A DNA stretch of 56,825 nt from Dehalococcoidales bacterium (GTDB taxonomy: Bacteria > Chloroflexota > Dehalococcoidia > Dehalococcoidales > UBA5760): NCBI GenBank assembly GCA_028716225.1, contig JAQUQE010000010.1, positions 1 to 56,825 on the forward strand, in the 5' to 3' direction. Under the pieces are notes generated by a model. It made no database searches. It had not been told where the DNA came from and saw only the letters and a list, made by a program, of their open reading frames with translations. This document shows positions 1-56,825 of the stretch, piece by piece. Made by a program: the position numbers and the translations under genes. How positions within the stretch are numbered: the stretch's first letter is position 1; every line of letters starts with the position of its first letter.

Positions 1-73
1 CCCCATTGTGATTTACAAGATACATCTATCAGAAAAAGATGTCAATACATTCAGATATAAGCGAGAACTCTGT

Positions 74-144
74 CTTCTACATACGTGGCTTTACAATTGT
101 AGAAGCAGCTAGTATAACAATACTAGATTGTGCAGCACTGCACA
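74..144. repeat. Three tandem perfect inverted repeats
   Basis: This gene-free stretch holds three consecutive hairpins: an 8-bp stem (74-81 with 98-105), a 7-bp stem with an AACA loop (109-115 with 120-126), and a 7-bp stem with a 2-base spacer (129-135 with 138-144). No T-run follows on either strand, so an ordinary intrinsic terminator is not supported. It lies beyond the 3' end of the minus-strand gene ending at 252. A structured RNA or a recombination-site remnant is possible, but neither is shown. The rest of 1-251 shows nothing convincing. Confidence 0.45.
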
Positions 145-251
145 CCCTGAGTTGTCGTTGGACATAGAGGAGCTATGAATTACCGAGGAATATTTGATAC
201 TCAATTCAGGTATAATAGGAGACCTTTTACACGAAATAAGCTTCTGTTGGC

Positions 252-767
252 CTAATTATTGGGCTGCTTAAGCAAGCGCTGTTCGCATTCTTCAACTAGT
301 TCCTCATATTTGACCAACTGCCTTTCGCAGAATTCTATCACAGCGCCATCTTTGAGGTCAGGGAAAAAACGAGCGGTTGGATAGCTACTTGGCGTAGGAG
401 GTTCAGATACAGCTTCCTCAACTTGCTCTTTCTGAGGAGTGACTTCTCCTATGATAACATCTAAACTGACTGTCCGTTCACGAGTCGCTCCAGTCTGTGC
501 AGTTTCTTTGTGAACATTTTCTACTCTTGCGTTATTGAGATACTGAAGTTCTGAATCTGCAGACATTCCGATCTGTTTCTGACAATACCATTCGGTAAAA
601 CCACTTCGGCGCTTATATTGCTTCTGCATGTGATATGTGATACTTCGGGCGGCAGACAGGAAGGCGCTAAGATTGTAGGAGAAGCAGTCGTCATCCTCAA
701 ACGTTTGCTTCATCATGTGTAGAAAGTATTTAGCTTCTTCAACCTTACGTCTCGTTGAATTCTTCAT
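252..767 (-). CDS. Hypothetical protein, possibly HEPN-like helical
   Basis: I do not recognise this 171-aa protein with certainty. The N-terminal 100 residues look all-helical and contain a pattern of the type FSYNLSAFLSAARS followed by FTEWY and then NARVENVHKE. By eye this recurs in small proteins from accessory islands, and the late R/H pair recalls HEPN-type proteins. The C-terminal third is Pro/Glu/Thr-rich and probably flexible. A GGTGG-like Shine-Dalgarno lies just upstream of the ATG. It sits at the edge of the defence island on the same strand as the defence operon. The HEPN link is a guess and no function is claimed. Confidence 0.6.
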   Translation of the reverse strand: MKNSTRRKVEEAKYFLHMMKQTFEDDDCFSYNLSAFLSAARSITYHMQKQYKRRSGFTEWYCQKQIGMSADSELQYLNNARVENVHKETAQTGATRERTVSLDVIIGEVTPQKEQVEEAVSEPPTPSSYPTARFFPDLKDGAVIEFCERQLVKYEELVEECEQRLLKQPNN

Positions 768-940
768 AGAACCACCAATTCACATTGAGCGCTAACTAGC
801 TACGAGATATGCTCAGTTCTAGTAGTCCAAGCGTAGTATAAGCTTGACAGATGTGCTAGATGTCAACTAAGAAGTCCTACACCTCCCGCTATTTCTGTTA
901 ACTGAGGTACGGAAGAAACTTGAGTTTATCAGGGTAGAGG

Positions 941-1240
941 TTAGAGTTGTAAGATATTATCGTCGTATTTATCTAGCTCCAAAGCGCTATATGTTCGATC
1001 ATAGGCTTCTCTAGCTAGCTCAACTCTGTCTTCACTACTCATCCTACCAGAATATTGCCACTGCCTAAGATGGTTTCGCTGAGATTCGATCTCTTTTGAA
1101 AGGCGCTGCTTTAAAAGGCGCACTTGTTTGGGCTTCATTTTTTGGAGCTTGTCTCCGAAGACGTCCTTGAGCATATATTCTGCAGCACGATCGTATCTTC
1201 TAACTTCGATAGAAAAAATGGCGTCATCATAATCGCTCAT
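941..1240 (-). CDS. Hypothetical 99-aa charged protein
   Basis: This small, highly charged, probably helical protein has no family I recognise. It has a run of basic residues in the middle (KPKQVRLLKQRLSKEIESQR) that could form a coiled coil. A GGGTGGCTTAGG stretch precedes the ATG, and an extended -10 promoter element sits about 30 bp upstream, both supporting expression. It lies between another small unknown gene and a recombinase remnant, so it probably belongs to the accessory island. Nothing in the sequence indicates an enzymatic role. Confidence 0.5.
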   Translation of the reverse strand: MSDYDDAIFSIEVRRYDRAAEYMLKDVFGDKLQKMKPKQVRLLKQRLSKEIESQRNHLRQWQYSGRMSSEDRVELAREAYDRTYSALELDKYDDNILQL

Positions 1241-1272
1241 CCTAAGCCACCCATATCATTTTTTACGAACCT

Positions 1273-1281
1273 ATTATACCA
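1273..1281 (-). promoter_or_regulatory. Extended -10 promoter element for the 99-aa gene
   Basis: On the minus strand the sequence reads TGGTATAAT, a perfect extended -10 (TGn plus TATAAT). No good -35 is visible 17 bases upstream, as is usual for extended -10 promoters. The start codon of the 99-aa gene lies about 30 bases downstream. Confidence 0.45.
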
Positions 1282-1403
1282 TAATAGAGTTATGGCTGTT
1301 CCGCTTGACAATAAATAGAGTACTCTAGAAAGTAACCAGTGAAAAGGGGGGAACCTTGCCATGGATGGCGCAACAGAAATCAGCTCATAGATATCGAGCA
1401 TAT

Positions 1404-1505
1404 CATGAGGCTGGGGGATGGGAGAGCCTGGATATAGTGGTGAGGTATACGAGGTCAGTGAGGTTTGAGGAGAGCTTGAGGGTGTATGGGGGGATGGAGA
1501 GATAG
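1404..1505 (+). pseudogene. C-terminal remnant of a tyrosine recombinase/integrase
   Basis: The plus strand here encodes a 33-residue open segment ending in TAG. It contains GGWESLDIVVRYTRSV and then FEESLRVY, which closely resembles the C-terminus of XerD/phage-type tyrosine recombinases (GGW-SLxMVxRYTRSV, with the catalytic Tyr in RYT). No upstream frame supplies the rest of the catalytic domain (no Arg/His boxes), so this is a decayed fragment. A 92-aa minus-strand ORF over the same bases is only its shadow. The fragment marks past integration near the defence island. Identification is by motif recognition. Confidence 0.6.
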
Positions 1506-1575
1506 CCGCCGCCATAGTTCTTGCGAATCAGCGGACACCTAGAATACTATACCCGGATTATCAAGTTCCTGAATG

Positions 1576-3915
1576 CTACCTTGGTAAGCTTTGGAGCAAC
1601 TTCTCCATTCCCGAATCGTAATGCCAAGGGGCATCAGTGAATTCCCAGAATTGTGCTAGACCTGGCAAACGAATATGGCTGCCAATGACAATCCACTTAC
1701 CAGCGTGCAACTGGTACTTCTTAAGTTGACCATAAGCCTGTAAGCGTCTCTCGAAGTCTTGTGGGCTGTGGTCTCGGCACGTCATAACAGTAATCCCTAT
1801 GTCCGTGCCAGAAAGCGTAATGGTGAAGTCATGTATTCGCCCATCCCTTTCTGAGCTATGCCTAGCCCTTTCGAACCATTTGGCGATTTTCTTCCGCGTA
1901 TCAAAACTGATATTAAGAAGTACATTTATAATCCTGCAATACCCCAGCGGATGCTTGCTATCTAGTTCAAGTATCATCTTTCTGAAAGTCTGCGGCATAC
2001 ACTGCGTAGGCTTAGGCGCAGGTGTAGTCCTTTCACCGGTTTTGTACATAAAGTAACTGTCCATGTCTGTTGTATAGGACAATAACTGAAAATGATCAAT
2101 GCCAGACTCTTGCAAGTCCTCAAAATATAGTCCCTCATGCAAGTAATATCCTAGCCAGTCAAGTTCATCGAATGCCTCGATATTTGCAAGCTCATTGATC
2201 CTTAGACGCTGATTCAGATAGTGTATGAACTGGCTAGGAAACTCAATCAATTCTGCTATGACCTTTAGATCAAGAAGATATACGGCCCATGGGAGTCGAC
2301 CTTCTCCAAATACGCCTAATTCGGCCACCTGATAGAGAACGGGGGCAAAAGTATCTAGCGGCTCTAAAGTAATCGTTACCAAAAAGTTGGTATCTAGATT
2401 CTGTTTGTCGATTCTCAATTCTTGACCATCTGGTAGCTGAAATGCCGGCTGTGGATTTATAGTAATATACTTGTCAGCACGAATCGCCTGTGCATGAGAC
2501 TCTACGATGAGTTTCCTAATGTCGGACACCATTCTATCTGGAGCGCCTCTTTTGGTGGGTTCCGTAAGAACCCCGGCCTTGCCCTCAACGAGAAATGCAT
2601 GTCTGTCATACAGGACCAAACCGTCGAGATCAGTATCTTTAAGTTGGTCATTTTCTTCAACTCTATATCTGAGGTTGCGATAATCCTTGCCGTATTTAAC
2701 AATCTCGGATATGAGCCTAACTCCTTCAGAAACAAGGTAATTAGCACGATGCTTCTGAAATTTCTCCCATACGCTATAGTCTTTATTGATTGCCTTTGCC
2801 GATGCCGGATTCAGTAATTCTTCGATGGTAGCCTTCGCACCCCACAACAGTAAGGCTGTAGCTGCACAAATGTAACGGCCGCCATGGTGGACAATAGGTC
2901 TTAGTCGGAGAGGATGGGTGGGACTCGGCCAAACGAATTCAGGGGACACTTCACCGAAACCGATTGAGAAACAAGCAAGGAACCTTCCTGTCGTTTCCAC
3001 ATCTCTTCCTGATTCCTTTGCAAGCTCCTCAGCGGTGAAAGAGAACGTTGCACCCAGTCCGAAGAATACCCAAGCAGTTAGCATATGCTTGACCCTCTTA
3101 AGCATTTTCTTTTCAGATAGCTTAGCAAGCCCAGATAGCATCTCTTTAGGATATTTGCTGTCATTCAGTTTACCTTGACTGAATAGCCTAACCTCCCTAC
3201 GAATCTCTTTCTTGGATTCAATGGCCTGCTTTCGTCTTTCAGATAGCCGCCCATTCATTATTCTCTCGATAGCCTCAATGAACCCAAGAACATCTTCAAT
3301 CTCAAAGCCGAGATAAGCCTTCATCCAATTACCTACCGGCTCAAATGAAAAGAGGGCTCTCAGAACCTCTGTCTGTTGGTGAGAGTACCCTGGATTTCTA
3401 ACCGTCAGATTACGGGAAAAAGACTGATATTGGAATTTCTCCAAAAGCGTGGGGGGGTTCGGGTTATCTGGATTGATGTGAATCGCTGCCGCATAGAGAA
3501 GTGTATCGTTAAGTATTCCTTTTACTGTGTTCTGAATGTTTCCCAAGTCGAGAGGAGCTTGTTCCGAAGGATTCCCACCTTCTGAGAAAGCATCCATTAA
3601 ACAAAGGAGAGTCGTATACTCTACAACAAACTGCAGTCCCTCATGGGAATACTCTTTGTATTGTTCTGGGTTAACAAACAAATTCTGGAATACCACGTTG
3701 GCAATGACATCAAATGAGTTATAAGCCTTAAGCTGCCTGCGTAGCTGATCCGCTCTTTGAGGAATGGTCTTCTCAAGCTCAGGAACCATAGAGGCAAAGG
3801 CAGTGAGAATCTCTTTGTGCTCGGCTTCAGAGCGGCGAGTATCAGTATAGATGAAACGCCCGTGTCTCTCTATACGAATTCCTTTACCAACAATGGCTTC
3901 GTGCTTCTTGTTCAT
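1576..3915 (-). CDS. Large protein with PD-(D/E)XK nuclease-like motif
   Basis: This roughly 779-aa protein has no full-length family I recognise. In its middle it has a hydrophobic strand with DLDGL, then about 12 residues later LVEGKAG. That is a D...E-G-K arrangement typical of PD-(D/E)XK or NERD-like nuclease cores (about residues 431-446 from this start). The region before it is helical, and the C-terminal third contains further alpha/beta sequence. The start is uncertain: ATG at 3915 begins MNKKHEAIVGKG, an upstream ATG at 3972 is also in frame, and neither has a strong SD. It lies downstream of the DUF499 ATPase on the same strand, separated by about 270-400 bp, so it may be an accessory effector of the defence operon or an independent gene. 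Nuclease activity is inferred. Confidence 0.6.
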   Translation of the reverse strand: MNKKHEAIVGKGIRIERHGRFIYTDTRRSEAEHKEILTAFASMVPELEKTIPQRADQLRRQLKAYNSFDVIANVVFQNLFVNPEQYKEYSHEGLQFVVEYTTLLCLMDAFSEGGNPSEQAPLDLGNIQNTVKGILNDTLLYAAAIHINPDNPNPPTLLEKFQYQSFSRNLTVRNPGYSHQQTEVLRALFSFEPVGNWMKAYLGFEIEDVLGFIEAIERIMNGRLSERRKQAIESKKEIRREVRLFSQGKLNDSKYPKEMLSGLAKLSEKKMLKRVKHMLTAWVFFGLGATFSFTAEELAKESGRDVETTGRFLACFSIGFGEVSPEFVWPSPTHPLRLRPIVHHGGRYICAATALLLWGAKATIEELLNPASAKAINKDYSVWEKFQKHRANYLVSEGVRLISEIVKYGKDYRNLRYRVEENDQLKDTDLDGLVLYDRHAFLVEGKAGVLTEPTKRGAPDRMVSDIRKLIVESHAQAIRADKYITINPQPAFQLPDGQELRIDKQNLDTNFLVTITLEPLDTFAPVLYQVAELGVFGEGRLPWAVYLLDLKVIAELIEFPSQFIHYLNQRLRINELANIEAFDELDWLGYYLHEGLYFEDLQESGIDHFQLLSYTTDMDSYFMYKTGERTTPAPKPTQCMPQTFRKMILELDSKHPLGYCRIINVLLNISFDTRKKIAKWFERARHSSERDGRIHDFTITLSGTDIGITVMTCRDHSPQDFERRLQAYGQLKKYQLHAGKWIVIGSHIRLPGLAQFWEFTDAPWHYDSGMEKLLQSLPR

Positions 3916-4277
3916 GTCCGTGTCTATTATATCATCACTTATAAACAACAGCGTATTGGACTTTACGGACATATTAATCAAGCAAAAGGCACTCACATCT
4001 TTGCTAACCCTGTCGACGAATCTAATTAAGACAAAGATCAAGCTTTAGTAAGCGCTGAAATACTAAATCCTGTATTATTTGTACAAGGCTGAGGTAAGTT
4101 ATGGTTTGGGAATTTTGGGGTGTGGTTTTGGACTAGGGGGTAGATACTTTGGAGAGGAGGGGCAACAACAGTCAGGTTGTGTGATAATCAAGAGAGAGAT
4201 ATGCGGCCTGACCTTATGCACAGAACAAGCGATTGTTGATGACCTGTATCTTGACACCACTGGATCCGTTATGGTAA

Positions 4278-4297
4278 TCCTCTTACTATCAAGAGGA
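4278..4297 (-). terminator. Hairpin just downstream of the DUF499 gene
   Basis: A 7-bp perfect stem (TCCTCTT with AAGAGGA, 6-base loop) lies 14 bases beyond the stop codon of the DUF499 gene. There is no following T-run, so it is a weak terminator candidate or an mRNA 3'-end stabilising hairpin. The rest of the 4042-4310 gap shows no convincing gene. Confidence 0.3.
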
Positions 4298-4310
4298 CAG
4301 GACTGAGTCT

Positions 4311-6860
4311 TTAGCTCTCATCAACCTCAATGCCCAACTGCCGGAATGATTCCTTTATCTTATCTTCGTAGTCTTGTTCTGATATTTCCCCGTCGGCAGC
4401 AAGCAGTTCTATCTCCAAGGAGTCAAATTTACTCTGTAGTAGGTTCATGACCCCCATGATTTGTGCCACCTTCCCCTTCGGTACTCGAAACTTTAAGCGA
4501 ACTTTACCTTTTCCCTGGACAACTGATGTGTCCTCTCCCCATTTTGCTGGCGCCTCTTTGATTCCGGATGCAGGGGTTGGCTCTAGAGGCATGGTACCCG
4601 TACCCTTGCCGGAAACCGCTTCCTCTCTCTGTTTTTGGTCCTGACAAATAGTCTCCTGTATCAATACCTCACTCCCGGAGAAAGCCACGGTTGGTGATTC
4701 CCGGAAGTAGTGGCACAACGGCTTATCATTCTGCAGTTCACCTAGACCGAACAGCCCCGACCGAACGCCTTCAACAATGCCCTGTTCCAGAACTGACCGG
4801 TCCGTTAGTCTTGTTTCCCCAGGCGTCCTGAGGGCAGACTGGTAGATTTGCCGGGTAGAAGCATAGCTGTTGCTTGACAGGAACTTCTCCTTGATTACCA
4901 GCGGCGCAATCCTCGCCAGTATTTCTCCCTCGGAACGAAGCTTCTCAAAGATCTCCCCATCAAGTGCGACCAGTTCACCATATGTTGGTATACCGAGGTC
5001 AATCTCTTTTGTTCCTTCTCTCGAAGGTATGGATACTATCCTATACAGCTTGCGAATTGACTCTCTAACGTCTCCTTCGGCCGTTTTTAATTCCTTTCTC
5101 ACATCTTTCTTCTGTTCTTCGCTCAGGTTAAGGCTCGGATCACGCTCAATATACTCATAAGCGATTTTGCGTTTTATGGTATTGTTGAAAGCGTTTCTTT
5201 CTAATTCCGAAGGGGACAGGAAAAACAAGGTATTCCGATAGGTACGCGGCGTTTGGCCTTTATTCTTAAGCATGTTGTTCATCGCCATCTTGTTTTCTCT
5301 TTTTAGGATGACCAGCTTCAGTTCCTCTGAATCAGGAATATTGCTAGGGTCTTCTTCCCACACATAGCATCTTAGTCTGCTACCTAAGATGCTTTTGCGC
5401 AGCAACTCTAGCTCCATTTGGACAACCTTCTCTTCGCGGATGTTCTCCATATTAGTCAGCAGAATGCGATTTAAATTAGGCTGGTTTCTGAAGAAGTACT
5501 TCTCCCCAACACTCTGAAGGTAAAAAAGCTTGCCCTTAAGTTGTTCAACGGCCTCGGCGACGACGCTAGCCGGGTTATCAGTAGTCGTCGCACTTCGCTT
5601 CACTTCTCCAAGGGTTGCCCCATGTTCTTGCCCACCAGAAAACGAGTAAAGGAATGTGGCAGCAGCCGAACGAGTGCCCAATCTCAGCCCCTGATAAGAT
5701 TTACCCAAAGACAGGTCAACTTTGGAAGCTCCGGCGGTTACGTCGATTATATCGGCCGCAAGAACACTGTTGAATTCCGAACCAATGTGTTTCAGTAGTT
5801 CCTGCCTGATTTCCTGATTAGCCAGATCGAAATCAGCCAAGCTGATATAAGGCCTGCTGGATGTTCTTAGAGAATGAATTACTAGGGAAAGTAGTCGGAG
5901 CACGCCTCTAGTTCGTTGGAAGGTAGGAAAACTACCCCAACGATGATACAGTACATCTACGACTTCAGGCATAAAGGGATATGAGTCTAGAAATCTGTCA
6001 CGGTATTCGCTCGGCTGTGAACCTGCCGGGAATATTTCCTCCTTCTCAGCATATTTCATGAATTCAGCCACAATCCTTCGGACATTTTGTTCATCAATGC
6101 TCATGAACAGCCGACGCCTGATTATTTTGGTTATCTCGTTCTCCTGCACTGGGGTATAAATCCGCTCAATCCTACCTGCCACCTTTTGCAGTTGCTGGTA
6201 TAGTCTTTCTGCACCTTCGTCGTAGTGCTCTATGATGCTGGCCGGCAGGGTTACTGCCAAGCAGGTTCGCTCAAGAGTGCTGGCTGCCTCTGTCAGTTCT
6301 TGCATGAAAGCCATCGTCTGGGCGGCCAGTGTGCTGTCACCCACTCTCACACCCGCTGCCTTGGTCACATACTCCAGAACCTCATCCATGAGAATGAGAA
6401 CTGGCTGGTTATTGGAAAGCAACGCCCGTATAGCTTCTTTGCCCGGGGCAACCTGGCCTGTGAATCTGCCAGTCTTACCGGTAAGCCGTTTCTCTAGCAC
6501 ACCCCAGAGCGTTTCTTGTGTGCTTAGTGCAGTGCCAACTATTGCGACCTTCTTCGCCTCCCACTCAGCTGCCTTATGGTACATGGCAATCAAAGCGTGG
6601 GTCTTACCACCACCGAAGGGTGTTTGTATCTGGATAACTGGATCGCCACCGGCTCCTTGTAGTCGCTTCTCTACGACTGTGAGCAGGTTTCTCAGTCCTT
6701 CGGTGAGGTAAGTTTTCTTGAAGAAGGTCTCAGCATCTTTGTATTCGTCCGCACCCCGCTGCTGGGTTACCTCCCAGAGGTCAGCAGCAAAGACATCCAT
6801 AGTCAGTCGACCTTCAAGGATATCTCGGTGGGGAACTGCGATAGTATGAAACGCTTTCAT
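4311..6860 (-). CDS. Anti-phage-associated DUF499-type ATPase
   Basis: This 849-aa P-loop ATPase has the DUF499 signature. The N-terminus (HTIAVPHRDILEG) is followed by Walker A TPFGGGKTH at about residues 80-88 and Walker B LILMDE at about 155-160. The C-terminal part contains a Pro/Gly linker and a final conserved-looking domain. ATG at 6860 shares one base with the methyltransferase stop (TGATG), with a GGGAGG Shine-Dalgarno 8 bases upstream, so the two are translationally coupled. DUF499 proteins recur beside DUF1156 methyltransferases and SNF2 helicases in defence islands. The likely role is ATP-driven action within that system, but the mechanism is unknown. Family assignment is strong; the defence role comes from context. 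Confidence 0.85.
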   Translation of the reverse strand: MKAFHTIAVPHRDILEGRLTMDVFAADLWEVTQQRGADEYKDAETFFKKTYLTEGLRNLLTVVEKRLQGAGGDPVIQIQTPFGGGKTHALIAMYHKAAEWEAKKVAIVGTALSTQETLWGVLEKRLTGKTGRFTGQVAPGKEAIRALLSNNQPVLILMDEVLEYVTKAAGVRVGDSTLAAQTMAFMQELTEAASTLERTCLAVTLPASIIEHYDEGAERLYQQLQKVAGRIERIYTPVQENEITKIIRRRLFMSIDEQNVRRIVAEFMKYAEKEEIFPAGSQPSEYRDRFLDSYPFMPEVVDVLYHRWGSFPTFQRTRGVLRLLSLVIHSLRTSSRPYISLADFDLANQEIRQELLKHIGSEFNSVLAADIIDVTAGASKVDLSLGKSYQGLRLGTRSAAATFLYSFSGGQEHGATLGEVKRSATTTDNPASVVAEAVEQLKGKLFYLQSVGEKYFFRNQPNLNRILLTNMENIREEKVVQMELELLRKSILGSRLRCYVWEEDPSNIPDSEELKLVILKRENKMAMNNMLKNKGQTPRTYRNTLFFLSPSELERNAFNNTIKRKIAYEYIERDPSLNLSEEQKKDVRKELKTAEGDVRESIRKLYRIVSIPSREGTKEIDLGIPTYGELVALDGEIFEKLRSEGEILARIAPLVIKEKFLSSNSYASTRQIYQSALRTPGETRLTDRSVLEQGIVEGVRSGLFGLGELQNDKPLCHYFRESPTVAFSGSEVLIQETICQDQKQREEAVSGKGTGTMPLEPTPASGIKEAPAKWGEDTSVVQGKGKVRLKFRVPKGKVAQIMGVMNLLQSKFDSLEIELLAADGEISEQDYEDKIKESFRQLGIEVDES

Positions 6861-9556
6861 CACAAAAGCCTCCCTTGGGTAGCTTCTTTCCTTACCTCTT
6901 CTCGCAGACGTTCTCTGCCAGCTAGAAAACCGTCTAGTAGTTTTTTCTCCTTGCTCTCAATAGGTAGGGTCTCCGAGGCTGCCTGGGCTACCCTGTAGAA
7001 TGCCTCGCCGGTACCGTAACCGGACTTGTGCAGCAGCTTGACCATTTCACTTCTTCTTCCCTTCTCCCAGAGCAATAGGCTACTGTGCAAAACGTCAATC
7101 ATCTCTGTCGAGTTCTTTAGATCTTCAACATGGCGTTCTTGGGGACCCGCTACCCTGATAAACTCCTTGTCTTTGCGGATAAAACCGCCCCGGTTCCATT
7201 CCTTGGACAGGTCAATGCTGCAACTCTGAGCCAGTTTTCTCGCTTCGTCAAATTCTACTCTTGCCTCACCGTAGTTCCATCGGTAGAGCACATAGAAACG
7301 GGTTAGGTCGGAAATCTCACCGGAAAAGCCGTTGTGCAGTATCTGGCGCACAGCGTAGTCCGTGGCAATCTTGCGGACATCCTGCAATAGTCTATCGGCA
7401 CGAACGATGTTTCCCTCATAGTCCATCACTTTTCCATACTTGCCAAAGACTTCAATTGCCGAGCCAATAGCAGCGATAAAAAAGTCGGCGCCACTAATGC
7501 CCTCTTGCCAAAGCCTCTCCAGTTTTTTACTTAGATGCTGCTTCAGTTCTTCCTGTACATTATTGTAAAAGCCGGTGGGCTGACGTTCCATTTTGCGAGC
7601 TACAATGTAGATTGAAGAGGCGAGTGATGCAGTTTCATTAGCATTCAATCTAGCCTGCATTTCCGTCCTCAATGGCCATGCCCCTGATACAATGAGACCA
7701 GAGTCCAACAGTGAATTGATAAGCGACTCCCAACCCTTGATTGACTTGTGGGCGTACACAATTGTAGCTATGCCGTTCGGTTTCAGTACCCTATAAACGT
7801 CTTGAAACGACTTCTGAAGCATGGACTCAAAAAAATCTTTGGCGGAGTTTGCGCCGCCTTGCCTATAGGGATCCGAAACGATTTCATTGGATTTTGGTAT
7901 TACTGGCGTTGAGAGCAATGCGGGATGTAAGTGTCCGATTGTTCTCTTAAGCCAGACATAAAAGAAATCGGAAAGATTCGCATAACCGACATTATCATAG
8001 TATGGAGGGTCAGTAAACACAGCGTCAAAATACCCATCTGGATACGGCAACGAAGTGGCTGAAGATTGGTTAACATTAGCCTGAAAGGTCGATACACGAG
8101 AGAAGTGGTCGATGACTCTTGAAATCCATCCTAATGCAGAATTCCAGTCTCCAGTAGCTCCACTCCAAGGAAGTAGTTCAAAATAATCCCACACCATTTG
8201 CAGTGCCTGTCGTGTAAAGGTATGACCAACGAATTCGCCATTCGGGACCCATGTTGTCAGGGTTGAGTTATAATCTTCTAACCTGTCTGCGGCAAAGCTC
8301 AAGTATGTGGCTAATGCTCTCGCGTAATCCTCGTCATAGCCGTTTTCAAGCATCTTTTTATATGCTGATTTGACCTTGTCCCCCAAAGTAACCAACGCCA
8401 ATTGCTGGCGCGGATTGAACAATTCTCCCCAAGTCTTCATTCCGTACATTGGAGGACGATCCACATCGTGACAAGGTGCCGGAATCATCTCGTCAGGTAT
8501 GGGGTCTATTCCCCATTCTTTAATCAGTTTCGCCTGCTTCTCTTTTAAATACTCCTTCCCCTCTAGGAAAGTCTGGACATCTTCGTCTGTGGCAATCCGG
8601 TATGCCTTACCATTAGTACCAACCTTATTAGTGACTACCGCCACCATCCTCTGCCCGGCTTTGCCTCCCCGAAAAAGACTTCTGGTTGTTTTGTCATCAA
8701 CCACGCTGCCACACACAGGGCAGTTTACCACTGCCCGTGAGACCGTACCATTTTCCGGGTTGAAGTCCTTCGGCATAGGCTCATGATCAGTACCCACTAT
8801 TTTGAACCTGACCTCTTTACCAGCCACATAAGGGAAAAGAGACACCTTCTTCTTGTCTTTTCTAGCCAACCAGTATTGGCGCATAAGAGGAATGCCAGTG
8901 CCGCAGGCTGGATTTTGGCAGGGGATTGACCTTGCCCAAATGTAGCCAACCGGGATGCTGCCGTCCGGTTCCAGCGGATAGAACCTACCTATTTCCTCCT
9001 TAGTCTCCTTCAGTACCCAGTCGCCCCATTTCTTCACATCTTCCAACAGGGGATTAACTGTCTTCTCGGTCTCAGTCCAGTCATCTCCTTTTACCTTTGT
9101 GGGCTTGCCATATTTCTGTGGGTACTCAAGGGTGCATTTTAAAATGAGTGTGGCTACAGGGTTGTAATCACTGGCATAGGTTTCACATCCCAAACGTAAA
9201 GCCTCCAGTGGTATGGCACCACCGCCGGCAAAGGGGTCTAGCACTTTCGGCGGCTTACCACCATTGGCTTTAAGAATATCCTCCCTAGCTTTCTGAATCA
9301 TACTCTGGTTAAGAGAGTTCTCCCATTTGGAGAAGTCAATAATGAATTGCCGTGTTTTGTTCCATTCTTCAACGTTTTTCGGAGCCGGGATTAGTGCCGC
9401 ATAGTTCGTTGCCCGTGATGAAGCTAGGGGGCGCCTTGCCCACCAGATATGGAGAGTGGAGATATGTCCATGGCGGATACTCTTTTCCTTTGCCGATTCC
9501 ACACTGACTTCTTTGACAGGGAAGCTTTCTTCAATAAAACGGCGGTTATTGTCCAC
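6860..9556 (-). CDS. DUF1156-type DNA (adenine) methyltransferase
   Basis: This protein of about 898 aa opens with the DUF1156 signature (RRFIEESFPVKEVS, then HIWWARRP). SAM-binding motif I LDPFAGGGAIPLEA follows at about residues 106-119, and the catalytic TDPPYYDN lies at about 515-522, indicating an amino-methyltransferase. Paired cysteines (CQNPACG at about 213-219 and CPVCG at about 279-283) suggest a zinc-binding insert. GTG at 9556 is preferred because GGGAGG lies a few bases upstream and family members begin near this point; ATG at 9574 is possible. It overlaps the helicase stop by 11 bases and is coupled to the ATPase. The probable role is marking host DNA in the defence system. Confidence 0.88.
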   Translation of the reverse strand: MDNNRRFIEESFPVKEVSVESAKEKSIRHGHISTLHIWWARRPLASSRATNYAALIPAPKNVEEWNKTRQFIIDFSKWENSLNQSMIQKAREDILKANGGKPPKVLDPFAGGGAIPLEALRLGCETYASDYNPVATLILKCTLEYPQKYGKPTKVKGDDWTETEKTVNPLLEDVKKWGDWVLKETKEEIGRFYPLEPDGSIPVGYIWARSIPCQNPACGTGIPLMRQYWLARKDKKKVSLFPYVAGKEVRFKIVGTDHEPMPKDFNPENGTVSRAVVNCPVCGSVVDDKTTRSLFRGGKAGQRMVAVVTNKVGTNGKAYRIATDEDVQTFLEGKEYLKEKQAKLIKEWGIDPIPDEMIPAPCHDVDRPPMYGMKTWGELFNPRQQLALVTLGDKVKSAYKKMLENGYDEDYARALATYLSFAADRLEDYNSTLTTWVPNGEFVGHTFTRQALQMVWDYFELLPWSGATGDWNSALGWISRVIDHFSRVSTFQANVNQSSATSLPYPDGYFDAVFTDPPYYDNVGYANLSDFFYVWLKRTIGHLHPALLSTPVIPKSNEIVSDPYRQGGANSAKDFFESMLQKSFQDVYRVLKPNGIATIVYAHKSIKGWESLINSLLDSGLIVSGAWPLRTEMQARLNANETASLASSIYIVARKMERQPTGFYNNVQEELKQHLSKKLERLWQEGISGADFFIAAIGSAIEVFGKYGKVMDYEGNIVRADRLLQDVRKIATDYAVRQILHNGFSGEISDLTRFYVLYRWNYGEARVEFDEARKLAQSCSIDLSKEWNRGGFIRKDKEFIRVAGPQERHVEDLKNSTEMIDVLHSSLLLWEKGRRSEMVKLLHKSGYGTGEAFYRVAQAASETLPIESKEKKLLDGFLAGRERLREEVRKEATQGRLL

Positions 9557-12500
9557 TTTTGCCTCCCTTGGCATCTATCTCCCTGAACGGTATCACGTAT
9601 CTGACCACTTCGATCTTTTCCTCCGGCTCCAGGTTCTCCGCTGGGTTTTGGATGATGTAAAGCCGTAGTTTGGTCTTCACGTTCATTACGGCATAGAGAT
9701 AATACTCGTCCCCGAAACGCTTCGCTTTGAACCACTCATTTTGAGTGAGAGCTACCGCGCCGTTTCTAGCTCTGGCTTTCACCTCGATATAGCGCATCAG
9801 ACCTTCGTTATCCTTAGAGCGGATATCAAAGCCCAAATTCTGCGCAGAGACATCTTCAGGGACTCTATTGTTTTCGGTCTCAAACGCCATGGTAAATTCC
9901 ATACCGAGACGCTCGACCTCTGGGTCACTTTCCATTGTCTCGCCCGTTGTAGTGGCTGGCTTTATACGAATGATACCCCGGAAGCGCGGCATGCTCATAG
10001 TAAGGCTCTTCTCCTTATTCAAATGGTCTTTGAGGTCGATAAGAGCCCTCTCGTACCTTTCCTTGGTCTCCTCTTTGTTCCTAATTACAAGGTCAACATT
10101 CTCCCCTTGCTCTTTGCGGGCATAGAGTGAGATAAGGTCACCATCAAGCTTTACAATAAGGTACTCCAGTGACCTGATACCATATTTTTCTTTAATTTCA
10201 GTTTGTCTCTCCCGTTCCCTCGTTATCTCTTTCTTGTATCCCTCCAGGCCAGTAATAACATTGCCTGTGACCAGCTTCTTAACTGCCTCGGAGTCGCAGG
10301 TTTCTGTACAGATATTAGTGCCTTCAGCCAAGTCCCAGATGACCGCCGGAGAGATAGGTCTCACCTGTTTGCCGTCTGTGTAGAAAGCAAAAAGGCGTTT
10401 CCCTGCGATAGTGCCGGTGCCATCCTTTATCTCTCCCTCGTAAAAAAGGACATAGCCATCCATTTTACCATCAGGGTCAGTAAATATTGCCCCCTGCGTT
10501 AGCGACTCCATATAGTTTCCTTCAATCCAGAGCATGGTGGCTTCAAAGAGTGGGTGTCCGAATGAGACAAACTCGGCATCTTGGTTCTTGAAGGCGATAT
10601 CCTTGTCAAAGGCCACCTTAGGATACCGTTTCACCAGTTCTCCGTAGCTTCTTCTGAAATTGTCTTCTTCAGCGATCTTACGTATACTGAAGGGCACGGA
10701 CTCTATTTCCAGGAAACCCCCATCGCGCTCCCTAAATTTGCCGCCAGCTCTGGTGAAGGCGCGTCTGAAATATTCACTCGTATATTCCGGGATGAGCCGA
10801 TATTCACGAGCCTGCTGTGCCATTTCCTTGATTCGTGTGTAATCGATATAACGGGTCGCTAGACTTTCGCCCAGGTTCTCCTTGACCTCCGCGATATAGT
10901 CCTCATCCACCGTGATATCAAGCTCTTTAAGTATTTCATCAATATTCCTGGCGTTAGCCGCCGCCTCAACCAGGAACTGAGACAAGCTTCTGTTATAGAG
11001 GACTTCGCTTAGTACGTCAAAAACCTTATCACTTCCCAATGCATCCTTAATTTCGTCCAATTTCTGGAACAGTTTGGTCAGTACGCGCCCCTCTCGCGTA
11101 TCTTCGGCAACAAGGTTGCATACATAGACCTCTTTTTGCTGACCATAGCGGTGTACCCGCCCCATGCGTTGCTCTAGGCGGTTCGGATTCCACGGAATGT
11201 CATAGTTAATCATCAGGTGACAAAACTGTAAGTTGATGCCTTCACCGGCGGCCTCCGTAGCCACCAGCACCTCGGTTTCGTTTTTGAACACTCTTTCCGC
11301 CTTGACGCGGTCTTCCAATTTCATGCCGCCGTGAATGGTGTTTACATTATATCTCCAGGTCTTGATCTTCTTATCCAGGTACTCTAGGGTATCTCTGGAT
11401 TCCGTGAAGATAAGGATTTTCTTGTCTTTTGCTTCCGGATATCTATTCCGTAAGTCATGCAAGGCTCCTTTTAGCTCCTGCAGTTTTACTTCTGTTTCAC
11501 TTTGAATAATACCTTTGGCTTGCTCGATGAACTTGTCTATAGTGGCAATCTCTTTTTCCAGTTCCTCCCTGTTTTCAGCAACACTCAGGGTCTCCCAGAT
11601 TTCTTCCTGTTTCCACCTCTCCTCTTCACTCAAGTCTTCAATAGCGGTAAGATCAAAAGTGCTCTCTGCCGCCTCACCCCTTTCTACGGGACCCTTAAGG
11701 AAGTCCTCCAAGCGTTTCTTCCTTCGCTCAAGAGACTTTAGCAAGGCGTAGGTGCTGGAAGCTAACCGACGCTGCAAGATAACCAGAGCAAAGGCCACAT
11801 TTCTACGCTTATCCTTGGTGAGAGCCTTGTTATACTGGGTATTAACGTACTTTGACAGTTGGTTATATAGGTCCTTTTCTTTGGGAGAGCGTACTCCCAG
11901 ATCAAAAGAGATGGTGCTGACGTGGCGAGGCAGGAAAAGTGGTTTCCCCTCGAAGTCCTTGAGGTCTTCCTTCACGCGGCGGATAAACAAGGGGTTGTCT
12001 TTATTTCGTATGGATTCTTGGAGCATTTCATTTGTAGCGAAGAACCCAGGTTCCAGTAAATCCAAGAACAGTCTGAAGTTTTCCGGGTCTCCCTTATGTG
12101 GAGTGGCTGTGAGAAATAGCATGTGTTCGGTATTGCGGGAAAGCGCTTCACCTAACTGGTACCGGTCGGTTTTATCCAGCTTGTCTCCCCATCGCTGGGC
12201 GCTCATCTTGTGGGCCTCATCCACAATTATAAGGTCGAAGCGTGCGGCGGTGATAGACGGCAGGATATCTCCTCGCTTGGCGAAGTCGATGGAAGTAATT
12301 ACCTGGTTTTCTCTGAGCCATACGTTTTCTCCATACAAGGCATCAAGAACCCCTCTGTCGATGACCACAAACCTCTCTTCGAATCTCTCCGCCAATTCTC
12401 GGCGCCATTGATCTTTAAGATGTCCAGGTGATATGATGAGAATCCTTCTTACCAGATAACGGAGCTTCATTTCCTTGATGACTAGCCCGGCCATAATGGT

Positions 12501-12893
12501 TTTGCCGGCTCCAGGATCGTCAGCAATAAGGAAGCGAATCCGTGGCAGCTTCAGAATATGGCCGTAGACTGCTTCTATCTGGTGAGGCAGTGGGTCCACT
12601 TTCGAGGTGTTCATGGCAAGTAGGGGGTCATACAAGGATGCAAATCGATAGCGGATGGTCTCCAGTGCCAGAAAAATCTTCCAGTCTTCCTCAGAAAAAA
12701 GAGTTCCCTCACCTAAGATAGTGAGTTTGTGAAATTCATCACGCGGAATAATCTGGTCAACATGATCTCTGGAAATGGTAGTCGCCCCGACTACGTGTAC
12801 ATACTCGCCTTCTTCTTCAACAAGTTTTATTTCAACAGGTTCAGGCCATACAGGTCCTCTGATGATACTGCCGGCTTTCAGCTTATCAATCAT
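9546..12893 (-). CDS. SNF2-type helicase with C-terminal DUF3883
   Basis: This 1115-aa superfamily 2 DNA translocase carries Walker A DDPGAGKT (125-132), VDEAH (224-228), and the C-terminal helicase motifs GEGINLQF and RLEQRMGRVHRYGQQ. The last 110 residues match DUF3883, including YIEVKAR, which resembles a restriction-endonuclease-like E-x-K core. It is the first large gene of the operon. Its ATG overlaps the small ribbon-helix-helix gene by 8 bases, and its 3' end overlaps the methyltransferase. The architecture is like DISARM DrmD and other defence-island SNF2 proteins. Translocation on invading DNA is inferred. The overlapping coding frames on the opposite strand are shadows. Confidence 0.9.
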   Translation of the reverse strand: MIDKLKAGSIIRGPVWPEPVEIKLVEEEGEYVHVVGATTISRDHVDQIIPRDEFHKLTILGEGTLFSEEDWKIFLALETIRYRFASLYDPLLAMNTSKVDPLPHQIEAVYGHILKLPRIRFLIADDPGAGKTIMAGLVIKEMKLRYLVRRILIISPGHLKDQWRRELAERFEERFVVIDRGVLDALYGENVWLRENQVITSIDFAKRGDILPSITAARFDLIIVDEAHKMSAQRWGDKLDKTDRYQLGEALSRNTEHMLFLTATPHKGDPENFRLFLDLLEPGFFATNEMLQESIRNKDNPLFIRRVKEDLKDFEGKPLFLPRHVSTISFDLGVRSPKEKDLYNQLSKYVNTQYNKALTKDKRRNVAFALVILQRRLASSTYALLKSLERRKKRLEDFLKGPVERGEAAESTFDLTAIEDLSEEERWKQEEIWETLSVAENREELEKEIATIDKFIEQAKGIIQSETEVKLQELKGALHDLRNRYPEAKDKKILIFTESRDTLEYLDKKIKTWRYNVNTIHGGMKLEDRVKAERVFKNETEVLVATEAAGEGINLQFCHLMINYDIPWNPNRLEQRMGRVHRYGQQKEVYVCNLVAEDTREGRVLTKLFQKLDEIKDALGSDKVFDVLSEVLYNRSLSQFLVEAAANARNIDEILKELDITVDEDYIAEVKENLGESLATRYIDYTRIKEMAQQAREYRLIPEYTSEYFRRAFTRAGGKFRERDGGFLEIESVPFSIRKIAEEDNFRRSYGELVKRYPKVAFDKDIAFKNQDAEFVSFGHPLFEATMLWIEGNYMESLTQGAIFTDPDGKMDGYVLFYEGEIKDGTGTIAGKRLFAFYTDGKQVRPISPAVIWDLAEGTNICTETCDSEAVKKLVTGNVITGLEGYKKEITRERERQTEIKEKYGIRSLEYLIVKLDGDLISLYARKEQGENVDLVIRNKEETKERYERALIDLKDHLNKEKSLTMSMPRFRGIIRIKPATTTGETMESDPEVERLGMEFTMAFETENNRVPEDVSAQNLGFDIRSKDNEGLMRYIEVKARARNGAVALTQNEWFKAKRFGDEYYLYAVMNVKTKLRLYIIQNPAENLEPEEKIEVVRYVIPFREIDAKGGKSGQ

Positions 12894-13050
12894 GACTGCT
12901 GCTCTCCTGGGTGAGAGAAATACCCTGAACTTGTTGGTTCAGCTCATTTTCGATTACTTCCGCCACCCAATCCTGTATTGTCTTGTCATACTCTGCAGCA
13001 CGAATCCTCACCTTTTTATGGAGCCCTTCTGGTAAGCGGATATGAATCAT
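12886..13050 (-). CDS. Ribbon-helix-helix transcriptional regulator (54 aa)
   Basis: This 54-aa protein starts MIHIRLPEGLHKKVRIRA and continues with IQDWVAEVIENEL. That is the classic beta-strand plus two-helix plan of Arc/HicB/CopG-type ribbon-helix-helix DNA-binding proteins. The ATG overlaps the stop of a 12-codon leader ORF (ATGA), and the 3' end overlaps the helicase start by 8 bases, making it the first real gene of the defence operon. It lacks a good SD of its own, so coupling to the leader probably drives its translation. Autorepression of the operon is the simplest role and is inferred. An antitoxin role is less likely because no toxin gene sits beside it. Confidence 0.75.
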   Translation of the reverse strand: MIHIRLPEGLHKKVRIRAAEYDKTIQDWVAEVIENELNQQVQGISLTQESSSHD

Positions 13051-13085
13051 TCTGGTCTTTGTCTGGTTGTGTTATTGCATTTCAT
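13047..13085 (-). CDS. 12-codon leader ORF coupled to the RHH gene
   Basis: A tiny ORF (MKCNNTTRQRPE) begins with ATG preceded by GAGGGCGT, a usable Shine-Dalgarno. Its TGA overlaps the ATG of the ribbon-helix-helix gene in the ATGA arrangement. It lies in the leader downstream of the operon promoter. It probably serves to load ribosomes for translational coupling rather than to make a functional peptide. Confidence 0.4.
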   Translation of the reverse strand: MKCNNTTRQRPE

Positions 13086-13121
13086 ACGCCCTCGTTTCTA
13101 AGAGACGTAGCTTTTGCTCCA

Positions 13122-13150
13122 AATATATCTGAGATACGGATCAGAGTCAA
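13122..13150 (-). promoter_or_regulatory. Promoter of the defence operon
   Basis: On the minus strand, TTGACT (13150-13145) and TATATT (13127-13122) are separated by exactly 17 bases, a near-consensus housekeeping sigma promoter. The expected transcription start is near 13115, giving a leader of about 65 bases before the ribbon-helix-helix gene. Confidence 0.6.
13126..13136. promoter_or_regulatory. Candidate operator overlapping the defence promoter
   Basis: TATCTGAGATA is a perfect 5-1-5 palindrome that overlaps the -10 element and spacer. Its position suits an operator for the autoregulated ribbon-helix-helix protein. Binding is inferred, not shown. Confidence 0.35.
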
Positions 13151-13245
13151 GAGGGAGTAAAGGAAACAAGGCAAAGAGCCAGCGTGATTTAACAACATCA
13201 TAATGTGCAAGCAGATGTTCGGAAATACGGAAAATCATTGTCAAC

Positions 13246-13300
13246 TTCCAAATAAATCGCTGGCTTGGAACTTGCATTTCTTGGTAGTATGTAGTATAGA
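13246..13300 (+). promoter_or_regulatory. Inverted repeat and weak promoter upstream of the TIGR04255 cassette
   Basis: TTCCAA (13246-13251) and TTGGAA (13265-13270) form a spaced inverted repeat. Just downstream, TTGCAT (13272-13277) and TATAGA (13295-13300) are 17 bases apart, a weak promoter for the plus-strand cassette. The divergent arrangement with the defence operon could allow joint control. Confidence 0.3.
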
Positions 13301-13347
13301 TAACGTAGCTCTGACTCGGCAGATTTTAATAATTGGAGCCAACGACC

Positions 13348-14100
13348 ATGGCTATTCTAGAGGTTTTTCCTAATCCTACCGTCAAACAGGTAATTTTCCA
13401 GATTACCTATCCAAACCTGTTTTTTTTAGAAACGAAGATTGGCGATTTGCAGATGGCTATCATGAGCAGATTCCCGGAATCAAAAATTGCCTACCGTCGA
13501 TTCGTCTTTGGTGATATCGGGCCAGATGTTAAGCCCGAAGACCTTCCAAAACTTGAAAAGAGCGGCACTATTTGGCAATTCATTAATCCCGCTAAACAAG
13601 TTACCCTGAGTGTTACAAGTAGTTCCTTGGATATCGTGTCCGCTTCTCACAAGACTTATAGCCAGGGGACTACAGACAACTTTCGGGAAATCATCGACTT
13701 CGTCCTAAATGCTTTCTTGAAATTAGTGTCAATCCCAACCATCAATCGCATTGGACTGAGGTACAGAGATGAATGTCCACTGCCCCTCAAAAATACGGAA
13801 ACCCTCAAGTCCTACTACAATTCAGTATTTCCCACACACCGATTCAATCTAGAGGATGCCATCGACATGCTCTTTAAGGTCACCATCGATAAGAAGGACC
13901 ATTCTATTGGTTACATTGAGAGTCTCCATAAGGCCGACACGTCATATAAACTGATTCTAGACTTTGATGGCTTCGCACCTAATGTCAATGCATCGGACTT
14001 GATGACTATGCTAGATAAGCTTCATAACTCGATTTCACAAGAGTTCGAGAATACAATAAAAGAACCTGTCTACGAATATATGCGTCAAAAGGGGACGTAA
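13348..14100 (+). CDS. TIGR04255-family protein
   Basis: This 250-aa protein resembles the sporadically distributed TIGR04255 family: an N-terminal NPTVKQVIFQITYP strand, then FQ/LQ-type aromatic patterns, and a middle NRIGLRYRDECPLP segment (the IGLRY-N-like signature). ATG at 13348 has GGAG 10 bases upstream, which is preferred over a TTG at 13333. It heads a three-gene cassette, with the next ATG one base after its stop. The family is patchily distributed, often beside small partners in accessory islands, and has no assigned function. Family recognition is by eye. Confidence 0.7.
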   Translation: MAILEVFPNPTVKQVIFQITYPNLFFLETKIGDLQMAIMSRFPESKIAYRRFVFGDIGPDVKPEDLPKLEKSGTIWQFINPAKQVTLSVTSSSLDIVSASHKTYSQGTTDNFREIIDFVLNAFLKLVSIPTINRIGLRYRDECPLPLKNTETLKSYYNSVFPTHRFNLEDAIDMLFKVTIDKKDHSIGYIESLHKADTSYKLILDFDGFAPNVNASDLMTMLDKLHNSISQEFENTIKEPVYEYMRQKGT

Positions 14101-14101
14101 A

Positions 14102-14353
14102 ATGGTTTTGAACAAAGATAGCTCCCAAATAAACTACAACGATGTGACAACGGAAAGTACTGGTAGTCTACCCAACGCCCAATGGAAGACTGTGATTTGC
14201 CCATTCGGCAAGTACGAAATCACTGTCGTCTTGACAACAAGTGGTGAGTTCGTTGGTATAGCTGAAGTTGGACTCAGGCATGACTTTTTATCTTACAAAC
14301 AGAGGGTAACTCCCCAAGGCTACCACGATGTCGCCGACCTCTATCGTGAATAG
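14102..14353 (+). CDS. Hypothetical 83-aa protein of the TIGR04255 cassette
   Basis: This small protein is predicted to be mostly beta (WKTVICPFGKYEITVVLTTSGEFVGIAEVGL), starting one base after the TIGR04255 gene stop, which implies co-translation. I recognise no family. Its size and place between two larger unknowns suggest a partner or adaptor subunit. Its C-terminus ends in DVADLYRE. No catalytic motif is visible. Confidence 0.6.
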   Translation: MVLNKDSSQINYNDVTTESTGSLPNAQWKTVICPFGKYEITVVLTTSGEFVGIAEVGLRHDFLSYKQRVTPQGYHDVADLYRE

Positions 14354-14362
14354 CCCTTAGCT

Positions 14363-14992
14363 ATGTTTTACGAAGAAGATCCACAGCAAACACTAAGATT
14401 TGGTGATATAGTGCGAGGTTACGTTTCTGGAACCCCCGCAGTCAACGAACCCAATCTAGACCCTAACCAATCTATATGCACATTGAAGCTGGCTTTTCCA
14501 CTTTACTATGCAGTTATGACTCCTTGCTGCTCTATCGGTGAAGGAACGATTTCATTAGCTCCACTGCTTCCAATCAAATACAATTTTTTTCAGAACCCAT
14601 ATTTTGTCCAAGACCTTACCAATATCAATAGGACCATGAGCCCTGAGCAAGCTGTAGCACCCGAAGTCTGGAAAGGCTTCCCGGAAGAGGTTAAACAGGA
14701 ACGACTAATGGAGGGGGATACGTACGCACTCGTTGCATTCTTTATTTATGAAAAGCACGCATTACTGGCTGAGTACCCCTTAGGTAAGAAGACCACAATC
14801 AACACAGGCTACTACTTAGTTGATTTTCGAACCATATACCAGCTCGAATGTAAGAAAGTACAGAATCCAAAAGATTGTCCGTGGGAGTCCAAGATACTGG
14901 AAATGACTATTCCTGCTAGAAACGAACTTCGAGACAAACTCGCCTCGTACTATCAAAAGCGCCCTAAAGAAGACTTGGTAATGGCTGAGTGA
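14363..14992 (+). CDS. Hypothetical 209-aa protein of the TIGR04255 cassette
   Basis: This third gene of the cassette encodes LRFGDIVRGY near the N-terminus and AVMTPCCSI followed by SLAPLLPI in the middle. This resembles a family seen in accessory loci with the pattern GDI...V(V/L)(S/T)xxCDI...APL, although here the CDI is CCSI. Two adjacent cysteines at the centre could bind metal. No SD is evident before the ATG, so translation probably depends on the upstream gene 9 bases away. The function is unknown, and the family resemblance is tentative. Confidence 0.6.
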   Translation: MFYEEDPQQTLRFGDIVRGYVSGTPAVNEPNLDPNQSICTLKLAFPLYYAVMTPCCSIGEGTISLAPLLPIKYNFFQNPYFVQDLTNINRTMSPEQAVAPEVWKGFPEEVKQERLMEGDTYALVAFFIYEKHALLAEYPLGKKTTINTGYYLVDFRTIYQLECKKVQNPKDCPWESKILEMTIPARNELRDKLASYYQKRPKEDLVMAE

Positions 14993-15367
14993 CAGACAAA
15001 CAGACTCGCGTGCACAATTCTGCAAACCAGCGTAAAGCCAGACACAACAATTTGGCGGCAGAATCATTCCAGCGGCTAAGATTAACATGGAAATAAGGGT
15101 ATTTAGTGGATTTGAAGAAGCTGTAACTTCCTGAACTGGCTTGATAGAGCCTCATCACTGCTCCGATGCCTCCAAAGGAGCTAGGAAACAATTTTATTGC
15201 TCTTGTACCTTGAACCTCAGTGAACCACCCCCTTCTACAGGAAACAGGTCACCAAACAATTCGAGTGCTCGGTTTAAATATTCCCTCTACGAGTTGCACC
15301 CAATAACGAGCCAGAATATTACGTAACCATTAGTCAGTACATCAAGTCCAAGCCCTGTCGAGTCTTG
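14993..15367. other. Gene-free stretch after the TIGR04255 cassette
   Basis: I see no convincing ORF with a ribosome-binding site, RNA gene or terminator in these 375 bases. Short frames on both strands lack start signals. It may be decayed island DNA. Confidence 0.3.
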
Positions 15368-15541
15368 TCACAACGCTACTTGCTGAATAATCGTGCCGAA
15401 ACCTATTAGAACCAGAGAAACAATAAACGGTGCCTTATATCTTTGGCGCTGCTGGCGTGTGAACGAATGAAATTGTGCACATAGGCCAATGACGACACCT
15501 AAGAAAGCGATGGCCATACCCCATCGTACTACAGTCTCCAT
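15368..15541 (-). CDS. Small two-helix membrane protein (57 aa)
   Basis: This unlisted short gene starts with ATG behind a perfect AGGAGGTGA Shine-Dalgarno 2-3 bases upstream. It encodes METVVRWG, then a hydrophobic segment (MAIAFLGVVIGLCAQF, about 9-24), a basic loop (RQQRQRYK), and a second hydrophobic segment (FIVSLVLIGFGTIIQQ, about 39-54). That predicts a helical hairpin membrane protein with the basic loop on the inside. I recognise no family. The strong SD and membrane design make a chance ORF unlikely. A small stress or toxin-like membrane peptide is possible but not supported by a partner. Confidence 0.6.
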   Translation of the reverse strand: METVVRWGMAIAFLGVVIGLCAQFHSFTRQQRQRYKAPFIVSLVLIGFGTIIQQVAL

Positions 15542-15573
15542 AAGTCACCTCCTAGACACGGACAGTATTCATA

Positions 15574-15738
15574 TTAGTACTTAATCAAGGATACTGTGGT
15601 CACCATACCATACTTGTCACCCACTCCACCAGCCGCTGTACAAACCATCGGAAGGTTCGGGAATCGATTCGCCAAATGTGATATCATACCAACAGGTGCG
15701 GAGAAAGATAATACGCCAGGATTCAATTCAATATGGAA
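15574..15738 (-). pseudogene. Open segment, possible gene remnant upstream of the small membrane protein
   Basis: A 54-codon open stretch encodes ELNPGVLSFSAPVGMISHL and ends GGVGDKYGMVTTVSLIKY before TAA. It has coding-like composition but no proper start codon with SD; an upstream in-frame TAA lies just before it and TTG is the only candidate start. It ends 32 bases before the small membrane protein start. I read it as the C-terminal remnant of a lost gene or a small unknown ORF. Confidence 0.3.
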
Positions 15739-16127
15739 TTAGACTGGTAAACTTCAACTTTTTCTTTGCCCGGTGGCCAAGGGAAAGTTGCTGAAAAAAT
15801 TCTCGGCGACCATGCCAAACCTTTTCGACGCTTGTTAAGAGTTCTAGGTATCGTCCCCCTAAGCCCACCGAATTCAGCATTTCGCTGTGTGTCCACCTAC
15901 CAAGATATCCCCTTTCTCGTACTGACCGGTGGGATTCCCTAAGCCTGTATTTATGGACATCAGTTTTGCAACCTGTTCCCCGTGCTTATAGACAAACGGC
16001 AGGGAAACGTGCCAGCGCAGTATTCTGAGACCGGAACAGCAGATTCCCCTAACCAGGCACTAAATGGTCTGACAACAAGCCCCTCTGCATTTAGCGCCGT
16101 ATTCATATATAAGGAGGTATACCTAAA
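15739..16127. other. Intergenic stretch before the methyltransferase
   Basis: Nothing convincing is seen here apart from the Shine-Dalgarno AAGGAGGT at about 16110 that serves the methyltransferase gene. A 28-codon minus-strand frame starting at 15960 has no SD and is not called. Confidence 0.3.
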
Positions 16128-16898
16128 ATGAACAGATGCGAATTGACACTTCCCAAAATAGAAGCCACCCTGGAACAAAGTGAGGAGTGGCTATGGGTTA
16201 GTGATAACGGTTTCAATAAAAGACGGATTCGACTCCACGACTATGCCGAAATTTATGACATACCCGGACTGTACGAAAGGGTGTTCTGCGATATGCTGAA
16301 GTCCCGGTCGTGGGAGGTAATACCCAGCATGCTGTCTTATGAGATAAATAAGTCAAGCAAAAATGAGGGTAGTCTCAGGGTGCTTGACTTCGGCGCCGGG
16401 AATGGAATGGTAGGAGAAGCTTTATTGAGCCAGATAGAATGCGAGCTGATGATTGGCGTTGATATTATACCCGAAGCCAGAAAGGCTGCAGGTAGAGACC
16501 GTCCGTGTGTTTATGATGAATACCATGTTATCGACATGAGCCAGATAGAACCTGCTACCCGGAAGAAGCTGGCGGACTTCAGGTTCAACTGCCTCGTCAC
16601 CGTAGCCGCACTGGGTTTCAGCGATATACCCACCGGCGCTTTTGTGGAAGCCTTCAACCTCATTCAGAATAAAGGCTGGATAGCGTTTAACATCAAGGAC
16701 AAATTCTTAACCAACCGGGACGATACCGGTTTTGCCCGACTGGTCAAGAGGATACTTAACAATGATATCCTCGATGTACGTTTCGAGCAAAAATACCGGC
16801 ACAGGTTCTCAATAGATGGGAAAGAACTATACTACAGTGCAATTGTAGGCAAGAAGAAGCGAGATATAATATTCGACGATTTTAACCCGGGGGATTAA
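16128..16898 (+). CDS. Class I SAM-dependent methyltransferase
   Basis: This 256-aa protein has motif I LRVLDFGAGNGMVGEAL at about residues 84-100 and an acidic motif II GVDIIPEAR that binds the SAM ribose. This is a standard Rossmann methyltransferase of unknown substrate. A strong AAGGAGGT SD lies about 10 bases upstream of the ATG. It is followed by ahcY and metK on the same strand after 246 bp, so a link to the SAM cycle is attractive but the genes are not tightly packed. DNA methylation is unlikely because no DPPY/NPPY motif is seen. Confidence 0.8.
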   Translation: MNRCELTLPKIEATLEQSEEWLWVSDNGFNKRRIRLHDYAEIYDIPGLYERVFCDMLKSRSWEVIPSMLSYEINKSSKNEGSLRVLDFGAGNGMVGEALLSQIECELMIGVDIIPEARKAAGRDRPCVYDEYHVIDMSQIEPATRKKLADFRFNCLVTVAALGFSDIPTGAFVEAFNLIQNKGWIAFNIKDKFLTNRDDTGFARLVKRILNNDILDVRFEQKYRHRFSIDGKELYYSAIVGKKKRDIIFDDFNPGD

Positions 16899-16923
16899 GT
16901 CTTTTCAATCACAGTAGCCCGGG

Positions 16924-16972
16924 CCAGTACCATCCGGAAACACCCGGTGTACTTACTGGAGCCGAACCAGTA
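16924..16972 (+). promoter_or_regulatory. Alternative hairpins upstream of ahcY
   Basis: TACTGG (16954-16959) can pair either with CCAGTA at 16924-16929 (enclosing a CCGG/CCGG inner stem) or with CCAGTA at 16967-16972 (7 bp including flanks, 7-base loop). The two pairings are mutually exclusive. This could be regulatory, or an end-of-gene hairpin for the methyltransferase. It does not match the SAM or SAH riboswitch consensus that I know. Confidence 0.25.
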
Positions 16973-17144
16973 ATATATGCTAGAATACACTAATACCTGC
17001 GTGTAACGGCAAACGCGAAATGATTAAAGTTCTACCCCTGGCCATACCGGACATGCCCGGCTATGCATCTCATCACATCAGATTATGGCACGTCCGGGAC
17101 AGGCAATTAATAGAGATAGATAGAGGATTTGAAAGGAGCAACTG

Positions 17145-18410
17145 ATGACCCCAGGCAAACTATATGATATTAAGGATCCTGCTCTGGCCGAAACAGGTAA
17201 ACAGCGGATAGAATGGGCTTCCCGCGAGATGCCGGTAATAAGGCTGATCAGGGAACGATTCGCCGCCGAAAAACCGCTAAAAGGGATCCGTATCTCGGCC
17301 TGCCTGCATATTACCTCCGAGACAGCCAATCTGGCTCTGACTCTAAAGGATGGGGGGGCTAACGTTATTCTCTGCGCCTCCAATCCCCTCAGTACCCAGG
17401 ACGATGTTACTGCCGCCCTGGTCGAGTACGGCATACCCACCAATGCCATCAAGGGGGAAGATGAGACAAGATACTACCAGCATATCAACACTGCTCTAGA
17501 CAATAAGCCTCATCTCACCGTAGATGACGGCGCCGACCTGGTCACCACCCTCCATACCAAACGAAGCGATCTGATTCGGGACGTCATCGGTGGTACTGAA
17601 GAGACTACCACCGGCGTGATACGACTACGCAGTCTGGAAAAATCGGGGGAGCTGCGGTACCCCATCATTGCGGTAAATGATGCTAAGACCAAGTACCTTT
17701 TTGATAACCGCTACGGCACCGGACAGAGCACTATCGATGGTATCACCCGTGCCACCAACATCCTGTGGGCAGGCAAGAACGTGGTGGTCTGCGGTTATGG
17801 CTGGTGCGGGCGTGGTATCGCTCTAAGAGCCAGGGGGATGGGCGCCCAGGTAATTATATGTGAGGTAGAACCGACCCGTGCTCTTGAAGCAGTCATGGAC
17901 GGCTACCATGTTATGCCCCTGCTAGAGGCAGCAAAAATCGGTAATGTCTTCATTACGATTTCCGGCAACAAAAATGTTATCGATAAAGCCCATCTAGAGG
18001 TGATGAAGGACAACGCCATACTGGCTAACAGCGGACATTTTAACGTCGAGATAAACATCCCGGCACTGGAGAGCATCGCTACCAGTAAACAACGTATACG
18101 GGGCTTCATCAATGAATATACCCTGATAGACGGCCGCCACTTGTGTCTACTGGGAGAAGGGAGACTGATTAACCTGGCCGCCGCCGAAGGACACCCCGCC
18201 AGCGTGATGGACATGAGCTTTGCCAATCAGGCCCTCTGTCTGAAATATATGGCAGAGAACAGCGGTAGCCTTAAGAAAAAGGTCTACCCGGTGCCTGAAG
18301 CAATAGATAAAGAGATAGCCCGGTTGAAGCTTCAATCTCTGGGTATTCAAATAGACAGGCTTACCCCTGAGCAAGAGCAATATTTGGCCAGCTGGAAAGA
18401 AGGGACATAA
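17145..18410 (+). CDS. ahcY: Adenosylhomocysteinase
   Basis: S-adenosylhomocysteine hydrolase (421 aa) reversibly splits SAH into adenosine and homocysteine, relieving product inhibition of methyltransferases. Visible family features are the substrate-domain [19 protein letters not shown], and the NAD-binding [18 protein letters not shown] (about residues 215-232) with the downstream [10 protein letters not shown]. The C-terminal tail ([12 protein letters not shown]) is complete. A GAAAGGAG SD lies upstream of ATG. metK follows 12 bases later, forming a SAM-recycling operon. The length is typical of bacterial short-form enzymes. Confidence 0.97.
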
Positions 18411-18422
18411 AAAGGAGAAAAA

Positions 18423-19637
18423 ATGACGAACAGTTTTAAGAACGCATCAAAATATCTACTCACTTCGGAATCAGTAACCGAAGGACATCCGGACAAGATG
18501 TGTGACCAGATATCAGACGCTATTCTGGACCATATTCTGGAAAAAGACCCCTACGCCCGGGTTGCCTGCGAAGTAGCAACGACCACCGGACTGGTAATAG
18601 TCCTCGGTGAGATTACCACCGACTGCTACGTTGAAGTACCGCATGTAGTCAGAAAGGTAGTCCACGACATCGGCTACACCAACCCCAGCTATGGTTTTGA
18701 CTACCATTCCTGCGGGGTACTGGTATCCATAAAAGAACAATCCGCCGATATCGACCTGGGAGTGAGCAAATCGAGAGAAGTTAAGAAAGATGTCGCCGCC
18801 AAGGATGAACTTGAGCAGATTGGTGCCGGTGACCAGGGTATGATGGTCGGCTTTGCCTGTAATGAAACCCCGGAGCTTATGCCGCTGCCGATCTCTCTAT
18901 CACACAAGCTGTGCCAACGGCTGGCCCAGATGCGAAAGGACAAGACCCTGCCATACCTGCGCCCCGATGGCAAGTCACAGGTAACCGTCGAATACAGTAA
19001 GGGCACCCCGAAACGTATCACCAACGTGGTTATCGCCGCTCAGCACAACGATAACGTCAGCAGTGAACAGATAGAGAAGGATATCAAAGAGCAGGTAATA
19101 AAAGCAATCGTTCCTTCCTCATTAATCGATGATGAAACGGAATTCTACGTCAATGCTACCGGACGGTTCGTGATAGGCGGACCGGTTTCCGATACCGGAT
19201 TTACCGGCCGTAAGATTCTGGTCGATACCTACGGCGGTATTGCCCGACACGGAGGTGGCGCTTTCTCGGGTAAAGACCCGACCAAGGTTGATCGCTCGGC
19301 AGCCTACGCCGCCCGTTATATTGCCAAGAATATCGTAGCCGCCGGAATCGCCGAACGGCTGGAAGTACAGATCGCTTATGTTATCGGCGTTGCTCACCCG
19401 CTCTCAGTATCCATTGAGGCCTTCGGCACCGCCAAAGTCGACCATGATGTTATCACCAATCTGATTAATAAGCATTTCGACCTCCGACCGGGAGCAATTA
19501 TTCGAGACCTTAACCTACGCCGCCCGATATACCAGCAGACTGCCGCCTACGGACACTTCGGGCGGAACGACCTGGACCTTCCCTGGGAAAAGACAGACAA
19601 AGCGGCTATATTGAGAAAAGAAGCACTGGGTAAGTAG
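18423..19637 (+). CDS. metK: S-adenosylmethionine synthetase
   Basis: Methionine adenosyltransferase (404 aa) makes SAM from methionine and ATP. Signature motifs are present: [13 protein letters not shown] near the N-terminus, [12 protein letters not shown] in the middle, and [19 protein letters not shown] towards the C-terminus. The start is ATG with AAAAGGAG upstream. It is in an operon with ahcY (12-bp gap) and followed closely by the hexosephosphate mutase gene. The length matches the family; no unusual residues were noticed. Confidence 0.98.
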
Positions 19638-19668
19638 TGTAGAGTAAGAGCAAAGGAGATGAAGCAGG

Positions 19669-21096
19669 ATAGACAATCTCATTAAATTCGGTACCGACGG
19701 CTGGCGGGGAATTATTGCCCAGGACTTTACCTTCGATAACGTACGGGTATGTGCCCAGGCAGTAGCCGACTACCTGAAAGAGACCGGGCTGGCCCGGCAG
19801 GGAATCATTATTGGCTTTGACACCCGCTTTGCCTCCGAAGACTTCGCCGCCGCGGCTGCCGAGGTAGTCGCCGGCAATAAAGTCAAGGTATACCTCTGCC
19901 CCAAAGCCACTCCAACCCCGGTAGTGAGCTTCAGCATTCCCTCCCAAGAAGCAGGAGGCGGTATTATCATAACCGCCAGTCACAACCCGGCACGATGGAA
20001 CGGCTTTAAGTTCAAGGACGATTCCGGTTCCAGCGCTGCATCCCAGGTTACAGCCAGAATAGAGGACAATATTACCCGTATTCTAGCTACCGGAAAGATA
20101 AACAAGATGCCAATGTCGCAAGCCCGGGAACTGGGGCTACTGGAAGTTCTTGACCTGGAACCGATCTACTGCCGGCAGCTATCCAGACTGATCAATCTGG
20201 AGGAAATAAGAAACTCCCGATTAAAGATCGCCATCGACCCTATGTACGGAGCCGGTGCAGGGTATTTTGAAAAACTCCTCTCCGGCGGTAATATTGAACT
20301 TGTTGAGATAAACAGCATACGGAACCCCCTTTTTCCCGGCATAGAGCAACCGGAGCCAATAGGTCCCAACCTGAGCAGGCTGGCCGCTACAGTCAGAAAG
20401 GAAAGGGCCAGCATAGGACTGGCCACTGACGGCGATGCCGACCGCATCGGGATTATCGATGAAAACGGCTCTTTCATCAGCACTCTCCATGTTTTTGCCC
20501 TGCTCTGCCTCTATCTGCTGGAGGTACGCGGAGAAAGAGGGCCGATAGTCAAGACGCTAACGATGAGCAGTATGGCCTACCGCCTGGGAGAAATATTTAA
20601 CGTACCGGTCTATGAAACACCGGTAGGATTCAAGTATGTGGCACCGATAATGAAAAACGAGCAGGCGCTTATCGGTGGTGAAGAAAGCGGCGGCTACGGC
20701 TTCAGAGGCCACGTTACAGAGCGGGATGGAATACTGGCCGGCCTCTATTTCCTCGACCTGATGATCAAGACAGGAAAAAGCCCTTCAGAGCTAATTGACT
20801 ATCTGCACAGCAAGGTCGGCCCTCACTACTACAGGCGCATTGATGTTAAATTCAGTGAGAGCAAGCGCCAGGCCATCAACAAACGGGTCAGCAAATACAA
20901 TCCTGAGTCGATAGATAACATCAGGGTAGACAGCCTGGATACCAGGGACGGCTTCCGATTCATGCTGGCTGATACCTCCTGGCTCTTAATCCGGTTTTCC
21001 AACACCGAACCGCTGCTCCGACTCTACGCGGAAAGCAACTCACAGGAAAGATTAGAAAGACTACTCGGGCTGGCCCAAGAACTGGTTAAAGATTAA
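19669..21096 (+). CDS. Phosphoglucomutase/phosphomannomutase with ATA at the start position
   Basis: This alpha-D-phosphohexomutase of about 475 aa interconverts hexose 1- and 6-phosphates. All four signature loops are present: FGTDGWRG just after the start, the phosphoserine loop TASHNP, the metal loop DGDADRIG, the sugar loop GGEESGGYG, and the phosphate loop RFSNTEPLLRLYAE. The N-terminal FGTDGWRG is in frame upstream of the first ATG (19924), so the real start must be upstream. The frame opens after a TGA at 19660-19662, and the only plausible initiator, 11 bases after an AAGGAG SD, is ATA at 19669 (ATA GAC AAT CTC). Either AUA initiation, a recent start-codon mutation, or a base error is involved. 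The ATG at 19659 reads an 8-codon out-of-frame ORF. Confidence 0.85.
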   Translation: MDNLIKFGTDGWRGIIAQDFTFDNVRVCAQAVADYLKETGLARQGIIIGFDTRFASEDFAAAAAEVVAGNKVKVYLCPKATPTPVVSFSIPSQEAGGGIIITASHNPARWNGFKFKDDSGSSAASQVTARIEDNITRILATGKINKMPMSQARELGLLEVLDLEPIYCRQLSRLINLEEIRNSRLKIAIDPMYGAGAGYFEKLLSGGNIELVEINSIRNPLFPGIEQPEPIGPNLSRLAATVRKERASIGLATDGDADRIGIIDENGSFISTLHVFALLCLYLLEVRGERGPIVKTLTMSSMAYRLGEIFNVPVYETPVGFKYVAPIMKNEQALIGGEESGGYGFRGHVTERDGILAGLYFLDLMIKTGKSPSELIDYLHSKVGPHYYRRIDVKFSESKRQAINKRVSKYNPESIDNIRVDSLDTRDGFRFMLADTSWLLIRFSNTEPLLRLYAESNSQERLERLLGLAQELVKD

Positions 21097-21158
21097 CCAC
21101 CCCGGGGAAATCGGAAACAAAGGGACTGCTCCATCCCGTGGAATAGGGGGTAGGGTCA

Positions 21159-22229
21159 ATGGATGCTGCAACCTTAGATGACTCTCTGGCACTCAAGAAA
21201 TATGACCGTGAAAATATGCTCGCCCACCTCAAGGAGCTGCCATCATTATGTCAAATAGCCTGGCGGATGGCGACAGATTTTGACCTACCCCCGGACTATA
21301 CCAGCGTCGACAAGGTAGTGATTTTAGGTATGGGCGGGTCGGCTATCGGCGGCGATTTAGTCAGCAGTCTGGTAGCAACCGAGGCTAAGATACCCATCAT
21401 GACCTGCCGTGGCTATCAACTGCCCGGCTTTGTTGATGACAGGACCCTTCTTATTGCCTCCAGCTACTCAGGGAACACTGAGGAGACCCTGTCTGCATTT
21501 GAGCAGGCTATTAAGACAGGAGCTAAAAAACTAGCCATCACCACCGGAGGTAAACTCAGCACGATGGCGGAAAGAAGAAACATCCCCGTCTTCAGCTTTG
21601 ACTATAAAGCCCAACCCAGGGCAGCACTACCCTTTAGTCTGATACCAATCCTCTGTTTCCTACAGAAGCTAAACATAATAAGCGATAAATCACAGGAGAT
21701 AGTCAAAACGGTACCGACTCTGGAGAACTTATCCCGAAGAATAAATGAAAGTGTACCAATAGACAGAAACCAGGCCAAACAACTATCAGTCAGACTATAT
21801 CAACACCTGCCGGTAGTATATGGCGCCGGCATAGCCTCTGAGGTAGCCCGCCGCTGGAAGACGCAGCTTAACGAGAACAGTAAATCCTGGTCCTTCTACG
21901 AAGTCTTCCCGGAACTGAACCACAATGCCATTGTCGGCTACCAATTTCCCGCAGAATTAGCCAGTAAGATATTTGTAGTGCTGCTCCACTCTCCCCTGCT
22001 GCCGGAACGGGTGCAGCTCCGCTACCAGGTAACCTGCCAGCTCTTAGAACAAGCAAGGGTTGATTACCAGATTGTTGATGGCGACGGGGACTACCCCCTG
22101 GGCCAGGTGATGAGCCTGATACTCTTCGGTGATTATGTCAGCTACTACCTGGCAGTACTTTATCAGGTTGACCCTTCACCGGTAAAAGCGATAGACTTTC
22201 TTAAAGAGCGGCTGGCCCGGGGGAAATAG
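21159..22229 (+). CDS. Bifunctional phosphoglucose/phosphomannose isomerase
   Basis: This 356-aa SIS-domain sugar isomerase carries VILGMGGSAIGGDL and SSYSGNTEETLS, which bind the sugar phosphate. The C-terminal ELNHNAIVGY stretch is typical of the archaeal/Chloroflexota bifunctional phosphoglucose/phosphomannose isomerase, supplying the catalytic Glu and His. It converts fructose 6-phosphate to glucose- or mannose-6-phosphate, feeding the mutase encoded 62 bp upstream. The ATG is preceded by a GGGGGTAGGG stretch. The pairing supports nucleotide-sugar or compatible-solute metabolism. Confidence 0.9.
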   Translation: MDAATLDDSLALKKYDRENMLAHLKELPSLCQIAWRMATDFDLPPDYTSVDKVVILGMGGSAIGGDLVSSLVATEAKIPIMTCRGYQLPGFVDDRTLLIASSYSGNTEETLSAFEQAIKTGAKKLAITTGGKLSTMAERRNIPVFSFDYKAQPRAALPFSLIPILCFLQKLNIISDKSQEIVKTVPTLENLSRRINESVPIDRNQAKQLSVRLYQHLPVVYGAGIASEVARRWKTQLNENSKSWSFYEVFPELNHNAIVGYQFPAELASKIFVVLLHSPLLPERVQLRYQVTCQLLEQARVDYQIVDGDGDYPLGQVMSLILFGDYVSYYLAVLYQVDPSPVKAIDFLKERLARGK

Positions 22230-22268
22230 AAAAGTCGGGTTGCCAATCGGGCTTTACCAGGTGAATAA

Positions 22269-22664
22269 ATGTACTATTTTGCCTACGCCTCAAACCTGAA
22301 CCGGAAACAGATGCAAGAACGCTGCCCGGAGAGCAAGCCCAGGTTCACCGCCACCCTTCATCACTACCAACTGGTCTTCACCGGATGGGCCCGGACTTGG
22401 CGGGGGGGAGTGGCTACAATACGATCTTTCAGAGGAGAAAAGGTCAGAGGCGGCATCTATGAGGTCAGCGCGGAGTGCTTGAATCGGCTGGACAAATTCG
22501 AGGGTAGCGATTATCAACGGCTAAACGTAATCGTGAATAACGAGGATAATGAGCCGATCGAAGCAGTAACCTACATCAACAACCGCCAGGCCCAGGAAAG
22601 CAAGCCCTCCGCCGAGTATCTAGCTATTATCCGGCAGGGCTACAAGGACTGGAGGCTGATCTAG
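22269..22664 (+). CDS. Gamma-glutamylcyclotransferase-like protein
   Basis: This 131-aa protein has the YFAYASNLN N-terminal loop (equivalent to YGSN) and the downstream catalytic-type glutamate in LDKFEGSDYQR, with GGIYEVSAECLNRLD between. This is the GGCT-like/AIG2 fold, acting on gamma-glutamyl amines or peptides; the exact substrate cannot be read. It ends the plus-strand cluster, facing the ribosomal operon, with a terminator-like hairpin between them. Confidence 0.8.
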   Translation: MYYFAYASNLNRKQMQERCPESKPRFTATLHHYQLVFTGWARTWRGGVATIRSFRGEKVRGGIYEVSAECLNRLDKFEGSDYQRLNVIVNNEDNEPIEAVTYINNRQAQESKPSAEYLAIIRQGYKDWRLI

Positions 22665-22672
22665 TCCGGTAG

Positions 22673-22722
22673 TGAAAATGCCGGAATCAACAGTCATAAA
22701 CACCGACTTATGATCCCGGCAT
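22673..22722 (-). terminator. Terminator of the ribosomal superoperon
   Basis: On the minus strand, ATGCCGG pairs with CCGGCAT, with an inner CATAA/TTATG stem, and is followed by TTTTC. It lies 45-95 bases downstream of the rpsI stop. The T-run is short. The hairpin could also serve the converging plus-strand gene. Confidence 0.5.
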
Positions 22723-22766
22723 CCTAATCAGCTAGAACAAACTAACCTATTTTCCCCTGACAAAGG

Positions 22767-23171
22767 CTAACGCTTGGTGTACTGAGGTGCTTTACGAGCC
22801 CTCTTCAAGCCAACCTTCTTACGCTCCTTGACTCGAGAGTCCCGCGTCAGCAGTCCTCCCTGACGGAGTACCGCCCTGAGCCTCTCATCGGATTTGGATA
22901 AAGCCCTGGCAATACCGTGGGAAATAGCCCCGACCTGACCTGATATGCCACCCCCTTCTACCTTAACCACAACGTTATATCTACCGAGGCTTTCTGTAAC
23001 GAGAAGCGGCTGCTGTATGGTGCGCCGGTGCTCAAAGCGGGGAAACCGCTCTTCATAGGGCATATTATTCACGATAATAGCACCTTCTCCCGGCATCAGT
23101 CTTACTCTGGCAGTAGCCGTTTTACGTCTGCCAGTTCCGTAAAAGTAAGCTTGTGTTTCCATCTGAACCAT
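22767..23171 (-). CDS. rpsI: 30S ribosomal protein S9
   Basis: S9 (134 aa) of the small subunit head contacts P-site tRNA with its basic C-terminal tail. The N-terminal YGTGRRKTATARVRL and the terminal KARKAPQYTKR are diagnostic. The start is probably ATG at 23171 (AAAGAG SD), with a second in-frame ATG at 23162. It follows rplM, the universal L13-S9 pair, and is the last gene of the superoperon. Confidence 0.98.
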   Translation of the reverse strand: MVQMETQAYFYGTGRRKTATARVRLMPGEGAIIVNNMPYEERFPRFEHRRTIQQPLLVTESLGRYNVVVKVEGGGISGQVGAISHGIARALSKSDERLRAVLRQGGLLTRDSRVKERKKVGLKRARKAPQYTKR

Positions 23172-23252
23172 ATCTCTTTTCAGGATGATAGAATCCCTAC
23201 TCTTTACCCCCCTTCCTTGGTACTAATGAGAAGCGGTTGCTGCAGTAAGACC

Positions 23253-23702
23253 TCACTTCTCTCCTTTACCTTCAGCATTAACCAGCTTACCCTCTGTCTG
23301 AGCTAGATGAGGGTGCTTGTCACCGACGTATACCTTCAGCTTCTTGATCATGCTGGCACCCAATCGATTGTGAGGTAACATCCCCTTAACCGCATATTCA
23401 ACGGCACGGGTGGGATGATTCTGCATCAGCTCTTCAAGAGTAACGCTCTTAAAACCACCAGGGTATCCCGAGTGTCGATAATATACCTTCTGTTTGACCT
23501 TGTCACCACTAACCCGGATCTTTTCAGCATTGAGAACAACCACAAAATCACCAACATCCAGGTGGCGGCAAAACATTGATTTATGCTTACCCATCAGCAA
23601 TTTGGCCACCTCGGTAGCCAGCCTGCCCAGGATTTTATCCGAGGCATCAATAACATGCCACTCCCGCTTAATCTCAGAAACCTTAACACTATAGGTTTTC
23701 AT
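23253..23702 (-). CDS. rplM: 50S ribosomal protein L13
   Basis: L13 (149 aa) is an early-assembly large-subunit protein. [22 protein letters not shown] and [12 protein letters not shown] are hallmark segments. It overlaps the truA stop by one base (the ATG shares a base with the truA TAATG-type junction) and precedes rpsI. The length is within the family range. Confidence 0.98.
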
Positions 23703-24472
23703 TATGTCTCTCCTCCGAAAGAGACCGGGTAATTTACCCGTATCAGGCGTAGTCCACAGGCCGGCGCCATCGGACCGGCCAGACCCGGCACCCTCGCCTC
23801 AATTATACTACGAAATTCACCGGGACTTACTCTACCCAGTCCAACCTTTATTAACAGTCCGATTGTATTACGCACCTGATGGGGTAAGAAGGAATTGGCT
23901 ACCATGTTGAAAACAGCCAATTCCCCCCGCTTCTCCATCACTGCCCGATACACATACCGCACAGTGCATTTCTTATTTACACCAGTAATACTGGCAAACG
24001 AAGCAAAGTCATGCTCACCAAGAAGAGCCTGACAGGCTTCATTGATAACCTCAATATCCAGGTACCCACCAACAAGGTGAGCAAAACCCATCCAGATCGG
24101 AGAACGGGTCAAACTATTTAAAATATAGTAACTGTATTCCCGGCTAACGGCATCACGCCGGACATCAAAAGAGCCAGCTACTCTATAGGCAGCCTTAACC
24201 GCAATATCCCTGGGCAGATAGTAGTTTAACCCTTTCACAAAGGTCTGCTCAGGAAGGACCGAATTAGTACGAAAACTAACCACCTGCCCGCAAGCATGAA
24301 CCCCGGCATCAGTGCGGCTGGCTGCCGCTATCCGACAACTCTCCCCGGTAAGTCCCCGTATTGCCTGCTCTATCTCTTCCTGTATAGTAGCCAGTCCAAC
24401 CTGGAGCTGAGAACCGTGATAACGTCTGCCGTCATATTCTATTATTAAAACAACCCTGGTGACTGCCACCAA
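23702..24472 (-). CDS. truA: tRNA pseudouridine(38-40) synthase
   Basis: TruA (256 aa) converts uridines 38-40 in the tRNA anticodon arm to pseudouridine. The catalytic aspartate lies in [18 protein letters not shown] at about residues 50-67, and the [10 protein letters not shown] and [13 protein letters not shown] segments match the family. It is placed between rplQ (13-bp gap) and rplM, as in many Gram-positive and Chloroflexota genomes, co-transcribed with translation genes. Confidence 0.96.
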
Positions 24473-24485
24473 TGTCGCAACCTTT

Positions 24486-24839
24486 TTACTCTACCAGTTC
24501 CAACCTAACCATAGCTGCACCGTCACCTAATCTAGGACCCAACTTAATGATACGAGTATAGCCCCCGCTACGCTCGGCATATCTAGAAGCAAGTTTATCA
24601 AATACCTTATCAACCGTCTTGGCGTCAATAACAAAAGATAATGCCTGACGGCGGGCATGAAGCCCTCCCTTCTTGCCCATGGTAATAACCCTCTCAGCCA
24701 TACCGTGTATCTCTCTGGCTTTAGCCTCCGTAGTAGTAATCTTCTCATAGCCCAAGAGGTCGGTCACCAGATTACGATACATTGCCCTTCTGTGCCCTGA
24801 ATGCCTGCCCAGTTTTCTCCCGGATAATCTATGCCTCAT
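24486..24839 (-). CDS. rplQ: 50S ribosomal protein L17
   Basis: L17 (117 aa) begins [20 protein letters not shown], the universal N-terminus, so the start is ATG at 24839 and not an upstream in-frame ATG at 24911. The start overlaps the rpoA stop by 11 bases, giving coupling to alpha-subunit synthesis. [17 protein letters not shown] closes the protein. Confidence 0.97.
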
Positions 24840-25809
24840 CTTCCGCCTCCTCTTCCGCTGAAGTAGTCGGCTCTTCCGTCTGCAGTTTAAGAGAAAGCCC
24901 CAATTCCCCAAGGCGTTCCTCTATCTCCTGTTTAGACTTCTGCCCGAAGTTCCTCAGCGCCAGTAACTCACTCTCTTTCTTACTGATAATCTGTCCTACT
25001 GTCTCAATATTGCCGCGTCTCAGGCAATTCATAGTGCGCACCGATAGATTAAGGTCGGTCACCGGCATATCGTATAACTCTGCCGGTATAGATAATCGTA
25101 CAACCTGTTCCTCTTCATCGGCCCGGGAGACCTGGGCGTAGTCAACAAAAGCAGTCAACTGCTCCACCAAAATAGCCGCGCTACGGGTGAGGGCTTCTAC
25201 CGGTGATATCGTACCATCCGTCCATATCTCCAGAGACAGCCGTTCACGGCTGGTCACCTCACCAACATGCGTCGGCTCAACGGTAAAATTGACCTTTCGC
25301 ACCGGTGTAAAGATGGCATCAATAGGAATCACTCCGATAGGCAGATTATCAGTGGATGAAGCCAGCCGATAACCTTCATTTATTTCAACATCCAGTTCCA
25401 CATACAGTCTCGCTTCAGGCGAATCCAGAGTGGCTAAGTATAGTTCCGGATTAGCAATGCTAAGGTCAGTCGACGGCCTGATGTCCGAAGCGTAAACACG
25501 TCTCTCCCCCTCTGCCTCCAGTATCAATTTACCCGGCTGTCCGGAAAGGGAGCTGATTCTCAACTCTTTAAAATTAAGAATCAGCTCAGTAACATCTTCT
25601 TTTACGTAAGGAATAGTGGAGAATTCGTGCTGTATTCCCTCAATCATAACCCCGGTTACCGCTGCCCCGGGGAGGTAGCTGAGCAGTACTCTGCGCAGGG
25701 AATTCCCCAGAGTAACGCCGAAGCCCTTTTCCAGCGGCTCAGCCAGAAACTGACCAAAATTCTCCTTACTCTCAACACAGGTAATCTTCGGTATCACTAG
25801 GCGAGACAA
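24829..25809 (-). CDS. rpoA: RNA polymerase alpha subunit
   Basis: The alpha subunit (326 aa) dimerises to nucleate RNA polymerase. The N-terminal domain shows [22 protein letters not shown], and the C-terminal domain shows [16 protein letters not shown] followed by [10 protein letters not shown] for UP-element contact. The tail is acidic (EEEAEDEA). It is located between rpsD and rplQ, the conserved alpha-operon order. The start has a good AAGGAGG SD. Confidence 0.98.
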
Positions 25810-25833
25810 AACGCTCCCTCCTTATCAACTGAC

Positions 25834-26463
25834 TTATCGTGAATAGAACTCGACTATCGTCTTCCCCTCAAATTTGGCCTCAATTTCATCAGGGATAGGC
25901 AGCGACACCACCTGGCCAACCAGATTCTGCTTGTCCAGACTCAACCAGCTCGGTATGAATTTAGCGTCGATATTCTCAGCCACTTCCTTATAATACCCTG
26001 TTCTGGTGCTGCTCTCTCGCCAGGAAATGCTATCACCATCCTTAACCAGATAGGAAGGTATATTATTCTTACGACCATTGAGCTTGATATGTCCATGACG
26101 GACTACCTGCCGGGCTTGAGCACGAGAATCAGCGAAGCCCAACCGATATACTACATTATCAAGCCGCCGCTCCAGCAGCACGATAAGATTCTCTCCAGTG
26201 ATGCCCTGCTGCCTCGTGGCCTGAGCAAACAACCTCCGGAACTGACCCTCCATAATGCCATAGGTATAACGGGCCTTTTGCTTTTCTCTTAATTGAAAAC
26301 CACGGTCAGAAATCCGCCGTCTCCGTCCGGTACTCTGCTGTCCAGGTGTCTTCGCCCGCCTATCAACGGAACACTTAGGGGTAAGACACCGTCCACCCTT
26401 AAGCATTAACTTTTCACCGCTACGCCGACACAAACGACAGACTGCTTCAGTATATCTTGCCAT
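25834..26463 (-). CDS. rpsD: 30S ribosomal protein S4
   Basis: S4 (209 aa) is a primary 16S-binding protein and often the alpha-operon repressor. The N-terminal zinc-type cysteines are present ([18 protein letters not shown], then C in PKC). The S4 RNA-binding domain [21 protein letters not shown] lies in the middle. The C+ form is consistent with the C+ L36 and S14 also encoded here. Confidence 0.98.
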
Positions 26464-26473
26464 TTCTTACCCT

Positions 26474-26866
26474 CTATACCCGTCTTCTTTTTGGAGGACG
26501 ACAGCCATTATGAGGAAGAGGAGTCACATCCTTGATGCTGGTAACGTAAAGGCCGGAGCTTTGCAGAGAACGAATCGCTGCTTCACGACCACTACCTGGC
26601 CCTTTAACATAAACCTCTACCTGACGTAAGCCATGTACCATGGCTTTCCTTGCCGCGTCACGAGCCGCCACCTGAGCTGCATAAGGAGTACCTTTACGAG
26701 AGCCCTTAAACCCAGCCGTTCCCGAGCTTGCCCAAGAGATCACATGCCCCTCCGGGTCGGTGAGGGTAATGATAGTATTATTGAACGTAGACTGGATATA
26801 GGCCTTTCCCGACGGAATGGACTTTTTCTCCCGTCTCCGGACTCTGGTACGCTTCTTCTCTGCCAT
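26474..26866 (-). CDS. rpsK: 30S ribosomal protein S11
   Basis: S11 (130 aa) is a platform protein near the E-site. The segment [20 protein letters not shown] and the C-terminal [18 protein letters not shown] are diagnostic. It sits in alpha-operon order between rpsM and rpsD with an 11-bp gap to rpsD. Confidence 0.98.
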
Positions 26867-26899
26867 TCTTACCTCCTACTTGATATCTAATAAAACCGG

Positions 26900-27289
26900 T
26901 TATTTCTTGGTCATGCCGCGTTTCTTACCTCTACCGGCGACAGTCTTCTTAGTACCACGACGGGCACGGGCATTAGTCCGTGTTCGCTGCCCTCTAACCG
27001 GCAGGCTATGCCGATGCCTGAGGCCGCGATAGCTACCAATTTCAATAAGGCGCTTAATATTGAAGTTGACCTCTTTCCTGAGATCCCCTTCAACCTTATA
27101 CTCGCGGTCAATAACCTCCCGGAGACGGTTAACCTCATCTTCAGTAAGACTATCCGCCTTGGTATCGGCGCTAATACCTGTCCGAACCAGAATCCTCCGG
27201 CTCAACTCAGGACCAATACCATAGATATACTGCAACGATACCCAAATCTGCTTGTTTTTTGGTATATCTACACCAGCTATACGTGGCAT
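26900..27289 (-). CDS. rpsM: 30S ribosomal protein S13
   Basis: S13 (129 aa) forms an intersubunit bridge in the 30S head. The N-terminal [14 protein letters not shown] and the C-terminal [20 protein letters not shown] tail, which reaches P-site tRNA, are intact. It follows rpmJ in the alpha operon. Confidence 0.98.
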
Positions 27290-27318
27290 TAAGACCCCTC
27301 CTTAATCCGACAGGTAAA

Positions 27319-27432
27319 TCAGCCCTGCCTCTGCTTATGCCGGGGGTTGGTACAAATAACCCTGACCACCCCCCGCCGCTTAATCACCTTACACTTCTCA
27401 CATCTAACTTTAACCGAAGATCTAACTTTCAT
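27319..27432 (-). CDS. rpmJ: 50S ribosomal protein L36
   Basis: L36 (37 aa) was found by reading the gap between infA and rpsM. It begins [20 protein letters not shown] and ends NPRHKQRQG. The zinc ligands C11, C14, C27 and H32 are all present (C+ form). An AAGGA SD lies 8 bases before the ATG. The gene is complete and in its usual place. Confidence 0.95.
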
Positions 27433-27446
27433 CACGAATTCCTTAC

Positions 27447-27668
27447 TTATTGCTTTAAGCGATAGGTAATTCTACCCCGACCCAGATCATAGGGAGAAAG
27501 CTCTACTATCACCCTATCACCCGGTAATACCCTGATATAATGCAACCTTATTTTCCCCGAAATATGCGCCAGCACCTGATGCCCGTTAGATAGCTCAACA
27601 CGAAACATAGCGTTAGGCAGAGGCTCCAACACCGTCCCCTCAACCTCAATAGCCTCCTTCTTAGGCAT
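27447..27668 (-). CDS. infA: Translation initiation factor IF-1
   Basis: IF-1 (73 aa) is a single S1/OB-fold protein that binds the 30S A-site during initiation. [22 protein letters not shown] and [21 protein letters not shown] are characteristic. It is placed between map and rpmJ as in most alpha/spc junctions. The length is typical. Confidence 0.97.
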
Positions 27669-27679
27669 ATGCTACCTCT

Positions 27680-28429
27680 CTAGACAACAGTCAGCACCTC
27701 CGCTTCAGCATCGGTAATGGCAATGGTATGCTCAAAATGCGCGGAAAGACTACCATCAGCCATAGATACCGTCCAGTGGTCTCTGCCAAGCCGGGTCTGC
27801 CAATCGCCCATGCTCACCATAGGCTCAAGAGCAAGTACCATGCCTTTTTTCAGCACCGGCCCCGTTCCCGGTTGTCCGAAGTTAGGTATCTGAGGCTCTT
27901 CGTGCATCTGACGGCCGATACCATGACCGGTATACTCCCGGATTACGGAATAGCCTTCTGACTCCGCACAGCTCTGGATAGCAGCGGAAATATCTCCCAG
28001 CCTCGCCCCGGCATAAGCCTTGGCAATACCAGCTTCCAGAGCATCCTTAGTGGTCTCGATAAGACGCTTAGCCTCCGGTTTAACCTCACCGACACTCACC
28101 GTTACTGCTGCATCCCCCTGAAAGCCGTCATAAATCGCACCGAAGTCAAGGGATACTATATCACCTTCCGCCAAAACCCGCTCCCCAGGAATCCCGTGCA
28201 CTATCTCGTCATTTACCGATACACAGAGATTAGCCGGGAAACCATGATATCCCTTAAACGACGGTTTAGCTCCCAATTTCTTTAATTCTCTCACAGCGAT
28301 AACATCCAACTCTTTAGTCTTCATCCCTGGCCTTATTGCTCCGCTTAATACTTCCAGCACAATGGCTACTACCCTGCCCGCTCGACGCATTGCTGCGATC
28401 TCACGCTCTGACTTAATCACAATACCCAT
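27680..28429 (-). CDS. map: Methionine aminopeptidase type I
   Basis: MetAP (249 aa) removes the initiator methionine. The metal ligands can be seen in SLDFGAIYDGFQGDAAVTV (two Asp), TGHGIGRQMHEEP (His), LALEPM (Glu) and FEHTI (Glu). The catalytic His is in HGFPANLCVSVNDEIVHG. It overlaps or abuts adk (3-bp gap) and precedes infA, the standard spc order. Confidence 0.97.
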   Translation of the reverse strand: MGIVIKSEREIAAMRRAGRVVAIVLEVLSGAIRPGMKTKELDVIAVRELKKLGAKPSFKGYHGFPANLCVSVNDEIVHGIPGERVLAEGDIVSLDFGAIYDGFQGDAAVTVSVGEVKPEAKRLIETTKDALEAGIAKAYAGARLGDISAAIQSCAESEGYSVIREYTGHGIGRQMHEEPQIPNFGQPGTGPVLKKGMVLALEPMVSMGDWQTRLGRDHWTVSMADGSLSAHFEHTIAITDAEAEVLTVV

Positions 28430-28432
28430 TGC

Positions 28433-29083
28433 TCAGCGACCCTTCTCCAGAGCCGCGACAATCCTCTTCCCGGTATCTTCTACACTTCCCTCCCCATCTA
28501 TCTCGACCAGCTTACCAGTTCTAACATAATAATCAATAAGGGGAGCCGTCTCGGTAAAGTATACCTTAAGCCGCTTCTTTACTGTTTCCGGAGTATCATC
28601 AGGACGCTGATATAGCTCACCACTGCACCTATCACATCTGCCCTTAACCCGGGGAGGAGAACTTACCTCATGATATGGCACCTGGCAATTACGGCAAATC
28701 CAACGCCCGCTCAAGCGCTGCAGGAGCACCTCCGGAGAAACCTTGATATACACTACACTATTGATAGCTCTGGAACTGCCGGCCAAAGCCTTGTCCAGCG
28801 CTTCAGCCTGCGGCAGGTTCCTGGGAAAACCATCGAGGACTACTCCGGACTCATTGCTCAAAACGGCCAAACGCTCAAGCACCATTTTTGTGGTTATCTC
28901 GTCAGGAACCAGCACCCCCTTCTCCATATAGGACCTGGCCTGCTTACCCAACACGGTATTCTGCTCCAATGCCTGACGGAAGAGGTCACCGGAAGCAATA
29001 TGAACCAGATTCAGGTTTTGCGCCAGATAGGCGGCCTGCGTCCCTTTACCGGCACCGGGAGCCCCCAAAAGAATAATATACAC
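28433..29083 (-). CDS. adk: Adenylate kinase
   Basis: Adenylate kinase (about 216 aa) balances AMP, ADP and ATP. P-loop LLGAPGAGKGTQA is near the N-terminus. The lid carries a four-cysteine zinc site (CRNCQ...CDRCSG), typical of Gram-positive-type long enzymes. GTG at 29083 is preferred: it gives the usual N-terminus (V/M)YIILLGAPG and has AGAGAGGG upstream, whereas a TTG at 29113 would add ten residues. It is located after secY. Confidence 0.95.
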   Translation of the reverse strand: MYIILLGAPGAGKGTQAAYLAQNLNLVHIASGDLFRQALEQNTVLGKQARSYMEKGVLVPDEITTKMVLERLAVLSNESGVVLDGFPRNLPQAEALDKALAGSSRAINSVVYIKVSPEVLLQRLSGRWICRNCQVPYHEVSSPPRVKGRCDRCSGELYQRPDDTPETVKKRLKVYFTETAPLIDYYVRTGKLVEIDGEGSVEDTGKRIVAALEKGR

Positions 29084-29128
29084 CGTACCCTCTCTTAATA
29101 AAGAATCCTTCAAACGCAGCCAAGCTGC

Positions 29129-30454
29129 CTATTTGATAAAGCCTTCGTATCGGCGCATAACCAGCTGCGCTTCAATCTGCTTCATGGTATCAAGAGCAAC
29201 ACCAACCACGATCAGCAGCCCCATACTGGACAACTGTATCACCTGAATACTAGTAGCCTCCCGGGCCAGGAACGGTACAATCGCCACTACCGCCAGGAAC
29301 AGGGCACCGGCCCAGGTAATGCGTTTAATAACGGTATCAAGATACTCTTTGGTGTTTTTACCCGGCCGAATACCTGGGATAAATCCCCCTTGCCGCTGCA
29401 GCGTGCCGGGTAAGTCCTGCTGCTGGAAAATCACCATGGTATAGAAGAAGGCAAAAGCCATCGTCAGCACAAAATATAGCCCCCAATAAAACAGCCCCAT
29501 CGGTAGCGCGGCATCTGCACTGAACAAGTTCTGAATATAGTTGGCGAAGTTCGGGTCAGCGCCGGCCGGAGCGACGAAATAACTGGCTATCATACTGGGA
29601 AAGATTACTATCGACATAGCGAAGATGAGCGGTATCATCCCGGCTGTGTTTACCCGCAGGGGGATATGGGTCGACCCCGACTGCCGGTACATACGACCAC
29701 CCTTAAAAACACTCTTGGCGTACTGGACCGGGATACGGCGGTGCGCCTCGGTAAATATGACGATTACCGCGATGACAACTAAAACGATCACGACGTAACC
29801 AACAACATTGGGTATACCGACGCTCTGGGCGGCAAAATAACCCTGCTGTACCAAGCTACCCAGACCGGCCACGATACCACCGAATATTATTATCGAGATG
29901 CCGTTACCGATGCCATACTCTGTGATGAGCTCGCCCAACCAGACCAGGAACATGGTACCCGCTATCAGCGACAGGACCATCGCCGCCGTGGGCAGAGCAG
30001 CCGCGCTGCTGATCACCCCTTCCCGCTGAAGCAATATCATTTGTCCGTAACCGGAAACGCCGGCCATCGGTATGGTCAACCAGTGCGTTATCTGATTGAT
30101 TCTATTCCTACCCGTTTCCCCCTCCATTGACAGAGCATGTAAACGGGGGATAATAGGCGTGAGCAGCATCATAATAATCGAAGCGGTAATGTAGGGGTAT
30201 ACTCCCATTGCGGCAATACTGAAATTCCTCATCGCACCACCGCTGAACATATCGAGCATGCCCAACATGGCATTTTGCTCAAATAGGTTCTGCAGAGCGA
30301 CAGAATCTACCCCAGGTAGAGGAATATGAGCCACGAAACGGAAGATTACCAGTATGCCGATGGTAAAGAGAATCCGCCGCCTCAAATCAGGCAAACGGAA
30401 GGCATCAAACATTGCCTGGAGCAGTCTTGGTCTGCTAGTCTGTCTCTGCCGCAT
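29129..30454 (-). CDS. secY: Preprotein translocase subunit SecY
   Basis: SecY (441 aa) forms the Sec channel in the membrane with about ten transmembrane helices. Segments such as [33 protein letters not shown] and the cytoplasmic [22 protein letters not shown] are diagnostic. ATG at 30454 has a GGAGGAGGT SD, inside the 3' end of rplO (20-base overlap), so the two are coupled. Confidence 0.97.
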
Positions 30455-30899
30455 ACCCTACCTCCTCCACAGTACCTCCTGCCGCCTCAATCTTAGCTCT
30501 AGCCGCAGCAGAGAACTTGTCCGCCTTTACCAAAAGAGGATAACTGATATCACCACCAGCCAGAATCTTGACCGGGTGCTGCAACGACTTTATTATCCCG
30601 GCGGCAAGCAGCCTCTCCGGCGTTACCTCACTCCCTGCTTCAAAGAAGCTCAGCTTATCCAGATTAACGACGCTATATTCTACCCGGAAAATGTTGGTAA
30701 AGCCGCGCTTCCGAGGCAAGCGCCGTATTAAGGGTAGCTGGCCACCTTCGAAGCCAGGTTTCATCCTGTAACCGGAACGGGACTTCTGACCCTTCGAGCC
30801 GCGCCCGGAATAGGTGCCATGACCGCTACCATTGCCACGCCCAACCCGTTTCCGTTCTTTTCTGGAACCAGGAGCTGGAGATAGTTCATTCTGCCTCAC
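30435..30899 (-). CDS. rplO: 50S ribosomal protein L15
   Basis: L15 (154 aa) is a late-assembly 50S protein. The Gly/Arg-rich N-terminus ([19 protein letters not shown]) and [12 protein letters not shown] are diagnostic. It shares ATGA with the rpmD stop upstream and overlaps secY downstream, a tightly coupled spc segment. Confidence 0.97.
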
Positions 30900-31081
30900 G
30901 AGCTTGTTTCCTCCACCTTAACCAGATGTCTTACTTTATTAATCATACCCCGGACTACGCCGCTGTCAGCGTGAACAACGCTCTGATTTAGTCGGCGCAG
31001 ACCAAGAGCCTTTAGCGTTTGTTTCTGAACCTTGCTGTAACCGATGCCACTCTTGACCCAAACGACACGGAATTTAGCCAC
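30896..31081 (-). CDS. rpmD: 50S ribosomal protein L30
   Basis: L30 (61 aa) starts with GTG inside the end of rps[24 protein letters not shown] and the C-terminal [14 protein letters not shown] match the bacterial family. It is a complete small ribosomal gene in spc order. Confidence 0.96.
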
Positions 31082-31601
31082 CGTTTACCACCTCATCTTC
31101 AACCCGAGCAACAGGCCGGCGCTTGGCCAGCTCTCCCTTCAGGTCTCTGAGTTTCGTTAGCGCCAGTATAGTCGCTTTCGCCATGTTAACCCGATTAGAG
31201 CTACCCAGTGATTTGGTCAGAATGTCCTTAACCCCGGCCGACTCCATAATAACCCGGACGCTACTACCGGCAATGATACCCGTACCTGGCGCCGCCGGCT
31301 TCAGCAAGACCCTGGTAGCACCAAACTTGACCACTATCTCATGAGGAATAGTAGACCCTGCCATCGGTACCTTAATCAAGTTTCTTCTGGCGTTCGCATT
31401 AGCCTTATTAATTGCCAACGGTACTTCCTTAGCCTTGCCCGTACCAACGCCAACATATCCGTTACCATCGCCAGTTACTACCAGAGCGCTAAAACTGAGG
31501 CGCTTACCCCCCTTCATCACCTTAGAGACGCGGTTGACATAGACAAGCTTATCAGTTAATACCAATTCTTCCGGGTTTATCTTGCTTACCAACTCTTTCA
31601 C
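31074..31601 (-). CDS. rpsE: 30S ribosomal protein S5
   Basis: S5 (175 aa) contributes to decoding fidelity and the mRNA entry channel. [38 protein letters not shown] and [11 protein letters not shown] are family landmarks. GTG start; the 3' end overlaps rpmD. The length is typical. Confidence 0.97.
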
Positions 31602-31620
31602 CTAATCAGGAACCACCTTT

Positions 31621-31986
31621 CTAAAACTTCAACCCACCCTGTCGCGCTGCTTCAGCCAGAGCCTTAACTCGACCGTGATATTTATACCCACCACGGTCAA
31701 AAACCACCTGCGTTATCCCCTGCTCCAGAGCACGCTTGGCCATCAGAGAACCAACAAGCTCAGCCTTACCCGACTTATTCCTACCGTTTGCTTCACCTTT
31801 TACTTCCTGGTCAAGTGTTGAAGCACAGGCCAGGGTATGTCCGCTCGAATCATCAATAATCTGAGCATAGATATGACTCAAACTTCGGAAAACACACAAG
31901 CGCGGTCTATCGATAGTGCCGCTTAACCTGGCTCTAACCCGAGCATGTCTGTTCTTACGTGCTGCCCCTGGTTCAATTTTACCCAT
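31621..31986 (-). CDS. rplR: 50S ribosomal protein L18
   Basis: L18 (121 aa) binds 5S rRNA with L5. [25 protein letters not shown] and [28 protein letters not shown] are diagnostic. It lies between rplF and rpsE in spc order. Confidence 0.97.
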
Positions 31987-32005
31987 CTTGTTGCTCCATC
32001 ACCCC

Positions 32006-32551
32006 TTACTTAGCAGCCTGCTTGCTTTTACCCGGTTTCAAGCGAACGTACTCACCAGCGTAACGGATACCCTTACCCTTATAAGCATCAGGCGGACGAA
32101 TAGCCTTAATCTCAGCCGCCATCTGACCAACCACCTCTTTATCAATCCCGCTTATCTTAATGCGATTGGCCGCTTCAGCATTCAGAACCACACCGGGCAG
32201 GGGAGATACCTCCACCGTGTGAGAAAAGCCAATACGGAACACCAGATTATCCCCCACCTTTTCCGCCCGGTAACCTACGCCAACTATTTCCAGGTTCTTC
32301 TCAAAGCCACTGGATACTCCCACCACCATATTAGCCAATAGGCTCCTTGTCAAGCCATGCAAGGAACGATGTTCCCTATTATCGCTGGGGCGTGATACGG
32401 TCAGGATACCGTCGCTTAAGGTGATCGACATATCAGGGCTAAAACTACGCGAAAGCTCACCCTTAGGTCCGACTACAGTAACCCTGTTGCCTTCAATATT
32501 TACCGCCACGCCCTGTGGCACAGTTATTGGCATCCGCCCCACTCTAGACAT
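32006..32551 (-). CDS. rplF: 50S ribosomal protein L6
   Basis: L6 (181 aa) lies near the factor-binding site. MSRVGRMPITVPQGVAV, the internal repeat, and IRPPDAYKGKGIRYAGEYVRLKPGKS are diagnostic. It is complete, with a 22-bp gap to rpsH. Confidence 0.98.
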   Translation of the reverse strand: MSRVGRMPITVPQGVAVNIEGNRVTVVGPKGELSRSFSPDMSITLSDGILTVSRPSDNREHRSLHGLTRSLLANMVVGVSSGFEKNLEIVGVGYRAEKVGDNLVFRIGFSHTVEVSPLPGVVLNAEAANRIKISGIDKEVVGQMAAEIKAIRPPDAYKGKGIRYAGEYVRLKPGKSKQAAK

Positions 32552-32573
32552 CTAAATTAACCTCGCCGCTGAA

Positions 32574-32972
32574 TTAGTAAACATAGCACAATAGCTCACC
32601 ACCGACACCCTTACGCCAAGCCTGCTGTCCCGTCATGACACCATCAGGCGTGGAAAGGATAGCAACACCCAGTCCTCCGTAAACACGGGGGATTTCCTTA
32701 TGCCCGGCATACACTCTCAATCCGGGTTTACTCATCCGCTCCAAACCGGAAAGGACCGGGCAATTCCTATCATCATATTTGAGGCTAATCTTAATCACCC
32801 GGTGTCCCCCCCCCTTGATTACCTCATAGTCATTGATGAAACCCTCCGTTTTAAGTATGGTAGTAATAGCCAGCTTCATCTTTGATGATGGTACCAGAAC
32901 GAAGTCATGCCTTGCCATAATGGCATTACGTATTCGGGTTAACATATCAGCAATTGGGTCAGAAACAGTCAC
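32574..32972 (-). CDS. rpsH: 30S ribosomal protein S8
   Basis: S8 (132 aa) binds central-domain 16S rRNA and is the usual spc operon autoregulator. [19 protein letters not shown] and [33 protein letters not shown] are characteristic. Confidence 0.97.
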
Positions 32973-33012
32973 TCACACCCCCTCGGTCTATGCTTATTCT
33001 CTCAAACGTCCA

Positions 33013-33198
33013 CTACCAGCTCGATTTCCTTACCCCGGGCACCTGACCAGCAAGTGCCAGCTTGCGGAAACAAATGCGGCACAGACCAAAACGACGCATA
33101 TAGGCACGGGGCCGGCCACACAGGTAGCAACGGTGATACTGCTGTACCATGTATTTTGGCTGGCGCTTGGACCTTACAACTATTGATTTCTTAGCCAT
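33013..33198 (-). CDS. rpsN: 30S ribosomal protein S14 type Z
   Basis: This is the zinc-binding short form of S14 (61 aa). [13 protein letters not shown] and [10 protein letters not shown] give the C-x2-C...C-x2-C site. The C-terminus [11 protein letters not shown] is typical. The zinc form agrees with the C+ forms of S4 and L36 in the same operon. Confidence 0.97.
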
Positions 33199-33210
33199 CT
33201 ATCTCAACAC

Positions 33211-33753
33211 CTAATCCTTACTAAAGGGCATACCTAACAACTCCAGCAAATGCCGGCCTTCCTCATCTGTCTTTGCCGTAGTAACAACCGAGATTTCCAG
33301 TCCGCGTATTTTGTCTACCTTGTCGTAATCCACCTCAGGAAAAACGATCTGCTCGTTAAGACCCAGGGTATAGTTGCCCCGACCGTCAAAGGCGTTCCGG
33401 GGAACCCCCTGAAACTCACGACGACGGGACAGAACAGCATTAACCAGCTTATCAAAAAACTCGTACATGCGTTCTCCACGCAAGGTTACCTTAAGCCCGA
33501 TCGGCATACCCGTTCTTAACTTAAAGGCAGCGATAGATTTCTTAGCCCGGGTAATTACCGGATGCTGCCCCGAAATAGCCACCAGATCGCTCTCCGCGGC
33601 CTCAATAGCTTTGGCGTTCTGAATTGCCTCCCCCAGCCCGATGTTGAGCACCAACTTCTCCAGACGGGGTATCTGCATTACGTTACGATATCCGTAAAGC
33701 TTCATTAGACCAGGAATGACTTCTTTTTTGTACCTTTCTCTAAGTCGCGACAC
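33211..33753 (-). CDS. rplE: 50S ribosomal protein L5
   Basis: L5 (180 aa) anchors 5S rRNA and contacts P-site t[35 protein letters not shown] and [16 protein letters not shown] are diagnostic. It adjoins the rplX stop without a gap. Confidence 0.98.
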
Positions 33754-34080
33754 TTATTCAATCACCTCATGACAAACACGACATATACGCACTTTTCGCC
33801 CGTCTTCCAGAAAGCGGAAACCGACGCGGGTGGGATGATTACACCGACTACAAAGGAGCATAACATTCGACACAGTGATTTGTGCCTCCTGCTCTATGAT
33901 ACCAGCCTGCTTGACCCGGCCGGTAGCCCTGGCGTGTTTTCTGATAAAGTTGATCCCCTCGACTACCAGCGTGTTATTCTTAGGATAAGCAAAACGCACC
34001 TTACCCTTTTTACCCCTGTCCTTACCGGCAATGACCAGTACGGTATCATCCTTTCTAATCTTCACTTTCCCATACCTCAC
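33754..34080 (-). CDS. rplX: 50S ribosomal protein L24
   Basis: L24 (108 aa) is an assembly initiator with an N-terminal KOW motif ([15 protein letters not shown]). A C-terminal [14 protein letters not shown]...CRVCHEV gives a Cys pair typical of many bacterial L24 proteins. It overlaps the rplN stop by 4 bases. Confidence 0.97.
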
Positions 34081-34442
34081 AATACTTCAGGAGCCAGCGA
34101 AATAATCTTGGTAAAATTCTTATCGCGCAACTCCCTGGCGACCGGCCCAAATATCCGGCTCCCCTTGGGGTTATTCTTATCGGTCAGAATCACCGCCGCA
34201 TTTTCATCAAACTTGATATAAGAGCCATCCGGACGGCGATACTGTCCGGTACTACGAACAATAACCGCCTTGACTACTTCCCCCTTCTTCACCAACCCTC
34301 CCGGTATCGCTCTTTTCACCGAAGCGACAATAACATCACCGACTCGAGCGTACTTTCTCACGCTGCCCGGTATATTAATACACATAAGCTGCCGGGCCCC
34401 GGTATTATCGGCCACCTTTAATCTGGTTTGTGGTTGAATCAT
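34077..34442 (-). CDS. rplN: 50S ribosomal protein L14
   Basis: L14 (121 aa) is a subunit-bridge protein. [22 protein letters not shown] and [20 protein letters not shown] are nearly invariant motifs. It is coupled to rplX. Confidence 0.98.
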
Positions 34443-34462
34443 ATTACTCCACCCTGAAAACT

Positions 34463-34744
34463 TCAGGCTATTTCCTTAGGCTGAAGTTCAACTATATTTC
34501 CCTTAGTGATGACCTCAGCTACCCGCCACCTCTTTAACCGCGAGAGCGGACGAGTCTCTTCAATCCTGACTATATCACCCAAACCACATTTATTACCCTC
34601 GTCATGGGCCTTATATTTGACCGCTCTCTTCATCGTCTTCTTATATAACGGATGGCGTCTGGGAGTTTCTACCGCCACCAGCACCGTTTTGTCCATCCGG
34701 TTGCTCACAACACAACCGACCCTTGTTTTTCGTTTAACTTCCAT
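34463..34744 (-). CDS. rpsQ: 30S ribosomal protein S17
   Basis: S17 (93 aa) is an early 16S-binding OB-fold protein. [36 protein letters not shown] and [19 protein letters not shown] are diagnostic. S10-operon order. Confidence 0.97.
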
Positions 34745-34754
34745 AGCCCTAAAC

Positions 34755-34952
34755 CTACCTTACTCCTAACTCTCTCTCCCTGATTACGGACTTTATTCGG
34801 GCAATCTTTTTCTTGATCATCGGGATTTCACGATGGTTGGTCAACTGCCTGGTGGACAGTTTAAGACGACAACTAAAAAGCGCCTCGTAAGCCGACTCTA
34901 ATTGCTTCTTCAATTCCTCATCACTGAGAATCCTGATTTCTTCGACCTTCAA
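34755..34952 (-). CDS. rpmC: 50S ribosomal protein L29
   Basis: L29 (65 aa) is an alpha-helical protein near the exit tunnel and the trigger factor/SRP docking area. [20 protein letters not shown] and [19 protein letters not shown] match the family. Confidence 0.95.
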
Positions 34953-34967
34953 ATCTACACCATTCCC

Positions 34968-35408
34968 TTATTTTACAGAATCAACGCCGGCACCCGCTCC
35001 GGAATCGTTGACAACAAACTTGGTACTGATTGGTAGCTTATATGAAGCCAACCGCATAGCCCCCTTGGCCACCTCCTCAGTAACACCCCCCATCTCAAAC
35101 AGTATTCTCCCGGGCTTGACCACAGCTACCCAGTGGTCTACCGGTCCCTTACCTGAGCCCATGCGGGTCTCGGCCGGCTTCGCCGTAACCGGCTTGTCCG
35201 GGAATATACGTATCCATATTTTACCACCACGACGCACATAATGGGTCATCGCCCGCCGCGCAGCCTCAATTTGACGATTAGTGAGCCAGGCACACCCTGC
35301 TGCCTGCAATCCGAAACTGCCGAAAGCAACCGTGTTCCCTGCCTGAGCATTACCGTTACGACGTCCTTTATGAGACTTTCGGTACTTCACCCGTTTAGGT
35401 TGTAACAT
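34968..35408 (-). CDS. rplP: 50S ribosomal protein L16
   Basis: L16 (146 aa) lies near the A-site and is needed for late 50S maturation. [19 protein letters not shown], the [23 protein letters not shown] core, and [14 protein letters not shown] are diagnostic. It overlaps rpsC by 14 bases. Confidence 0.98.
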
Positions 35409-36549
35409 CTTGCTCCTCTACTTCTACAGAGATAGCCGCCTCAGCCTCCGCCTTCTTCTTTTTCCTCACCGGCTTGACCAGCTTCTCTTCAGCTTCCGCC
35501 GGAACCGTCTCTACAGCCGCCTCAGCCTCCGCCTTCTTCTTTTTCCTCACCGGCTTGACCGGCTTCTCTTCAGCTTCCGCCGGAACCGTCTCTACAGCCG
35601 CCTCAGTCTCCACCTTCTTCTTTTTCCTCACCGGCTTGACCGGCTTCTCTTCAGCTTCCGCCGGGGCTGCCGCTACAACCGCCTCAGTCTCCGCCTTCTT
35701 CTTTTTCCTCACCGGTCCGGCCGGCTTCTCTTCAGCTTCCGCCGGAACCGTCTCTACAACCGCCTCAACCCTCTCTTCCAACTCTGGAAACGGTGCTATA
35801 TGTTCTTCTTCCGATTCCACGGAAGACGACCCTTCTACTCCCCTATCCTCTACCACTCCAGCAAATACCTCTTCCAAAGCTGGGGCAGCAGGTACAGCTT
35901 TCTTACTTTCCTCTACATTAGACTCAGGGAAAACATCCCCCTTATATATCCAGACCTTTACCCCGATCCGACCAAGAGTAGTACAAGCCTCGGTAAACCC
36001 ATAATCAATATCAGCCCGCATCTTGTGCAGAGGCACCTGCCCCTGATGCATCACCTCACGACGGGCTATCTCAACACCACCTAATCGACCCGAACAACAA
36101 ACCCTGATTCCCCTGGCCCCGGCCTGAATAGTACGGAAGATCGCCTGCTTCATCGCCCTACGGTAAGCAACCCGACGCCCAATCTGTTCGGCCACCGTCA
36201 TCGCTACCAGATTGGCATCAAGCTCAGGCTGCCTGATTTCCTGAATGTTAAGTTGAACTTTATTCCCGATAAGGCCTTCGAGATATTGCCTCATTTCGTC
36301 AACTCTCTGTCCACCACGTCCGATAACAACACCCGGGCGAGCCGTATTAATAGTCACAATTACCTTGTCTCCCTGCCGGTCGGTCTCTACCAGGGAAATC
36401 CCGGCGCTGCTATACCTTGAATTGATAGCTTGCCTGAGTTTCAGATCCTCCTGCAGGAATTCTACATAGTGCTTCCCGGAATACCACTTTGCCTGCCAGC
36501 TCTTTATAAAACCGATTCTAAAACCCGTCGGATGAACCTTACGCCCCAA
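35395..36549 (-). CDS. rpsC: 30S ribosomal protein S3 with long repeat tail
   Basis: S3 forms part of the mRNA entry channel. The first 215 residues are standard: [17 protein letters not shown], the KH loop [15 protein letters not shown], and [25 protein letters not shown]. The C-terminus is extended by about 165 residues: an acidic linker, then a tail of 27-residue repeats of the type [17 protein letters not shown] encoded by exact 81-bp repeats. TTG at 36549 is preferred (GAGGAGG SD, standard LGRKVHP start) over ATG at 36570. Long charged S3 tails occur in Chloroflexota and Actinobacteria; this repeat structure is unusual. Confidence 0.95.
35434..35764. repeat. 81-bp in-frame tandem repeat in the rpsC 3' end
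   Basis: About four copies of an 81-bp unit occur with exact spacing: the AGCCGCC/AACCGCC landmark falls at 35434, 35515, 35596, 35677 and 35758. Each copy encodes 27 residues, with a Pro-Ala-Glu-rich half and a Lys-Pro-Val-Arg-Lys-Lys-Lys half. Copies differ by a few bases only, pointing to recent expansion by slippage or unequal recombination. The length being a multiple of three keeps the frame. Confidence 0.9.
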
Positions 36550-36886
36550 GTTTTCCCTCCTCCTCAGCAACGATAACTGTAATATGGCTAGAACGCTTAA
36601 GGATAGGGGTGGCCCGCCCCCGAGCGCGCGGACGATACCTCTTCATTGTCCGCCCTGCATCAACGAATATGGCAACAATCTTCAACTGTGGCGACATCTG
36701 GAAATTATTCTCAGCATTGAATGCCGCCGACTTTACTGTTTTAGCAATAGCACGGGCCTTCGGCGTCGAAGCAAACTTGAGTACCGCCAACGCCTCGTCT
36801 ACACTCTTACCCCGCACCACGTTTACCAACGAGCGCAATTTACGGGGTGACACACGTACATTTTTAGCTACTGCTCTTACTTCCAT
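36539..36886 (-). CDS. rplV: 50S ribosomal protein L22
   Basis: L22 (115 aa) lines the peptide exit tunnel and is the macrolide-constriction protein. VRVSPRKLRSLVNVVRGK and RYRPRARGRATPILKRSSHITV are diagnostic. It overlaps the rpsC start. Confidence 0.97.
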   Translation of the reverse strand: MEVRAVAKNVRVSPRKLRSLVNVVRGKSVDEALAVLKFASTPKARAIAKTVKSAAFNAENNFQMSPQLKIVAIFVDAGRTMKRYRPRARGRATPILKRSSHITVIVAEEEGKLGA

Positions 36887-36913
36887 TACACACCATACCT
36901 GAACTTAAGTAAC

Positions 36914-37207
36914 CTACGTTTGCTTCCTTGGCTGAGTGGCCTTCTCCGCCTTAGCAACATGGCCCCTGAAGGTCCTGGTTACAGCAAACTCACCCAGCTT
37001 ATGCCCCACCATATTCTCGGTAATAAAGATAGGCACATGCCTCCGACCATTATGCACCCCGATGGTAAGGCCCACCATCTCAGGCAGTATAGTAGACGAA
37101 CGCGCCCATGTCTTGATTACCGCCTTCTCACCAGAGCGGGTGAGCATTTCCACCTTCTTCATTAGCTTAGCATTAACAGCGGGCCCTTTTTTAGTTGACC
37201 TCGACAT
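36914..37207 (-). CDS. rpsS: 30S ribosomal protein S19
   Basis: S19 (97 aa) sits in the 30S head beside S13. [16 protein letters not shown] and [21 protein letters not shown] are landmarks. It is slightly longer than the family mean because of a short basic C-terminal tail. Confidence 0.97.
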
Positions 37208-37227
37208 ATCGCTCCACCTTTATTTGA

Positions 37228-38055
37228 CTATTTCCCCCGGCGCTTGACTATCATCTTATCAGAAGCCTTCTGCTTACGAGTCCTGTAGCCCAGTGCCGGT
37301 TTGCCCCACGGTGTCTTGGGTCCGGGCATTCCTATCGGACATCTGCCCTCCCCACCACCATGAGGATGGTCATTCGGATTCATCGCAGAACCCCTGACCT
37401 CAGGACGCCGTCCCAACCACCTTTTCCGCCCCGCCTTACCTAATTTAATGCCCCTATGGTCAACATTACCCACCTGACCAATAGTAGCCATACAATCACC
37501 AAGAACACGCCTCACTTCACCGGAGGGCAATCGGATCAGAACATATTTACCCTCTTTAGCCATTAGCTGGGCACCAGCTCCGGCACTACGCACTAACTGA
37601 GCCCCTTTACCCATTTGCATCTCAATATTATGCAACAACGTACCGCTCGGTATTGATTTCATAGGCAGAGTATTACCCGGCTTTATCTCGGCATCTGCAC
37701 CCGACTTTACGACATCACCCACTTTTAGATCTAAAGGCGCCAGGATATAGCGCTTCTCGCCATCGGCGTAGTAAATAAGTGCAATATTAGCCGAACGATT
37801 CGGGTCATATTCAATAGCCGCAACCCTTCCCGGGACACCAATCTTATCACGCATAAAATCAATGATACGGAGCCGCCGCTTAGCACCCTGACCCCGATGT
37901 CGGACTGTTATTCTTCCCTGACTATTACGCCCACCCCGCTTCTTAAGCGGTAACAGCAGCGATTTCTCCGGTTTACTCTTGGTTATTTCTTCAAAAGTAG
38001 AACCACTGGCACGCCGCCTACCGGGCGAGGTCGGATGATATACCTTTAGTGCCAC
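37228..38055 (-). CDS. rplB: 50S ribosomal protein L2
   Basis: L2 (275 aa) is essential for subunit association and peptidyl-transferase function. [18 protein letters not shown]-like N-terminal domain sequence and the near-invariant [13 protein letters not shown] (with the key His) followed by [20 protein letters not shown] are present. GTG start behind GGGGGAG. Confidence 0.98.
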
Positions 38056-38073
38056 TCAATCTCCCCCTTAATA

Positions 38074-38358
38074 TTAAACCCCTTCGAAGAACTGGATATT
38101 ATCCCCTGGCTGAAGGGTGACTATTGCCTTTTTCCATGACCTGGTCAGCACCTGACGTCTCCCCACTATCCGGCTTTTGCCGCTAACTGAAATCACATTA
38201 ACTGCGGTAACCTTAACCTTAAAAGCCTTCTCAACAGCCTCTTTAACCTGCAGTTTGTTGGCATCACCAGCCACCTCAAAGGCATATTTGCCCTGAGATT
38301 GAAGACTGGTATTCTTCTCAGTTATTAGCGGACGGCACAACACTTGGTAAGGGTGCAC
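38074..38358 (-). CDS. rplW: 50S ribosomal protein L23
   Basis: L23 (94 aa) forms the ribosome-exit docking site for trigger factor. PLITEKNTSLQSQGKYAFEV is diagnostic. GTG at 38358 with AAGGAGGAAACA upstream is preferred over an upstream in-frame start at 38421. The first 41 bases lie within the rplD 3' end. Confidence 0.95.
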   Translation of the reverse strand: MHPYQVLCRPLITEKNTSLQSQGKYAFEVAGDANKLQVKEAVEKAFKVKVTAVNVISVSGKSRIVGRRQVLTRSWKKAIVTLQPGDNIQFFEGV

Positions 38359-39001
38359 TGTTTCCTCCTTGCAACGACCGGATCCCCCATAACCGCTCTG
38401 CCTTTCGCACCGCAGACTCACTCATCAGTAATACCCGATGAGAAAGGATATCAACCACATTGAGCAGTTCAGCCGGCAGTGTTTTTACCTCGGGCAGATT
38501 ACGGGCTGATTTAACAACATTAACCTCCGGCTCACCGATAACTATCAGGGTTGAAGAGGCCACGCCCAGAGCCGCCAGCATACGCGTCACTTCCCTGGTT
38601 TTAGGCTCATCAAATTCAAGTTTTTCCAGGACTTTAAGCTCACCATCTCTGGCCCGTGCCGAAAGCATACACCGTAGCGCCAATTGACGCATCTTCTTCG
38701 GCATCGCCTGCCGGTAACTCCTCGGTTTAGGTCCAAAAACAACGCCACCTCCCCGGCGAAGGGGTGAACGTCGGCTGCCGGCTCGAGCGGAACCGGTATG
38801 CTTCTGACGATACAACTTCCGGCTAGAGCCGGTTACTTCACCACGGGTCTTGGTACTGACTGTACCCTGACGAGCATTTGCCTGCTGCCGCACCATCGCC
38901 TGGTGCACCACAGCTTCATTAAACGGCACCGCGAAAACCCGGTCGCTCACCTCAATACTTTTTACTATCTCCCCGGTAAGACTATAGACTGGAATCTGCA
39001 C
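38318..39001 (-). CDS. rplD: 50S ribosomal protein L4
   Basis: L4 (227 aa) binds 23S domain I and lines the exit tunnel. RQGTVSTKTRGEVTGSSRKLYRQKHTG and RRGGGVVFGPKPRSYRQAMPKKM are diagnostic. GTG start. The C-terminus extends about 20 residues past the usual end and overlaps rplW by 41 bases. Confidence 0.97.
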   Translation of the reverse strand: MQIPVYSLTGEIVKSIEVSDRVFAVPFNEAVVHQAMVRQQANARQGTVSTKTRGEVTGSSRKLYRQKHTGSARAGSRRSPLRRGGGVVFGPKPRSYRQAMPKKMRQLALRCMLSARARDGELKVLEKLEFDEPKTREVTRMLAALGVASSTLIVIGEPEVNVVKSARNLPEVKTLPAELLNVVDILSHRVLLMSESAVRKAERLWGIRSLQGGNSAPLPSVVPSANN

Positions 39002-39005
39002 GGTC

Positions 39006-39629
39006 TTACTTCCTTCCGCCTGACTTTCTTATTAACAGCAATCCGTTGCTAGCACCAGGTACCGCTCCCTTGACCAACAGCAGGTTACGCTCCGGATCAG
39101 TCTGAAATACCTCCAGCTTACGCACGGTAACCCGCTGATGGCCCATATGACCGGCCATCAGTGTCCCTCTCAAAACCCTGCCCGGAGAAGTAGTAGCACC
39201 GATAGAACCCGGATGACGGTGCCGATCCGACTGTCCGTGCGTCTTCGGCCCGCCGGCAAAGCCATGCCGCTTCACAACACCGGCGAAGCCTTTACCCTTG
39301 GACACCCCGGTAACATCAACCAGGTCACCCTCCTGAAACAGGCTAACATCAATCTTATCCCCTACCTGAACACCATCAATATCATCGGTCTTAAATTCCC
39401 TCAGGTACCGAAACTGACCCAAATCCTTGAGGTGCCCCCGCTGAGGAGAACTAAGCCGCTTCGCCTGACCAAACCCGATCTGAAGGGCATTATACCCCTC
39501 CCTGGCCATCGTCTTAACCTGCACTACAGCACACGGGCCGGCCTCAATAGCAGTTACCGCCTCCACCCTCCCGTTGTCCCTAAATATCTGGGTCATGCCC
39601 AGTTTTTTACCAATAATACCTTGCGTCAT
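39006..39629 (-). CDS. rplC: 50S ribosomal protein L3
   Basis: L3 (about 207 aa) helps initiate 50S assembly. GIIGKKLGMTQIF at the N-terminus and GVVKRHGFAGGPKTHGQSDRHR with PGSIGATTSPGRV are landmarks. ATG at 39629 gives the standard N-terminus; an in-frame ATG at 39641 is also possible. Neither has a strong SD. Confidence 0.97.
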   Translation of the reverse strand: MTQGIIGKKLGMTQIFRDNGRVEAVTAIEAGPCAVVQVKTMAREGYNALQIGFGQAKRLSSPQRGHLKDLGQFRYLREFKTDDIDGVQVGDKIDVSLFQEGDLVDVTGVSKGKGFAGVVKRHGFAGGPKTHGQSDRHRHPGSIGATTSPGRVLRGTLMAGHMGHQRVTVRKLEVFQTDPERNLLLVKGAVPGASNGLLLIRKSGGRK

Positions 39630-39663
39630 GTCCTCATTCATCCTGGTTTAGTAGATGCATCTC

Positions 39664-39972
39664 TTATAACCTGATATCTATATCAACCCCCGAGGGCAGG
39701 CTCAGCTTGGCCAGAGCGTCTATCGTCTTGGAGGTCGACTCAATAATATCAATCAAACGCTTATGAGTCCGAATCTCAAACTGCTCCTGGGAGTCTTTAT
39801 CGGTAAAAGTTGAGCGGATAACACTGAACTTTTCAATACGGGTAGGCAGCGGCAACGGTCCGCTAACCACAGCCCCGGTCCGCTCTACCGCCTCGACTAT
39901 CTGCATGGCAGACAAGTCGAGTATCTTATGGTCAAATCCCTTTAACTTGATACGAATCTTCTGTTTGGGCAT
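39664..39972 (-). CDS. rpsJ: 30S ribosomal protein S10
   Basis: S10 (102 aa) belongs to the 30S head and has a role in antitermination (NusE). [30 protein letters not shown] and [12 protein letters not shown] are diagnostic. It follows fusA after a 114-bp gap with no tuf gene in between. Confidence 0.98.
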
Positions 39973-40086
39973 AGAACAAACACCCCAGAATCTTTATTAA
40001 CCTTTATTAAAACCCTAAACCAGCCTGACCAAGCACAACTCTGCCACGCTGTATTTTAAGGTTTTCATCCCGGCTCCGGCAGTGAC

Positions 40087-42168
40087 CTATTCCCTGCCGG
40101 CAGTCTTAACCTTCTCTGCCAGCCCCGCCGGCAGCCTATCGTAATGCTCAAACCTCATTGAATGAGTGGCCCTACCCTGAGTCAACGACCTGAGAGCAGA
40201 GGCATAACCGAACATCTCCGCCAGCGGTATCAAAGCACGAACAATACTTAACTCATTATTTGTCTCTATCACCTCAACATGGCCGCGTCTCGTGTTAACA
40301 TCACCGATAATATCACCGAGAAACTCTTCGGGAGTGCTCACTTCCAGCCTCATAACCGGCTCAAGCAAGACCGGCTTGGCCCTGCTGACACAACTCTTCA
40401 GGGCTATCGAGCCAGCCATCTTAAAGGCTATATCCGAAGAGTCGACCTCATGGTAACTGCCGTCATAAAGGGTTATCTTAATATCGACTATCGGGTAACC
40501 AGCAAACACTCCGGTCTCGACTGCCTCTTTAACCCCAGCCTCTACCGCAGGTATATACTGCTTGGGGATGACTCCGCTCTTAATCTGGTCGACAAACTGG
40601 ATGCCAGTGCCACGCTCTCCCGGCTCAACCTCAAGATAGACGTGGCCATACTGACCATGACCACCGCTCTGCCTGACAAATTTACCCTCAGACTTGGCCG
40701 GTACGGTTATCGTTTCTTTATAAGCAACCCAGGGCCTTCCCACCTTGGCTCCAACCTTAAATTCACTAAACAGTCTGCCTACAATGACCTCCAGGTGGAG
40801 CTCACCCATACCAGAAATGACAGTCTGTCCTGTCTCACTATTGTGGTCTACTTTAAAAGTAGGATCCTCCTCGGCCAGTTTGTTTAAGGCCTCTCCTATC
40901 CTGTCCTGATCGACCCGGCTCTTAGGCTCGATAGCGACCGAGACCACCGGCTCGGGGAAACGGATAGACTCAAGCAAAATCGGCTTCGAAGCACTGCATA
41001 GAGTATCTCCGGTAAAGGTATCCTTAAGCCCCAGGGTAGCTACAATGGACCCGGTGTCCGCCTCCTCTATTTCCTCACGGCGGTTGGCATGCATCAGCAA
41101 CAGCCGCCCGATCCGTTCTTTTTTATCCCGGGCGGAATTAAAAACCTGAACTCCAGCCCTTACCGTACCCGAATAGACCCTTAAATAGACTAACCGGCCC
41201 ATAAAAAGATCGGTAACTACCTTAAAAGCCAGTGCGCAAAAGGGAGCGTCGTCCTGAGCCGGACGGGTAACTTCATCTCCCTGCTTGGTAGTAACGGCCC
41301 TTACCGGCGGCACATCCAGCGGAGAAGGAAGATAGTCCGCCACAGCATCGAGCAGCAACTGAATCCCCTTGTTCCTCAGGGCGCTGCCACAGAGAACAGG
41401 CACGCCCCGATTGGCCAGGGTCACCTTTCTCAACGCTGACCTCAACATATCAGGAGCAATCTCCTTACCGTCAAGATAGGCCTCCATAACATGGTCATCA
41501 ACCTCGGCCACTTTCTCGATTAACTCCTTACGAAACTGGCTGCACCTTGCCCGCTCCGACTCCGGAACAGGCATCCCCTCCGGCTCTGAATCGGGGTTGC
41601 CATCAAAACACCATAACTTATTCTCTACTATGTCAATAACACCCGTAAATGACGACTCAGCGCCTAAAGGCAGCTGAACCACCAGGGGATTGGCTTTCAA
41701 ACGCTGTTCGATCATAGATAAGACACGCCGAAAGTCAGCACCAATCCGATCCATCTTATTGATAAAGCAAATTCGGGGTACATGGTACCGGTCGGCCTGC
41801 CGCCAGACGACCTCCGACTGGGCCTCAACCCCGGCAACACCGTCAAAGACCACCACTCCTCCATCAAGTACCCGCAGACTGCGCTCGACCTCGGCAGTGA
41901 AATCAACATGACCGGGAGTATCGATGATATTTATACGATGCCCTCCCCACAAGCAGGTAGTGGCTGCCGCCGTAATCGTAATACCTCGCTCCCTCTCCTG
42001 ATCCATCCAGTCCATCACGGCAGTACCCTCATGCACCTCACCAATCTTATAGGTGCGCCCGGTGTAGTAAAGTATTCTTTCCGTGACGGTAGTCTTACCG
42101 GCATCAATATGAGCGATAATAGCTATGTTTCGTATACGGTCTAAGGGAAAACTTCTCGGCTTAGCCAT
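40087..42168 (-). CDS. fusA: Elongation factor G
   Basis: EF-G (693 aa) is the GTPase that drives translocation. G1 [21 protein letters not shown]3 DTPGHVDF and G4 NKMD are intact; domain IV has [15 protein letters not shown] and domain V follows. The real start is ATG at 42168 ([14 protein letters not shown]) with GAGG upstream; longer in-frame extensions to 42429 run over rpsG and are not credible. Part of the str segment. Confidence 0.98.
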
Positions 42169-42241
42169 ATCCTCTACTCTACACTTTACTGGTATTGAGT
42201 TATTCACTAAAGTACTGGAGCAACTAATTTTAATTACCCCC

Positions 42242-42712
42242 TCACCAACGATAATGGGCAAAGGCCTTGTTAGCCTCGGCCATCTTATGGGTATCCTCTC
42301 TTTTCTTGACAGTGACACCCTGCCCCTTAGCAGCATCACCAAGCTCAGCAGCCAGCCGCTCCGCCATAGGCTTACCTTTCCTGGCTCTAGTCGACTTTGC
42401 CAGCCAGCGCAAAGCCAGGGAAAGGCCACGATCGGAACGCACCTCTATCGGCACCTGATAGGTAGCACCACCAACCCGGCGCGCCTTAACCTCAAGCAAA
42501 GGAATGGTATTCTTCAGCGCCTGCTCCAAAATAGAGACCGGATCTTTCGACTCCTGCTGCTCCAGAATCTGCAGGGCACCATACACAATCTTCTCCGCCT
42601 TACTCTTCTTACCGTCCAGCATTATCCGGTTAATCAACCTAGACACGTTAACGCTGCTATACCTAGCATCAGGAGCCATCTCTTTTTTGATAACTCGGGC
42701 TCGCCTTGGCAT
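42242..42712 (-). CDS. rpsG: 30S ribosomal protein S7
   Basis: S7 (156 aa) is the head-assembly initiator and usual str operon repressor. [42 protein letters not shown] and the C-terminal [20 protein letters not shown] are diagnostic. Confidence 0.98.
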
Positions 42713-42726
42713 ATTACCCCCTTAAA

Positions 42727-43158
42727 TCAGGAAGCCTCAGCCGTCGCTTTGGCTCGTTTACTTCCATACTTACTACGACCCTGGCGGCGATTAGATACGC
42801 CACTGGCATCCAGGGCTCCACGGACGATATGATACCGGACACCCGGCAAATCCCTCACCCTGCCGCCACGAATCAGGACTACCGAGTGTTCCTGCAATTC
42901 ATGCCCCTCGCCGGGAATATAGGCCAGTACCTCCATGTGGTTAGTCAGACGCACCTTAGCAATCTTACGCAATGCCGAGTTGGGCTTCTTCGGAGTAGTG
43001 GTTTTGACATAGATACAAACCCCGCGCTTCTGCGGAGAGCCTTTCCCGGCTACCCTCTTATTCTTCAGGGAATTATAGATAAAGCGCAATGCCGGCGTCC
43101 TGGTCTTCTTGGTAACCCTCTTACGCCCCTTACGAATAAGCTGATTGACTGTAGGCAA
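42727..43158 (-). CDS. rpsL: 30S ribosomal protein S12
   Basis: S12 (143 aa) monitors codon-anticodon fit. The streptomycin-site loop [21 protein letters not shown] and [20 protein letters not shown] are present. The segment [27 protein letters not shown] differs from the common PALxGxPQKRG by an insertion. This is the first gene of the superoperon, with a promoter upstream. Confidence 0.97.
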
Positions 43159-43184
43159 CTATCTCCTCCTATATCCCCACAATT

Positions 43185-43214
43185 TTAATGGATGAGCTTT
43201 AGCTCATCCATTAA
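43185..43214 (-). promoter_or_regulatory. Perfect 14-bp palindrome in the rpsL leader
   Basis: Bases 43185-43198 are perfectly complementary to 43201-43214 with a 2-base spacer, predicting a strong hairpin about 27 bases upstream of the rpsL ATG and within the transcribed leader. No T-run follows on the minus strand, so it does not look like a simple attenuator. A regulatory RNA structure or a protein operator is possible. Confidence 0.45.
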
Positions 43215-43289
43215 GATACAAACGATAGATCGAGCGGTAAAGCCCAATCTATCCTCTCCTATCTGTAACCGCCGAAAGCTAACGTATGA

Positions 43290-43318
43290 GTCTAACACAG
43301 CCAGAAAGAAAATGTCAA
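43290..43318 (-). promoter_or_regulatory. Promoter of the translation superoperon
   Basis: On the minus strand, a perfect TTGACA (43318-43313) is followed after exactly 17 bases by TTAGAC (43295-43290). It lies 130-160 bases upstream of rpsL, giving a leader of about 125 bases that contains the 14-bp palindrome. Confidence 0.65.
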
Positions 43319-43417
43319 CATCCATACAGAGGGTATTCAAGGTATTCCACACCCCCATCCCCGGCATCTTCTCGTCCTGAATTAAGGAAAGGGCAAGGAA
43401 ATACCCCGATACTATAG

Positions 43418-43933
43418 CTAGTCTATATTCTCGTTCTGGTAGGCACCCTGATAACCCTCGGTCTCGCCGCTCAGCCACAGGAAGACAAGCTGAACAACCC
43501 TGGCATCCTTCTGTAAACGAAACCCCTGTGAATTATAGACCACCATCAGCGACTGGGAACGGCCACAGTAGCCGGCATCCCATACCGCGGTACCCACGGT
43601 AACCCCGCAACGGAGCAGGCTCGACCGGGGTCTGGCCAGTGCCATAACATTGTTGGGCAGGTGCACAATCTCATTATAGGTAATCAGGTAGATGCCGGGT
43701 ATCAAATCAATAAAACCCAGTCCATCAAAGGCCAGTGGTGCCAATCCCGGCAGCTGCCTCTCGGCATTCTTCACCGCTATTTTACCCGACGATTCAAGTA
43801 AGGCCACCTCACGCAGGGTCAGATCAATACCGTTCGGCTGGACCTGCTCATCAAGGTTCAGGTAGCTCTCAACCAGAGGCGGTTTCCGGTCAAGCAACCT
43901 GTAGATTTCCTGTCGTGACAAAACAGCTGACAT
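43418..43933 (-). CDS. dUTPase / dCTP deaminase-like protein
   Basis: This 171-aa member of the dUTPase/dCTP deaminase superfamily has PNGIDLTLREV near the N-terminus, ARPRSSLLRCGV (phosphate-binding), and GTAVWDAGYCGRSQSLMVVYN (Asp in WDAGY). The glutamate usual in dCTP deaminase (TLEL-type strand) is not seen, so dUTP hydrolysis is more likely than deamination. The start is ATG at 43933, sharing a base with the stop of a 25-codon leader ORF (TGATG). It lies upstream of the rpsL promoter on the same strand. Confidence 0.85.
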   Translation of the reverse strand: MSAVLSRQEIYRLLDRKPPLVESYLNLDEQVQPNGIDLTLREVALLESSGKIAVKNAERQLPGLAPLAFDGLGFIDLIPGIYLITYNEIVHLPNNVMALARPRSSLLRCGVTVGTAVWDAGYCGRSQSLMVVYNSQGFRLQKDARVVQLVFLWLSGETEGYQGAYQNENID

Positions 43934-44010
43934 CACAAAACTTCCTTCCCCTCACTAATCGTCAAGAAACCGCCACGAATCGCAGCATTGTTCATCTTCG
44001 CCAAAAACAT
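43933..44010 (-). CDS. 25-codon leader ORF coupled to the dUTPase-like gene
   Basis: A small ORF (MFLAKMNNAAIRGGFLTISE...) starts with ATG preceded by GAGGGATAAACC, a usable SD, and its TGA overlaps the dUTPase-like ATG. It may be a coupling leader or a small peptide. No family is recognised. Confidence 0.35.
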   Translation of the reverse strand: MFLAKMNNAAIRGGFLTISEGKEVL

Positions 44011-44056
44011 GGTTTATCCCTCTTTTCGCCGAATACTATGGAAAGACCCCTGCCCG

Positions 44057-44545
44057 CTATCCCGGGTGCCTTAAGTGCGATTTGATCGCTTTCCTGGTTT
44101 CTTTTACGATTGCGTCGTGATGCCTTTTACCCGTCCTTACGGCAAAGGAATCAACGACTATTCCGGAACGCTTCTGCACCTTTAAAGTGATATTACTGAC
44201 CGCCTTCCTATATTCCTCACCACCCATAGTGAAGAAAACGATTACCTTCCTATTCTTGAAATCCGTACTGCTAATGAAAGCATTCATTGCCGGCACCGGT
44301 CTTGATGCCCAGACAGGAGAACCCAGGAATATCAAATCGTAGTCATGCACATCCAACGCAACCGGTTTTATCTCGCTGCACTTGTCCCTGAACGCCGCGA
44401 AACCACCGGTCATATAGGCAAGGAACCTGTTTCTCTTCCTTGTTTCTTCCACTCTGCAGAGGTCCGCTTTCAACTCCTTCGCCATCGTTTTAGCTACTAT
44501 TTCCGTATTACCAGACAACGAATAGAATACTACAAGCTTTTTCAT
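44057..44545 (-). CDS. Flavodoxin-family protein
   Basis: This 162-aa protein has the FMN phosphate loop FYSLSGNTEIVAK at residues 6-18 and a conserved GSPVWASRPVPAMNAF in the middle. It probably binds FMN and acts in electron transfer or as a small NAD(P)H-dependent reductase; the partner is unknown. A strong GAGGAGGTACT SD is present. The C-terminus ends in a basic helix. Confidence 0.85.
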   Translation of the reverse strand: MKKLVVFYSLSGNTEIVAKTMAKELKADLCRVEETRKRNRFLAYMTGGFAAFRDKCSEIKPVALDVHDYDLIFLGSPVWASRPVPAMNAFISSTDFKNRKVIVFFTMGGEEYRKAVSNITLKVQKRSGIVVDSFAVRTGKRHHDAIVKETRKAIKSHLRHPG

Positions 44546-44623
44546 AGTACCTCCTCGACAGCATTGACAACGGCTGGATTTGAACCGGCGGCCGGAGTCT
44601 TGGCCGGTCAGCTTCAGTCAAAT

Positions 44624-45586
44624 TCAGGATGCTTTTTTGATTATTTTATTCCCTTCACGCGACCATTTCATAGATAAATAATCGCTCGCGTCAAGAAGGC
44701 CCTGGAGAGTCTTATATTGAGAAGCACTAAGCTTATCAACACCGAGAATCTTTGCCACCTGTAAAGCAGCTATCGGGCCGGGAATAAAGCCATCGTGCTG
44801 ATTAGCTCGCTTCGACCATTCTCTATCAACCTGCTCTGCCAAATCCTTAATCGGTAAATGCACAGCAGTAAGAGACTCTTCCGCAGGCTCAATTTCCACG
44901 TCGCCAGGGCCCTTTGGCCGAATAAGCCTTAAGCTTGAGGAAGCTTCCAGAAACTTAGTAAAGGTAGAATGCCCGTAAGAACGGTAGTCGAAGCTCGGGT
45001 CCAGACGTAGAATTGTTTGGTGCAGTTTGCTTCCTAACACTCTGCCATGCTCATTGATAGATGCCATTAGAGCTCGCTTAATGATATTTTCTATCTCCCT
45101 TTCCCGAGCAGGTGACGGCCCTTTAGTTTTACTGATACTCTTATCTAAATCGAGGTCCAGGTACCGATCGCACGCTTTTATGAGAGTATTCGGTGCCTTC
45201 TTCTTCTCTCCCGCGCCGAATACCGTCTTTCCCGCCGAGCGCAACTTACTAACGAGGGGAACAAAGTCGCTGTCTGCGGACACGATAACAAAGGTATTTA
45301 CCGGAGACGTATAAAGCAGATCTACCGCATCGATTACCAATCTGATATCGCTGGAATTCTTGCCACCCGATTTCGACCGGAATAACTGGATGGGTTCAAT
45401 GCCCAGTTCAAAAAGCTGGTCGCGTTTATTTTTCTCAACGGACCAATCCGCATACGCTCTCTTTACGATTATTCTGCCGACATCGGATATTTGGTCGAAT
45501 AGCCACTGAATTGAGCCTAAACCAACGTTCTCCAGATCAATCAGTACTGCGATTTGTCTATCAATAAACTGCTCCCTATTATCCAT
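44624..45586 (-). CDS. NYN domain protein with OST-HTH/LOTUS domain
   Basis: This 320-aa protein has an N-terminal PIN-like NYN domain. Acidic residues sit in AVLIDLENVGL (D17, E19), SDIRLVIDAVDLL and IVSADSDFVPLVSKL, the pattern of LabA/limkain-type metal-dependent ribonucleases. Residues of about 165-235 (REIENIIKRALMASIN...STFTKFLEAS) look like an OST-HTH/LOTUS RNA-binding domain. AGGAGGTAGC SD is near the ATG. A role in RNA processing or decay is inferred from the family. Confidence 0.85.
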   Translation of the reverse strand: MDNREQFIDRQIAVLIDLENVGLGSIQWLFDQISDVGRIIVKRAYADWSVEKNKRDQLFELGIEPIQLFRSKSGGKNSSDIRLVIDAVDLLYTSPVNTFVIVSADSDFVPLVSKLRSAGKTVFGAGEKKKAPNTLIKACDRYLDLDLDKSISKTKGPSPAREREIENIIKRALMASINEHGRVLGSKLHQTILRLDPSFDYRSYGHSTFTKFLEASSSLRLIRPKGPGDVEIEPAEESLTAVHLPIKDLAEQVDREWSKRANQHDGFIPGPIAALQVAKILGVDKLSASQYKTLQGLLDASDYLSMKWSREGNKIIKKAS

Positions 45587-45816
45587 ATCAAGCTACCTCC
45601 TCATGCTCATATTGACCAAATAATATATCCTGGCTCCCGAATTTTCAAGAAACAATAATAAGATGTCTATTAGATCAGGGCTATCCCCGTATTTATCCCG
45701 GTCTGCTTGATACATATGGTAGACTCCGTAGAGGGGCAAGAATGAACTTTAAGGTAAGTAAGTAATATGATATATTCAAGTATCGATATCATGATGATTG
45801 GTCAGAAGGTTAAGAA

Positions 45817-46731
45817 ATGAAGCCAGACCCGATTGAAATTAACGAGGACATACTGCAAACAATCGGGAATACTCCTATGGTCAGGATCAACAGGTTAAAC
45901 CCGAACAGTAACGCTACGATATATGCCAAACTCGAAGGGCTAAATCCCACCGGAAGCATAAAAGACAGGATTGCCTTGGAGATGATCCAGCAAGCTGAGG
46001 CGGAGGCCAAACTGACAAAAGGGAAAACCATCATTGAGCCAACCTCGGGAAATACCGGGGTGGCACTGGCGATGATCGGAGCAATAAAGGGCTACCGGGT
46101 CGAAATAGTAATGAGCGATACCGTCTCTGTAGAGAGAATACAAATGATCAAAGCATTCGGTGGCAAGGTGACTCTGACCGAAGGCAAACTAGGCACCGAC
46201 GGAGCCATTATGAAAGCAAGGGAATTGGTCAGAGAACACCCCGAGAAGTATTTCATGCCGGACCAGTTTTCCAACGAATACAACAAGCTTGCTCACTACA
46301 GGATGACCGGAGAAGAGATATGGAAACAGACTAACGGCAAGATAGACTATTTTGTTTCATCGATCGGAACCTCGGGTACAATTATGGGGGTGGGGAAAGC
46401 CCTCAAGAGACATAACCCACAAATCAAGGTAGTCAGTGCACATCCGGTAAAGGGACATTATATCCAGGGACTCAAGAATATGGAAGAAGCAATCGTCCCC
46501 TCACTATATGACCCGTCTCAGATCGACATCACCATCATGATAGAGACGGAGCAAGCCTATGAGACGGCCAGACAAATTGTCAGAAACGAGGGGATTTTCG
46601 TCGGGATGAGCAGCGGCGCGGCAATGTATGCCGCTGTCGAAATCGCCAGGCAAATAGAGGCGGGCACAGTAGTGGTTATCTTTCCGGACCGGGGAGAGAA
46701 ATACTTAAGTACCAAACTATTTAGCGTATAG
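45817..46731 (+). CDS. cysK: Cysteine synthase (O-acetylserine sulfhydrylase)
   Basis: This 304-aa PLP enzyme makes cysteine from O-acetylserine and sulfide. The PLP lysine is in LNPTGSIKDRIAL, the substrate loop is PTSGNTGVALAMI, and the phosphate loop is GTSGTIMGVG. C-terminal MSSGAAMYAA and FPDRGEKY are typical. The sequence is of the CysK/CysM type; the choice of sulfur donor cannot be read. AGAAGG SD upstream. Confidence 0.92.
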   Translation: MKPDPIEINEDILQTIGNTPMVRINRLNPNSNATIYAKLEGLNPTGSIKDRIALEMIQQAEAEAKLTKGKTIIEPTSGNTGVALAMIGAIKGYRVEIVMSDTVSVERIQMIKAFGGKVTLTEGKLGTDGAIMKARELVREHPEKYFMPDQFSNEYNKLAHYRMTGEEIWKQTNGKIDYFVSSIGTSGTIMGVGKALKRHNPQIKVVSAHPVKGHYIQGLKNMEEAIVPSLYDPSQIDITIMIETEQAYETARQIVRNEGIFVGMSSGAAMYAAVEIARQIEAGTVVVIFPDRGEKYLSTKLFSV

Positions 46732-46781
46732 AACAGGAATCATAAATATATAATGGTAGCAGAAACATAAGGAGGACCGGA

Positions 46782-47243
46782 ATGTGGAAAGATTTTAAGA
46801 CCTTCATTATGAGGGGCAATGTGGTCGACATGGCCGTCGGTATCATTATCGGTATTGCTTTCGGTGCTATCGTTAATTCAGCGGTCAAAGACATCATCAT
46901 GCCGCCAATCGGAATGGCCCTCGGTAATATGGACTTCGCCAATCTTTTTACAGTGCTTAAATCGGGCAGTGTCCCGGGGCCATATCTGACTCTTGCCGAC
47001 GCCCAGGCAGCCGGAGCAGTCACCATCAACTACGGACTATTCGTCAACACTATCGTCAACTTCTTGATAGTAGCCGCGGTCGTCTTCTTTCTTATCATTC
47101 GACCGATAGCCCGTATGCAAGCAAAGAAGAAGGCCGCTGAAGCACCGGCGCCGATAACCAAGGAATGTCCTTTTTGCTTCACCAGCATTCCCATTAAGGC
47201 AACCCGCTGTCCGAATTGCACTTCACCGTTAACCGGAAACTAG
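46782..47243 (+). CDS. mscL: Large-conductance mechanosensitive channel with zinc-ribbon tail
   Basis: MscL (153 aa) is a homopentameric osmotic safety valve. MWKDFKTFIMRGNVVDMAVGII begins the N-terminal helix and TM1 (GIIIGIAFGAIVNSAVKDIIMPP); TM2 is around VNFLIVAAVVFFLIIRPIARM. The C-terminus carries CPFCFTSIPIKATRCPNC, a four-cysteine zinc ribbon not found in E. coli MscL. AAGGAGG SD is 6 bases from ATG. It lies 50 bp after cysK. Confidence 0.95.
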   Translation: MWKDFKTFIMRGNVVDMAVGIIIGIAFGAIVNSAVKDIIMPPIGMALGNMDFANLFTVLKSGSVPGPYLTLADAQAAGAVTINYGLFVNTIVNFLIVAAVVFFLIIRPIARMQAKKKAAEAPAPITKECPFCFTSIPIKATRCPNCTSPLTGN

Positions 47244-47411
47244 GAATCAGGATAAAGTACTATCGGCTGACTTGAGGGCACTTAACGGCCGGAGTGATGG
47301 TATTACTCTTTGAGCCAGGCTGACCCGGCTTGATAACCTGCTATCATTGAGCCGGTAGCCCGGGTGAGTTGTGCGATGACCCCGGAGGTCCGGCCTGTAA
47401 TTTATACCAAC

Positions 47412-48995
47412 CTATAACCGAAACACCTTCGACGGCGTGCCGGACCACGAGCGTCTCTGGAACATGGTCATCTCATAAGGGACCAGTCTCTCTCGAAACA
47501 CCCTGTCCTGTAATTCGAGAACATAGTTATAGTCTATCTCGCAATAGTACCGGTACCAGTCCCGTATCATGCACGCGACCTGGAAAAGGTAATCTTCGTT
47601 ACCAAAATCCTTATATTTCTCCTTAAGGTCAGGATGCTCCCGCAGCATTCTGTTCGCCTTGGAGCCGGCAAAAGGCATCAAGCTTCCCCACTCGAACCGG
47701 TCAAAGTTATCAAATTCGGTAAGTCTTTTTAGAAAATCGATCGTCCTCTCTAAGCTTTCTTTACTCTCACCCTGTACTCCGACTACGACACCGGCTATCA
47801 CGCCAATCCTGTATTTCTGTAACAAATCCATAGCTCTTATATTATCCTCGAGGGTTGCCCTCTTGTTCATACTCTCCAACATCTTAGGGTCACCCGATTC
47901 CATACCGACAAAGACGCTGACACAGCCAGAATCGGCAAGCAGCCGGGCAGTCTCCTCATCAATGTCTTCGGCATCTACATAGTTGGTGTAATGTATGTTC
48001 AGTCCTTTCGGTTTTGCCGCGCAGAAGGCCTTGAACCACTCTTTATCCCCGACAAAGTTATCCGACGGGTCCCAGATAAAATCTACCCGGTATTTCTCGA
48101 CCAGGGATGAAATCTCGCCCCAGACAAGCTCAGGGTTCCTCAATCGTAAATCATAATAAGGAATCGAACAGAACACACAACCACCCTCTTCCTGCGAACG
48201 CCAGAGGCATCCCTTCTGAGAATAGATGTTCATCGGTCTCCTGAAGGGCTCACAGATGGGATACTCAGGATCCTTGCTGTTTTTGAAATATGTCTCCATG
48301 TCCAGAAGATCCCTGTCCGGAACGGGAAGCTCGTCAAGACAGGGCAGTTTTATCGGGTTTGCCTTGATCTCACCATTGGCGCGATAAACAAGGTTCTCTA
48401 TCGAATTCAATGGCTCAGCGGCAACATACTTCGATAAGGCAATCTCTCCATCATATCGAACGACAGCATCCACGAAGTCGTAGTATCTTAGAATCTCCCC
48501 GGCCAGCGGAGTCGCCGCAGCCCCTCCCAGGACCACTCTCGCCCCTTTCCCCTTGGCAAGTTTAGCCAGTTCAATGGCATAGTCATAACCCCCCGCAGTT
48601 GTTGATATTCCGACCAGATCCGCGTCAATCCTGTTCTTCACTGCCTCCAGAGTCAGGGCATTGTTCCCGTCCAGAATCTCGACATCGATACCGGGATTAT
48701 TCTTTCTGATATAGGTCCCCACGGACAAAATACCCAGAGGCTGGGGCCATCTGGCAAACTTAGCGATATAGCCATCCGGTCTCCCGGGCTGGTGCAACCG
48801 GGTCAGGCGCTGGAGCACAGCGGCAAAAAGGTCCCTTGACACGGCTATCTCAGCCATCCGGAGGATAAGCTGCCGGCTACGGCGCACGATAGGATGAGGC
48901 CATCCGGCAAATTTACTTATATATGTATCCGGCCTTCTTGGCGGAGGCAGCACCAGCTGGACCTTTTCAATTTTCCTTGCCGGCCCCATTTCCAT
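47412..48995 (-). CDS. B12-binding radical SAM protein
   Basis: This 527-aa protein has a B12-binding-like domain (about 60-200; LVGISTTAGGYDYAIELAK, VVLGGAAATPLAG) followed by a radical SAM domain. The cluster cysteines appear as GCLWRSQEEGGCVFC, that is C-x9-C-x2-C rather than C-x3-C-x2-C. Downstream DSGCVSVFVGMESG matches the radical SAM barrel. The N-terminus contains a duplicated RPDxYIxKFAxWPxP motif at about 21-35 and 72-86. No substrate can be assigned. It faces mscL convergently. Confidence 0.85.
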   Translation of the reverse strand: MEMGPARKIEKVQLVLPPPRRPDTYISKFAGWPHPIVRRSRQLILRMAEIAVSRDLFAAVLQRLTRLHQPGRPDGYIAKFARWPQPLGILSVGTYIRKNNPGIDVEILDGNNALTLEAVKNRIDADLVGISTTAGGYDYAIELAKLAKGKGARVVLGGAAATPLAGEILRYYDFVDAVVRYDGEIALSKYVAAEPLNSIENLVYRANGEIKANPIKLPCLDELPVPDRDLLDMETYFKNSKDPEYPICEPFRRPMNIYSQKGCLWRSQEEGGCVFCSIPYYDLRLRNPELVWGEISSLVEKYRVDFIWDPSDNFVGDKEWFKAFCAAKPKGLNIHYTNYVDAEDIDEETARLLADSGCVSVFVGMESGDPKMLESMNKRATLEDNIRAMDLLQKYRIGVIAGVVVGVQGESKESLERTIDFLKRLTEFDNFDRFEWGSLMPFAGSKANRMLREHPDLKEKYKDFGNEDYLFQVACMIRDWYRYYCEIDYNYVLELQDRVFRERLVPYEMTMFQRRSWSGTPSKVFRL

Positions 48996-49246
48996 ATCTC
49001 CTCGACCCGGGATCTCCCGATCTACTCGCTACGGGCCGATTCTCATCCATCGACAGTCCCGCCCTAATAATACGCTAATTGCACCGGCAATAAAATCGTA
49101 CCGGAGCACCACCTGCCAATATGAACGATTCTTCACCGTAAGCTTTTCCAAATTTACCGTAGCGTGATGTATAATAAGCCAAAGCATAATTGCATCAGTA
49201 ATCTATGATGAAGATGATTTACAACCCAAATCTCCACGGAGGCAGA

Positions 49247-50104
49247 ATGACCATTATCTGCTTCGTTTCCGGTTCAGGAACAAACTACCAGCAGATTGCT
49301 CGATCGAACCCCGATCAAGACTACATTGTATTCACGAACAGACCCGGTTGTGGAGGTGTGGCAAAAGCCAGAGCGAATAAACACACCACCATCGAACTAA
49401 GCCACTTGCCTTACCTAAGGCCGGCAATAAAGAAATATGGCTCGATGAGCATTCCCCGAAACTGTCCGGAGAGGATAAAGTACGAACAGGATGTGTGGCG
49501 CCTGATAGAAGAAAAAATCGAAAAAGCGCCCGACCTGATTTGCCTGGCGGGCTACGACCAATGGCTAACCGATTGGACGGTAGACAGGTACTACCCGAAA
49601 ATTTTGAATATTCATCCCGGGGATACCACCAGAGGTTACTCGGGCTTGCACTGGATACCCACCGCCAAAGCCATACTATCCGGCGATAAAGAGATAAGAG
49701 CAACCTTATTCCTTGTCGATAGAGGAGAAGACACAGGGGCAGTATTGGCTCAATCCAAACCACTTGCAATAATCCCGACACTCAGAATGCTGGAATCAGA
49801 GGGAATAAATGGGCTGCTCAAAGGGTTCAACGAAGTGACCGGTTTTGCTATTAAGCACGCCATAACCGGTTATGATGATTTTGAGAAGACGGCTGATAAA
49901 AAGCAGAAAACAATCATGAAACAGTTATGTGATCATCTTCAGGGCGCGCTTAAGATAGCAGGAGACTGGGAGGTCTATCCGTTTGTGATACATACCCTGA
50001 TAGCACACGGGCGCGTAGAGATAGAAGATAGAAAAGTTTATATTGACGGCAGGCCTATGCCGGATTATGGATACCGGATGAAAAAACACCTACCCGAATA
50101 CTGA
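49247..50104 (+). CDS. PurN-like formyltransferase
   Basis: This 285-aa protein has a formyltransferase-like fold: N-terminal FVSGSGTNYQQIA (the GART-type SGxGTN loop), then DLICLAGYDQWLT, LNIHPGD (Asn and His of the catalytic triad), and LFLVDRGEDTGAVLAQS (Asp). These residues match phosphoribosylglycinamide formyltransferase, but the loop HPSLLP is replaced by HPGDTTRGYSGLHW and there is a C-terminal extension of about 90 residues. ATG at 49247 has GGAGGCAG upstream and is preferred over 49205. A substrate other than GAR is possible. Confidence 0.75.
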   Translation: MTIICFVSGSGTNYQQIARSNPDQDYIVFTNRPGCGGVAKARANKHTTIELSHLPYLRPAIKKYGSMSIPRNCPERIKYEQDVWRLIEEKIEKAPDLICLAGYDQWLTDWTVDRYYPKILNIHPGDTTRGYSGLHWIPTAKAILSGDKEIRATLFLVDRGEDTGAVLAQSKPLAIIPTLRMLESEGINGLLKGFNEVTGFAIKHAITGYDDFEKTADKKQKTIMKQLCDHLQGALKIAGDWEVYPFVIHTLIAHGRVEIEDRKVYIDGRPMPDYGYRMKKHLPEY

Positions 50105-50168
50105 ACGTGACACTATTAAGGAAGCTATGATAGAGTTGGCTTATGATCATTACTACACGAGGATATAT

Positions 50169-50197
50169 TTGAGTCTATCCTAAAAAAAAGATATAAT
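50169..50197 (+). promoter_or_regulatory. Promoter of the 28-aa micro-gene
   Basis: TTGAGT (50169-50174) and a perfect TATAAT (50192-50197) are separated by exactly 17 bases. The transcription start would be near 50204, leaving about 34 bases before the micro-gene ATG. Confidence 0.6.
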
Positions 50198-50237
50198 ACT
50201 ATGATGCTTATCTTACAGAAAAGGAGGACATGTTCCC

Positions 50238-50324
50238 ATGGGACACAAGGGTCCGGCCAAGGTTGGCTCAGGAAGCTCTTCCAAACCAGGACAGGCCAAG
50301 CCGTCTAAGCCAGAGAAGAAATAG
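50238..50324 (+). CDS. 28-aa lysine/glycine/proline-rich micro-protein
   Basis: This ORF (MGHKGPAKVGSGSSSKPGQA then KPSKPEKK) has an AAGGAGG SD 10 bases upstream, a consensus promoter 40 bases further up, and an intrinsic terminator beginning 22 bases after its stop, so it is a complete stand-alone transcription unit. The peptide is strongly basic and low-complexity, predicted unstructured. An alternative ATG at 50230 in another frame gives a 68-codon ORF running through the terminator and is rejected. No known family. A small regulatory RNA with an incidental ORF is the main alternative. Confidence 0.55.
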   Translation: MGHKGPAKVGSGSSSKPGQAKPSKPEKK

Positions 50325-50346
50325 TTGGGTTCATCGATATTCCGTC

Positions 50347-50390
50347 TTTAGGGGAGCCGTGAGACATATCACGAGTCCCCTAAATTTTTT
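50347..50390 (+). terminator. Intrinsic terminator of the micro-gene
   Basis: A 9-bp stem (TTTAGGGGA with TCCCCTAAA) encloses a second 5-bp stem (CGTGA with TCACG, 6-base loop) and is followed by six T residues. This is a textbook rho-independent terminator. Confidence 0.85.
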
Positions 50391-50506
50391 AGGTATCCCC
50401 AGCATTAAAGACTGCCGACGGGAAACATTATACTGACAGTACTCAGCAGTAAATATTACTCAGTACCGGCTAATAACCTATGAAACCTGTGATTAAGTAC
50501 GCCTAA

Positions 50507-50692
50507 CTAGCGATCAATAAATAATTTACCGGCTTTAGCCATATTTTCTTCGCTATATTCCACAATATCGATAGTGACTACCTCTGGTTGAACCTTGAAG
50601 TGCTTGACCACCGCTTCGGTGATATCCTTTACCAGAGCCCTTTTCTGCTCGATAGTCCGCACCCCTTTTACTTTTACGGTCACTAATGGCAT
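50507..50692 (-). CDS. 4-oxalocrotonate tautomerase-family protein
   Basis: This 61-aa protein begins MPLVTVKVKG after choosing ATG at 50692, exposing Pro1 as the catalytic base of the tautomerase superfamily; an in-frame start at 50716 would bury it. RTIEQKRALVKDITEAVVKHF and VTIDIVEYSEENMAKAGKL match the family. AAGGGGG precedes the start. The physiological substrate is unknown. Confidence 0.85.
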   Translation of the reverse strand: MPLVTVKVKGVRTIEQKRALVKDITEAVVKHFKVQPEVVTIDIVEYSEENMAKAGKLFIDR

Positions 50693-50768
50693 TCTTAACC
50701 CCCTTCTTAACCCCATGATGAATTCACAAAAACAAAAGCCAAGGTAAAGCGGCTGGATTTGAATAGAA

Positions 50769-50811
50769 CATAAAGCTCGTACCGGGAAGTTAACTGCAAA
50801 AGCTGTCCCGG
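50769..50811. terminator. Intergenic hairpin after the small membrane protein gene
   Basis: Between 50716 and 50826, ACCGGGA and TCCCGGT form a 7-bp stem with an A/T-rich loop of about 18 bases. No T-run follows on either strand, so termination is uncertain. Confidence 0.3.
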
Positions 50812-50825
50812 TTACTCCGGATCAG

Positions 50826-51014
50826 TTAAGCGCGCCCGGTAAAGGTAGCTATTGCTAAACCTACAAAGCCTGCTCCCAGCCCGATAAATATACCGGGTAA
50901 AAAATTGCCTATCGCCCAGCCGATACCCATACCGATGAAGAGACCGGCCGGAATAATAAGCCCGGCGGCTTTCTTACGCTTTTCTTTAAGTGATTCCGTA
51001 TCCTGTTCGGTCAT
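50826..51014 (-). CDS. Small membrane protein
   Basis: This protein of about 62 aa has a charged N-terminus (SLKEKRKKAAG) and two adjacent hydrophobic glycine-rich segments (LIIPAGLFIGMGIGWAIGNF and LPGIFIGLGAGFVGLAIATF), predicting a helical hairpin in the membrane. ATG at 51014 is in frame, and GTG at 51035 is an alternative. It follows the cupin gene closely, suggesting co-transcription. Family and function are unknown. Confidence 0.65.
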   Translation of the reverse strand: MTEQDTESLKEKRKKAAGLIIPAGLFIGMGIGWAIGNFLPGIFIGLGAGFVGLAIATFTGRA

Positions 51015-51038
51015 TGAGTTTTTCCCGTGGCCCACTGA

Positions 51039-51389
51039 TCACTCATATTCCTTCGGTACTGCGCAAATCATAACTAAGGGCTGGCTTTTCGACTTGTTTT
51101 TGTACTGGTGCTTTTCGCCCGGCAGAACAAGAGCGAAATCCCCCTTCTTGAACTCCGTCTCCGTACCGTTCTGATCGACTACTGCGCCGCTGCCCTCAAT
51201 GGCGTAGTTGACGTGCTCAAAATCGTGTGCATGAAACGGCGTATGTCCACCCGGATCCAGGGTGAATACCCTGAAGGAAAAATTCGGTGAACCATCGACC
51301 TTAGATATAGGGACCTGTTTATATGCCTTCTCAGCCCCTTCCATGGTAACAGGTGTTTTTGTGACCGTTGCCAGAGCACATACTTTCAA
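51039..51389 (-). CDS. Cupin-domain protein
   Basis: This single-domain cupin (116 aa) has PGGHTPFHAHDFEHVNYAIEG (metal-binding His/His/His motif 1) and GDFALVLPGEKHQYKN (His motif 2). TTG start with GGGAGG SD 7 bases upstream. It may bind a small ligand or metal; an enzymatic reaction cannot be assigned. It is likely co-transcribed with the downstream small membrane protein gene. Confidence 0.85.
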   Translation of the reverse strand: MKVCALATVTKTPVTMEGAEKAYKQVPISKVDGSPNFSFRVFTLDPGGHTPFHAHDFEHVNYAIEGSGAVVDQNGTETEFKKGDFALVLPGEKHQYKNKSKSQPLVMICAVPKEYE

Positions 51390-51435
51390 TATTATCCTCC
51401 CGATATTTATAGTCCTTAGGCTTCAGAAACCCGAT

Positions 51436-51744
51436 TTAGCCCTTGCCCGATTTATTTATTTCCTCTTCCACTTCTTCCGCACCTTCGTTGTAGAATCCTT
51501 CTTCGTCCGGGGCGAGATGTTTTAGCAGTCTGAGGAACTCGCCGGCATGGACTCTTTCTTCATCAGCGATATCTTTAAGCACTGCCATAGCCAGCTTGTT
51601 GTCTATTGACTCCGCGAGCTGCATGTACATCTGTACTGCTTCATACTCGGCAGCAACCATAAAACGTATTGCACGAATCAACTCTTCGTGACTTAACTTC
51701 CGGCTGCTGGCAAGACCTGAAAACGACGAACTAAAGTCCGGCAT
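51436..51744 (-). CDS. Short ferritin-like protein
   Basis: This 102-aa protein forms two predicted helices with AAEYEAVQMYMQLA and DEERVHAGEF, the E...ExxH di-iron pattern of half-length ferritin/rubrerythrin-like proteins. It must pair with itself to complete a four-helix bundle. The acidic C-terminus (GAEEVEEEINKS) is flexible. A strong AGGGAGGTGA SD precedes the ATG. It resembles encapsulated-ferritin-type proteins in plan, but no encapsulin gene is present in the window. Confidence 0.8.
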   Translation of the reverse strand: MPDFSSSFSGLASSRKLSHEELIRAIRFMVAAEYEAVQMYMQLAESIDNKLAMAVLKDIADEERVHAGEFLRLLKHLAPDEEGFYNEGAEEVEEEINKSGKG

Positions 51745-51951
51745 AAATCACCTCCCTATAGGTTGTCCTGGTACGTTTTTAGCTATACCCCGATCATAAA
51801 GGCGGAACTGACACGCCGTTCACTCCGTTGCTCTTAAAATATATAATACTTCCCGACCACATTGTCAATTTTACCCCGGCTCCAAGCCAACCCGGCCGCT
51901 TTTTTGCAGTCCATGTCTTCTTAAGGATGATATAATCGCCTGGGGGAAGTA

Positions 51952-52521
51952 ATGATAGATAAAAAGACTGTCGAGATTGAAGATGTGGGACTAGTTCTGT
52001 TTGAACGCAGCAAACGGGCTAAACACATAATCATATCGGTGAGACCTCTTCAGGGTGTACGGGTAGCTGTTCCGTATTCATCATCCTTTAAGAAAGCCGG
52101 GGCATTTGTCCATATCAAAAAAACTTGGATTAACAGACACCTCGAAAAGATGAAGCAACATGAGCAGAAGAACAATTACAACCCTGCTGAAACAGATTAC
52201 ATTGATGAAACAAAGGCAAGAAAAATACTGGTGGAACGTCTCGAATCGCTGGCGAGCAAATTCGGATTCTCCTACAACAGGGTATTTATCCGGAATCAAA
52301 AGACACGGTGGGGCAGCTGCTCCAGCAGAAACAACATCAGCCTGAACATTAAACTCGCCAGACTCCCTGATGAACTGGTCGATTATGTTATGCTGCATGA
52401 GCTTATCCATACCAGAATAAAGAACCACAGCAAGGTTTTCTGGAAAGAGGTGGATAAACTGGTCGGAAACGGAAAGGGAATGGCCTCCCGGCTGAGGGTT
52501 TACGGCATGGAATTATACTAG
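51952..52521 (+). CDS. YgjP/SprT-like metallopeptidase (DUF45)
   Basis: This 189-aa protein has the zinc-binding MLHELIHTRIKNHSKVFW (HELIH motif plus downstream His) and the upstream RNQKTRWGSCSSRNNISLN, both diagnostic of the YgjP/DUF45 family. It is probably a soluble zinc metallohydrolase; the substrate is unknown. GGGGGAAG SD. It stands alone between divergent genes. Confidence 0.88.
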   Translation: MIDKKTVEIEDVGLVLFERSKRAKHIIISVRPLQGVRVAVPYSSSFKKAGAFVHIKKTWINRHLEKMKQHEQKNNYNPAETDYIDETKARKILVERLESLASKFGFSYNRVFIRNQKTRWGSCSSRNNISLNIKLARLPDELVDYVMLHELIHTRIKNHSKVFWKEVDKLVGNGKGMASRLRVYGMELY

Positions 52522-52546
52522 ATACCGGTACTTTGATAAAATCGCG

Positions 52547-53455
52547 CTATGACGATAGCTTTATTGCACCGTAGATCAGCTCATTCACCGGTACTTCTAT
52601 ACCAAGCTGCTCAGCCAAGCGGACTAATGTCCCGTTCAGCGTCTCGATCTCGGTCGGTCTGCCAGTCTCGATATCAACCAGGAGAGAGGACCTGGAATCC
52701 GGCGTGAATTCCTCTGTGATTCCCATCACCTTATCGAACATATTATCGGGAATGTCGATTCCCAGCGTTTTAGCCACCTCGATAGCTTCCCGAACGCATC
52801 TCGCATAGACTCTTCTTGTCACCGGGTTAGACAGGACTGCGCCAATGCTGGCTCTGCACACAGCCGTCATACCGGAAAAAGCATTGATCAGGATGAACTT
52901 CTGCCACAGGTCCCGCGTGATATTATCAGAGATACGGGCATCGATTCCCGCATTCCTCATAATCTCCTCTATTTTTTGCAGTTGTTCATTCTCCGGTACA
53001 TTTCTATCGCCAAAAACGAGTTTTCTCAATTCACCGGATTGCACGATTAAGCCGGGGGCAGCCCTGACAGCGCTTAAAAAAGCCAGGCCGGGAAATACCT
53101 TCGCATTCTCGATATACTTCTTTATCTCGATATCATTGTCTATGCCGTTCTGAAACGAGATAATAACCGTATTGCTATTGACTACTCCGGATAATTGTTG
53201 AGCCGCATCAGCAGAGTCATATGTCTTGACAGCTAGAATTACAAGTTCCGGATCGGTAATTTCTGCTATAGTCGCCACGGTTTGGGCAGGTTGAATCTGA
53301 TAATCTCCATGAACACTTCTGATCGCCAGGCCATGCTTCCTTATTGCCGCCAGGTGCTCCCCCCTTGCCAGAAAGGTAACGTCAGCACCCGCCCTGGCCA
53401 GGAGACTGCCGAAATATCCTCCGACTCCCCCACTGCCTACAATGAATATTCGCAT
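52547..53455 (-). CDS. panE: Ketopantoate reductase (2-dehydropantoate 2-reductase)
   Basis: PanE-family protein (302 aa) that reduces 2-dehydropantoate to pantoate with NADPH for coenzyme A synthesis. It has the NADPH loop IFIVGSGGVGGYFGSLLARAG, then FQNGIDNDIEI, KFILINAFSGMTAV (catalytic Lys and Asn) and RPTEIETLNG. ATG at 53455 gives the correct Rossmann start; an upstream in-frame start at 53524 adds 23 unrelated residues. The family also contains paralogues with other substrates. Confidence 0.88.
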   Translation of the reverse strand: MRIFIVGSGGVGGYFGSLLARAGADVTFLARGEHLAAIRKHGLAIRSVHGDYQIQPAQTVATIAEITDPELVILAVKTYDSADAAQQLSGVVNSNTVIISFQNGIDNDIEIKKYIENAKVFPGLAFLSAVRAAPGLIVQSGELRKLVFGDRNVPENEQLQKIEEIMRNAGIDARISDNITRDLWQKFILINAFSGMTAVCRASIGAVLSNPVTRRVYARCVREAIEVAKTLGIDIPDNMFDKVMGITEEFTPDSRSSLLVDIETGRPTEIETLNGTLVRLAEQLGIEVPVNELIYGAIKLSS

Positions 53456-53677
53456 AGCACGGTACACTATATCACAACTATTCCAGCATAGACTACTCTT
53501 GCCTTCAGGTACCATCATCGACACCTGTTGCTTCCGAGCCTACGCAGGAGTAAAATGACTATGTTACTGCTCATCATGCTTTTCAAGCCAATCCCGATAA
53601 TGCATAGAGATATTTTCGCGAGGCTAGATAGAGAAGCCAGATCATTCAGATGATATGAAACCTTTTAGGAGTGAACC

Positions 53678-53854
53678 GTGAACGAACAAATTGCCCGACT
53701 GATTCTGTTTCCATCGACGGCCGAGGTAAATAGCAAGGGCCATCTTATGATCGGTGGCTGTGACACTGTGGCGCTAACCGCCGAATTCGGCACGCCACTT
53801 TATCTATTCCGTTATTATATACCAGCTCTAAGTTGGAAGGTCTTATGCCCCTAA
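53678..53854 (+). pseudogene. Truncated diaminopimelate decarboxylase (lysA) 5' end
   Basis: GTG at 53678 with AGGAG upstream opens a 58-codon frame. Its first 44 residues (LFPSTAEVNSKGHLMIGGC, then TAEFGTPLYLF) match the N-terminus of PLP-dependent diaminopimelate decarboxylase. After LYLF the sequence diverges (RYYIPALSW...) and stops at TAA, so the barrel domain is missing. It is a 5' remnant left by deletion or rearrangement. The break lies next to the HPP and opine-dehydrogenase genes, which may be inserted DNA. Confidence 0.7.
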
Positions 53855-53870
53855 TAGGCGTAGCTTAACA

Positions 53871-54434
53871 CTACCGTGTCAATTTCTTCATATGACGCTT
53901 TAGCAAATGGTGCGCTAGAGACATTAATGTTGCGCTTGCCACCACAGCGATTAACACGCTACTAGAAAAGCCAGACATGGCAACTCCTAGAGCAGTACCA
54001 CTAGCAGGAGGATGCTCAGTATCGGTAGCCACCATCAGGAAAATAGAAACCCCGACTGCGATCGAATAATTGATGACAGGAGGAAATACTAAAGAGTGGG
54101 GAAGAAAAGTAGAAATGGCACCACAAGAAAGACCGATTAGGTGACCTCCGATAACACTTCGCGGCTGGGCAGCAATACTAAATGGCATAGTGAAAACAAT
54201 AAATGCGGTAGCTCCAATTGATGTTATAATTACTATATCTCGCGCAGTCAGGAACAAAAGAGCCGCAAATAATACCAGAACAGCAACAGAGCTCTGCCAA
54301 AGGTAGTTTTTCCACAGCGATTTAAATTTAGCCGTTGTAGGTCTACCTAAGATAACAGTTAAAGGGTCAAAGTGCCTTTTCTGTATCACTTCCCTACAAT
54401 TCGCTCCGGTGTAGAATACCTTAAAATCGTACAA
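53871..54434 (-). CDS. HPP-family integral membrane protein
   Basis: This 187-aa protein with four or five predicted membrane segments has the family signature TDTEHPPASGTALGVAMSG. HPP proteins include nitrite transporters, but function varies. The start is uncertain: TTG at 54434 opens the frame, and a GTG downstream with AGGGAA is possible. It lies adjacent to the truncated lysA. Confidence 0.8.
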   Translation of the reverse strand: MYDFKVFYTGANCREVIQKRHFDPLTVILGRPTTAKFKSLWKNYLWQSSVAVLVLFAALLFLTARDIVIITSIGATAFIVFTMPFSIAAQPRSVIGGHLIGLSCGAISTFLPHSLVFPPVINYSIAVGVSIFLMVATDTEHPPASGTALGVAMSGFSSSVLIAVVASATLMSLAHHLLKRHMKKLTR

Positions 54435-54592
54435 AACTCATTTCTTATGTTCCAGTCTAACGCTGATACTAGATCTGTTTTTGGGCAAATCACTACTCCT
54501 CCCGTTTACATTACTTTAGGGAGTAGAATCTAATATTAACAACCTGTCCCAATTTTAGATACCACACTCCAACCACCCACTTTATTGATTCC

Positions 54593-55765
54593 TCATATTC
54601 CCCTGAGATAGGCCATCATTTGGTCTACTGTCATATCTTCAATACCTAATTCTCTGAGAGACAAACCGTCCTTTAGGAAATCCCGCCTACAAATTACAGA
54701 CCCTAAACGTATTAGCGATTCTATGACTGGTAAATCTATACCTAGTTTCTTACCCAGGTGATAACGTATTACAGTTCCCACCGATATATCCTCAGTAAAA
54801 TACCTGTGTTCGGTAGAATCGGGGCCAACAACTGGCGGTAAATTAACGTCTGCAAATGGAGCCCAGAATTCCACACCCATGATGCTCCCCTTCCAGAAGA
54901 ATTGATCCTCACAATACTCAGACATTTCTATCCCCATTACCTGAGCAATCCTTCTTTCCTCCTGGTAGAAGGAGAACTGGACTTGGGATACTGCTGGGCT
55001 CATACCATGTTTGTACATTGAATACTTTCCCTTAGGTATGTCTAATGTCCCTCCCATCCCAGAAATTTCCATTGCACCTACGTTTAGAACAGAACCAGGA
55101 ACATGAACTGCAGGATTAGGGTTGGAAAGGTCAACTCCTATGATTGTGTCCCCCCTTTTGATTGCCATGGTACCATCGAATGCAGGGATTTCCTTTAATA
55201 CTCTAAGGAATGTATCCCCATCTCGACTTGGGAGTGTATCACCGATTAGCTCCCTCGCTCTAATCATACAATCAAGCTTTCCCACCCCCATTGCCCTGAC
55301 AACATATGGCATAGAACTCCATCCACCGACGATAATATCTGAAGTGCAACCATTACCACGCATCATATTTCTGAGCATCAAGGAACCAAAATTATCCGGA
55401 AATATGCTTACTATCTGACCATCCTCAAGATAGGGAATCATTCTCTCAAAGAAAGGCTCGTGTCCCTTGGCTGGAATAGCGACTATTACCAAACCGGCTC
55501 CCTTTAGAGCTTCGGAAATTTCCGTGGTAACAACGTCGACCTTGGCAAGCCCTGCTCTCCTGAACCACTTACAATTATCCTGCGCCCCCCCGAATTCTAT
55601 TTCATGAGTAATTAAGACCTCTTTTAGAGTTGTTGGGGCAAACTCCGGTAATTCATACAAGCGTACTTTATGCCCAGCAAGCGTGAAATCAGCAGCAAAA
55701 GCTTGGCCACAAGCACCACCCCCAAGCACAGCTACCGGTTTTCTCAATACTCTACTTGCGTCCAC
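54593..55765 (-). CDS. Opine/octopine dehydrogenase-like NAD(P)-binding protein
   Basis: This protein of about 390 aa has an N-terminal Rossmann loop VAVLGGGACGQAFAADFTLAG, a following acidic RLYELPEF, IVAIPAKGHEPFFERM, then a helical C-terminal domain with CMIRARELIGDTLPS and a HRYFTEDISVGTVIRYHLGKKL region. This matches the NAD/NADP octopine/nopaline dehydrogenase family, which acts on imine or amino-acid substrates. GTG at 55765 with GAGGTGAGAAAA is preferred over 55774. The substrate is unknown. Confidence 0.82.
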   Translation of the reverse strand: MDASRVLRKPVAVLGGGACGQAFAADFTLAGHKVRLYELPEFAPTTLKEVLITHEIEFGGAQDNCKWFRRAGLAKVDVVTTEISEALKGAGLVIVAIPAKGHEPFFERMIPYLEDGQIVSIFPDNFGSLMLRNMMRGNGCTSDIIVGGWSSMPYVVRAMGVGKLDCMIRARELIGDTLPSRDGDTFLRVLKEIPAFDGTMAIKRGDTIIGVDLSNPNPAVHVPGSVLNVGAMEISGMGGTLDIPKGKYSMYKHGMSPAVSQVQFSFYQEERRIAQVMGIEMSEYCEDQFFWKGSIMGVEFWAPFADVNLPPVVGPDSTEHRYFTEDISVGTVIRYHLGKKLGIDLPVIESLIRLGSVICRRDFLKDGLSLRELGIEDMTVDQMMAYLRGI

Positions 55766-56116
55766 TTTTCTCACCTCTTTCGAATATTTAGGTTGGATGG
55801 CAATAATAGATACGAAACGTTCTATGCTGTCATAATCCCAGCATAGTGTCTCTGTGTATAAATTACAGGCGGAGAGCAGCCCAACTTTACTTACTGTCGC
55901 TGCCGGTTATAGAACGTATCAATATACTCTGTAATATCTTCAATTGTCTCCCGCCTAGCAAGATGATGGCGGCTACTAATCAGTTCCTGCTTCATAATTC
56001 TCCGAAGCTCTCCATCGGCACATTACCAAAGTATTTCTCGTTTCCCCCCATCGACACCACCAATTTACGCTTTAAGGCTTTCCTTTTTTCGAGGACCTTT
56101 AAGTAACGACTTACCA
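55766..56116. other. Intergenic region between the opine-dehydrogenase-like gene and the AOR gene
   Basis: No convincing gene, RNA or terminator is seen in these 350 bases. An 86-aa plus-strand frame (55846-56106) has no SD and a low-complexity composition. Confidence 0.3.
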
Positions 56117-56825
56117 TTATTCCTGACTTGTGAAACTAAGCGCTTTTTCAGATTCCAGACTATCAAGCGCTAATTCTATGAGCTTTGTCTTTGTTGGAAT
56201 ACCATTAACCCAGCCCTTTGTTTCCCAATACTCTTTTAATATTGACTGCCATGGCGGCACATGGCCGGCAGCTCCGCCATCCTTATGAGGAACGGTAAGT
56301 CGCTCTGGCATCACATTCTCCTGCTCTGGTACGAGCCCATTTGCTAAGTTGAACATTTGCTGCAAACACACTATGCGCTCACCCATCTTCTGGGCCTCTG
56401 CTGGAGTTACATCCCAGCCGGTGATGGCATTCAATATATTAACCTGATCAGTTAAAGATACATCACAAAAGAGATGCATAAAGCACCAGGTAAGGCTATT
56501 CCAGACTTGCTGAATATCTTGGTAGATAGCCCCAACATATCCCTTCTTAGTCGCATCGAATCTGTCTATAGCTTCAGTTATGCCCAATTCGGGTAAAACA
56601 ACACCCTGCTCCATCGGTTCGGCAAACCCGTGTATGTGACATGAACCTCTCGTTGAGGCAATAGTTGTCACTGTTTCAGAGAAGAAAGACCTTGGGTCAT
56701 GTGCTGCCACAGCTTGACCCATAACCTCCACAGCATACGGCCGGGATTCAGGTATTCTCTCAACACAAGCCCTTAACCCTTCAGCCAGTAGATTCCCTAT
56801 ACCATCCCTCTTGGCTATCTTCTCT
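56117..56825 (-). CDS. Aldehyde:ferredoxin oxidoreductase, C-terminal part (runs off window)
   Basis: The 3' portion (about 236 codons) of a tungsten/molybdopterin aldehyde:ferredoxin oxidoreductase. It opens in frame at the window edge (IAKRDGIGNLLAEGLRA). ITGWDVTPAEAQKMGERI and FNLANGL match the C-terminal domain, and KEYWETKGWVNGIPTK is the usual terminal segment. The N-terminal W-pterin and 4Fe-4S domains lie outside. Family members oxidise aldehydes to acids with ferredoxin in anaerobes, which fits an anaerobic host. Confidence 0.85.
   Translation of the reverse strand, partial: EKIAKRDGIGNLLAEGLRACVERIPESRPYAVEVMGQAVAAHDPRSFFSETVTTIASTRGSCHIHGFAEPMEQGVVLPELGITEAIDRFDATKKGYVGAIYQDIQQVWNSLTWCFMHLFCDVSLTDQVNILNAITGWDVTPAEAQKMGERIVCLQQMFNLANGLVPEQENVMPERLTVPHKDGGAAGHVPPWQSILKEYWETKGWVNGIPTKTKLIELALDSLESEKALSFTSQE

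Follow-up and report, generated by a model that had tools for sequence, protein, structure and literature searches.

Background

Hma was proposed in 2021 by Payne et al. as a candidate defence system in 26 phyla (PMC8565338), and in 2026 it was redefined by Rakesh and Krishnan as the type-1 BREX-Related (BR) system, which is related to type-3 BREX (PMC12839542). Type-1 BR consists of a DUF499 ATPase, a DUF1156 N6-methyltransferase and a SNF2 helicase, and in 79% of taxa the helicase has a C-terminal PD-(D/E)XK nuclease (PMC12839542). The arrangement of DUF499 and helicase-DUF3883 was noted already in 2013 (PMC3710099), and the phage-defence role of the helicase-nuclease was confirmed in a Halomonas relative by Liu et al. 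in 2024, as cited in PMC12839542.

Hma itself is known and common, and the added value of a further copy could lie in how restriction systems stay in check in a new host. The small regulators at or near the head of Hma appear to differ between copies and are hardly described for this system. Furthermore, a large family of NERD-type nucleases is a candidate accessory effector.

Here we analysed a copy in a Dehalococcoidales bacterium, within a stretch of 56,825 nucleotides which we call the window. Judged from its sequence, the operon is a complete copy of the known Hma, that is, type-1 BR system. The novelty is modest and confined to the accessories, namely a small ribbon-helix-helix (RHH) gene in first position and, beside the operon, a separate nuclease gene that is rarely found. 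We are confident in reading the operon as a horizontally acquired and complete restriction system of this type, in which methylation would protect the host DNA, the ATPase would license a helicase-nuclease and the RHH protein would regulate its own operon.

Layout of the operon

An earlier note on this DNA described a complete four-gene operon, and all four reading frames were indeed found intact on the minus strand. The first one is the RHH gene (12886..13050, 54 aa), HicB/Arc-like according to Pfam HicB and a probable autoregulator. It is followed by hmaA (9546..12893, 1115 aa), which by PADLOC and Pfam encodes a SNF2/RapA-like helicase with a C-terminal PD-(D/E)XK nuclease, by hmaB (6860..9574, 904 aa, with an alternative GTG start at 9556), encoding a DUF1156 DNA methyltransferase of the N6-adenine type, and by hmaC (4311..6863, 850 aa, with an alternative ATG start at 6860), encoding a DUF499 BrxC-like AAA+ ATPase. 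The A-B-C gene order is kept in most of 45 Hma loci.

Regarding the overlaps, for which 8, 11 and 1 bases had been given, the first value is exact for the RHH/hmaA pair, but the other two hold only when hmaB starts at the GTG at 9556 and hmaC at the ATG at 6860. With the longest reading frames, the hmaA/hmaB and hmaB/hmaC overlaps are 29 and 4 bases. The two internal starts fit the close homologue L011 better (MKDKRFIEE and MKAFHTI, respectively). The single near-consensus promoter claimed in front of the operon also stood in part. A candidate sigma-70-type site, TTGACT-17-TATATT, with 10/12 matches does exist (13122..13150, minus strand) and its position around 70-100 bases 5' of the RHH start is sensible, but with 2 such sites in the region versus 1.2 in shuffles it is not above chance.

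Identity of the system

Ten window proteins at or beside the locus were scanned with Pfam, NCBIfam and PADLOC, and the three large proteins matched both domain and Hma models. The PADLOC matches, graded by E-value and bits and not by model cut-offs, were HmaA (E 2e-201), HmaB (E 5e-139) and HmaC (E 1.2e-124). All the domain names previously given to these proteins found their Pfam matches: DUF499 (E 2.7e-35), DUF1156 (1.3e-23), SNF2 (5.2e-13) with Helicase_C (6.8e-27), and NOV_C, which is the DUF3883 family (7.2e-22). Among the ten proteins neither Pfam nor PADLOC matched PglZ, PLD/HKD or DUF3780, and BrxA had no match at the window locus; the same method does find PglZ in the other, BREX-type locus of this genome. 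Therefore, a fused nuclease being present and PglZ, PLD/HKD and DUF3780 having no match, the locus belongs to type 1 and not to types 2 or 3.

The locus had been likened to the anti-phage-associated DUF1156/DUF499/helicase neighbourhood. The kind is right and already has a name, Hma or BR, but the NCBIfam models called anti-phage-associated stay below their cut-offs, with 187 vs 1200 bits for DUF499 and 191 vs 1000 bits for DUF1156. The companion helicase model of this set is phospholipase-D-like, the phospholipD_antiphage model reached 143 bits against a cut-off of 1100, and by its appearance the NCBIfam trio would correspond to type 2, the sister subtype that bears HKD. A defence operon whose methylase marks self DNA, as had been proposed, fits the published Hma, or type-1 BR.

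Comparison with named systems

Hma as first described (PMC8565338) has the same three proteins, in the same order and with the same domains. The window copy differs in that an RHH gene precedes the three and a NERD-type nuclease gene comes after them. HmaB was labelled m5C in that paper, whereas the DPPY motif of the window HmaB is of the N6-adenine type, in agreement with PMC12839542. With type-1 BR (PMC12839542) the locus shares the BrxC-like DUF499 ATPase, the DUF1156 N6-methylase and the SNF2-PD-(D/E)XK helicase, and neither PglZ nor HKD was found in it. A common type-1 BR variant bears HEPN on the ATPase, whereas Pfam finds none on the window HmaC, and that paper makes no mention of RHH regulators. 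The ATPase, methylase and helicase are also homologous to those of type-3 BREX (BrxC, PglXI, BrxHII, PglZ and BrxA). However, at the window locus neither PglZ nor BrxA is matched and the helicase has its own nuclease.

A DISARM-like logic had been suggested too. The locus does share with DISARM a DrmD-like SNF2 helicase, a methylase and a similar self-marking logic, and the DrmD models match the helicase strongly (PADLOC E 3.5e-154, NCBIfam 387 bits). However, the NCBIfam DrmD cut-off is 610 bits, and PADLOC gives the same helicase 670 bits as HmaA and 513 as DrmD. Furthermore, for none of the scanned neighbours is the best family DrmA, DrmB or DrmC, and the ATPase and the methylase are of other families, DUF499 and DUF1156 not being among the DISARM parts. 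We rejected DISARM membership because DrmA, DrmB and DrmC are missing among the ten scanned proteins and the DrmD cut-off is not reached. It is thus highly improbable that the locus is DISARM or a variant of it, and the comparison with Hma/type-1 BR and BREX takes its place.

Conserved motifs and predicted structures

The catalytic motifs of HmaA, HmaB and HmaC are intact in the window copy and nearly invariant among the 46-53 aligned sequences. HmaA keeps Walker A, DEAH and E-V-K in the alignment. Its NOV_C/DUF3883 nuclease domain (residues 993-1081; 9651..9917, minus strand) contains D1023 and E1037-V-K1039, which are invariant among the closest relatives, and E-V-K is found in 42 of 46 sequences. 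Motif I (DPFAGGG) and motif IV (DPPY) of HmaB are conserved in 53 sequences. The alignment of HmaC shows conservation of its Walker A motif, FGGGKTH, and of the DE of Walker B.

In a sequence search of the PDB, RapA was the best match of HmaA; for HmaC and the RHH protein the search gave no relative. The AlphaFold model of HmaC has a mean pLDDT of 75 and is of low confidence from about residue 750. Its best PDB match with Foldseek was BrxC of BREX (E 1.2e-05), and VIA-align against the solved BrxC structures gave Z-scores of 17.6 and 16.7 over ~390 residues at 14-15% identity, whereas other AAA+ proteins did not exceed 12.3. On this model, the fold closest to the HmaC core is that of BrxC. Type-1 BR ATPases carry winged helices and an RRM/ferredoxin-like domain at the C-terminus (PMC12839542); residues 788-842 of HmaC show a strand-helix-strand-helix pattern, but with a pLDDT of about 45-55. 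The HmaA model is poor (mean pLDDT 58.8), its four N-terminal strands fitting a small barrel; the N-terminus of type-1 BR helicases was described as TUDOR, inactive REase and alpha+beta domain (PMC12839542).

Proposed mechanism

BrxC binds dsDNA in an ATP-dependent manner and DNA promotes its oligomerisation (PMC13326643). As HmaC is homologous to this DNA-binding protein, it probably loads or scans on DNA. By analogy with its relatives, HmaB would mark the DNA of its own host by methylating adenines in a target sequence. HmaC, as an AAA+ ATPase of the BrxC kind with probable winged helices, would bind DNA depending on ATP and probably oligomerise on it, and the DNA-bound HmaC would then license the effector. 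This effector would be HmaA, which as a SNF2 translocase with a PD-(D/E)XK nuclease may track along the DNA and cut unmarked DNA, so that the window copy is expected to methylate its host and to restrict phage DNA. The RHH protein, probably coupled in translation to hmaA through the 8-base overlap, would most likely repress its own promoter, and this self-repression would limit the cutting proteins.

The RHH gene at the head of the operon

The sequence of the 54-aa protein, IRLPEGLHKKVRIRAAEYDKTIQDWVAEVIENEL, has the clean look of an RHH protein. Against Pfam HicB it gives E 3.5e-4 and 20.9 bits vs a gathering score of 21, thus the RHH call itself is marginal. The earlier note regarded such a gene as atypical at the head, and in agreement with this a Pfam scan of 90 ORFs lying just 5' of hmaA in 46 other loci revealed no RHH family. 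It is on the Pfam scan that this absence rests, the single-sequence phmmer scan being too weak by itself. With 0/46 other loci by Pfam, the RHH gene as a conserved Hma partner was rejected.

Could the 54-aa reading frame be the remnant of an antitoxin, or a small gene of no relation to the operon, rather than its regulator? The borderline Pfam score would agree with this, as would the fact that the protein has no relative in its own genome, only weak similarity at best in a plasmid search and no counterpart at the other Hma loci. Furthermore, no operator stands out above chance in the RHH/operon promoter region, where the direct repeats were reached by 23 of 200 shuffles and the palindromes by 191 of 200. 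However, the sequence is a clean RHH, and the gene is the first one in the same direction and overlaps hmaA by 8 bases. Besides, other Hma loci hold other small DNA-binding genes at or near the same place: HTH_17 near hmaA in L013 and L045 and a MarR-like gene in L078, whereas in L011, the closest relative, genes for an XRE-like protein and an IrrE-like peptidase lie between hmaA and hmaB. We consider the remnant or unrelated gene unlikely and prefer the regulator.

Since the promoter repeats are not above chance, autoregulation by the RHH protein is something that we infer, and there is a precedent for a small regulator at the head of such an operon. RptR represses a type I R-M island via promoter repeats (PMC12255303), and in the RptR-controlled islands the small single-domain regulator is likewise first in the operon. 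Nevertheless, RptR is all-helical, of another fold, and has proven operator repeats (PMC12255303), whereas the window gene encodes an RHH protein and is a putative regulator.

We also observed AlbA_2 (Schlafen) genes inserted between hmaA and hmaB in three loci (L066 6455-8899, L059 11357-13474 and L074 7907-9550), one of them fused to GmrSD_N. Insertions seem to be common in the hmaA-hmaB gap.

The downstream nuclease gene

Downstream of hmaC and on the same strand there is a NERD-type PD-(D/E)XK gene (1576..3915, 779 aa), whose membership of the operon is uncertain. Its reading frame is open from a TTG at 4041, which would give 821 aa, and it lies 270-396 bp downstream of hmaC, whereas the operon genes overlap. 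The protein alone has no Pfam match, NERD included, and its relatives do have NERD matches (best 1.2e-07), several of them with SEC-C motifs. In an alignment of 14 sequences of the family D431, L433, K446 and Q476 are invariant, and this order of D-x-L, (E/Q)-x-K and Q is the PD-(D/E)XK pattern. The separate nuclease-like gene suspected downstream is therefore present, but its tie to the operon is loose, and candidate accessory nuclease is the most suitable name for it judging from its sequence. As nucleases beside BR loci have already been described (PMC12839542), the principle of an accessory nuclease is known.

In the Gordonia plasmid pGKT2 a homologue (~23% identity) is located inside an Hma operon, between the helicase and DUF1156 genes, and overlaps the helicase gene by one base. 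This is the only other in-operon case that we saw. The pGKT2 homologue (L087 5464-7923) also shows a weak match, below the cut-off, to the GapS1 antiphage family (E 5e-4). When both accessories were surveyed beside the trio, the RHH gene appeared in none of the 46 other loci and a nuclease homologue only in pGKT2. No relative of the 779-aa nuclease was found by profile in the Hma loci examined, nor in ten genomes with closely related Hma. A search of 301 genomes of the phylum found it in 2, this one and another (G110) without Hma. Thus, the nuclease as a conserved Hma partner is not supported.

Two readings of this gene have to be weighed. It might be a true accessory, a back-up nuclease beside the fused one in a five-gene variant of Hma, in favour of which we can mention the pGKT2 operon with its one-base overlap, the same strand with no strong terminator-like site on it in the 270-396 bp between, the PD-(D/E)XK signature of the family and the nucleases known beside BR loci (PMC12839542). 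However, the wide gap contrasts with the overlapping operon genes, the distribution just given separates the nuclease from Hma, and the remaining plasmid relatives also stand apart from Hma; we therefore find a five-gene variant doubtful. It is rather probable that the nuclease and the TIGR04255 gene set described below are independent modules of a defence island and neighbours of Hma by chance. The co-occurrence of the nuclease with Hma is rare, several nuclease relatives are near unrelated genes of defence type, for instance AbiEii, AbiV, SAVED or HEPN genes, and positions 1-15864 have an island structure; the pGKT2 homologue within an Hma operon is the point against it. A more elaborate proposal would be a controlled five-gene Hma, with the RHH autorepressor in a variable regulator slot and the NERD-type nuclease as a second effector that this locus and pGKT2 would have recruited separately. 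The slot would hold HTH_17, MarR-like, or XRE plus IrrE-type peptidase genes in other copies. Taken jointly, this is somewhat less likely still than the simple five-gene variant, and we keep independent modules as the preferred reading.

Horizontal acquisition and distribution

The congeneric genome G008 aligns to the window, at 96.2% DNA identity, over 15865-21502 only. The alignment stops at 15865, so the congener lacks 1-15864 at that place, and this part, which carries the operon, belongs to an island. The right edge of the island is near 15865 and its left edge lies beyond the contig start, as the contig (C10) starts at window base 1. Since its AdoHcyase gene and that of the congener are 98% identical, the contig belongs to this genus. 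The own assembly has 2.64 Mb vs 0.8-1.3 Mb in eight congeners and is either unusually large or partly mixed.

Syntrophaceae, an archaeon and Acidobacteriota hold the nearest relatives of the operon. The HmaC tree joins the window to three Syntrophaceae-order sequences with 99% support, and both trees place L078 and L079, two loci of the same order as the window, away from it. An island specific to this genome, together with nearest relatives in distant taxa, means that the operon was horizontally acquired.

In the phylum, 79 of 400 genomes have relatives of HmaB, which are also present on 167 plasmid records, and HmaA at E 1e-50 is found in 2 of 151 near relatives, this genome included. In IMG/VR, searched for close relatives only, there were none of HmaB and none of the 1576-3915 nuclease, and phage records gave only distant methylases from Sulfolobus viruses. 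This patchy and mobile pattern is typical of defence genes and argues against a housekeeping role. A housekeeping context in related genomes would have spoken against the defence reading of the earlier note; an island, patchy presence and plasmids were found instead.

Neighbouring genes and other loci

At the contig end, the minus-strand genes 252-767 and 941-1240 encode proteins of 171 aa and 99 aa with no Pfam, NCBIfam or PADLOC family. On the other side, three genes on the plus strand (13333-14992) are divergent from the operon and encode a TIGR04255 protein (255 aa, E 7e-22) and proteins of 83 aa and 209 aa with no family. This gene set was not found beside other Hma loci, and the three genes may form a small module of their own within the island.

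Elsewhere in the same genome, contig C2 carries at ~219957-233968 (L083 5957-19968) a type-3-like BREX operon with genes for BrxA, PglZ, a BrxH-type helicase, a GmrSD/SspE-like protein, PglXI, a NucC/PD-(D/E)XK-like protein and BrxC. Thus, BREX and its BR sister system occur together in one genome.

Follow-up and report, generated by a model that had tools for sequence, protein, structure and literature searches.

The window, a stretch of 56,825 nucleotides from a Dehalococcoidales bacterium, contains a compact transcription unit that encodes a 28-amino-acid basic peptide and that is, judging from its conservation in relatives, almost certainly a translated gene. The encoded peptide, whose relatives in uncultured Dehalococcoidales are preserved by selection, represents a new micro-protein family and may well function as a small polycation that binds nucleic acids or other polyanions. 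The combined reading, in which a stand-alone monocistronic gene specifies a small, basic and probably disordered micro-peptide acting as a polyanion-binding polycation, seems to us about evenly balanced between right and wrong. The features of the unit and its flanks are listed below; G007 is a second genome of the window's genus.

49205–50104, + strand: formyl transferase-like gene (Pfam PF00551), upstream, outside the unit; pS 0.229 and pN 0.073 versus G007
50169–50197, + strand: sigma-70-type promoter TTGAGT-17-TATAAT (sequence reading); 39/40 bases of 50161–50200 same in G007
50169–50174, + strand: −35 element TTGAGT (sequence reading)
50192–50197, + strand: −10 element TATAAT, after a 17-base spacer from the −35 element (sequence reading)
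50221–50227, + strand: Shine-Dalgarno (SD) sequence AAGGAGG, 10 bases before the ATG; 22/22 bases of 50216–50237 same in G007
50238–50324, + strand: micro-ORF, 28 aa, MGHKGPAKVGSGSSSKPGQAKPSKPEKK; 86/87 bases same in G007; peptide-level selection across lineages
50347–50390, + strand: intrinsic terminator with a 9-pair outer stem, a 5-pair inner stem and six Ts; −22.6 kcal/mol
50507–50716, − strand: tautomerase-like gene (Pfam PF01361), downstream, convergent, outside the unit; pS 0.104 and pN 0.017 versus G007

All parts that the original prediction had named (a promoter with 17-base spacing, AAGGAGG, a 28-codon ORF and a hairpin with six Ts) are present within 50161–50390. The promoter hexamers score 10/12 against the consensus, and a leader of about 34 bases, counted from an inferred start site near 50204 (predicted transcript, about 185 nt), precedes the ORF, which runs from the ATG at 50238 to a TAG ending at 50324. 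The outer stem of the terminator is formed by 50347–50355 and 50376–50384, followed by the Ts at 50385–50390, and the element is a separate hairpin in the predicted fold of the transcript; a simple terminator scan did not list it because of its internal loop and long span. An alternative 68-aa frame beginning with an ATG at 50230 was rejected, as it starts 2 bases from the SD sequence, continues past the terminator and, in G007, is cut to 32 aa by a stop codon. The unit lies between the formyl transferase-like gene (+) and the convergent tautomerase-like gene (−), and it is therefore not the leader peptide or attenuator of a downstream operon, the next gene (50507–50716) being on the opposite strand. 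Further upstream, a radical SAM/B12-binding protein (47412–48995, − strand) carries in its translated N-terminus two near-copies of R-P-D-x-Y-I-x-K-F-A-x-W-P-x-P, and the pair resembles a repeated element that was either inserted into the beginning of the gene or joined to it.

Used as a DNA query, the 241-base unit matched only the window's own genome (G000) and G007 among 61 genomes, which included the family member G043. The G007 copy occupies the same genomic place. In addition to the identities listed above, 66/68 bases are shared from the stop codon to the terminator, whereas the intergenic stretches on either side share 43/56 and 88/114; between promoter and leader, a 15-base segment is variable (11/15 same). 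The two ORFs differ by one nonsynonymous and no synonymous change (0 of 19.7 sites), while pS of the flanking genes is 0.10–0.23. These identities imply constraint on almost all of the transcript at this distance; taken alone, that could mean either an RNA or a peptide. The remaining 7 of the nine genomes of this genus, one of them 98% complete, gave no member, so the gene is patchy. No empty site could be shown within the genus, since the tautomerase flank is well matched in G007 only; the third match, in G002, reaches 40% identity. As a separate observation, the G000 assembly measures 2.64 Mb versus 0.8–1.3 Mb for the other eight genomes of its genus, which reflects either a real difference or a mixed bin.

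Relatives of the peptide were found in a second family of the order. A profile of six peptides matched 27 of the 156 Dehalococcoidales genomes at E ≤ 1, and reading of the loci left eight real members, namely two of the nine genomes of the window's genus (G000 and G007) and all six genomes of genus g36; the narrower pattern MGHKxPAK occurs in 5/156. Every member starts with MGHKxPA(K/R), ends in a lysine tail and stands behind an exact TATAAT, located 40–60 bases before the ATG, and an SD sequence, with a hairpin terminator following (−13.6 to −22.6 kcal/mol; 8/8). G043, for example, encodes MGHKAPAKAAGGKPAAAPAKPAKKK within its own promoter/SD/terminator unit. In three g36 loci (L022, L041 and L028), a small extra hairpin (e.g., CAGGGGAATTGTATCCCTG in L041) seems by eye to lie between stop codon and terminator; it was not seen in the window unit.

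A scan of 84,980 species genomes for an SD sequence followed by MGHKxPA returned 24 stretches, seven of which are stand-alone micro-ORFs, all from Dehalococcoidales/Dehalococcoidia and, by our own matching, the same seven relatives as in the order survey; the other 17 are not stand-alone family members. Among one-mismatch matches (six loci read), all except G151 were rejected, including L021, which has a stop after MGHK in the matched letters. The other 19 genomes matched by the profile gave weak matches only, and of their loci, 17 were read and G024 alone was kept (see below); the reading left aside five loci in frames of 71–552 aa and one match without a locus. A further search yielded, besides G024, only two chance frames. 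One profile (A3) did not recover two known members, the window and G043, at E ≤ 0.05, and absence elsewhere is thus soft evidence. Most genomes are incomplete and split into many contigs and profiles lose low-complexity peptides, so this distribution is a lower bound, and the finding that the micro-peptide family occurs so far only in Dehalococcoidales refers to its MGHK form in the collections searched. The claim that the peptide resembles no known family held up: Pfam, NCBIfam and PHROGs (three peptides each) and PDB (one g36 peptide) gave no match. Plasmid, phage and distant blastn searches likewise returned none, and the literature listings searched showed nothing on these peptides.

The family peptides are small soluble polycations with a net charge of +6 to +7 in 18–28 residues and share one layout, with a fixed MGHKxPA(K/R) N-terminus, an elastic middle of P/A/G/S and K and a fixed lysine tail. 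The window peptide is lysine- and proline-rich, richer in Gly/Ser than its relatives, and probably extended because of its proline content. It has no hydrophobic core or stretch; a type I toxin peptide, which would need a hydrophobic membrane-spanning stretch, was rejected. The exact TATAAT, the strong SD sequence, the strong terminator and the codons frozen within the genus suggest that the micro-peptide would be made in quantity. As a free-standing polycation it could coat or bridge DNA, RNA or polyphosphate, working like the KPAA-repeat tails of AlgP/PhaF minus their globular domain, and the fixed MGHK end might make a specific contact. That polyanion binding is the main job of the peptide is an assignment we put just short of an even call. 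Richness in lysine, proline and alanine is an unspecific predictor of nucleic-acid binding, and the constancy of the MGHK start suggests a peptide with a specific partner more than it does a plain polycation.

The leading rival is a clade-specific ribosome-associated micro-protein that would sit in an rRNA pocket by means of its fixed N-terminus. The size, charge, strong expression signals and invariant N-terminus of the family would fit this, and bL37, with 24 aa and described from actinobacteria (PMC5876184), offers a precedent. However, the P/A/G/S-rich middle varies freely in length across the 18–28 aa peptides, the gene is patchy even inside one genus (2/9), and no ribosomal gene was recognized beside it, which together make a ribosomal role rather unlikely. 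It is unlikely, too, that the peptide is a hydrophilin-like, stress-protecting disordered chain without a particular partner: the window peptide, Gly/Ser/Lys/Pro-rich and without a hydrophobic core, would fit the definition of a hydrophilin, but most relatives are instead rich in Ala and Pro with little Gly, and a generic protectant would not be expected to keep MGHK as its start.

The original prediction had also left room for a small RNA with an ORF and had proposed to compare peptide and RNA conservation in relatives. This comparison favors the peptide. Between the window family and the g36 family the DNA of the unit has no recognizable similarity (the 241-base query found none in G043), so that across families the peptide is kept and the transcript sequence is not. 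In each of four comparisons with g36 variants, the similarity of the window peptide was reached by 0/5000 shuffles. The window and g36 members differ by pS 0.89–1.06 and pN 0.20–0.27, and in codons 2–8 of the five distinct variants all third positions vary (7/7), compared with 2/14 first and second positions (Fisher p = 3e-4). This pattern indicates that purifying selection acts at the peptide level across lineages, and the combination of nearly saturated synonymous sites and kept amino acids favors a peptide rather than a small RNA. Within g36, as between G000 and G007, synonymous sites are frozen: the micro-ORFs of G154 and G151 show 0 synonymous changes of 18.3 sites (pS of ftsZ, 0.435), and those of G152 and G154 show 1 of 18.3 (comparison value 0.338). 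We infer from this a codon or mRNA constraint on a strongly expressed gene. A regulatory or dual-function RNA to which the ORF is secondary could draw on the same within-genus conservation, which spans the whole transcript, synonymous sites included. It is nevertheless quite unlikely, given that only the peptide is recognizable across families, where synonymous sites are near saturation. In addition, the fold of the transcript is just a little more stable than those of shuffled sequences (z = −1.57), its largest stable stem is the terminator, and the window-wide Rfam search gave no match at the gathering score.

In five of the six g36 genomes (L098–L102), the micro-gene directly follows ftsA-ftsZ, recognized by eye and by sequence match, which could point to a division-machinery partner, i.e., a small peptide binding FtsZ. 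G148 (family f38), where a 33-aa KPG-rich ORF precedes an ftsZ copy by about 150 bases, would agree with this. Of the 156 genomes of the order, 147 have an ftsZ match, and 48 ftsZ neighborhoods (30 + 18 loci) were put through a micro-ORF filter (net charge ≥ +3, ≥ 12% Lys, ≥ 8% Pro, SD sequence and terminator). Only the five g36 neighborhoods passed; the G148 ORF is missed by the filter because of its SD distance. The window and G007 units are placed elsewhere, in the G148 case the SD distance is poor and the ftsZ match contains a TGA, and a single ancestral placement suffices to explain g36. In the sixth g36 genome, G155 (L128, 6427–8330), a 131-aa ORF, and not ftsZ, separates ftsA from the micro-gene downstream; the matched ftsZ of this genome lies on another contig. 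We therefore mostly rejected a functional link to ftsZ and consider an FtsZ-binding role very unlikely. The G148 ftsZ copy itself (L136, contig C38, 8463–9506; match G148:C38:80459–81505), with its one internal TGA, may be a paralogue in decay or the product of faulty assembly.

A chance ORF within a chance promoter-terminator setting is extremely unlikely and in our view already refuted: 12/200 shuffled windows hold at least one unit passing a loose combined rule (promoter ≥ 9/12, AGGAGG, an ORF of 15–60 codons, a hairpin ≤ −9 kcal/mol and a T-run), but the gene is conserved in eight genomes with codon-phase periodicity (the p = 3e-4 given above for codons 2–8) and with selection on its amino acids. 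The same rule returns exactly one unit in the 56.8-kb window, that at 50169–50390, versus a mean of 0.06 in dinucleotide shuffles. The promoter hexamers by themselves are not significant and provide no evidence, with 9 promoter-like sites in 5 kb versus 6.9 (sd 2.6) in shuffles. The decisive evidence for the micro-gene is its conservation, not the chance test.

Similar micro-genes exist outside the MGHK family. A third family, f17, has stand-alone, lysine/proline/alanine-rich ORFs of 24–31 aa, such as MVDKPKPGTTPSKPAAAPAKPAVNPVKPKGK, in three genomes (G024, G074 and G075) out of the order's 156, with textbook TTGACA-17-TATAAT promoters (TACAAT in G024), AAAAGGAGGTG and strong terminators. Like the MGHK family, these are short stand-alone ORFs with PAKP units and a lysine tail, but they begin with MVDK or MADK and have different neighbors, namely archease/RtcB-like and ornithine cyclodeaminase-like genes (recognized by eye). 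The peptides of G074 and G075 are similar to the G153 variant from g36 (a similarity reached by 0/5000 shuffles each), whereas their similarity to the window peptide is near chance level (1243 and 507 of 5000). The f17 micro-genes thus look analogous or distantly related. Two further ORFs are leads. The doubtful one is the G148 ORF, which combines its poor SD distance with no good promoter; the search that turned it up also gave G067, rejected after locus reading, and left unread G008 (stop inside) and G049 (558-aa frame). The other, MATQTKPAAKPAATPAKPKKGCCC, comes from G178, which belongs to another order of the class; it is a KPA-rich 24-aa ORF with an SD sequence (L093, 1486–1560) that ends in KKGCCC and is perhaps metal-binding. 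L093 alone was micro-gene-like among eight loci of weak matches read, a set that left out L085, L087, L089, L096 and L097.

A broader picture, which we consider less likely than not, is that of an order-restricted, highly expressed, histone-tail-like free polycation or new ribosomal protein, with the analogues in f17, and possibly in f38 and another order of the class, hinting that this lineage repeatedly maintains tiny KP-rich organizers of nucleoid, RNA or polyphosphate. Annotation systematically misses micro-proteins of fewer than 30 residues; for this one, from a lineage of bacteria with small genomes and few cultured members, the sequence alone makes a case for translation and selection. 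Should it prove to be a free H1-like tail or a micro-protein of the ribosome, it would reveal what such disordered basic tails, otherwise part of larger proteins, can achieve by themselves. For metaproteomes, a short search key is MGHKxPAK preceded by TATAAT and an SD sequence.

Among known systems, one close comparison is with the KPAA tails of AlgP/PhaF, histone H1-like proteins of Pseudomonas. Both these tails and the MGHK family are built of lysine/proline/alanine units, are predicted to be disordered, are strongly positively charged and vary in repeat number between relatives. In contrast to AlgP/PhaF, the MGHK peptides are whole proteins of 18–28 aa with a fixed MGHK start and no globular domain, and in the window peptide Gly/Ser replaces much of the Ala. 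We file the window peptide under neither AlgP-type nor ribosomal micro-proteins. The former assignment fails because the helical N-terminal domain of AlgP/PhaF is absent, the window ORF running from its own start to its own stop in 28 codons, and because the peptide lacks KPAA repeats; KPAA or PAKP units do occur in some g36 variants. The ribosomal protein bL37 is basic. According to its description (PMC5876184), it has 24 aa, was found only via cryo-EM density and only in actinobacteria, and has a helical N-terminus, which sets it apart, by description, from the P/G-rich window peptide. The two are alike in being tiny, clade-restricted and easily missed by annotation.
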